Notes under the pieces: generated by a model
Databases searched by the model: none
Seen by the model: only the letters and a program-made list of their open reading frames with translations
What the model was told of the DNA's origin: nothing
Virus record (IMG/VR): IMGVR_UViG_3300022725_000147
Span: 1-26,241 of that record
Source of the DNA: a virus
Strand: one strand, 5' to 3'
DNA length: 26,241 nucleotides
Program-made: the position numbers and the translations under genes
Shown here: piece by piece, positions 1-26,241 of the stretch
Layout: each line of letters begins with the position of its first letter
Numbering within the stretch: position 1 is the first letter of the stretch

Positions 1-1
1 C

Positions 2-898
2 AGACATATTATTCATCCCATATGGTTTGCGATCCCATTATTAGCGGTTTTGATCTGGCTGTCTGTGCGTTGGGGGCTGGCACCTTTACAAACCATCGTA
101 CATGATGTCAAAAGCCGGGCACCGGATAATCTTCGGCCGATTACCTATTCGAAAACACCACGTGAAATCTTGCCATTGACGCAAGCCTTGAATAACCTTT
201 TTGTCCGCATTTCGCGCCTGTTGGATAAGGAAAGACGTTTTACAGATGATGCGGCCCATGAGTTACGCACGCCCTTGAGCGTCATAAAAACCCATGCCCA
301 ATTAATCCAGAATGCCCGCAATTACACGGAACGACAACAGGCAATCACAGGTCTGGAGGATGGGGCGGACCGGGCCATAAGACTTGTCAATCAGCTGCTT
401 GTACTTGCCCGGCTTGATAGTCAATATCAAGAGATCGGGCAGGATCTTGTCTGTTTGAATGATATAATTAAACAGACCGTTATGAATGAGACCATCCACG
501 CGATTGGTAAAAAAATTGACCTGGGTGTTTCCTTGAATGAAGAAGACCGGATCTATATTTGTGCCAACTCTGAAATGATTATGGTGCTGTTGTCGAACCT
601 GCTTTCCAATGCCCTTCGCTATACACCGGATCACGGGGAAGTCACCGTTACTCTGCGCCGACAGGGGCCGCGGGCAGAGGTTCTGATCGAAGATAGTGGC
701 CCCGGCATTGATCGGCAGGATATAGACCGTGTGTTTGAGAGGTTTTATCGGGCGACCGGGAACCGGGAAGATGGCAGCGGTCTTGGCTTGTCTATAGTGG
801 CGCGTATTGCTGAGTTATATGGAGTTGATATCCGCCTGGAAAACCGTGTTGCAGAAAAAGGGCTGAGAGCTGTTGCTGTTTTTTCTATAATGAGCTGA
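2..898 (+). CDS. Sensor histidine kinase, 3' part (5' end outside window)
   Basis: This is the C-terminal part of a membrane sensor kinase that autophosphorylates on histidine and passes phosphate to a response regulator. The reading frame is open back to the window edge, so the start is outside; a TTG at 50 is not a credible start. A TM stretch (WFAIPLLAVLIWLSV) precedes a HAMP-like linker. Then come the H-box (DAAHELRTPL), N-box (LLSNLLSNALRYTP), G1 (EDSGPGID), F-box (ERFYRA) and G2 (GSGLGLSIV). The order and the short loop fit the QseC/TctE/PmrB-type group. It is the only clear host gene in the window and lies just outside the prophage junction. The partner regulator is presumably upstream. 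Stimulus unknown. Confidence 0.93.
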   Translation, partial: RHIIHPIWFAIPLLAVLIWLSVRWGLAPLQTIVHDVKSRAPDNLRPITYSKTPREILPLTQALNNLFVRISRLLDKERRFTDDAAHELRTPLSVIKTHAQLIQNARNYTERQQAITGLEDGADRAIRLVNQLLVLARLDSQYQEIGQDLVCLNDIIKQTVMNETIHAIGKKIDLGVSLNEEDRIYICANSEMIMVLLSNLLSNALRYTPDHGEVTVTLRRQGPRAEVLIEDSGPGIDRQDIDRVFERFYRATGNREDGSGLGLSIVARIAELYGVDIRLENRVAEKGLRAVAVFSIMS

Positions 899-980
899 TA
901 GATTTAGACAAGGCATGGACATAAAAAGAGGGGCTAAGAAAGGCAGCTTGCTCCAGTTTATGTGGCGGCGGACAAGGTAA

Positions 981-1012
981 AGAAAAACCCGCTAAGTCAT
1001 TGACCTAGCGGG
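981..1012 (-). terminator. Intrinsic terminator downstream of the tRNA-Thr 3' end
   Basis: On the minus strand the hairpin CCCGCTA / TAGCGGG, with an 11-nt loop, is followed by a T-rich run at 987-981. It sits just past the CCA end of the tRNA-Thr fragment, so it is probably the original host terminator of that tRNA gene, left at this end when the phage integrated. Confidence 0.8.
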
Positions 1013-1019
1013 TAAATTC

Positions 1020-1065
1020 TGGTGCCTCCACACGGACTCGAACCGCGGACCTACTGATTACAAAT
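1020..1065 (-). other. Prophage attachment site: 3' half of tRNA-Thr(UGU)
   Basis: Read on the minus strand, this 46-bp stretch contains the 3' half of a tRNA: anticodon loop with TGT, 3' side of the anticodon stem, variable loop, T-arm with GGTTCGAGTCC, acceptor strand and encoded CCA. The identity to a tRNA ends right at the anticodon (position 1065). The DNA beyond shows no D-arm or 5' acceptor strand. A tRNA 3' half next to phage lysis genes is the classic att core duplicated by integration. The intact tRNA-Thr should be rebuilt at the other prophage end, which is not in the window. Whether to call this attL or attR depends on the integrase position. Confidence 0.88.
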
Positions 1066-1068
1066 GTG

Positions 1069-1147
1069 TGTACTATGTAATGAAATCAATGTACTAGCTT
1101 CCGTATTTTGTCCAACTTTCCCATTTTTTCGGGTGATTTATTGGACA
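1069..1147. repeat. Candidate integrase arm-type repeats beside the att core
   Basis: TGTACTA occurs twice (1069-1075 and 1090-1096), 21 bp apart, about two helical turns. It is followed by an inverted pair TGTCCAA (1109-1115) and TTGGACA (1141-1147). The stretch lies between the att core and the last lysis gene and has no gene. Arm-type sites of tyrosine integrases are usually short repeats in this position. That these serve the integrase is inferred from position only. Confidence 0.35.
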
Positions 1148-1152
1148 GGTTT

Positions 1153-1803
1153 TTATGACTTGAAAAGCCCCTTCATAGTCTCCATAAACCCACCCACCGA
1201 CCCGGTGATATCACCCACAGTAACCCCGTCCTTGTGACCAACGGCCTTGCCGACTTCTCGCATGCCCATATAGGTCATGATTACGCCTGCGGCCCAGCCG
1301 ATCATGTTGGTGTATAGGTCGTTGAGGACACCATCCAAAGAAATCAGCGCGATTTGATTGGGGAGGGCTGCAAATGCAGCGTTCAAAGTATTGTAGAGAG
1401 CCAGCATTAAATTGACGGCCACCGTCGCCAAAGGTGGAAAAACCACGGCCACAACCATCCAGCGGACTGCCCATGGCCGGGTGGTCATGCGCATGACGGC
1501 TATATCACCACGTTGACGTTCCGGGATTGCGTTGAGGGTTGTAGCATCCACCTGCCCGCCCTGTTGTGCAAGACGCTGTGTGATTGCCTGGTATTCTTCA
1601 ATCTCGACTTTCATCCGATCAATGAAAGCCTGTTGCTTGTCTGCGGGTAGGTTTTCTACCTCACTACGCAGTTGGTCCGTGTCTGTAGCCGCCGACGGCG
1701 TGCCGGCGACTTCCTCCACGACTTTTTTACCGACATCGAACAATTCAGTTGCGCTTGAGATAGCGGAGAATATTGCGGGGAGGGCTGCAAGAAAAGCGAC
1801 CAT
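1153..1803 (-). CDS. Holin, 3TM (GTA-type) family
   Basis: This 216-residue protein is probably the holin that permeabilises the inner membrane at the end of the lytic cycle and lets the endolysin reach the wall. It has a hydrophobic N-terminus (AALPAIFSAISSA), a charged helical region (about 40-105) and two strong membrane segments near residues 111-137 and 160-182. The arrangement and the RPWAVRWMVV entry into the first strong segment fit the 3TM holin family (PF11351-like), common in alphaproteobacterial phages and gene transfer agents. An AGGAGG lies 5 nt before the ATG and overlaps the end of the upstream endolysin gene. It is the last prophage gene before the att site. Confidence 0.8.
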   Translation of the reverse strand: MVAFLAALPAIFSAISSATELFDVGKKVVEEVAGTPSAATDTDQLRSEVENLPADKQQAFIDRMKVEIEEYQAITQRLAQQGGQVDATTLNAIPERQRGDIAVMRMTTRPWAVRWMVVAVVFPPLATVAVNLMLALYNTLNAAFAALPNQIALISLDGVLNDLYTNMIGWAAGVIMTYMGMREVGKAVGHKDGVTVGDITGSVGGFMETMKGLFKS

Positions 1804-1812
1804 GTCAGCCTC

Positions 1813-2217
1813 CTATTCCACATCGTTATAGAAATGGTGTTTCCCGATTGTCACGCATGGGGTTTTGCCTTCAGCCCAGGGCGTAGACCAACCATCAACG
1901 TGATAATGGGTAGCCCCTTGCACAAGATCAGCATAACGCCCGGCCATAACGCCCGCTGCGATATGCAAGCAGCGCAGGAACTGACGAGACTTTTCCGTTA
2001 AGGCAAGCAGCTTTTCCCGATTGGGGTCTTTTTTATTCCAACAGGAAAATTGCCAAGCCTTTTGGCACACGGATTTGATGTCGTGGCCCCACCATTTGGG
2101 TTTCTTGGTCCGGTTCAGGATGACCTGCGCAACTGCTATCACGCCTTCATCAGGTTCTCCGCGTGCCTCGCCGTACAGGGTACGCGCGAGGGTGTCCAAA
2201 TGTTCAAGTTGGTTCAT
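1813..2217 (-). CDS. Endolysin, SleB-like cell wall hydrolase
   Basis: This 134-residue peptidoglycan hydrolase belongs to the SleB/Hydrolase_2 type (PF07486). The family signature is clear: LARTLYGEARGE near the N-terminus with the presumed catalytic glutamate, VAQVILNR, then a Trp-rich middle (PKWWG, WQFSCW) and the C-terminal ATHYH motif followed by WSTPWA. There is no signal peptide, so release through the holin encoded just downstream (9 nt apart) is expected. AAGGAG lies 7 nt before the ATG. Together with the 3TM holin and the small membrane-anchored coiled-coil protein upstream it forms the lysis cassette. Confidence 0.9.
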   Translation of the reverse strand: MNQLEHLDTLARTLYGEARGEPDEGVIAVAQVILNRTKKPKWWGHDIKSVCQKAWQFSCWNKKDPNREKLLALTEKSRQFLRCLHIAAGVMAGRYADLVQGATHYHVDGWSTPWAEGKTPCVTIGKHHFYNDVE

Positions 2218-2232
2218 GGGTTACTCCTTACT

Positions 2233-2544
2233 CTACGCGACGATTTCGCGGTTGTGTGTTTCGTCAAGCTTCTTTTCGATGCGCACAAGGTGGCCGGTTA
2301 GCCGTCGCTCAACATCTTTCAGGTATTCGATCGAGGCGTAATTTTTGGCAACCTCCAACTTATAGGCGGACAATTCTTCCTTAAGACGATCCACCCGAAG
2401 GCCGTTCGCGGTTGTCGCAGCTTCGTTGCCTTCCCGGACAGCCTTAATTTGCCCGTTAAAGTAAACCCACAGCACCCAGAAAAGGGGGAAAATGATGATA
2501 GTCAAGGCCCATGCAAGGCCTGCGTTCAGTGTTACGTCCGCCAC
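2233..2544 (-). CDS. Small membrane-anchored coiled-coil lysis-region protein
   Basis: This 103-residue protein has one N-terminal membrane segment (about residues 10-29, rich in Ile, Phe and Trp) followed by a long charged helix with heptad character to the C-terminus. The start is GTG: AAAGGAG lies 6 nt before it, and the overlapping ATG one frame away gives only MWRT and a stop. Topology and place, directly upstream of the endolysin, suit a lysis accessory such as an inner-membrane spanin subunit or an antiholin. No partner outer spanin was recognised and the length is short for Rz, so the function is an inference. Confidence 0.7.
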   Translation of the reverse strand: MADVTLNAGLAWALTIIIFPLFWVLWVYFNGQIKAVREGNEAATTANGLRVDRLKEELSAYKLEVAKNYASIEYLKDVERRLTGHLVRIEKKLDETHNREIVA

Positions 2545-2555
2545 ATTTATCTCCT

Positions 2556-2924
2556 TTATGAAATCGTCAATCCTGCCGGTTGCACGGCTTTGAGGTCTTC
2601 CGGCGTTTGTGCGGTTTCAATGGCCGGATCGGCCGGGGCATCACGCAACGCCTGTTTTTGTGCGGCAAGGGACGTCTGCAAGGGGGTGTTGCCGTCTTCA
2701 AGCGCCTTCATGAATTCTGCATCAAGTTTTTCCAGTTTCGACTTGCGGGCCGTACGGATTTTATCGCGCCAGATTTCGCGCGCCTTGGTCATGTCCACGT
2801 CAATAACGTCCTGCCCGTCAAGCTGCCACGCATCACGGAAGGTGCGATCTTGTGGTGTGGTGGCCGCTGTTGCATCGGCAGTGCCTTGCGGTGTGAAGAT
2901 ATAGCTTTGCGGTTTCGGTGCCAT
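2556..2924 (-). CDS. Phage tail-fibre assembly-like protein
   Basis: The 122-residue product contains a pattern I associate with phage tail-region small proteins: DRTFRDAWQLDG, then VDMTKAREIWRDKIRTARK, a LEKLDAEFMKALEDGNT segment and QKQALRDAPADPAI. The last part resembles tail-fibre assembly chaperones (Phage_tail_APC-like). The start is the ATG at 2924, because AAAGGAGGT lies directly upstream of it and the ATG overlaps the previous stop as TAATG. An in-frame ATG 24 nt upstream would have no such site. The protein is expected to act as a chaperone or capping protein during fibre assembly rather than as a virion component. Confidence 0.7.
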   Translation of the reverse strand: MAPKPQSYIFTPQGTADATAATTPQDRTFRDAWQLDGQDVIDVDMTKAREIWRDKIRTARKSKLEKLDAEFMKALEDGNTPLQTSLAAQKQALRDAPADPAIETAQTPEDLKAVQPAGLTIS

Positions 2925-3439
2925 TATGCGACCTCCTTTAGTGCCCAAGCGTTGCGGAATTCGCGGCTCTGAGGCAGTTGCGTTTTACGACAAATTACGA
3001 ATTTAGGGCGGTTGCCTTGACTGCCCTGCCAAACATGTGCGGGCACATCTTTTTGAATGAGATATTCAATAGCTTCTTCCTCACTCATCGGCCCGATAAG
3101 GGGCGTATCGTGGAGAATACGCCCGTTGATAATCCGACCATTATCATCGGTTTCCAGCCGGTGATAGACTTCCACAGGTGGCAGGATACCGCCGTGTAGG
3201 GCGCAGGCCATCCAGTTGGGGTCTGGTACCAAGATAGACGCCGGGCTGTCTATATTAGCTTCAAACACCACACGATAATCAGACTGGACGGGTGGTAAAA
3301 CACGGGCATAACTAAGCCGCTCATGGAGCTTAAGTTTAGGAAAATCGGAGAATGACACAAATCCATAGCGTTTGCGGATTTGCACTGGCAATTTCCATAC
3401 AAGGCGCTTCCACAGCGGGAGTTTTTGCAAGTCTGTCAT
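2924..3439 (-). CDS. Phage tail-region protein of unknown function
   Basis: This 171-residue protein has no domain I recognise. The start is taken at 3439, where ATGA overlaps the previous stop; an upstream in-frame ATG would run into the preceding gene. It is translationally coupled on both sides. The middle contains DPNWMACALHGGILPP and SEEEAIEYLIQKDVPAHVW. The extreme C-terminus, REFRNAWALKEVA, resembles the DRTFRDAWQLDG start of the conserved part of the next protein, as if one ancestral protein was split or partly duplicated at this junction. A role in the fibre or its assembly is inferred from position only. Confidence 0.7.
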   Translation of the reverse strand: MTDLQKLPLWKRLVWKLPVQIRKRYGFVSFSDFPKLKLHERLSYARVLPPVQSDYRVVFEANIDSPASILVPDPNWMACALHGGILPPVEVYHRLETDDNGRIINGRILHDTPLIGPMSEEEAIEYLIQKDVPAHVWQGSQGNRPKFVICRKTQLPQSREFRNAWALKEVA

Positions 3440-3828
3440 GCCAAGCCCCCCATTACGTGACAAAAGCAAGGGTTAGTGTCTCTCAGGCCCCCGTCATAAA
3501 TCTGCGCCCTGAATGAAGATGCTGTCTGACCTGACAGGTCTCCCTCGGCATTACCAACATTAAAAACTTCCCCGGGCGCTGTGCTATCCAGCCCTGCTGT
3601 GCCAACAGGGGCATTTTCATTACTCACGAACACGTTTGTGTAGGACAACGTAAAGTCCCCTACACCGTTGTCTGTGACAGAGCTGAAATTAAACGAACCT
3701 TCTAAAGCACCGCCGCTGTTCGGTAGGAACCGCGCCCAAGCCTTCGCAGACCCCTGCACGATCCCTTCTGTAGAAAGCTCTTTAGTGCCGTCCAGTGTTT
3801 GGAGGCCTGCTGTAACTACTTTACTCAT
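3436..3828 (-). CDS. Small tail-fibre tip-like protein, paralogue A
   Basis: This 130-residue protein has the pattern AKAWARF followed by SFNFSSVTDNGVGDFTLSYT. Phage fibre-region proteins often carry an AKAW...SYNVSSITDNGTGDYTVNF-type domain, predicted to be a beta-rich distal fibre or receptor-contact module. The next gene upstream carries the same domain in diverged form (VKPWVNM, YGVSSTLDQGTGRYDINW), so the two look like tandem paralogues. Start and stop both sit in ATGA overlaps with neighbours. There are two cysteines near the end (CFCH). It is probably a structural protein at the fibre end; host attachment is an inference. Confidence 0.7.
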   Translation of the reverse strand: MSKVVTAGLQTLDGTKELSTEGIVQGSAKAWARFLPNSGGALEGSFNFSSVTDNGVGDFTLSYTNVFVSNENAPVGTAGLDSTAPGEVFNVGNAEGDLSGQTASSFRAQIYDGGLRDTNPCFCHVMGGLA

Positions 3829-4214
3829 GCCAAATCTCCCCGTGTCAGAACACTAATCTCGCCACTGTCATACTTGGCACCATTATCTGAGCGTACAGAT
3901 AGGTTGAGCATAGACGCAGTCTTGGGTGTGCCTGTGCTTTCAGGATCACCCACCATCAATGTACAGGTATAGGCAGTTCCGCCGCTGGATGAACCAACGG
4001 CTGCATAATCGCTTGAGGCAAACATTGTAGACCAGTTAATGTCATAACGCCCTGTTCCTTGATCCAGCGTGGATGACACACCGTAGCTCGCAAGAACACT
4101 TGCGTTATTACCGTTCATATTAACCCACGGCTTTACTTTGTCGTAACCGGGCAACTCAACAGGAGAACCATCGGCCTTCTCTACACGATCAACGTGAAGA
4201 ATACTCTCGACCAT
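3825..4214 (-). CDS. Small tail-fibre tip-like protein, paralogue B
   Basis: This 129-residue protein has the same domain as its downstream neighbour: VKPWVNM, then SYGVSSTLDQGTGRYDINW. The ATG at 4214 is chosen because GGAGGG precedes it and it overlaps the fibre gene stop as TAATG. The N-terminal 25 residues (SILHVDRVEKADGSPVELPG) differ from paralogue A and may anchor it to the fibre. The gene end overlaps the next start by 4 nt. Two adjacent, diverged copies suggest heteromeric fibre tips or exchangeable receptor-binding modules. Confidence 0.7.
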   Translation of the reverse strand: MVESILHVDRVEKADGSPVELPGYDKVKPWVNMNGNNASVLASYGVSSTLDQGTGRYDINWSTMFASSDYAAVGSSSGGTAYTCTLMVGDPESTGTPKTASMLNLSVRSDNGAKYDSGEISVLTRGDLA

Positions 4215-5281
4215 TATCCGACCCTCCATGTACATCCGGGTTTAACAGTTACAGTGAACCCGCTTTCAATTGTGATAGGCCCGGCGGCATTGACGTTTAC
4301 AGCTTTGTAGATCGTGTGGGCGCCTGTGCCTGCATCCGCGATATCAATGGCAGAACCGCCGAATGTGGTAGATAGTTGCAGGGTTGCCGCAGCAGCGTTG
4401 ACTACGCGGTAGGGCGTTTCAACCGCAAGGCCAGCAGGCAGCGTCCCGTCTGTTTCCAGATAGACGATATCGCCGTTTTTGAACTTTTCGTCTGTACCTA
4501 CAGACAGAGTGTCCGCACCTGCATCCACCGTGAATGTATTGTTCAGGTCCCACAGCGTGGTGTCGGTACCGATATAGGGATCATTGATACGTTGGCCTGT
4601 GTCACCGATGCCGGGGCCGCCCCCCTGAACGCCGGTAAGCTGAGAGCCATCCCCATTGGGAGCTAAAACGTCAGTACCGATTTTTACCCCGAGGTTTTCC
4701 CGGGAAAGCGCTTTATCTGGCAAATCCGATAAGTTATTCCCTGCCAACAGTTTTGCGGCCAATGCAGCAACAAGGCCACTCACATCATCAATCTCATGCC
4801 CATGTCCCGCCTGCGCCTCTTGAATGACTTGCTGAAAATCAAAAAACAGCGTCAGGTTCCCTGTGACCAGATCATCGTCAAAAACCCCGGCTACATGGGT
4901 ATTATTGATAACGTACCAGTTCTTATCAAGCGCTCCGCCCTCGTTGTTTTGAACAAGCTCGGTTGCGTAATAAGCTGTACCCGTCACCCATGCTCCACGA
5001 TTGCGCCCCGTCACAGGAATAATACCGGTTGTCACATCTCCGGCACCGAGCCCGGACACTTCACCTATGACCGGCATGTCAATATAGGCGGGGGTTACAA
5101 CCTTCCCTTCACTATCCAGCTTCTGCGGGTTTTCAAGCAATTCCGAACCAGTCGGGCCAGCATACAAAGTCGCCAACGTTGACGTTTTCTTTCCCTCGCT
5201 ATCGATCGTGTAGAAGGCAAGGGTTTTACCAACATACATAGGGTTTGCGAGAGTAAAGTCCTGAATGGCAATGCGGGTCAT
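4214..5281 (-). CDS. Tail fibre protein
   Basis: This 355-residue protein is the best candidate for the main fibre or host-recognition protein. It has an N-terminal domain (1-110), then a GHGHEIDDVSGL turn, a NNLSDLPDKALSRENLGV segment typical of fibre shafts, a Gly-rich linker (TGVQGGGPGIGDTG), and a beta-rich C-terminus ending in a short repeat-like strand region. It is short for a podovirus fibre or tailspike. TTG and ATG are adjacent at 5284 and 5281; the ATG, 8 nt after GGAG, is preferred. It follows the gp4-like adaptor by 3 nt and is coupled to the small tip-like proteins downstream. Confidence 0.75.
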   Translation of the reverse strand: MTRIAIQDFTLANPMYVGKTLAFYTIDSEGKKTSTLATLYAGPTGSELLENPQKLDSEGKVVTPAYIDMPVIGEVSGLGAGDVTTGIIPVTGRNRGAWVTGTAYYATELVQNNEGGALDKNWYVINNTHVAGVFDDDLVTGNLTLFFDFQQVIQEAQAGHGHEIDDVSGLVAALAAKLLAGNNLSDLPDKALSRENLGVKIGTDVLAPNGDGSQLTGVQGGGPGIGDTGQRINDPYIGTDTTLWDLNNTFTVDAGADTLSVGTDEKFKNGDIVYLETDGTLPAGLAVETPYRVVNAAAATLQLSTTFGGSAIDIADAGTGAHTIYKAVNVNAAGPITIESGFTVTVKPGCTWRVG

Positions 5282-5284
5282 CAA

Positions 5285-5986
5285 TTATACTCCGTCATAA
5301 TACGGGGTGATGGGATTGGCCGTTTCAAAAGAGCGGTCAAATGCTTGCAGCTTGAACAAGGTGACATCAGCCAGTTTGCCAAATCGATCAACCTCACGAA
5401 GAGGTAGGCGACGCACCGGACCATCCCCAATTTCAGCGGCCAAGGCATAGATTGCCCAGCGTTGCCAACTGGGGCGCAGGCCTGTTTGGGAATTTGAGTT
5501 GCCATAAAAGGTTGAGGAGAACTTCTGAAATGTGAGCTCAAAAGTAACGTTGTCGTCACCGGGCGTCGGCCACACTTTCAATACAGGGTCAGAACTACGG
5601 TCGATATAGGCATACTGCGGGCCACCTCCGGCAGCAGTATCAAGCGCATCAAAGCGCGCTTTAGACAAAAGCTTGACCTCTTGGCGCGAACTTCCTGTTT
5701 CTGCATAGGCAGAAAGGGGGAAGGCCATGCCATCATTGGGCCAGTCAGCCCCTGCAACTGTTTTCAGATTATAGACCTGCGTATCCGCCGAAAGAGCAAA
5801 CGACACCTTATCCTCAACAAGAAAGTTGATGTACTCCGTACCGGCCAGCTCGCTCATAATCAGGTCCAGCCAGTGAAGACCTTCTTCCAGTTCAATGGTA
5901 TCGGCGGCAGTGTCATTGATGGAGAGGCTGCCAATTTTACGCAGCGCTCTTTCCACAATCTCTTTGGCGGATAGCGAAATCGGCAT
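5285..5986 (-). CDS. P22 gp4-like head-tail adaptor (tail accessory factor)
   Basis: This 233-residue protein resembles the P22 tail accessory factor gp4, which binds under the portal ring, closes the DNA-filled head and offers the site for the tail. Supporting features are the N-terminal helical pattern KEIVERALRKIG with TIELEEGLHWLDLIMSEL, the central VLKVWPTPGDDNVTFELTF strand typical of adaptor proteins, and RPSWQRWAIYALAAEI followed by a C-terminal helix. The P22-like portal in the same cassette supports the call. AAGGTG lies 7 nt before the ATG. In P22 the nozzle gene gp10 and needle gene gp26 follow; here the fibre gene follows at once. Confidence 0.8.
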   Translation of the reverse strand: MPISLSAKEIVERALRKIGSLSINDTAADTIELEEGLHWLDLIMSELAGTEYINFLVEDKVSFALSADTQVYNLKTVAGADWPNDGMAFPLSAYAETGSSRQEVKLLSKARFDALDTAAGGGPQYAYIDRSSDPVLKVWPTPGDDNVTFELTFQKFSSTFYGNSNSQTGLRPSWQRWAIYALAAEIGDGPVRRLPLREVDRFGKLADVTLFKLQAFDRSFETANPITPYYDGV

Positions 5987-5997
5987 CTGTTGTCACC

Positions 5998-6597
5998 TTA
6001 ATCTAAAATACCGTCCATTTCGTCGGCATCCATTTCAAGTTCAAGGTCGTCCTCAGAAACAGCACCCGGAACCGGAATCCCGTACTTGTCGCGCAGGAAA
6101 TTGATCGCGTCTTCACGTTCCGCATCTTCGCCCAGGTTTTCACTGCCGGCGTACTGGCAACAACGGGCAAACAAAGCATCGGTGGTCAGTTCTCCAAGAC
6201 GGGCAACGACCTGACCGGTTTCCAGCTTGATGTTGTCACCGATTTTGGTGGTATCAGCCTTGGAGGTTGTGGGAACCAGCACTGTCAGTTCAGCGTCTTC
6301 ATAAATGTTGAATTCGCGAATGTGCAGGAAACGACGGGCATGGCCGGACGGCATTTTTGTCGCTTCACCGTATTTAAATTTGTACGTAAAAATACGCCCG
6401 TTCCCCACCTGCACCTCATGCTCACGCACATTGTGCGGCGCATTGGGGGCACAAGTGGTGTCAACGACATACAGAGCCGTGTCCGTTTCCTTTTTCACGT
6501 CCTGCTTTTGCGGCTTGGCGGCGGGTTTCTTGGCTTGGGGTTTCGGTGCGGCCTTTGCCGGCGCTTGCGGCTTGGCGACGGAGGGTTGTTCAGACAT
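5998..6597 (-). CDS. Capsid-adjacent structural protein of unknown function
   Basis: The 199-residue product starts with a disordered Pro/Ala/Lys-rich tail of about 40 residues and continues into a folded part (NVREHEVQVGNGRIFTYKFK, SGHARRFLHIREFNIY), ending with an acidic tail (EDDLELEMDADEMDGILD). AGGAG lies 7 nt before the ATG at 6597; an upstream in-frame ATG lies inside the terminator region and is not used. Position between the major capsid protein and the head-tail adaptor, behind a terminator, suggests a head completion or decoration protein made in lower amounts than capsid. I do not recognise a named family. Confidence 0.75.
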   Translation of the reverse strand: MSEQPSVAKPQAPAKAAPKPQAKKPAAKPQKQDVKKETDTALYVVDTTCAPNAPHNVREHEVQVGNGRIFTYKFKYGEATKMPSGHARRFLHIREFNIYEDAELTVLVPTTSKADTTKIGDNIKLETGQVVARLGELTTDALFARCCQYAGSENLGEDAEREDAINFLRDKYGIPVPGAVSEDDLELEMDADEMDGILD

Positions 6598-6625
6598 GAG
6601 AAAAACTCCTGATGGGAAAAGAAGC

Positions 6626-6657
6626 AAAAGGACGAGTACCGAAGTACCCGTCCTTTT
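6626..6657 (-). terminator. UUCG-tetraloop terminator after the major capsid gene
   Basis: On the minus strand a 14-bp stem, AAAAGGACGGGTAC with GTACTCGTCCTTTT, is closed by the extra-stable C(UUCG)G loop and has only one G-U wobble. It ends in TTTT and continues into a T-rich stretch. It lies 20 nt after the capsid stop codon and 29 nt before the next start. It should cut transcription or protect the capsid mRNA 3' end, so that capsid is made in excess over the adaptor and fibre. Confidence 0.8.
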
Positions 6658-6677
6658 AGGTGTGAGAAGGATGCGGC

Positions 6678-7793
6678 TTAAGTTTCGGCAGCCGCGGTTT
6701 TCAGGGAAACAACACCGAAATCTTCAACGGAGTTGTCATCCGGAATGGATTTGAATTGCGGCTTCAGCATGCCGACCATACGGCCATAGGCGATGCCATT
6801 CTTGTTGCCGTAGTCTGTACTGTCGGACTCATCTACAGACTGTTCACCAATTGTGGCAATGGCACCGGCTTGCGCACCGAGCAACATTGCTTGCGCGCCA
6901 TGAATGGTCCCGGTCGAGCCCCAGCGAGAACCAGAGTCCAGCCCCAGTGTGTTGAAGGTTTTATTGTGTTCATAAAGAATCACACCATCAACAACGGCCA
7001 AGGCCCCCTTGAAGATCGGGTTTTGATCACCGCGAACACCGGCATTTTGCAGAGCCGATTTGTAATCGCTGTCCTGTTTGAGGTCGCGCGCTTGCTCAGT
7101 CGTCAGCAAGCCCAGGAAGTACTCCTTACCTTTGGAGCGGATCGGGCGCACTTTTTTACGTTTGGCAAATGCGCATGCCCGTACAATCAGGTTCCAGGAC
7201 ATTTTGTCCGAAGCCGTCAATGTCGCTTCCGAAGTGGCCGTGCCGGCATACAGCACACGATTGGCCGAGGATGTCGATACATCAGCCGCAAAGCTGAGGT
7301 TGGGCAAGTCGGAACCGACCCGCGTCGTCCCATCGGTTTTGAGCGAGTAAGCCCGACCGGCAATGGTCAGGAACATCAGTTCATCGATCTTGTCGCCAAG
7401 CCAAAATTTTAACTTACCGGTTGCCATGGCCCGGAAGCGAATGACGTTTTTCTGTTCTGAGACACGGCCTTTTGACTTCACTGCATTACGTAGTTGGTCC
7501 GTCTGGATATCAATATCTTCATTGGAAAGCGCTTCTTCATTACCTTCCAAAGTGCCATCACCAGCGATACCGTCGCCTTGCAGATCAGCAACCAGTTGCA
7601 TGACGCACTGGTCGCCACGTTCGGTTTTAGTCAGTTCCGTCACACGGTGGAACGGAGAATTCATGTCTTTCTCATTTTTCCCGATCATATTGTTCGAGAA
7701 CAGGAAAGACGCATCGCGCCCTGCGGCCCAGATTTGATTAGCCCAGAGCTTCTTGCGCGCACCGGACAGTGCGCCGAAATCGGTTTCAGCCAT
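6678..7793 (-). CDS. Major capsid protein, N4-gp56 / DUF4043 family
   Basis: This 371-residue shell protein matches the N4-gp56 family pattern (PF13252-like). It starts FGALSGARKKLWANQIW and continues with SPFHRVTELTKTERGDQCVM, then GDGTLEGNEEALSNEDIDI and RNAVKSKGRVSEQKNVIRFR, which is the most conserved stretch of the family. The C-terminus includes LLGAQAGAIATIG and a product-specific end. The ATG at 7793 is chosen for its GGGAGAG site; the longer open frame upstream is only an out-of-frame reading of the scaffold gene. It is preceded by the scaffold-like gene by 16 nt and followed by a strong hairpin terminator. Confidence 0.9.
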   Translation of the reverse strand: MAETDFGALSGARKKLWANQIWAAGRDASFLFSNNMIGKNEKDMNSPFHRVTELTKTERGDQCVMQLVADLQGDGIAGDGTLEGNEEALSNEDIDIQTDQLRNAVKSKGRVSEQKNVIRFRAMATGKLKFWLGDKIDELMFLTIAGRAYSLKTDGTTRVGSDLPNLSFAADVSTSSANRVLYAGTATSEATLTASDKMSWNLIVRACAFAKRKKVRPIRSKGKEYFLGLLTTEQARDLKQDSDYKSALQNAGVRGDQNPIFKGALAVVDGVILYEHNKTFNTLGLDSGSRWGSTGTIHGAQAMLLGAQAGAIATIGEQSVDESDSTDYGNKNGIAYGRMVGMLKPQFKSIPDDNSVEDFGVVSLKTAAAET

Positions 7794-7809
7794 TTGGCTC
7801 TCCCTTAAT

Positions 7810-8946
7810 CTATTCGATAATGCCCTCCATGGCCTTGTTGCGAACAGATTCCGGCAGTGCATCAAACTCTTCCTCAGAAAGCTCAGAGAGCTTTTCCAAG
7901 GAAAGGTCGTGACTGCTGCCGCTGTCGGCCATGGTGTTGATTGAAGCCGGTTGGCGCTTGGCGAGTTCCAGTTTTCGGGCTCGCTCTTTTGCCTCCGGTG
8001 AAGGACCTTTGTTTTCAGGCTTAGTGGCCGGGGCGGTGTCTGCCGCCGCTTGATAGTTCGGCACGAGGAATTGAACATTTTCCTCAATCATCTGGACCTG
8101 CAATTGACGATAACGCAACGTCCCCAGAGGGGTGTTGTACTTAAGCCCTTCAGCGTCAAGCTGCTGTCGGGCCTTGCCGTTCACAAAAGACCATTCCGGC
8201 GAGTTTTCAGGCAGCCCCAGTTGCTGGAGCGCTTGGGTCGCCTGACTGCCTTGGATTAATTCATTTGTCCTTTCCTGAAGATACAGGTCGTCAGATTGAA
8301 TGTTGGTTTGTTCCTGTGCCTTTTTCGGATGGGTCGGCGTTTCCAGTTCCCGAATACGAGTTTCGATAGCGCGTTCTTTGCGACGGGCTTCGCCGGCGGT
8401 AAGATCACCATCATCCACCTTGTCCCAAATGCTATCGATCTCGGTATTCAGTTTTGAAATTTCGTCCTGAGGGGTGGGCGCTTTCTGCTCGGGCCGTTCG
8501 GTCTGTTCAGTGGTGGAGGCTGAAAGTTTGCCGTTAAGTTCGGCGATTTTCAATTCCAACTGACGTGCCCGTTCGGCTTCTTGCTTACGTGCCTGATTCA
8601 CCTCATCAAAGCGAGATTTCGGAATACGCACATCGTCTTTACCCTCGGGTTCATCCTCGGCATTGGGCTGTTCTGCCTCCTGCTCTTGATCCCCGACCAG
8701 CTCGTTGACCTTTTCTTCAGCTTCCGCATTTTCATCCACCGGGTCCTGGAAGTTATCAGCTTCCTCGGCCTTGACTTCTTTCATTGCTTCCGCCAATGCA
8801 ACTGCATCCGGGTCATCCTGATCGATTTCCGGCAATTCAGCTTCTGTGTTGCCGCCGGTGCCATTGTCTTCAGAAGGCTGACCATCTGCATTCGTGTCTT
8901 CGTGTTGGTCGTTTTCGAAAGTGCCGTTCTGTGCTTGTGTACCCAT
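7810..8946 (-). CDS. Scaffolding-like acidic protein
   Basis: This 378-residue protein has a very acidic, low-complexity N-terminus (about 1-105), then a helical, charged region with heptads (RKQEAERARQLELKIAELNGK; IDSIWDKVDDGDLTAGEARRKE) and a C-terminal acidic helix (LEKLSELSEEEFDALPESV). This composition and the place directly upstream of the major capsid gene are typical of capsid assembly scaffolds, which bind capsid protein and leave the head before packaging. GAGG lies 8 nt before the ATG. It is longer than many scaffolds; the acidic N-terminus could have an extra role. Confidence 0.75.
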   Translation of the reverse strand: MGTQAQNGTFENDQHEDTNADGQPSEDNGTGGNTEAELPEIDQDDPDAVALAEAMKEVKAEEADNFQDPVDENAEAEEKVNELVGDQEQEAEQPNAEDEPEGKDDVRIPKSRFDEVNQARKQEAERARQLELKIAELNGKLSASTTEQTERPEQKAPTPQDEISKLNTEIDSIWDKVDDGDLTAGEARRKERAIETRIRELETPTHPKKAQEQTNIQSDDLYLQERTNELIQGSQATQALQQLGLPENSPEWSFVNGKARQQLDAEGLKYNTPLGTLRYRQLQVQMIEENVQFLVPNYQAAADTAPATKPENKGPSPEAKERARKLELAKRQPASINTMADSGSSHDLSLEKLSELSEEEFDALPESVRNKAMEGIIE

Positions 8947-9124
8947 CTTGATTACCTCATGTCGCTGGGGTTTGCGAAAATCGTCCGTTTACGCACGACG
9001 AAGCGCTCCACCGATATCGGACGGTAGAGTTTCCGGGGATCATCGTTTCCTTGATGTGGAGGGCTGAAATATCGGCCTCAGCAACCGGAGTGATGCAGCG
9101 TTAAAGGCTGTGCATCAAAGCCTG
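8947..9124 (-). other. Non-coding leader before the scaffold/capsid genes
   Basis: This 178-bp stretch has no convincing gene and is the largest gap inside the virion cassette. It contains an inverted repeat TGATGCA (9091-9097) / TGCATCA (9111-9117) just after the upstream gene stop, a perfect palindrome CCGATATCGG (9011-9020), and an inverted pair CGTCCG / CGGACG that could fold the remainder. I see no good T-run, so the first hairpin is a weak terminator or an mRNA-processing element. A structured leader could stabilise the highly expressed scaffold-capsid mRNA. Confidence 0.45.
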
Positions 9125-9526
9125 TTACCCGTACTGCTCCTCAAAGATAGCTTTGGCCTCTTCGATCATAGCTTCACGGGTCTTGGAGGTATCGATATTG
9201 ACGCCAAGTGTATCAAGCGCCCACTGTTCGATCGCTTCCTTATTCTTGAATTCTTCGAAATCAGGCAGGCCCGGCATTGCTTCAATGCGCTCGGTCAGGC
9301 CGAGGGCCTTCTCATATGCCGCCTTCCACTCTTCCCGCTCCGCCTTGTTTTCAAAGATGTTCGGGAAATCCTGTTCATTGATGTTACATTTGCGGCAGGC
9401 GTCCACAATCACTTGTGCGACATCATTCGCGCTTGCATTCTCTGCCAGTTCTTCAAGCATTTCCTGAAAGACCGGCCAGTGACGCGGACTGTACAACATG
9501 ACAGCCTGCTTCATAATTTCCAGCAT
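9125..9526 (-). CDS. Conserved-type phage protein with HeH/SAP-like C-terminus
   Basis: This 133-residue protein is mostly helical and acidic. The C-terminal part (FEEFKNKEAIEQWALD, then GVNIDTSKTREAMIEEA) resembles the HeH/LEM/SAP-like helix-extended-helix motif common in small phage virion-cassette proteins. The ATG at 9526 has AAGGAGG 4 nt upstream; longer open-frame starts lie inside the upstream gene. There is a pair of cysteines (CRKC). It lies between the portal region and the scaffold. The role is unknown; head assembly or DNA contact would be guesses. Confidence 0.7.
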   Translation of the reverse strand: MLEIMKQAVMLYSPRHWPVFQEMLEELAENASANDVAQVIVDACRKCNINEQDFPNIFENKAEREEWKAAYEKALGLTERIEAMPGLPDFEEFKNKEAIEQWALDTLGVNIDTSKTREAMIEEAKAIFEEQYG

Positions 9527-9536
9527 GTTTCCTCCT

Positions 9537-10058
9537 TTACATGATAGACGAGGGCCGCTCGCCCATCGCCCGTTTGAATTTCTCCTGAGGACGGGCATCA
9601 ATGGACCTGTCCAGTTCCTGCCAGGCTTGCCAGGCCAGTTCGCATTGCTCCAGCCACACATCGGGACCGGCGCTCATAACACCTGCAATGCTGTCTTCAA
9701 TTTCAACAGGGATATGGATATCCCCGTCTTCGTCCATCCACAGGAAGACGAACTTGCGATACTCGGCCTCAAAGACCTGAATATTGCTGTCATCCGCGTG
9801 GGGGTTAAGCATGACGCATACCCATGCCCCGTCGTGATGCAAATGATCATTCAGGACACGCAGCATATCGAACACAAATGTCTTGCAGAAGGCGTCCGGC
9901 TTCGGCGTGATCGTGGGATAGAAATCCATTTCCTGTCCCGCTCCTGTAACCGCCGCGCCATACCACTGCGATTTGTTGCCGCTGCGCTCGGCCTCATAAT
10001 CCATACGCAAGAATGTGGCCTTGGAGTTTAAAAAATTATCGTCAAGCTTGTGTCCCAT
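9537..10058 (-). CDS. Portal-adjacent phage protein of unknown function
   Basis: The 173-residue product follows the portal gene by 9 nt, with AAGGGA 5 nt before its ATG. It is mixed alpha/beta and acidic, rich in aromatic residues (YRKFVFLWMDEDGDIHIPV; WLEQCELAWQAWQEL). I do not recognise the family. Position in the head cassette, between portal and scaffold, and expression with them suggest a head or connector accessory. It has no membrane segment or signal peptide. Confidence 0.7.
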   Translation of the reverse strand: MGHKLDDNFLNSKATFLRMDYEAERSGNKSQWYGAAVTGAGQEMDFYPTITPKPDAFCKTFVFDMLRVLNDHLHHDGAWVCVMLNPHADDSNIQVFEAEYRKFVFLWMDEDGDIHIPVEIEDSIAGVMSAGPDVWLEQCELAWQAWQELDRSIDARPQEKFKRAMGERPSSIM

Positions 10059-10067
10059 ATCTATCCC

Positions 10068-12026
10068 TTATTCTGCTGCCGGTAAGGCAGGCGGTTGCGG
10101 CTGTGGGGCGCTTCCTTCCGGCATGGGGACATTGCCAGATCCCATTGCCGTTGAGTTCTCCAGCTTGTCGATGCCAAGCACAGTCCGAATGCGACGCTTC
10201 ACATCTTCCTTGCGGGGCATTGAGGACATATCGATCCAGATATCTGCGAGCGCACTCGCACCTTGTCCCATAGCCGGAGCGAACTTCTCAAAGAACTGGC
10301 TGAACTCTTGGAACTGGGCTTCCTGGAACGTCGCTGACATTGGCGTTTCATCAACCTTGACCAGATACTTGCCCACAGTTACATCGTTGAACTTCTGCAT
10401 AACACCATCATCGCCCAGACGACGGCCATTGATGATTTTCTCAACAATTCTCCCGTCTTCACCTTCGATGCGGAAGATACGTTTCTCGTCGTAATACTTC
10501 TGGACAATCCCCAAAATGGAGCGGCCTTGAAGTTCTTTTGTGCGTTTCCAATTGGTTTGGTACATCTGCAAGCCAACAACGGCCTGCTGTTGGCGCGCCA
10601 GAATGGCTTTGCCCGATTGCACCTTGTCGATATTGCCCAAAGCGCTTTCGTTGATACCGGCGGTACGGCGCACATTCTCGTAGCCTTTCTGTTCCAGCTT
10701 CTCCATGGCTTGAGGAGCCGGGCCGGTACCAATCTCTTTGACGGTATCCCTTTTTCCTTCTTTGGTCTTGATCTGAATGCCCGGTGTTGAGCCAAGCTGC
10801 TTGAAACGTTCTTCCTGCTTGTCGTCAAAGGTCCCGTCTTCATAAACCCAGCCACCTTTCGCTTGGCGGCCGACAATTTCAATTTCCAGATTTCGGCGTT
10901 TGTTGATCTCATCCTGCGGATCAATCAGATCGTCCACCATGCCTTTGGTGACGCCACGACGGAAATAAGGGAAATAACCCTTGATCGTAAATCCATCGTA
11001 CAAACTCCAATCATCGTGGACGATTACATCCCCGGCCAATACAGTCCAACGAACGCGCTTGCACATCATGCGTTGCACTTTCAATGGGTTGCCGCCCCGT
11101 CCAGCCCATTGGAGCACTTTCTGGACGCGGTTTTCATCCCAATGGTCAGGGATAACCGCCTTGTCTCCTGTCTCCAGATCAATAAAGCACGGCTTGACCT
11201 CGCGCACCCAATACTGGGTATCAAGCACTCTTACGGTCTTGCGCGAGGTGTCATACAGGTGCTCGAAGAACGTGGACCGGAAGGACTGGAAATCATCCAT
11301 TCCGTTTTCATCAAGTTGTTGGCCAAAGTTGCGGATGGGGGTGACTTCTTCCTCACCCGAACTCGCTGAAATAGGAAAACCGTTCCAGATATCGCCTTTC
11401 GTAAACCCTTCCAGCAAGTCCTTGGCTTTACCGCCATAGGTCGCCTCAATTTCATCCAAACTCACCCATCGGGTTTGTTGAATGCGCGGATGGTCATCAA
11501 GGTTATATTCTGAACTATCCGGATCCAGATACACGGTGAATGGGTCCACAGCCTTTAACGCAGCATCGCCGAGCAGGTTCTTTTCAAAGTCCAGCTTTGC
11601 TTCCTGATATCCGCGCCCGGTCAGCAGTCCATCCAGATAGGTTTCGGTATCCACGTATGTCAGGTGATTGACCGTAGCAATATGCTTCACCACATTACTG
11701 AGGAGTTCTGCCAAGTCCTCAGTGGACATGGAGTCATTACCCGGCAAGAAGGACAAATCGGTTTTATTGTTCTGGAAATAACCGATCACCAGCCGGACCA
11801 GAGGACCAATTTCGTTGAAGCTAAGCGACGGCAACCCCTTGGCTGCCCGTTTGGCAATCTCGTCCGCCGTCCACTGCCGCCCCTCGAAGTAATCCACACA
11901 TTTTTTTGCCGGTTCCGCCCAGACCCGGTGCGCCGTTGCAGCACGCTCAAACTGATCCACAAGCTTCATCACCTTCTCGGCGTCCTGCTTGGGCAGTTTG
12001 TCAGGCGCGGTGTGTCCAAAAATCAT
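10068..12026 (-). CDS. Portal protein, P22-like
   Basis: This 652-residue protein forms the dodecameric ring at one head vertex through which DNA enters and leaves. The P22-type portal pattern is clear: an N-terminal helical start, FEGRQWTADEIAKRAAKGLP, SLSFNEIGPLVRLVIGYFQNN, a GYQEAKLDFE strand, DPFTVYLDPDSSEYNLDD, DLIDPQDEINKRRNLEIEIV, and the stem/wing region with IDKVQSGKAILARQQQ. The P22 protein is about 725 residues; this one lacks most of the long C-terminal barrel, which is common in relatives, and ends in a Pro/Gln-rich tail. It follows terL by 12 nt. The site before its ATG is weak. Confidence 0.92.
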   Translation of the reverse strand: MIFGHTAPDKLPKQDAEKVMKLVDQFERAATAHRVWAEPAKKCVDYFEGRQWTADEIAKRAAKGLPSLSFNEIGPLVRLVIGYFQNNKTDLSFLPGNDSMSTEDLAELLSNVVKHIATVNHLTYVDTETYLDGLLTGRGYQEAKLDFEKNLLGDAALKAVDPFTVYLDPDSSEYNLDDHPRIQQTRWVSLDEIEATYGGKAKDLLEGFTKGDIWNGFPISASSGEEEVTPIRNFGQQLDENGMDDFQSFRSTFFEHLYDTSRKTVRVLDTQYWVREVKPCFIDLETGDKAVIPDHWDENRVQKVLQWAGRGGNPLKVQRMMCKRVRWTVLAGDVIVHDDWSLYDGFTIKGYFPYFRRGVTKGMVDDLIDPQDEINKRRNLEIEIVGRQAKGGWVYEDGTFDDKQEERFKQLGSTPGIQIKTKEGKRDTVKEIGTGPAPQAMEKLEQKGYENVRRTAGINESALGNIDKVQSGKAILARQQQAVVGLQMYQTNWKRTKELQGRSILGIVQKYYDEKRIFRIEGEDGRIVEKIINGRRLGDDGVMQKFNDVTVGKYLVKVDETPMSATFQEAQFQEFSQFFEKFAPAMGQGASALADIWIDMSSMPRKEDVKRRIRTVLGIDKLENSTAMGSGNVPMPEGSAPQPQPPALPAAE

Positions 12027-12038
12027 ACGTTTGCTCTA

Positions 12039-13715
12039 TTACCAGGCTGTTCTGTGGTCCATATCCTCCGGCTTGGAAGTTGCTTCCTTCCGTGCCGGCC
12101 AATCAATTACGAAATCGTCATCAATGAAGCGCGCCAAACCATCCAGACTGTCGTCGTGGTTACAGACAGGAAAGGCCGTGTACTCTTCTTCGATAAACTG
12201 TTTGGTGCTGTTCACCGCTGCGCCATCGGAATGGCGGTTGTGAATGTCATTTTGCAGCAACAGGATATCCCCGCGCTCAAACCATGGTACGAGGCGCAGG
12301 ATCCGATTAACCTTGCTCATGCCTCCGCCAAGAGGTGTGATTTCAAAGCTGTAGTTGCGCCGATCCATCTCCGATTTGATATGCTCGATATCGGCCTGCA
12401 TGCCGTAATCCTCATATCCCACCCGAAAGATTGAATTCACATCCGACCACTTGCGGTGCAGATCAAACAGGCATTTGGTCCGGGTCGGCAGGTTCATGCG
12501 TTCCCGAATATGTTCGAGCTGGCGCACCTTGCGATCTGCCCCAAACCCCAACACCCAAATGGCTGTATAGTCATTGTCACTGCGCGATTTCTCTTTGCCC
12601 GATGCCGGATCAACGATAATTCCGATATTCAGGCCGTCGTATGTCTCTGGCGTCCAGTAGCGCAGCCAATCTTCATCAAATCCCATAGACGTATCTGCCG
12701 TCGGGTTTTGAAGCATCTGCGCCCCGAAAATGTAGGGTCCCTGCGCCTGACGTTTTTTCTGTAACGTGCTTGGGAACTTTAGTGTGCAGTTCTCTTTAAC
12801 AAAGTTCTCAGTGCCATCCTTCGTACACAAGTGGACCCGAGTAATGGCCGCCCCGCGCTTGATGATATCCGAATAGGTATCGAATAGGTGATAGCGCGTT
12901 CCTGCGTAACGTTTATTGCCACCTTCGGTTCCGAGGTTGTCCGATAACTCCCATTGACTGGTCGTTTTCTTGATCTGGTCCGGTGTGTTGACACTCTCCA
13001 CCGTGACCACATCGTCATAGAGCAACGTCCAAAAATGTCGCCCGGTCGGCTGTCCATCAACCAAGCCCCAAGCCTCTACCGTTGCCTCTTTCGGGTTAGA
13101 CTGTCGCTTGACCGTAATCCCGTTATCCAACGACCAGCCTTTACGCGGTGGCCGGGACCAGAGAATGTCCGGAAACAAATCCTTCAGGCGTTTGTTTTCT
13201 TCAAGTTCCTGCTTAATCTGTTGCAGAAACGCTTTGGCAATCCCCCGCGTGTGGGAGAAAATACCGATTGTGACTTCCCTGCCGTGATATCGCGGTGCTG
13301 GCTTTTCCCCATGACTGGCGAGAATATCCTGAATGGTCAGAGCAAAAGTGATGATCGTCGATTTGTAATGCTCGCGGCTCCACAGGTCCAAATACCCATT
13401 CGGAAAGGCTTGCACTTCCCGGCACCGGCGGAAAAGCCACGGATGCAAGATATCGGTGCGCCCCAATCCCCAGAACATCAGGAAGAATAGATCGTTTCGG
13501 CACAGCCACCGGCGCGCGTCGCTGAGGCGTTTTCCTTCCGTCCCTTCTTCCTCGTCCCTCTTCTCAGCCCGACGCAGCAACGCTTTCCAGAAATTCTTCG
13601 TCTCGCGCAGTTTCAGCGGCAAGCCATCCGGTAAAAGCCCGCGATTATCCTCTGACGGTTCCGGCGGGTTATTCGGATAATGTCTTTTCGCGCTCTTTCG
13701 CTTCGTTGACTGCAT
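12039..13715 (-). CDS. terL: Terminase large subunit
   Basis: This 558-residue packaging motor has an N-terminal ATPase and a C-terminal RNase H-like nuclease. A Walker A variant is at 113-120 (SREHYKST), which replaces the usual Gly-rich loop as in several podovirus terminases. Walker B is around 231-236 (LLYDDV). The nuclease domain begins near 364 with IGIIVDPASG, its first acidic residue being Asp369, followed by DNDYTAIWVLGF. The gene start overlaps terS by 47 nt, and the site before the ATG is weak, so expression may depend on coupling. A downstream start cannot be excluded but the next ATG would remove conserved sequence. Confidence 0.92.
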   Translation of the reverse strand: MQSTKRKSAKRHYPNNPPEPSEDNRGLLPDGLPLKLRETKNFWKALLRRAEKRDEEEGTEGKRLSDARRWLCRNDLFFLMFWGLGRTDILHPWLFRRCREVQAFPNGYLDLWSREHYKSTIITFALTIQDILASHGEKPAPRYHGREVTIGIFSHTRGIAKAFLQQIKQELEENKRLKDLFPDILWSRPPRKGWSLDNGITVKRQSNPKEATVEAWGLVDGQPTGRHFWTLLYDDVVTVESVNTPDQIKKTTSQWELSDNLGTEGGNKRYAGTRYHLFDTYSDIIKRGAAITRVHLCTKDGTENFVKENCTLKFPSTLQKKRQAQGPYIFGAQMLQNPTADTSMGFDEDWLRYWTPETYDGLNIGIIVDPASGKEKSRSDNDYTAIWVLGFGADRKVRQLEHIRERMNLPTRTKCLFDLHRKWSDVNSIFRVGYEDYGMQADIEHIKSEMDRRNYSFEITPLGGGMSKVNRILRLVPWFERGDILLLQNDIHNRHSDGAAVNSTKQFIEEEYTAFPVCNHDDSLDGLARFIDDDFVIDWPARKEATSKPEDMDHRTAW

Positions 13716-14304
13716 CTACAACCATATCTTCAATCTCGTCCGCCGCAGATTGGTTATCCGCGCCCGCATCGCCCGCACTCGGTTCTTCTACCCGTTTGAT
13801 TTGTGTCCATGACCCGGCCAACCGTGCCACGGCCATAGATTCATCACGCGCAACTTTGTCGTAATCGACCACCTTGGCCTTAATGCCATTGTCAGGATCA
13901 TCACTATCCTCTGCCGGCTCACTGACCTGCGTAACTTCGACGTCGTTCAGCTCCCGGCATTTAGTCGCCAGCAAACTCTTGGCTGCATGGTTGCGCAGAA
14001 GAATTTCCACCACCTCAGACACATCCTTGCTTTGCAGCATTTCAAGTTCGATGCGTTGCTGTTGAACGCTCTTGTACTTGCTGCGTGGACTGCCTGGTGT
14101 GGCCCGGTTTACATTCCCTTTTGGTGCCCCTGAGCCCTTACCGCCATGCATGCGGCATGTGTCTGCCCCTCTTACAGCCGGGTTGTTACACTGCTTGCGC
14201 GATCGCTTTGACAGCGATTGACAGCGCGGTGTGCCTGCAAACTTCCCAGTTGCGATATGGGATTCAAACGTTTCTTTTGGCTGTTTTTCAGGTTGCTCAG
14301 ACAC
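13669..14304 (-). CDS. terS: Probable terminase small subunit
   Basis: This 211-residue protein has the N-terminal signature CQSLSKRSRKQCNNPAV followed by CRMHGGKGSGAPKGNVNR. The Cys-rich HGGKGSGAPKGN stretch is seen in many phage proteins directly upstream of terL and treated as DNA-recognition small terminases. The rest is helical and acidic, with ELEMLQSKDVSEVVEILLR and an acidic C-terminus able to contact TerL. It is the first gene of the late cluster, placed just after two terminators, and has no clear promoter or strong ribosome site of its own. Confidence 0.78.
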   Translation of the reverse strand: MSEQPEKQPKETFESHIATGKFAGTPRCQSLSKRSRKQCNNPAVRGADTCRMHGGKGSGAPKGNVNRATPGSPRSKYKSVQQQRIELEMLQSKDVSEVVEILLRNHAAKSLLATKCRELNDVEVTQVSEPAEDSDDPDNGIKAKVVDYDKVARDESMAVARLAGSWTQIKRVEEPSAGDAGADNQSAADEIEDMVVDAVNEAKEREKTLSE

Positions 14305-14353
14305 ATCAGATCAGCTACAGGTGAAAACTCGTTGAAAGCGAAGACACACAAAG

Positions 14354-14387
14354 AAACCCCGCAGGGATTGAGTTCCCTCGGGGTTTT
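14354..14387. terminator. Bidirectional hairpin terminator before terS
   Basis: AAACCCCG/CGGGGTTT, with an inner AGGGA/TCCCT, makes a long stem broken by one extra C around a 5-nt loop. T-rich DNA follows on the plus side (TTTTCTC), and TTTCTTT follows on the minus side, so it can act in both directions. It stands about 50 bp upstream of the terS start. Confidence 0.7.
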
Positions 14388-14408
14388 CTCATGTCAGATT
14401 ACGGGCAC

Positions 14409-14440
14409 AAAAAAGCCCCCGGACCGAAGCCAAGGGGCAT
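14409..14440 (-). terminator. Terminator of the AT-rich membrane-protein gene
   Basis: On the minus strand, GCCCC pairs with GGGGGC across a CTTCGG centre and is followed by six T. It lies 43 nt after the stop codon of the membrane-protein gene, and directly ahead of the second hairpin at 14354-14387. Together they isolate this insertion from the late genes. Confidence 0.8.
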
Positions 14441-14482
14441 TTCTCTAATTTGAATAAATGATGCCGTTACGAGCGCCCGTTG

Positions 14483-14980
14483 TCAAGAGTCAGCATCTTT
14501 TTTGCTGGAGGCATCTCTATAATCCTTGTGCGCTCTTCCAATCATCTCTTCACACATGAGCTGCATTTCAGGATTTAAGCTTATATAATCCTTGTTTTTT
14601 GAAAATGCATTCTGGAAAGATGTACACACAAAAGGCGTTGCAAACATCATGTCACTTTCTTTTGAATCCCAAAACGTGTAACCCCATAAAAGGGTTATCG
14701 GTACAATCACAACAATACCTAAAACGCAATTTTCCCATATATTTCGCTTAGTAGATAGGCGCTCTATATCGGTTTTTATTATCTTAGCTATAGCGGCACA
14801 GAAGAAAAAAAACATAGCAATTTTGAACAAACACAACGCAAATGTAATAAAGTTCATCACCATATCTGGATCATCTGAAATAGCTGAAGTTGCCATCACA
14901 CTCGTAAAGGCACCAATCATCCCGCCTGTCGCGCAAACTAATAGAAACTTTTTTATTTGAGATAGAATATTTACCCCCAT
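14483..14980 (-). CDS. AT-rich three-TM membrane protein (phage moron candidate)
   Basis: This 165-residue inner-membrane protein has segments near residues 11-33, 40-66 (a very hydrophobic MFFFFCAA core) and 84-103, and a soluble C-terminus with several Cys and a Lys/Asp-rich end. Its base composition is clearly more AT-rich than the surrounding genes and its codons differ. It ends in its own strong terminator and has AAAGGT about 5 nt before the ATG. These are hallmarks of a moron, a gene gained late and often active in the lysogen, for example superinfection exclusion. I recognise no family, so the role is an inference from context and topology. Confidence 0.75.
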   Translation of the reverse strand: MGVNILSQIKKFLLVCATGGMIGAFTSVMATSAISDDPDMVMNFITFALCLFKIAMFFFFCAAIAKIIKTDIERLSTKRNIWENCVLGIVVIVPITLLWGYTFWDSKESDMMFATPFVCTSFQNAFSKNKDYISLNPEMQLMCEEMIGRAHKDYRDASSKKDADS

Positions 14981-15016
14981 AGCTTACCTTTCCCTTTTTA
15001 ATTGAAATTTAAAACC

Positions 15017-15526
15017 TTACCACACAAGCCCTTCCAAAACATGTTTGATACTCGCACTGACAAACCCGTCGCGTCGCTGAACAAGCTTGGCCGCTTCCTT
15101 TATGCTCATGCCGAACGCACAGACAGCCACAAGCGCCGGCCACATCTCCCCCGCCTCAGCCTGCCAGTTGCGCACCTTAGCCGCCCGGCCCATTGCTGTA
15201 TCCGTCACCCCCACCGGAATCTTATTGGCGCTCTTACCTGCCGCCGAGGCAATTACGTCTGTATCCAGCATTGATTTGATCTGACTGCCCTCAATCGCTT
15301 CAATGGTCATGCAGATTTCTTCGCCTTTCTCATAAGCTGCCTGCGAGATACTACCGTTCTGGCGCATCCGGTAGAGCGTTGTGGAGAAAACCACCTCTGC
15401 GCGCCGCTCCCGTTTTTGTGGGGCTGCTGTGACACGAACATCGCCTTTATCGAACCTGAACGGATCAACGCCCAGGCCTATCGCTTCCTTTCGGATCGAA
15501 TTATTCTTTTTACCCATGAAACCCAT
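15017..15526 (-). CDS. Putative DNA-binding regulator, DUF6456-like C-terminus
   Basis: This roughly 169-residue protein has a basic N-terminus (APQKRERRAEVV), a central Gln/Ala-rich helical part and a C-terminal CAFGMSIKEAAKLVQRRDG...ASIKHVLEGL segment. That last part resembles the helix-turn-helix-like end of DUF6456-type regulators in alphaproteobacteria. The ATG at 15526 has GGTAAGGAA upstream; other in-frame starts at 15550 and 15517 are possible. It lies at the early/late boundary, just before the terminator-bounded insertion and the late genes, where lambdoid phages keep a late regulator. A Q-like role is therefore plausible but not shown. Confidence 0.6.
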   Translation of the reverse strand: MGFMGKKNNSIRKEAIGLGVDPFRFDKGDVRVTAAPQKRERRAEVVFSTTLYRMRQNGSISQAAYEKGEEICMTIEAIEGSQIKSMLDTDVIASAAGKSANKIPVGVTDTAMGRAAKVRNWQAEAGEMWPALVAVCAFGMSIKEAAKLVQRRDGFVSASIKHVLEGLVW

Positions 15527-15554
15527 TTCCTTACCGCCTTGCCTTGTCATTCAA

Positions 15555-15576
15555 ATGAAAAAACTGTAGTTTTCAT
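15555..15576. promoter_or_regulatory. Inverted repeat upstream of the DUF6456-like gene
   Basis: ATGAAAA and TTTTCAT flank AACTGTAG, giving an almost continuous dyad about 30-50 bp upstream of the likely start of the regulator gene. In an otherwise gene-free 122-bp gap (15551-15672) it is the only clear symmetry. It could be an operator or an RNA hairpin. I see no convincing promoter hexamers. Confidence 0.3.
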
Positions 15577-15672
15577 CTTGCTACTGAAATCCAAAGCCTC
15601 GCGTTTCCGAAGGCTCACGTTCCCATGTGAGGTTGTCATTAGGAAACACGGGGTTTTGTTTTGGTTAAGATT

Positions 15673-16140
15673 TTATTTTCTTAATGAACCGCCACCCATA
15701 AACGCCTCGTACATCTGCTTCTCAGCCGCCTTATCAACTCTCTCAGCCAGTTCCGTCTTGAGTTTCTGATAGATTGACGGATGCACCACTATGCCAAAGG
15801 GCGTTTTCATTGCTTTGGGCTTACGGATAATCTTGATGCGTTGAGGATGTCCCATGGCGCGGCGACGTTTGGCGCGTGATCGGGAGCGGACCTCAGACCA
15901 GTCCTCAGCGATTTCCACCATGTTTTCGTCAGTGATAATCTTCAATCCAACCTGACCATGAACAGTCAGGATCTGATCAAACATCTGATCACGCAGCGGC
16001 TTAACGAAACTCCCCTCCATTGATTTCTGCAACTTCTGGAAAATGTCACCAATATCCGCAGGAGCTTTGCCATATTCCGGCGCGGTGGCGCTATCAACGT
16101 TGTTGAAACGTGGCAAGAGGTAATCAAAATTATTCCCCAT
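15673..16140 (-). CDS. Phage protein of unknown function, basic centre
   Basis: This 155-residue protein has a striking basic cluster in the middle (RSRSRAKRRRAMGHPQRIKIIRKPKAMK), consistent with nucleic-acid binding, and a helical C-terminus (SIYQKLKTELAERVDKAAEKQ). The ATG at 16140 has AAGGAA about 9 nt upstream; a GTG two codons earlier overlaps the preceding stop codon and is the alternative. The protein belongs to the chain of small coupled genes between the replication module and the late regulator. No family recognised. Confidence 0.65.
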   Translation of the reverse strand: MGNNFDYLLPRFNNVDSATAPEYGKAPADIGDIFQKLQKSMEGSFVKPLRDQMFDQILTVHGQVGLKIITDENMVEIAEDWSEVRSRSRAKRRRAMGHPQRIKIIRKPKAMKTPFGIVVHPSIYQKLKTELAERVDKAAEKQMYEAFMGGGSLRK

Positions 16141-16142
16141 AA

Positions 16143-16304
16143 TCACAGTTTCCTTTCCAGTTCAGGTAAATGCTTAAGCACACATTCCCCCATCATCCGT
16201 TTGTACGGTTTGAAATCTTCCTTTGTGACCGGCTCTCCGCAGGCCTCGGCAACAAGCAGGGCGACGGCACGTTCAAGGAGCGCGATACGTTCGGCGGGGG
16301 TCAT
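16143..16304 (-). CDS. Small phage protein, 53 residues
   Basis: This short gene encodes MTPAERIALLERAVALLVAE followed by a Cys-containing middle and the end HLPELERKL. GGAGA lies about 7 nt before the ATG at 16304 and overlaps the end of the upstream gene (TAG), and the stop TGA runs directly into the start region of the next gene. Tight packing on both sides supports it as real. It is a predicted two-helix peptide, function unknown. It is easily missed because of its size. Confidence 0.7.
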   Translation of the reverse strand: MTPAERIALLERAVALLVAEACGEPVTKEDFKPYKRMMGECVLKHLPELERKL

Positions 16305-16306
16305 AG

Positions 16307-16468
16307 CTACGTCTCCTTTCTTTCAAATTCAGCGGTTTGAATCTTTAGGGTCGCTATTTCATCAGGAAGATCCCTGGCCTCCTCAAGGCGACGTTCGGCA
16401 TCTTGGAGCTGATGCTTGAGCAACCTTAATTTTGCTCGTCGGCCGATGTCGGCACTTTTGCTGGTCAT
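16307..16468 (-). CDS. Small coiled-coil phage protein, 53 residues
   Basis: The product (start MTSKSADIGRRAKLRLL) is one long charged helix with heptad spacing. The ATG at 16468 overlaps the stop of the upstream gene as ATGA, with GAGGGGG just ahead; a longer frame has no site. The gene ends 2 nt before the start of the next small gene. It may be a regulator-binding or structural peptide. No family recognised. Confidence 0.65.
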   Translation of the reverse strand: MTSKSADIGRRAKLRLLKHQLQDAERRLEEARDLPDEIATLKIQTAEFERKET

Positions 16469-17001
16469 AGCTCGGCCCCCTCTCCACAATGTGGGCAAGC
16501 TTCCTGTAGGGGCGCTTGGGCAGGCTCTGGGCCATTACACCCCTCTCCGCCACATTCGCCCGTCGTGGAGCACCCACAACACTCAGGAACGGTTTGCGTG
16601 GTCTGGATCCAACCTTCTCCGTTGCAAGTCGCACAAAGGCGATGTAACGGGTTCACTACTTTTTCGGCCTTTTCCAATAAATCAGGGACATTTGCCTCAC
16701 GACCGATAAACGGAATGAGTTCCTTGATGAGCGCACGCAATTGAGCATTTGCGCGCCTCTTCATTGCGAGTTCTTCGCGAAACTCGTCAGCAACACGCAT
16801 TGCTCTCGCGCCAACGTTCAACATTTTCTCCCGGCGTTTTGACTGGTTCTCCAAATGATCCAGCAGAGCCAACATCTCCATCGGCGTGACATGAACTGCA
16901 AAATCTGACGAACTAACCAGCTTACCCGGGCTCGCAAGGGCAGCCTCTCGGTACAAGCGATCTTGCTCTACAGCAACTTCCCGCAATTGTTTCAAATCCA
17001 T
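16465..17001 (-). CDS. Ead/Ea22-like protein with Cys-rich zinc-binding tail
   Basis: This roughly 178-residue protein has an N-terminal helical region, with SSSDFAVHVTPMEMLALLDHLE and a DEFREELAMKRRANAQLRALI stretch, of the general kind of phage Ead/Ea22 early proteins. Its C-terminal third is Cys-rich: CATCNGEGW, CCGCSTTGECGGEGCNG and CPHCGEG. The spacing recalls DnaJ-type CxxCxGxG zinc fingers. AGGAGG precedes paired ATGs at 17004 and 17001; the second has the better spacing. A small hairpin (GGGTCA/TGACCC, 17013-17025) sits directly before the site and could modulate translation. Function unknown, probably a metal-binding early regulator. Confidence 0.65.
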   Translation of the reverse strand: MDLKQLREVAVEQDRLYREAALASPGKLVSSSDFAVHVTPMEMLALLDHLENQSKRREKMLNVGARAMRVADEFREELAMKRRANAQLRALIKELIPFIGREANVPDLLEKAEKVVNPLHRLCATCNGEGWIQTTQTVPECCGCSTTGECGGEGCNGPEPAQAPLQEACPHCGEGAEL

Positions 17002-17073
17002 CATTCCTCCTCGGGTCAGTGACCCTTCAAAAATCTTCCCTCGTTGTGCAAGGGGTTAAAATGGTTAATTTCC

Positions 17074-17286
17074 TTAAGCCACTCGGGCCAGTTTGGTTGG
17101 CAACTGCTCCCTATGGCACTCGCCAGCTTCCTTTTCCTTCTGAATCCAAGCGTACAGGCGGGCTTGACCGGCTTTATCCAAATGATTGTGAAACGCGCAA
17201 CGAGCTGCGGTGTAGGCACCAGGTTCCCAAGTATCGGAATTGACAATCACCTTACGGGCTTCGTTGAGCGCTTCTTCCACTGTCAT
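17074..17286 (-). CDS. Small phage protein, 70 residues
   Basis: The 70-residue product (MTVEEALNEARKVIVNSD start) is helical with an AARCAFHNHLDKAGQARLYAWI segment. The ATG overlaps the stop of the upstream gene as ATGA, which supports translation by coupling. It has no membrane segment. No family recognised. It lies between a putative replication-associated gene and the Cys-rich gene. Confidence 0.6.
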   Translation of the reverse strand: MTVEEALNEARKVIVNSDTWEPGAYTAARCAFHNHLDKAGQARLYAWIQKEKEAGECHREQLPTKLARVA

Positions 17287-18011
17287 CCGTCCGCCCCTCT
17301 CAGCAACTCGGCGGCTTTACGGTCCAGTTCGTCCCGGTCCTGCCCAAAGCTTTGCAGGTCCACCTCGTCGTCAGTTTTGACCTTCCGCGCCTTTGGTTTG
17401 CCGCTTCCCTCTTCCAGGTTTTCGACAAAGCCAACGGCAGCGTTTCCAAACCGACGGCGTAGCTCTTCAATGAACTCGTCCCGGGTATCATGCTCGTCAG
17501 CCAGAAGGGCTTCGCGCTCCGCTTCTTTGCGGCGGCGTTCATGTTCGCGCAGGTGTCTCTCAGCGATAATCTGGGCGTATGTCCAACGCGAAACGGCCTC
17601 CTCAAAAACCTCCCGGATTTCCGCAACAGCGGGGCGAAAGATGAAGCGCTCCAGGATTTCGTTCGTCACCCGCTCATGCAGGGCTGCCGGATATTTGGAA
17701 TACACTCGAACCACATGAGCCAGGTAGATATTCGGGTTTTCCATCCGGTCCGCTGACTGCATGGATTGGGGAAATCCGCCAACGAGAGAATGCACTGCTT
17801 CCGTTGTCTGCCGACTTTCACCAGCAGGCGCATGCTCAGCGTCGATGCGCTCAACAATCGCCTGGCATTTCTCAACTGGCACAAGTTCGGAAAATTCATC
17901 AATGCGAGGCAGGACGCCATTATCCACCTTGAGGAGATGGTGGTATTCTCGCATCGCTTGAACAGCGACTGCACGGCGCTTGCTATCAAGCTGAACAACG
18001 TTATTCGCCAT
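17283..18011 (-). CDS. Replication-region protein, possible loader-like partner
   Basis: This 242-residue protein directly follows the DUF1376 gene and overlaps its end by 11 nt, with GGAGG 7 nt before the ATG. Residues about 80-135 (FPQSMQ..NPNIYLAHVVRVYSKYPAALHERVTN..FRPAVAEIREVFE) resemble a pattern often found beside phage replication initiators in alphaproteobacteria, in which a YP-x-x-V helix is followed by a P-T/A-V-A-E-I/L-R helix. The C-terminal half is a highly charged helix (HLREHERRRKEAEREA). Position suggests a partner of the initiator, such as a helicase-loading factor, but no catalytic motif is visible. Confidence 0.6.
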   Translation of the reverse strand: MANNVVQLDSKRRAVAVQAMREYHHLLKVDNGVLPRIDEFSELVPVEKCQAIVERIDAEHAPAGESRQTTEAVHSLVGGFPQSMQSADRMENPNIYLAHVVRVYSKYPAALHERVTNEILERFIFRPAVAEIREVFEEAVSRWTYAQIIAERHLREHERRRKEAEREALLADEHDTRDEFIEELRRRFGNAAVGFVENLEEGSGKPKARKVKTDDEVDLQSFGQDRDELDRKAAELLRGADG

Positions 18012-18870
18012 GGCGTATCCTCCGGTTCTGTTCGTAGGTTTTTAATCGATCGCACAGGCCTTGAGGCTGAGGTTTGGGAACCCCGGACGGATTGGGACCG
18101 CTTGTGGCATGGGAGCCAGCCATGGAAAGCCGGTGGATCGGGTTATCGAAATATTTCAGGCTGGAAACCGTTTCGCCTCGGGCGGCGACTTTCTCGGCTT
18201 CTGCCTGAATGGTTAGGATGATCTGCTCAGGGCTGGGACCTGATGCATGCCACGATGGGACGACGGCAAGTTGGGACTGATCACCCCGGATAAACGCAGT
18301 TCTGAGTTTATCGTTCGCAATCGGGGTTACGATCCGCAAAATCTGATCCTGCAATTCTGAAAGTTCTGTTCCGTTTTCTTCGCGCGCTAATGGTGGTGGT
18401 TTACCACTACCATTAACCGTAGGAGAAGGAGGGGGAGAAGGAGGGTTATTATTAAGTGTTTGTTTTTCCTCATTTTCACTTTCTGAAACATTTGGAAAAT
18501 CTTCATTTTTTTGATGATTTTTTGAAGTTTTTTTCGTGTTTTTTCTGCTTTTTTTTCCGCCTTTTCTTCCATTTTCTATATTGAAATTGGCCTTCTCGAT
18601 CTCTTCCAGAGCACGATTATTGACAATCATTCCCTCAACAATGGTGAGCTTGCCGCTATCAAATAATTCATTGACCACCTTGCGCATTGATCGCGCCTGT
18701 TTGAAGCCGAGCAACTGGCACAAATATCCTTCATCATAAGTGATCGGTTCACCTTGATTGTAGATCACGGAAAGTATATCGATGTAGCACCCTTTAGCAG
18801 CATGGCTGAGGCCGCGTGTGTCAGCCAGCCAATCGCGCGGGTAGAAGTCGAAACGAGGAAGCCCACTCAT
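18001..18870 (-). CDS. DUF1376 phage replication protein (initiator-like)
   Basis: This 289-residue protein starts with a DUF1376 domain (FDFYPRDWLADTRGLSHAAKG..YIDILSVIYNQGEPI..EGYLCQLLG), a winged-helix-like module found in phage initiator-type proteins. It continues through a very basic, Lys/Asn/Ser-rich low-complexity linker and a Pro-rich stretch (NNPPSPPPSPT) to a C-terminal helical part. The ATG at 18870 overlaps the helicase stop as ATGA. The linker is encoded by phased A/T tracts, which may themselves be functional. By analogy with lambda O, the gene could carry the origin it acts on; this is an inference. Confidence 0.75.
   Translation of the reverse strand: MSGLPRFDFYPRDWLADTRGLSHAAKGCYIDILSVIYNQGEPITYDEGYLCQLLGFKQARSMRKVVNELFDSGKLTIVEGMIVNNRALEEIEKANFNIENGRKGGKKSRKNTKKTSKNHQKNEDFPNVSESENEEKQTLNNNPPSPPPSPTVNGSGKPPPLAREENGTELSELQDQILRIVTPIANDKLRTAFIRGDQSQLAVVPSWHASGPSPEQIILTIQAEAEKVAARGETVSSLKYFDNPIHRLSMAGSHATSGPNPSGVPKPQPQGLCDRLKTYEQNRRIRHGE
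18506..18575. repeat. Phased T-tracts (predicted bent DNA) inside the DUF1376 gene, candidate origin
   Basis: Seven T-tracts are centred at about 18509, 18520, 18531, 18541, 18552, 18563 and 18573, so every step is 10 to 11 bp. Tract lengths are 7, 6, 7, 6, 8, 4 and 4. Such helical phasing gives strong intrinsic curvature. The segment is by far the most AT-rich in the replication block. Lambda-type phages keep an AT-rich, bent origin inside their initiator gene. A part of the pattern follows from Lys codons, so chance coding bias is the alternative. Confidence 0.5.
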
Positions 18871-20279
18871 GCCACCCCCCTGCGCTTCATCGCATGGCGG
18901 CGCTGCAACACCTGTCCTACCCATTCTTTGGGAAGACCACGAATGTAGGCTACGCGCTCAAGGTCCCGTTTGTTCTTTGCAATTTCCAAAGCGCTCTGGA
19001 AGCTCATGTCCCGGATCTGTCTGGCAGAATAACAGCGGATACCCGGCACGCCGCGCAACTGGGTATCGTTGAGGCCGTTGTGGCATGATTTGACCTTCCG
19101 ATAGACATGGCCGCATGTCGGGCACCTGTCAGCTTTCTCGTGAACACGCGAACAGCGCGGACACCGGTTAATCAAGGTATTGTTTTTGTCGATAGAAATC
19201 AGGCCTTCGCGCAGTGACCATTCCCGGTCCGCCTCAGGCAGGCCATGCTTGGCCCAGTTCTGTACAAAATCCAGAATAACTGAGTGCTTTTTGCCTTTAT
19301 GCAGGCGGAAAGTCCGACCGTTCTGCTGGTCGTAAAGAGCCGTTGATTCTGTTGGGCGCAGGTTTAAGGCTGCTCCCACTATAGGAATGTCGGTTCCCTC
19401 AGATATAATATCGCAGGACGTCAGGTTCTGTATTCGCCCTTTCCCCAGTCCTGAAATGGCGTTCTCGCGCTCCATGACGCCCATAGAGCCATCAAGGTTG
19501 GTTGCCATCCACCCGGAAGCGGAAAACGCCTCAGCGACGCGAAAAGCGCTATTTACACCTGCACAAAAAGTAATGGCGGGAACGCCTGGGCAGAAATGCG
19601 CATAGGATTTCACCACAGGGCGCAGGTCTATTTCTTCCATGACGCGGTTCAGCTCGCCGCGAGCAAAATCACCACCACGTTTTGTGATTCCGGACAAGTC
19701 CACATTCAGATCAGGCGCAAAGACAACAGACGGAGCAATATAGCCCCATTTTATCAGTTGTGCCTTGGTCGGGCCTTTTACGGCTTCAACGAACGCAGAG
19801 CCTAAGGGTTTGCCGTCCTGCCGCCAAGGCGTTGCGGTACAACCCATAATCAGCGCCTTTACAAGAGCCGCCTGCACACGCCCCCAGGAGGACGCGACAA
19901 TATGGTGGGCTTCATCAAAAATGGCTAAATCAATAGTACTTAAAAATGGTCTTAATGAATGAAGGCGACGATCAACGGTATCGATCGAGGCCACATGAAT
20001 TTGATGGGATGTCGGCTCATGCCCCGGCGCAATAACCCCAACGTCCAGCCCCATCTCCTTAAGGGTTTTGACGGCCTGGTGAAGCAGTTCCTTGCGATGA
20101 ACGAAAATGCAAATATTGAAATTAAGTTGTTGTAAAAGAAAGAAACACAGGCGCGTGAAAACACGGGTTTTCCCGCCTGCCGTCGGTAACACATACAGGA
20201 AACCGGGGACACGGCGCTGAACGCAAGCCATCAGGGCGTTGAGGTCGTTGCGTTGATATTGTCTCAGGTCTTCCATCAT
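18867..20279 (-). CDS. SF2 DEAD/DEAH-box helicase, phage type
   Basis: This 470-residue helicase has Walker A at 32-38 (PTAGGKT), Walker B DEAH at 122-125, motif III-like GCTATP (146-151), and the C-terminal RecA-like domain with motif VI QQNGRTFR (318-325). A CxxC pair (CPRCSRVHEKADRCPTCG, 373-390) forms a zinc ribbon after the second domain. It unwinds nucleic acid using ATP; in many phages such a RAD25/UvsW-like enzyme takes part in replication or recombination. The start overlaps the RusA stop as ATGA and its stop overlaps the DUF1376 start. There is a second ATG at codon 2. No primase is present next to it. Confidence 0.9.
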   Translation of the reverse strand: MMEDLRQYQRNDLNALMACVQRRVPGFLYVLPTAGGKTRVFTRLCFFLLQQLNFNICIFVHRKELLHQAVKTLKEMGLDVGVIAPGHEPTSHQIHVASIDTVDRRLHSLRPFLSTIDLAIFDEAHHIVASSWGRVQAALVKALIMGCTATPWRQDGKPLGSAFVEAVKGPTKAQLIKWGYIAPSVVFAPDLNVDLSGITKRGGDFARGELNRVMEEIDLRPVVKSYAHFCPGVPAITFCAGVNSAFRVAEAFSASGWMATNLDGSMGVMERENAISGLGKGRIQNLTSCDIISEGTDIPIVGAALNLRPTESTALYDQQNGRTFRLHKGKKHSVILDFVQNWAKHGLPEADREWSLREGLISIDKNNTLINRCPRCSRVHEKADRCPTCGHVYRKVKSCHNGLNDTQLRGVPGIRCYSARQIRDMSFQSALEIAKNKRDLERVAYIRGLPKEWVGQVLQRRHAMKRRGVA

Positions 20280-20677
20280 TGGAATAACTCAGGCTCCAGA
20301 GGTTGAATAACGATTTCTGCGCGGGGATTTTTTTTGTCGATAGCGTGATAGAGATGCTTTTCACGGAGTTGCCGGTCGTTCTCGTAAACACGGTCCTGCA
20401 ACGCATCGAAAATCAGTTCGCAATCAAGGTCCGGCTTTTGAGTTTGGTAGTAAACCCGGACCCAAATCTTGCACGGTCCATTGATACGGCGACGAAGAAT
20501 GGGAATCTGCCGTTTGATCGATTGCTCGTAAGACAAAGCCTTGTCGCTCTTGCGAAGGTATGGAACCGTTTTCCAAGGTTGTTTTTTGGATCGCTTCCAA
20601 CCAATCTGACGCCCGTTTTTCATGGACGCAGGTTGGCCCTTAATCGTCAAATGCAGTTTCCCGTTCTTCCATTCCAT
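20276..20677 (-). CDS. rusA: RusA-family Holliday junction resolvase
   Basis: This 133-residue endonuclease cuts branched DNA such as four-way junctions. The family core is present: KPDLDCELIFDALQ with the acidic residues that bind metal, then VYENDRQLREKHL, and the end KKNPRAEIVI. Length matches RusA (about 120 residues). AAGGGG precedes the ATG. Together with the adjacent helicase it forms a replication/recombination pair; it may resolve concatemers before packaging. Confidence 0.9.
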   Translation of the reverse strand: MEWKNGKLHLTIKGQPASMKNGRQIGWKRSKKQPWKTVPYLRKSDKALSYEQSIKRQIPILRRRINGPCKIWVRVYYQTQKPDLDCELIFDALQDRVYENDRQLREKHLYHAIDKKNPRAEIVIQPLEPELFQ

Positions 20678-20688
20678 GAAGCTACCCC

Positions 20689-21459
20689 TTAGTGAACGTG
20701 TGCATCATCACCGGGGAACGGCTCGTCTTGACCCAAGCCGCCAGAGTATCCAGCGTCTTCATCTTGGATGTTGGTATCGTCCATCGCCGTGTTAAAGCCG
20801 CGTTTCCAGATCGCCGCATCCTTTGTGCGACCATCATAGGGGCAATCGTCGAGTGCCCCTTCATCAATGGCATGCTGTTTACCGGCATTAAAAATCGCAC
20901 CGGAATTTTCCGGCATGTCGTCGATTTCACTGATATCTGCGCCTTCGTCATCTACCACTTGGGCACCATGCGCATCTTCTGCGGCGTAACCTTCGGTTTC
21001 TTCACCGTCCTGGTCGATGTCGGAATCTTCGTCCCAACCTTCATCAACGCCAGCCACTTCCTGCGTTTCTTCGTCTTCGTTGCAGTCATGAACTTCAATG
21101 CCCAATTCGCCAGCACGGTCATTCAGGATCGCAACGGTTTCTTGCAGGCGACGCAATGTTTCTTCACCGCGGAACAGGTCGAGCTGATCAAAGACGCCCA
21201 TCACCAGGCAGTAAGACAGAAGGTCCTTGATATATTCCTGCGCCTTGGACGGCTCCATATTCGCCAGCTTGTTTGCCTGCTTAAAGGGTTGTTTGTTGAA
21301 ACCGCTGTCGTCCACCTTGCCCATGGCATCGGATTGGTAGCCTTTCGCTTCACTGGCTTTCGCATCCGCCTTGTTGACCTTGGCCGCAACGGTGCGAAGA
21401 ATTTGCGCATCGAAGTTCACAAGGCTGTCATGGTGGTTGTCTTCGAAAAAATCAGACAT
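20689..21459 (-). CDS. GapR-like helical region fused to an RMF-like domain
   Basis: This 256-residue acidic protein appears to have three parts. Residues about 16-96 are helical with GFNKQPFKQANKLANMEP and end in VFDQLDLF; the pattern loosely recalls GapR/DUF2312-type nucleoid proteins. Residues about 126-186 are a strongly acidic linker. Residues about 187-225 (AIFNAGKQHAIDEGALDDCPYDG, then WKRGF) look like a ribosome-modulation-factor/CrpP-type domain with its CPY core. AAGGA precedes the ATG at 21459; the ATG at 21465 is also possible. A role in controlling host translation or nucleoid binding is suggested, not shown. Confidence 0.65.
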   Translation of the reverse strand: MSDFFEDNHHDSLVNFDAQILRTVAAKVNKADAKASEAKGYQSDAMGKVDDSGFNKQPFKQANKLANMEPSKAQEYIKDLLSYCLVMGVFDQLDLFRGEETLRRLQETVAILNDRAGELGIEVHDCNEDEETQEVAGVDEGWDEDSDIDQDGEETEGYAAEDAHGAQVVDDEGADISEIDDMPENSGAIFNAGKQHAIDEGALDDCPYDGRTKDAAIWKRGFNTAMDDTNIQDEDAGYSGGLGQDEPFPGDDAHVH

Positions 21460-21517
21460 TTTCATTCCTTTCAAAAAGCACCAGGGATGCAGAGCAGAGC
21501 CCCGGCAGTTGTGTCCC

Positions 21518-22138
21518 TCAGGGAGACGGGGATTTAAATTCACTTGAGTTCAAAAGACCGATAGTCAGCCAGGCACCGGACAGGGGCAGATCCCAAACAA
21601 ACCATCCAAAGTAATGAGACGGTGTATTCAGGTTGGTCTTATCCACTCCTGCCGGGTAAAACTTGAGACGGTCCGCAAATTGCCAAATGCGGGACGGGCG
21701 CATTTCCTTATGCAAGCCGTTCATCCGGTCCTGCCCGCCCCAGAACTGCATCGGAAGGAGCATTGCCACTTTGTGCGGTTTCAGGCTTAGGGCATGGCGA
21801 ACGAATTTTTCAGCCGCCTTGCGGTCTGTTTTGCCGTTCAATTTGCCGTAAGGCGGGTTGGTGATAATGTTCGGGTGCTTGGTTTCCGTTTGAGCCAGAA
21901 AATCAACGCCACCGATAACCTTATGTTTGGGAAAGTCGCGCTCGTGCCGGCCTTCATAGGCTGTGGTGGCGCGAACCGTATGCTCGGCTTCACGCAATGT
22001 GGCTGCCATGGCTCCGTCACCGGCTGCACATTCCCAGATACCGCCGGAAAATGATTCAACGCTCAACAAAGCACGAACCGGTTCCGGGTCAGTCGGGTAG
22101 TGATCATCGAAAGGCCGGACAATTTCCTGCGCCTGCAT
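21518..22138 (-). CDS. Small N6-adenine DNA methyltransferase
   Basis: This 206-residue SAM-dependent methyltransferase has motif I at 36-43 (ECAAGDGA), preceded by a YPTDPEPVRALL start, and the catalytic NPPY at 94-97. It then has a KVAMLLPMQFWGG strand and the FVWDLPLSG end. It is short and seems to lack a separate target-recognition domain, like many solitary phage enzymes. No restriction gene is next to it, so it is likely to modify phage or host DNA for protection or regulation. GGAGGG lies 6 nt before the ATG at 22138. Confidence 0.85.
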   Translation of the reverse strand: MQAQEIVRPFDDHYPTDPEPVRALLSVESFSGGIWECAAGDGAMAATLREAEHTVRATTAYEGRHERDFPKHKVIGGVDFLAQTETKHPNIITNPPYGKLNGKTDRKAAEKFVRHALSLKPHKVAMLLPMQFWGGQDRMNGLHKEMRPSRIWQFADRLKFYPAGVDKTNLNTPSHYFGWFVWDLPLSGAWLTIGLLNSSEFKSPSP

Positions 22139-22139
22139 G

Positions 22140-22337
22140 TCACACCCTCCGGCTTTCGACCTGCACCTGGTACACCTTTTTCGGCTTCGGATACTGGTGC
22201 TGCATAATCTGAGTACGGATTCTTTGAATCTTGCGCACAATAGGAGTGGTTCTGCGGTGGCGCGCGCTGCGCTCTCTCAGTTCAGCCTGCAAACGATCCA
22301 TTTCAGCCATTTGTTCGGCAATCACGGCATTGGTCAT
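22140..22337 (-). CDS. Small basic helical phage protein, 65 residues
   Basis: The product starts with an amphipathic helix (EQMAEMDRLQAELRERSA) and continues very basic (RHRRTTPIVRKIQRIRTQ, KPKK). The ATG overlaps the previous stop as ATGA with GAGG upstream, and the stop is 1 nt before the methyltransferase ATG. It may bind nucleic acid or a partner protein. No family recognised. Confidence 0.65.
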   Translation of the reverse strand: MTNAVIAEQMAEMDRLQAELRERSARHRRTTPIVRKIQRIRTQIMQHQYPKPKKVYQVQVESRRV

Positions 22338-22618
22338 GGCAACCTCATAAGATGCTGAATGTGTTGGGACTGGCGGCGGTTCATTTGGCTTAAGATGCGG
22401 ATGGAACGTTCCCTAGCCTCCTGTTCATCGTAATGACTGACCGTCATTTGATGGGTGCCCTGTTTCTTGTTGGGTTCCAACCCCATCCGATTGAGACGCG
22501 CGCGGATCGCATCGCAGCTAAACCCGATCTCTTGGGAAATCTCGCCCACCGTCGCTCCTGCTGCATGCATGCTCAGGAGTTTCTTTACGTGGTGGGGCTT
22601 CATGTGCTGGCTTGCCAT
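22334..22618 (-). CDS. Helix-turn-helix protein, resolvase/sigma-like HTH
   Basis: This 94-residue protein has one HTH unit: HVKKLLSMHAAGATVGEISQEIGFSCDAIRARLNRMG, of the Hin/HTH_23 kind, in which A-G-x-T-x-x-E-I marks the first helix and turn. It has a basic C-terminal helix with a RESIRILSQMNRRQSQ stretch. It lies in the early operon, 3 nt after the preceding gene, and is probably a small regulator of phage or host genes. The start has GAGG within the preceding stop region. Confidence 0.72.
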   Translation of the reverse strand: MASQHMKPHHVKKLLSMHAAGATVGEISQEIGFSCDAIRARLNRMGLEPNKKQGTHQMTVSHYDEQEARERSIRILSQMNRRQSQHIQHLMRLP

Positions 22619-22621
22619 GGT

Positions 22622-23095
22622 CTAAACCTCCATATCTTTCAAGGCCGCATCGATCACATCGCGCGCCTCAAGCAGTTCTTTGGTGATCTCGTTTTTCTCG
22701 GCGAGACTTAGGTCTTTTCCGGCAGGGCTTGTCGGGGCAGTGGCTGACTGGAAGGAGCTGGCAACGTCGCCCACCTCTTTCATGAGTTCGATCAGGCGTT
22801 CGTGCGTTTGGGCCGGGGTGTGCGCGGGGGCACCGCCGCACTGTTCTATTTTACGAGAGAGGGCATTACGGAATGCCTCGGTAAATCGCTCCTGCTGTCC
22901 TCGCAAAGACAAAGCAGCCCCCAGGTTCACCGCCTGTTCCCATGGGAAATGGTTATAGTCGCAGTCTTCATCTGCCCACTTGCGCACAAGGGAGATGCTC
23001 TTTCCTGTGATTTGCTTGATTTCGTGTTCGTCAAACTCAGCCAATGCACCATGTATGGCGCGTTCCACTGAAAATGCCTTTTGGACCTTGACCAT
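22622..23095 (-). CDS. Phage regulator in the CII position, HTH-like
   Basis: This 157-residue protein follows cro, the place of CII in lambdoid phages. Residues about 20-70 (FDEHEIKQITGKSISLVRKWADEDCDYNHFPWEQAVNLGAALSL) fit an HTH with a KSISLVRKWAD recognition helix. The rest is a helical, charged oligomerisation part. GGGGACGAG before the ATG is a weak site. It may activate the repressor-establishment or other early promoters. The family assignment to CII is from position and fold only. Confidence 0.6.
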   Translation of the reverse strand: MVKVQKAFSVERAIHGALAEFDEHEIKQITGKSISLVRKWADEDCDYNHFPWEQAVNLGAALSLRGQQERFTEAFRNALSRKIEQCGGAPAHTPAQTHERLIELMKEVGDVASSFQSATAPTSPAGKDLSLAEKNEITKELLEARDVIDAALKDMEV

Positions 23096-23258
23096 AGTTG
23101 TCTCGTCCCCTGTAGTCTATTTCACAAGACCGGCGCGCGGCCTTCATCCACAATGCGGCTTATGGAAAAAACTTACCCACAAACCTTTCCTTTCGTCGGC
23201 GTTGATCCCTCGGCTTGGCTCATTGAGCGGGCCGAGGCGATTGACCGGGGCGAGCGGG

Positions 23259-23480
23259 TTATTCCGCTGCCGATGGAGGGCCTTCGCCAAAGATGTCTGG
23301 GCGGAGTTCGTAACGTGTAACAATTTCCCCGGCTTGTTGCGTAAGGCTCTCAATATCCAAAACCCTTTCCGGAGGACATTTTTCCCATTGATAACAAGCT
23401 GATTGAGAGAGATTTAGTTCTCGCGCCATAGCCGCACGACTGCCAACTATCTTAAATGCGCGCTCCATTGCTTTATCCAT
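23259..23480 (-). CDS. cro: Cro-like / YdaS-family repressor
   Basis: This 73-residue DNA-binding protein is a single HTH: MERAFKIVGSRAAMARELNL then SQSACYQWEKCP, followed by VLDIESLTQQAGEIVTRYELRPDIF. This is the YdaS/Cro-type layout common in lambdoid prophages. It is the first gene of the leftward early transcript and divergent from cI. Its ATG is about 10 nt from the -10 element, so the transcript has almost no leader and no ribosome site. It should bind the three operators between it and cI to favour lytic growth. Confidence 0.85.
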   Translation of the reverse strand: MDKAMERAFKIVGSRAAMARELNLSQSACYQWEKCPPERVLDIESLTQQAGEIVTRYELRPDIFGEGPPSAAE

Positions 23481-23489
23481 AATGAACGA

Positions 23490-23566
23490 AATTATATCAT
23501 ATCTATAATTCAGTCAATGTGAATTATATCATTTCTATGATTGCGGATTATAGCTGTGCTATAGAA
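23490..23566. promoter_or_regulatory. Three repressor/Cro operators between cro and cI
   Basis: Three 21-bp palindromes with 7-bp arms and 7-bp centres lie in tandem. Site 1 (23490-23510) has perfect arms AATTATA/TATAATT. Site 2 (23522-23542) has AATTATA/TATGATT. Site 3 (23546-23566) has GATTATA/TATAGAA. Centres are 32 and 24 bp apart. Site 1 covers the cro -10, and site 3 covers the likely cI -10 (TATAGA, 23560-23565). This parallels lambda OR1-OR3, with the best site on the lytic promoter and the weakest on the repressor promoter. Confidence 0.8.
23491..23517 (-). promoter_or_regulatory. Early (cro) promoter, near-consensus
   Basis: On the minus strand, -35 TTGACT (23517-23512) and a perfect -10 TATAAT (23496-23491) are separated by about 15 bp, slightly shorter than the optimum. 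The cro ATG lies 10 nt past the -10, so the start of transcription falls within 3-5 nt of the start codon. The leftmost operator overlaps the -10 and the spacer. Confidence 0.75.
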
Positions 23567-23575
23567 AATGACAGA

Positions 23576-24304
23576 ATGAATGATATCGGAGAAAGAATTC
23601 GGGATGCCCGCAAGGCAAAAGGCCTTTCACAAGGCGCACTTGCAGATTTATGCAGCACCGAAGAAAATAAAGTTACAACTGCTGCTGTCTCTCATTGGGA
23701 GAAAGGCAGAAACACACCCGCGTCAGCCAAGTACAACATAATTGCACGAGCCCTGGATGTATCGGTTGAATGGCTCATATCCGGGACAAAGACTGGCCTA
23801 TCCGATATAGGTCAATCCGCTTTTGAACACGCACCTCTTCCAATGATCCCCGTGGTTGGGTCCGTCCAGGCCGGGGTATTCCAGCCCGCCCTGGAAGAAG
23901 ACGGCGACTGGGAGCGCATTCCTTTCCCCACGCCGGGAGGATACAAACCGGAAGATTTCTATATCCTGAAAGTTCGTGGCGACTCCATGGATCAGATTTA
24001 TCCCGAAGGTTATAATCTCGTCTGTGTGAAATTGATGGCTTATCACGGGGCACTGACGCATGGTAAGCGCGTGATCGTCCATCGCCGTGACCAGTATAGT
24101 GATCAGTTCGAGGCCACGGTTAAAGAATTATTCCACGATACGGAAAATAAACGCTGGCTACTGATGCCGCGATCACATAACCAGCAATACCGCCCGATAG
24201 CGATTCCCAACGGAAACGGTGATGAGCTGGATTTTGCAGGCACCGATGATTTGAAAATTACGGGCGTGGTTTATACGGGCTTCATGCCTGAACCGGGGTT
24301 TTAG
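23576..24304 (+). CDS. cI: CI-type phage repressor, self-cleaving (HTH-XRE plus S24)
   Basis: This 242-residue lysogeny repressor has an N-terminal XRE HTH (IGERIRDARKAKGLSQGALA .. AAVSHWEKGRNTPA) and a C-terminal LexA/S24 domain. The cleavage site is Ala99-Gly100 (SVQAGVF), the nucleophile Ser137 in RGDSMDQ, and the general base Lys164 in HGKRVIV. RecA-triggered autocleavage on DNA damage is therefore expected. The ATG at 23576 starts the HTH helix. The earlier in-frame ATG at 23519 would run through the operators and is rejected. There is no ribosome site, so the mRNA may be leaderless as for lambda PRM. No second copy of an activator is seen. Confidence 0.9.
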   Translation: MNDIGERIRDARKAKGLSQGALADLCSTEENKVTTAAVSHWEKGRNTPASAKYNIIARALDVSVEWLISGTKTGLSDIGQSAFEHAPLPMIPVVGSVQAGVFQPALEEDGDWERIPFPTPGGYKPEDFYILKVRGDSMDQIYPEGYNLVCVKLMAYHGALTHGKRVIVHRRDQYSDQFEATVKELFHDTENKRWLLMPRSHNQQYRPIAIPNGNGDELDFAGTDDLKITGVVYTGFMPEPGF

Positions 24305-24384
24305 GATCTATGACCTATAACACCCAAAACACATAATAGATTACCTTAAAGTAGCGATTTAATCTTCTCACACACAAAAAATTC

Positions 24385-24437
24385 ATATATCATGGCGATA
24401 TATTTCGATTGACGATCTGCATATCACCATGATATGC
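24385..24437 (+). promoter_or_regulatory. Promoter and two operators of the toxin-antitoxin-like operon
   Basis: Two 19-bp palindromes share the core ATATC-N5-GATAT. Site A (24385-24403) has arms ATATATC/GATATAT. Site B (24419-24437) has arms GCATATCA/TGATATGC. Centres are 34 bp apart. A -35 TTGACG (24409-24414) and a -10 (ATATGC or TATGCC, spacing 17-18) bracket site B. Binding there would shut off the promoter, so autorepression by the HTH antitoxin is likely. The sequence differs from the cI/cro operators. Confidence 0.75.
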
Positions 24438-24462
24438 CATTCGTCCGAAAAAAGGAATGTGG

Positions 24463-24828
24463 ATGGAATTCGAAGACGAAGTTTTCGAGAAAGCGCAACA
24501 GGCCAAGGAATTAACCCAACCTTTAAGTCCAGTTGATGCTACTCGATTAGTTAATGAAATAGCCCATGGATCATTTGATTTTTGCTGGACTGATAGAGTT
24601 AAGCGGAAAATGAAAGATGCAGGCTTGATAGTCGGAGATTTGAACCACATTTTCAAGTATGGCAAGATCGCAAGCTTGGGAACCGAAACCTCTTCGCCTG
24701 GATATTTTAAGTATGAGATAATGTGGCTGACGCCGAACAGCATCGACCGCTCAGTAATCGTTTCCGTTATCCCATGCCATGAAAAAAGGCAACTAAAGGC
24801 TTGCGACATAACCGTTGTTGAAGGGTAA
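24463..24828 (+). CDS. DUF4258 protein, putative RelE-like toxin
   Basis: This 121-residue protein has the layout of DUF4258/RelE-superfamily toxins: an N-terminal helix, CWTDRVKRKMKDAGLIVGDLNHIFKYG (helix and turn leading to the beta-sheet), then YFKYEIMWL, VIVSVIP and the end strand KACDITVV. Such proteins are often mRNA-degrading toxins. AAAGGA precedes the ATG at 24463 by 6 nt; the in-frame ATG at 24457 is too close to the site. It is cotranscribed with an HTH gene 4 nt downstream, from a promoter with two operators. Toxicity is inferred from family and layout. Confidence 0.75.
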   Translation: MEFEDEVFEKAQQAKELTQPLSPVDATRLVNEIAHGSFDFCWTDRVKRKMKDAGLIVGDLNHIFKYGKIASLGTETSSPGYFKYEIMWLTPNSIDRSVIVSVIPCHEKRQLKACDITVVEG

Positions 24829-24832
24829 GAAA

Positions 24833-25327
24833 ATGGCCTCTATCAAAGATAAAAACAGAGAACTGTATCATTATGAAGAATGCGGCCTAACCAACGTCTA
24901 CATTGATGGGCTACCTGTTGTCACAGATGCACATGGTGAACCCACCTATGTCATTAAGAATTTACCTGGGCTGCATAAATGCATCTCAAAAGCTATTACA
25001 CTTAAAAAGTCTGGCCTATCAGGAGCTGAGATGCGCTTTCTGCGTACAGAAATGGGGATGACCCAAGCTGAACTTGCTCAGTTCATCCATAAGGACAGCC
25101 AGACTATTGGGCGTTATGAGCGTGAAGAAACGCCAATCGATCCTGCTTCCGCAACCTTGGTGCGAGCGCTCGCAGTGCAAAAACTCAAAATTGGGAAAGG
25201 CAAACACACTTCTGTAGAGGCCCTCTCGGAACTAAGTGTCGCCAGCGTAAAGCAGGATGGATGGATTTTGATTGATGGGCACGACCCAGACAACTACAAA
25301 ACAAAACCCCAACGAAAAGTAGCTTAA
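24833..25327 (+). CDS. HTH antitoxin/autoregulator, MqsA/HigA-like
   Basis: This 164-residue protein has an N-terminal segment (YHYEECGLTNVYIDGLPV) typical of regulators paired with DUF4258 proteins, then LTGAEMR-like SGAEMRFLRTEMGMTQAELA and SQTIGRYEREET, a full XRE HTH. It lacks the four-cysteine zinc site of true MqsA. AAGGG precedes the ATG at 24833; a TTG earlier is not needed. It should neutralise the upstream protein and bind the two operators. Toxin-first gene order matches MqsRA and HigBA. A strong terminator follows directly after the stop. Confidence 0.75.
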   Translation: MASIKDKNRELYHYEECGLTNVYIDGLPVVTDAHGEPTYVIKNLPGLHKCISKAITLKKSGLSGAEMRFLRTEMGMTQAELAQFIHKDSQTIGRYEREETPIDPASATLVRALAVQKLKIGKGKHTSVEALSELSVASVKQDGWILIDGHDPDNYKTKPQRKVA

Positions 25328-25333
25328 CCAAAA

Positions 25334-25360
25334 AACCCCGCCTCAGTAGCGGGTTTTTTC
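25334..25360 (+). terminator. Terminator of the toxin-antitoxin-like operon
   Basis: CCCGC (25337-25341) pairs with GCGGG (25349-25353) around a 7-nt loop, extended by AA/TT with one bulged C, and is followed by six T. It lies 6 nt after the antitoxin gene stop. Confidence 0.85.
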
Positions 25361-25431
25361 TTTTGCCATTATAAAGATATTTATCTAGAGTGGTTTTAAT
25401 GAATCTCTTTTAACTCAAAGGAGGTTCTGAA

Positions 25432-25554
25432 ATGAACACAACCGAGACCAAACAAGAGCTAATCCAAGTTATTCAGCGCATTGACGACGATAAGGTTCTG
25501 AAAGAAGCCCTCGCAATGCTCAAGAGATTGGCCGCACTACACAAGAAACCATAA
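25432..25554 (+). CDS. Short helical peptide gene, 40 residues
   Basis: A strong AAAGGAGG lies 8 nt before the ATG. The product starts MNTTETKQELIQVIQRIDDD and ends ALAMLKRLAALHKKP; it is one or two amphipathic helices resembling the dimer heads of small antitoxins. It is followed by a terminator 6 nt later and preceded by one, so it is an independent transcript. A promoter with TTGCCA (25363) and a weak TAGAGT 17 bp on is possible. Function unknown; it could be an antitoxin or a small regulator. It is too short for usual gene callers. Confidence 0.7.
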   Translation: MNTTETKQELIQVIQRIDDDKVLKEALAMLKRLAALHKKP

Positions 25555-25560
25555 ACAAGC

Positions 25561-25590
25561 AAGCCCTCCTCATTCCGAGGGGGGCTTTTT
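25561..25590 (+). terminator. Terminator after the 40-residue gene
   Basis: AGCCC-TCCTC pairs with GAGG-GGGGCT around ATTCC, and five T follow. It lies inside the 3' end of the convergent minus-strand gene, so it can also protect that gene from read-through. Confidence 0.8.
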
Positions 25591-25743
25591 AAATGTAAAT
25601 GAAACGGTCGATAACTCATACTTCCCCGGATCTTCCTTCGGGTGCTGGCGCTTAAACTCTGCGCGCAGTTGCTCAAGTAACTTTGTATAATCGCCCTCGA
25701 CTTGGCCGATTTCGTTCATTTTTAGTTTGGGGATCGTTTTCAT
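25570..25743 (-). CDS. Small phage protein, 57 residues, convergent with the 40-residue gene
   Basis: The product starts MKTIPKLKMNEIGQVEGDYT and ends FKKPPSE. It is charged and Lys/Glu-rich, with one helix (KLLEQLRAEFKRQ). TGAGGT lies 7 nt before the ATG. Its 3' end overlaps the plus-strand terminator. It follows the 158-residue gene by 15 nt and probably shares its transcript. No family recognised; it is a likely accessory or excisionase-region protein only by place. Confidence 0.6.
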   Translation of the reverse strand: MKTIPKLKMNEIGQVEGDYTKLLEQLRAEFKRQHPKEDPGKYELSTVSFTFKKPPSE

Positions 25744-25758
25744 TGAATAGACCTCAAA

Positions 25759-26235
25759 TCACTTGCTAAGCAAGGCAACACAACGACTAAATGCATCTTG
25801 GATAAATGGTTTTTGAAGCCTTTTTCCCTTTAAAGTATTGTATTCAGACATGTAACAACTCATAAACCTGTTATATAAAGTTAGATCACACTTAAGGCTT
25901 GTAGCCATTTGCAACGTACTGTTTGCCTGGGACATGAGGCTCGTAGCATACCCCATATATTGGCGCATCTCTCTTTCATTAAGTGACATTTGATAGGCCG
26001 CATATTCATTTAGAGTTTGGCTTCCAATTAAGTTAATTACATTTTCGAGATGAACTAAGCAGGCAGAATTTCTGTTAACTGTCTGATTAGTAATCTGTTG
26101 TCTTGTTGACGCTGAATTTTTGCTTCTTGAGCTTTGGCTACCCTTAACATCTGCAGAAGGTTTCTTGCTTAACCCATTTACAATGGCGTGCAGCTCATTA
26201 AATACTATAGAGAAGTCTCTTTTGTGCTCGTCCAT
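25759..26235 (-). CDS. Uncharacterised AT-rich helical protein, 158 residues
   Basis: This protein begins with a charged helix (DEHKRDFSIVFNELHAIVNG) and a Lys/Ser-rich linker (SQSSRSKNSASTRQQ). A long helical region rich in Gln, Met and Tyr follows (YAAYQMSLNEREMRQYMGYA .. SLMSQANSTLQMA), somewhat like phasin-type helical bundles. It has four Cys and no membrane segment. Base use is AT-rich like the three-TM insertion and unlike the phage core, which suggests a gained gene. The start near the window edge cannot be checked for a ribosome site. No family is firmly recognised. Confidence 0.6.
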   Translation of the reverse strand: MDEHKRDFSIVFNELHAIVNGLSKKPSADVKGSQSSRSKNSASTRQQITNQTVNRNSACLVHLENVINLIGSQTLNEYAAYQMSLNEREMRQYMGYATSLMSQANSTLQMATSLKCDLTLYNRFMSCYMSEYNTLKGKRLQKPFIQDAFSRCVALLSK

Positions 26236-26241
26236 AGGGAC

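Follow-up and report, generated by a model that had tools for sequence, protein, structure and literature searches.

A prophage with P22-like head genes and no detected nozzle or ejection genes, probably a mosaic of two podophage types

Organization of the record and prophage ends

The window analyzed here is the whole of IMG/VR record IMGVR_UViG_3300022725_000147, a single metagenomic sequence of 26,241 bp. Its left 0.9 kb is host DNA, and the prophage runs rightward from there: a minus-strand late operon (terS, terL, portal, scaffold, MCP, adaptor, fibres, endolysin, holin), followed by a replication/immunity region. The left boundary is marked by the following features.

1..898, plus strand: 3' part of a host gene for a QseC-like sensor histidine kinase, an open ORF cut by the left end of the record
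1015..1065, minus strand: 3' half of a tRNA-Thr(TGT)-like gene, recognized by visual inspection

Homologues of the kinase in 385 sampled genomes of Alphaproteobacteria, the class of the Rhodospirillaceae relative, were only 32-40% identical. The tRNA-Thr(TGT)-like half at 1015..1065 was interpreted as the displaced attachment-site end of the prophage. It received no score from ARAGORN or Rfam, neither of which scores half tRNAs, and a terminator-like hairpin lies beside it at 987-1013. No integrase was recognized among the predicted ORFs of the window and the right end of the record stops in or beside an ORF, so the prophage continues past position 26,241.

Head, packaging and adaptor genes

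13669..14304, minus strand: terminase small subunit (by position and 33% to L026)
12039..13715, minus strand: terminase large subunit (phrog_38, E 7e-44)
10068..12026, minus strand: portal protein (phrog_156, E 1.3e-99)
9537..10058, minus strand: conserved protein between portal and scaffold, o9537 (family HMM, E 2.4e-51)
7810..8946, minus strand: scaffold-like protein (position and family HMM, E 2.1e-61; putative function)
6681..7793, minus strand: major capsid protein, MCP (phrog_334)
6625..6680, minus strand: DECO position, which holds a decoration-like gene of ~235 aa in relatives and only a terminator-like hairpin in the window
5998..6597, minus strand: conserved head-region protein, o5998 (HMM, E 9.8e-38; same place in relatives)
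5285..5986, minus strand: head-to-tail adaptor of the gp4/SU10-adaptor class (PF24175, family HMM and fold search)

The window carries its own capsid, portal, terminase and connector genes. A preliminary description of this DNA had proposed a P22-type head, and the portal and MCP matches (phrog_156 and phrog_334) bear this out: a P22-type portal and coat occur with an adaptor in conserved order, as in P22-like podophages. MCP identity was 51-61% to the close clade and about 40% to phiR18/AP1. ORF 9125-9661 and several early ORFs had no match in the libraries searched.

The same description placed a gp4-like adaptor directly before a fibre, which was also confirmed. The product of 5285-5986 scored 27.4 bits against PF24175 (SU10_adaptor; cut-off 27) and matched the family HMM at E 3.7e-70. 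In a fold search with a predicted model of modest quality (mean pLDDT only 67.7), it matched adaptor/neck proteins of SU10, N4, GP4, KHP30 and others at E values down to 1e-6. The ATG of the first fibre gene, at 5281, lies 3 nt past the adaptor stop.

One head-region gene of the relatives is absent. The DECO position amounts to 83 nt in the window, and a strong terminator-like hairpin (6625-6658, minus strand) stands directly after the MCP gene, exactly where relatives hold DECO. An HMM search of all six frames of the window gave no DECO match. DECO was present in every close relative with coverage there and had no match in the more distant relatives (MCP about 40%). Because the window groups with L026 and L031 in the MCP tree (support 93/79), both of which bear DECO, its absence looks like a loss.

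Fibre cassette and lysis genes

4214..5281, minus strand: fibre 1, with an N-terminal ~150 aa that is the family's anchor domain and a C-terminal part that differs
3825..4214, minus strand: short tail-fibre protein 2 (phrog_11355)
3436..3828, minus strand: short tail-fibre protein 3 (phrog_11355)
2924..3442, minus strand: fibre-cassette protein o2924 (58% to HMO-2011 gp36, 44% to Mel-JY33)
2556..2924, minus strand: tail-fibre assembly chaperone-like protein o2556 (phrog_20196; 53% to HMO-2011 gp35; PF16778 at E 0.003, below the cut-off)
2545..2555, no strand: junction of fibre chaperone and lysis cassette, where relatives would carry tailspike, nozzle and ejection genes (about 10-20 kb)
2233..2544, minus strand: membrane/coiled-coil protein of the lysis cassette (phrog_29007; 46% over 43 aa to the G416 gene at the same position)
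1813..2217, minus strand: endolysin, a cell wall hydrolase (PF07486, E 1.4e-20; 82% identical to G416)
1153..1803, minus strand: holin-like membrane protein, the last gene of the late operon (76% to G416; from gene order and apparent membrane helices seen by eye)

Residues 4-151 of fibre 1 were 45% identical to the fibre of the P22-like relative L040. After fibre 1, the cassette was nearest to HMO-2011 (58% and 53%) and then to Mel-JY33 (44-45%), whereas identity to L040, a relative in its head genes, was only 24% for o2924 and 34% for o2556. HMO-2011 and the cyanopodophage Mel-JY33 share with the window short fibres followed by o2924 and o2556 homologues in the same order; unlike the window, their genomes keep their remaining late genes. 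In Mel-JY33 the cassette stands toward the end of the late region, after a giant gene of ~12 kb annotated 'lysin'. In the window, o2556 and the lysis cassette are separated by 11 nt, and no direct repeats of note were found at the 2545-2555 junction.

Search for nozzle, tailspike and ejection genes

Nozzle, tailspike, needle and ejection genes were sought with PHROGs, Pfam and HMMs of the relatives, and none was detected in the 26,241-bp record, in agreement with the preliminary description, which had reported no nozzle, needle or ejection proteins. A nozzle HMM run on all six frames of the window reached a best E of 1.4; the same six-frame search recovered adaptor, MCP, scaffold, o9537 and o5998 at E 1e-38 to 1e-170. 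A nozzle hidden inside a window ORF was ruled out by this search. The tailspike HMM touched only fibre 1 (E 0.002), and the two proteins share an N-terminal domain type in relatives. With the ORFs of a set of the relatives as queries, tblastn found no homologue of their ejection genes in the window. Thus two features of P22-like podophages, a gp10-like nozzle (phrog_578) and ejection proteins encoded after it, are absent from the record, beyond which the right end of the prophage lies.

Position of the tail block in P22-like relatives

MCP scans gave more than 60 related loci. The clade consists of P22-like podophages and prophages of 59-64 kb, mostly from metagenomes and Alphaproteobacteria (L002, L040/G001, G040 and the Falsiroseomonas prophage G018), with the Pseudomonas phages KPP25/phiR18 (Kochitakasuvirus) and Acidovorax phage AP1 as more distant kin. 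Scans with single proteins found no close relatives of the adaptor or portal in viral contigs and none of the portal in genomes. From terL through portal, scaffold, MCP and adaptor to the first fibre, the window has the gene order of the clade; it differs in having neither the gene after MCP nor the tailspike, the nozzle (phrog_578, Hc3) or any ejection gene, and its lysis and early regions stem from another lineage.

In nearly all relatives with coverage, the order was portal, o9537, scaffold, MCP, DECO, o5998, adaptor and fibre, and the fibre that follows the adaptor has the N-terminus of the window fibre. MCP-DECO-o5998-adaptor-fibre is retained in about 60 relatives, with tailspike and nozzle also present wherever the locus is long enough. 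The adaptor-fibre junction, which had been flagged as the anomalous place, is therefore normal for the P22-like clade. Its 3-nt spacing was rightly read as intact, since it is the ancestral arrangement, and a deletion at this junction was ruled out by the same adjacency. Comparison of gene order with relatives, which had been suggested as a check, did reveal nozzle and ejection genes, but these are placed after the fibres and a pectate-lyase-like tailspike in phages and prophages of roughly 60 kb, not between adaptor and fibre. From this gene order, the missing block would belong downstream of the fibres, at about 2545-2555 of the window.

The best architectural match to the window was L040 (G001, 59.3 kb), with the order adaptor, fibre 1, three short fibres, o2924, o2556, tailspike, nozzle and ejection proteins (370, 528, 1392 and 2286 aa) and an unassigned holin-like gene downstream. 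Its o2556 homologue reads open across contig ends. The window is collinear with L040 through o2556 and then passes straight into the lysis cassette. Both prophage ends were visible in G040, a complete chromosomal prophage which lies within a 3.74-Mb contig in the orientation of the window: tRNA-Ser, lysis-like, ejection (925, 531 and 294 aa) and, further on, nozzle (confirmed separately), tailspike, fibre, adaptor, o5998, DECO, MCP, and so on to terL, early genes and an integrase-like gene. The late genes follow this order in the Falsiroseomonas prophage as well, up to a 4075-aa gene that borders host DNA. The family nozzle belongs to phrog_578 (head closure Hc3, gp10 class), and among solved structures it is closest to PDB 9vyg 'Stabilization protein' (9vyg_M) and 7eeq 'Needle head proteins' (7eeq_1).

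Several other arrangements were seen in this family. Single genes of 3841 and 4075 aa end the ejection module at L099 7273-18798 and L104 1741-13968; the counterpart region of L040 is two frames of 1392 and 2286 aa, the former with matches to endolysin, DarB-like and methyltransferase families. A protein encoded after the nozzle in L040 (L092 4014-4883) has proline-rich surroundings around a Hint-like (intein/hedgehog-type) motif, CYATGTPIVMEDGTIKPV. In L009 (4792-11448), the fibre-tailspike-nozzle segment is inverted relative to the head genes and flanked by weak inverted repeats only; this may reflect a tail segment capable of inversion or an error of assembly.

No family member free of a nozzle was seen except where the contig is cut. 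L026/G002 was considered as a nozzle-free sibling and rejected, as its contig ends inside a fibre gene. These observations speak against a naturally minimal tail, another suggestion of the preliminary description. In such a tail, unrecognised small proteins of the window would replace the nozzle and ejection proteins. The ORFs lacking library matches leave some room for such proteins, but the genes after the fibres can be assigned to the fibre cassette or to lysis, with homologues at such positions elsewhere; no gene stands out as a possible replacement, and none of those left over resembles the family's ejection proteins (about 220 to >4,000 aa). We consider a minimal tail very unlikely.

A T7-like prophage shares the backbone of the window

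When the holin was used as query, a single close relative emerged: G416 (IMGVR_UViG_3300006467_001878, 31.5 kb), a T7-like temperate prophage. The lysis regions were 73% identical in DNA over 1 kb, with endolysin and holin 82% and 76% identical in amino acids. After the holin, G416 shows the same arrangement as the window, including a tRNA-Thr-like half. This half, read by eye at ~30,700-30,750 of the G416 record (L150), suggests that G416 too is inserted in a tRNA-Thr gene, but of another isoacceptor (anticodon GGT versus TGT in the window); the lysis-to-tRNA layout is alike. The similarity resumes on the other side of the head genes.

16142..24304, no strand: early/immunity backbone, partly common with G416 (small and early ORFs, cro-like gene, repressor)

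Within this region, identities to the early proteins of G416 were modest overall, at 81% for ORF 16143-16304 and 60% for ORF 17283-18011. The latter matched only G416 in viral contigs and nothing in the 385 genomes. An 86% DNA match to G416 extends over 177 bp beside the cro-like gene, and the cro-like gene (23259-23480) and repressor (23519-24304) have more distant counterparts there. Two overlapping small genes lie beside the repressor at 24457-25327 (plus strand); they are toxin-antitoxin-like, and the second has an HTH_3 domain (phrog_5119).

Thus the lysis cassette, tRNA-Thr attachment layout, repressor/cro region and several early genes are common to G416 and the window. The structural genes are not: the head, portal, adaptor, nozzle and ejection genes of G416 are T7-like and complete, whereas the head of the window is P22-like. 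The G416 module comprises a connector (phrog_332), MCP (phrog_212), an adaptor-like 202-aa gene, a nozzle (phrog_376) and an internal virion protein (phrog_418). Further ejection genes come next, then fibres, lysis genes and the tRNA-Thr-like half, which places the nozzle and ejection genes before the fibres.

This comparison bears on two other explanations for the missing block. The nozzle and ejection genes might be present beyond the right end of the record, as the prophage continues there and no integrase was recognized. However, G040 and G018 place their tail genes within the late operon, between the fibres and the operon end, and the repressor-to-integrase side of G040 has no nozzle or ejection genes. 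All structural genes of G416 are found between its early and lysis modules, and the late operon of the window runs uninterrupted into the attachment site. Tail genes beyond the right end are made less likely by the G416-like backbone on both sides of the P22-like block, and we regard this explanation as unlikely.

Mis-joining of a metagenomic contig might also produce such a structure, and both the single record and the two absences (DECO and tail block) would be in keeping with it. However, two mis-joins would be needed, because G416-like backbone genes lie to either side of the P22-like block. Moreover, the junctions show no change in G+C and no break in reading frames or translational overlaps. 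We judge an assembly artefact distinctly unlikely.

Integrity of the remaining genes and comparison with satellites

The late cluster had been described as gap-free, and its remaining frames were indeed all intact and tightly packed. Departures from otherwise invariant positions numbered 1 of 71 in terL, 4 of 73 in the portal and 3 of 62 in MCP; the portal and MCP values fall inside the range of the clade, near its upper limit. Neither the frames nor the invariant residues of these three proteins showed decay.

Intact head, packaging, adaptor, fibre and lysis genes, all conserved, would be expected of a helper-dependent, capsid-forming podoviral satellite that fills its own P22-like heads and takes nozzle and ejection proteins from a related podophage, resident or infecting. 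There are precedents in the capsid-forming PICIs and in MulchRoom and MiniFlayer, satellites of Streptomyces that encode capsid and adaptor but no tail, MiniFlayer having a tail fibre in addition (PMC10690885). Like these elements, the window has its own capsid, portal, terminase and adaptor and no tail genes, and it shares the presence of a fibre with MiniFlayer. However, they are recurrent, experimentally shown satellites, whereas the window is one sequence; recurrence as a conserved element, as in capsid-forming PICIs, was not observed, and no sibling with its nozzle-free layout was found among the 80+ family loci. The window is also set apart from these satellites by its own lysis cassette, repressor and P22-like podoviral head. 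No satellite-type helper-sensing genes were recognised, and G416, to which its backbone is related, encodes structural and lysis proteins of its own. A satellite is in our view an improbable explanation.

A probable mosaic origin

Modules of different lineages are joined within the window, and an essential structural block is absent where intact relatives (L040/G001, G040) carry it. We consider it probable that the window represents a mosaic temperate phage that arose by a crossover in the fibre region and is most likely unable to infect alone. This reading builds on three observations: how the genes are ordered in each parent type, the lack of the tail block, and the common backbone on both sides of the swapped segment.

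The crossover would have taken place between a P22-like and a T7-like podophage, at an exact point presumed to lie in the tail-fibre region. The P22-like parent would have contributed the front half, from terminase to adaptor, with the anchor of fibre 1; the T7-like parent would have contributed the rear half, with short fibres, chaperone, endolysin, holin and the attachment site of a smaller backbone. Because the P22-like family has its nozzle set after the fibres and the T7-like backbone has its own before them, the product would inherit neither. Given the roles of nozzle and ejection proteins in podophages, such an element would be expected to package DNA into heads but not to close the heads, retain the DNA or deliver it unaided, and would be defective unless complemented.

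Some observations stand against a mosaic origin. No near-identical parent or sibling was found, and the crossover was not seen directly. The second absence, that of DECO, is not explained by a crossover in the fibres. Against a defective mosaic, a long-dead prophage would not show such intact late genes. The intact late frames and the retention of invariant residues suggest that the exchange was recent or that the head genes are still used. The deleted prophage offered by the preliminary description holds insofar as loss of a block is favoured, but the event would have been an exchange of modules and not a crude deletion, and its place one fibre cassette further downstream.

The window is thus most likely a hybrid and not a new kind of tail. 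Where two podophage layouts differ in whether the nozzle comes before or after the fibres, a single exchange in the fibre region would be enough to give an element with a head only. Such an element may be a dead end, or it may be raw material for the evolution of a capsid-forming satellite.

Follow-up and report, generated by a model that had tools for sequence, protein, structure and literature searches.

The window, a virus record of 26,241 nucleotides that is probably a fragment, contains a gene for a DUF1376 (YdaU-like) protein amid phage replication genes, directly after a helicase gene and with a RusA gene located upstream. The original prediction placed these genes in a prophage, a status that nothing seen in the record shows. 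The following features were identified at the locus.

17283 to 18011, minus strand: next gene downstream of the DUF1376 gene, without a family match
18001 to 18870, minus strand: DUF1376 (YdaU-like) replication initiator gene, 289 amino acids, assigned by Pfam and PHROG, with the start taken from the alignment with relatives
18388 to 18415, no strand: near-perfect palindrome TAATGGTGGTGGT-N2-ACCACTACCATTA, with 13-nt arms that are 92% complementary and a 2-nt loop
18390 to 18590, minus strand: linker with an AT bias at synonymous sites (third-position GC 0.05-0.35, compared to 0.56 phage-wide), the candidate origin segment
18422 to 18445, minus strand: perfect tandem 12-mer (CCCTCCTTCTCC)2, an array of 6-bp pitch that corresponds to the 6/7-bp repeats found in relatives
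18506 to 18575, plus strand: seven phased T-tracts, which form an A-run array of 11-bp pitch on the coding strand
18595 to 18849, minus strand: DUF1376 domain, a predicted winged helix (AlphaFold2 model), presumed to bind the origin
18867 to 20279, minus strand: helicase gene (ResIII/DEAD type), immediately preceding the DUF1376 gene in the operon

The start of the DUF1376 gene was assigned by alignment with relatives to the ATG at 18870, not to position 18924, and overlaps the stop codon of the helicase gene (ATGA). The gene product matches DUF1376 in Pfam (PF07120; E=8.8e-11, 42.5 bits compared to a gathering cut-off of 30.1) and a primosomal protein in PHROG (E=1.2e-22). Pfam gave DUF1376 only, and Phage_rep_O (PF04492), which was matched by an O-protein control (L203), is absent from the window protein. 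In relatives, the position of the downstream gene is often occupied by a DnaC-like loader or a DnaB helicase.

In the AlphaFold2 model, a confident winged-helix-like domain consisting of helices and a beta wing comprises residues 23-83. It is followed by a helix (residues 85-115) that loses confidence within its Lys-rich part, the model confidence being 60 or lower from about residue 111, by a region predicted to be disordered (about 116-165) and by a helical C-terminal part. In a structure comparison with VIA, the DUF1376 domain was closest to RepA-type initiators with the PDB entries 4pql, 4pt7 and 5kbj (Z 8.5-8.9 over 73-83 residues); when 4pta is included, the range is Z 8.0-8.9. The titles of these four entries name an initiator, a Rep-DNA complex or the N-terminal domain of a DNA binding protein, and we take all of them to be plasmid proteins. 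These initiator N-domains rank above the winged helices of ORC2 and LexA. Since the Z-scores are moderate, the matches are regarded as supportive only; the identity is only 12-14%, and a membership in the RepA-type group is not claimed. By Foldseek alone, no significant PDB match was obtained for the domain.

Phased T-tracts and AT bias in the linker

In the linker after the winged-helix domain, seven T-tracts of 4-8 bases were identified (18506-18512, 18518-18523, 18528-18534, 18539-18544, 18549-18556, 18562-18565 and 18572-18575). Their centres are located at 18509, 18520.5, 18531, 18541.5, 18552.5, 18563.5 and 18573.5, giving centre-to-centre steps of 11.5, 10.5, 10.5, 11, 11 and 10 bp. The claim of seven helically phased T-tracts inside the replication gene was therefore confirmed, with steps of 10-11.5 bp. 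When up to three mismatches were allowed, the pattern T6-N5-T6-N5-T6 gave 16 overlapping matches at this site compared to 0.13 expected, and no other site in the whole record. Strong bending had also been predicted here, and with a dinucleotide wedge model the site was found to be the most curved of the record, with a bend of 147 degrees over 80 bp at 18507. In the rest of the record the next separate peak reaches 89 degrees, the mean being 30 +/- 16 degrees.

Whether this arrangement exceeds what the protein and its codons provide depends on the codon usage assumed. With the protein fixed and codons drawn with the phage-wide usage, the p-values were 0.008 for the curvature and below 0.0002 for the phasing, while with the AT-rich codon usage of the linker itself neither was significant (p=0.52 for curvature, p=0.06 for phasing). 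Shuffling of the codon order abolished the phasing (p<=0.0002). These results showed that the phasing of the T-tracts is given by the order of the Lys codons together with an AT-biased choice of codons.

The AT bias is a property of the linker. Around codons 100-160 (18390-18570), the third-position GC is 0.05-0.2, compared to 0.56 across the phage. For 54 non-redundant relatives, drawn from viral contigs and from phage or plasmid records, the third-position GC of the linker is about 0.40-0.47 compared to about 0.68, and the minimum lies 0-80 codons past the DUF1376 domain in 48 of 55 genes. Other genes at these loci show a smaller dip (p=1.5e-10). From the named hits, we infer that the first set of relatives is of alphaproteobacterial and a held-out set of beta- and gammaproteobacterial origin. 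As a separate observation on base composition, the lowest GC of the record is found at 14251-15000 (about 0.37 at 14501-15000), between the packaging and the early genes.

Repeat arrays in the linkers of DUF1376 genes

A near relative of the window phage was not identified: DNA searches of phages and plasmids gave no match, genome contigs contained no relative, neither the downstream gene nor the portal led to one, and the relatives found by the terminase carry a different replication module. Among the relatives of the DUF1376 gene, the phasing proposed to be conserved is mostly not kept. Phased A-tracts are absent in the closest relative (L001) and in most of the others examined, and phased A-runs are present in a few (L072, L032, L097 and L069). 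For 34 of 55 genes, compared to 16.6 expected by length, the curvature maximum falls into the linker, a position that probably follows the AT content, and the curvature beats codon-order shuffles (p<0.05) in only 9 of 54 relatives. Conserved curvature was therefore rejected as the key feature of the linker.

A feature shared by the family was identified by a scan for the pitch of direct repeats in 72 non-redundant DUF1376 genes, with codon permutations that preserve the protein as the null. Period 11 gave z=18.7, with 34 genes past their own 97.5 percentile, and its harmonics were detected at periods 22 (z=14.2) and 33 (z=8.2). Periods 6 (z=13.3) and 7 (z=15.4) were also enriched, the values for neighbours such as 10 and 13 being near 2. 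Both types of array are concentrated in the linker that follows the domain. With 233 further genes from these loci as controls, 41 of the 72 genes exceeded the 95th percentile of the controls at period 11, and 27 exceeded the control maximum. Since 11 is not a multiple of three and the repeats are thus out of frame, period 11 is not explained by repeats in the protein. The result was obtained again with the held-out beta- and gammaproteobacterial set (z=22.7 at period 11, 14 of 17 genes), in which the repeat is GTTCAACGACC. For a lambda-type O gene used as a positive control (mEpX1, L203), the scan identified an array at 24-bp pitch. Examples of 11-bp arrays are the following.

L042: GTTCAACGGTC GTTCAACGGGC GTTCAAC
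L076: GCAATGCGTTC GCAATGCGATG GCAATGC
L098: ATACGGGCGTT ATACGGACGCC
Moraxella phage L201, L287: GTTCAACGACC

In most relatives the 11-bp array is located near residues 110-125 and the 6/7-bp array near residues 120-150. In all 24 genes that score for both, the 6/7-bp array lies 3' of the 11-bp array, commonly with a gap of 0-3 bp. Its units are AACCAGA, ATACAGAT or AACCAC, and the encoded peptides are PEPEPE, TDTDTD, NHNHNH or NQKPDTR. Because the array encodes different peptides in different frames, it is the DNA rather than the peptide that is kept. The motifs GTTCAAC, GCAATGC and ACCAGA recur in a fixed order across phages of alpha-, beta- and gammaproteobacteria.

Two further observations were made on these genes. 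In L217, L215, L229 and L228, a second 11-bp array, GTTGGACGGAC GTTGAACGGTC GTTGAACG, was identified within the DUF1376 domain at about codon 49; it corresponds to the linker motif GTTCAAC in inverted form and is perhaps an autoregulatory site. In Vibrio phage 1.183.O, the record annotates a 'CRISPR spacer' within the DUF1376 gene (L202:1861-1890), probably a misannotation due to the repeats.

In the window, the A-run array corresponds to residues 97-122 and the 6-bp array to residue 142. The period-11 score of 18.2 is higher than that of all 233 controls, with period 12 scoring 18.8; compared to synonymous nulls, the 11-bp score has p=0.028 with the codon usage of the gene and p=0.086 with the local usage. 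The period-6 score is matched by 3 of the 233 controls. The two arrays are separated by 63 bp, compared to 0-3 bp in most relatives, and long gaps were also found in L072 (63 bp) and L001 (42 bp). The linker of the window contains no clean iteron of the GTTCAAC or GCAATGC type, the array consisting of low-complexity A-runs. Judged by its sequence, the window fits the two-array layout, with the first array being what appears to be a degenerate A-run array. The palindrome at 18388-18415 flanks the tandem 12-mer within the coding sequence and possibly forms a hairpin. A second short inverted repeat, with 11-nt arms and a 2-nt loop, is present in the same gene at 18289-18312.

The proposal that the linker is kept for the shape of its DNA rather than for its protein sequence thus holds in part. 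A constraint on the DNA is supported at the level of the family, where out-of-frame repeats exceed shuffles that preserve the protein, but curvature as such is not kept.

A putative origin within the initiator gene

With a probability of roughly two in three, the segment 18388-18580 is the replication origin of the phage, contained in the linker region of the gene for its initiator. We infer that the repeats are bound by the DUF1376 protein and that the T-tracts represent the 11-bp array in this phage, not just a bend or a melting region. In the proposed mechanism, the winged-helix domain at the N-terminus of the DUF1376 protein would recognize repeats spaced by about 11 bp, which in the window are the A/T-runs at 18506-18575. 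Protein molecules bound next to each other along the same helix face would bend and strain the DNA and would melt the AT-rich stretch, with help from the neighbouring 6-bp repeats (18422-18445). The DUF1376 protein would then recruit the replicative helicase.

Other types of origin evidence were also considered. For an origin based on DnaA boxes, 10 boxes with one mismatch were found in the whole record compared to 5 expected, none of them in the linker, and this candidate was rejected. A switch in GC skew was not used as evidence, because the skew follows the gene strand here.

A different role for the T-tracts, considered rather unlikely, is that of an AT-rich unwinding element, with the initiator binding elsewhere, for example to the 12-mer repeat or the palindrome. 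This would be consistent with the T-tract region having the lowest third-position GC and a very low GC of the gene, with the clean 12-mer repeats and the palindrome being located 60-120 bp away, and with the organization in lambda and SPP1, where unwinding takes place in an AT-rich region of its own next to the iterons (PMC7466680, PMC6316719). However, the T-tracts match the iteron arrays of relatives in position and pitch, and these arrays precede the 6/7-bp repeats.

That the phasing is a functionless by-product of the protein is regarded as distinctly unlikely. A Lys residue at every third or fourth position of a basic helix or linker would place A-runs at intervals of 10-11 bp, the DNA length for 3.6 residues being about 10.8 bp. 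The predicted helix 85-115 indeed runs into the Lys-rich stretch, and the loss of phasing on codon-order shuffling, its reproduction by the protein together with the local codon usage (p=0.06-0.52) and the lack of conserved curvature all agree with this explanation. However, the confidence of the model has already fallen where this helix would have to continue, and about 60 codons, those of the Pro/Ser part among them, have a third-position GC close to zero, so that codon choice, too, is biased towards AT. Moreover, relatives without a Lys periodicity still have 11-bp DNA repeats in the same place. Very improbable is a neutral origin, in which relaxed selection in a slippage-prone, disordered linker accumulates AT-biased runs and repeats: the linker is predicted to be disordered at about 116-165 and regions of this kind often contain short tandem repeats, yet slippage by 11 bp breaks the frame while 11 is the strongest period, the same motifs occur in fixed order across the three proteobacterial classes, and the other genes of the same loci are without such repeats.

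Origins located in the gene of their own initiator are already known. The origin of lambda and of the lambdoid Stx phages lies in the middle of the initiator gene O, as known from experiments, and combines intrinsically bent direct repeats, which serve as binding sites, with an adjacent AT-rich stretch, a helicase-recruiting partner being encoded next door (PMC7466680). For Pseudomonas phage MD8, repeats within an O-like gene were taken by the authors as support for a lambda-like mechanism (PMC8508860). The window differs from lambda in that its DUF1376 protein is not a Phage_rep_O protein and in that its array has a pitch of 10-11.5 bp compared to 24 bp in the O gene of mEpX1; in addition, DUF1376 genes have 6/7-bp repeats immediately past the iterons. 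The suggestion of a lambda-like origin within the initiator gene is well supported by the succession of 11-bp and 6/7-bp repeats in relatives, but mostly not in its part on conserved phased bending. In SPP1, oriL is known from experiments to lie within gene 38; direct repeats and an AT-rich unwinding element are located inside the gene of the origin-binding protein, and the phage encodes a helicase loader and a DnaB-type helicase (PMC6316719). SPP1 is a phage of Firmicutes, and the comparison with it concerns the layout.

A DUF1376 protein is also encoded by the E. coli Rac prophage, namely YdaU (L111:6120-6977), which resembles the window protein in the DUF1376 domain only. Its C-terminus matches the lambda-type replication protein O and, weakly, DnaT. 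The linker of ydaU contains repeats of the TGTT or TGTC type at L111:6512, 6545, 6557, 6568 and 6581 (spacings of 33, 12, 11 and 13), followed by AAAGATACAGATAAAGAT, a layout similar to that of the other DUF1376 genes. An active origin of Rac, oriJ, has been reported (PMC3945230), and it is predicted that oriJ lies in ydaU. As a side observation, YdaU combines the DUF1376 N-domain with a C-terminal part common to O-type proteins (those of Gifsy-1, mEpX1 and others), an architecture that may represent a swapped origin-binding module.

Beyond the window, DUF1376 proteins may constitute a widespread class of initiators in phages of proteobacteria, a proposal made tentatively and at somewhat less than even odds. 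In such a class, the origin would lie in the linker of the initiator gene as two DNA ladders, one of 11-bp binding sites that are spaced by one helical turn and an adjoining 6/7-bp ladder of ACCAGA-like units that guides melting or single-strand loading. Odd peptides like PEPEPE, TDTDTD, NHNHNH or the Lys-rich stretch would be by-products of the function of the DNA, and the window would be an extreme member, in which the binding ladder is now a phased A-tract. A DUF1376 class with 11-bp and 6/7-bp ladders is apparently undescribed, since literature searches for DUF1376 or YdaU together with replication retrieved no origin report. If the proposal is true, it would provide a function for the DUF1376 domain and would mark the origin in very many uncharacterised phages and prophages of proteobacteria, including Rac. 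It would also explain the repetitive peptides in the linkers and predict where minimal replicons can be excised. Sites spaced by one helical turn next to a ladder of short repeats would offer a simple design for testing models of origin melting.
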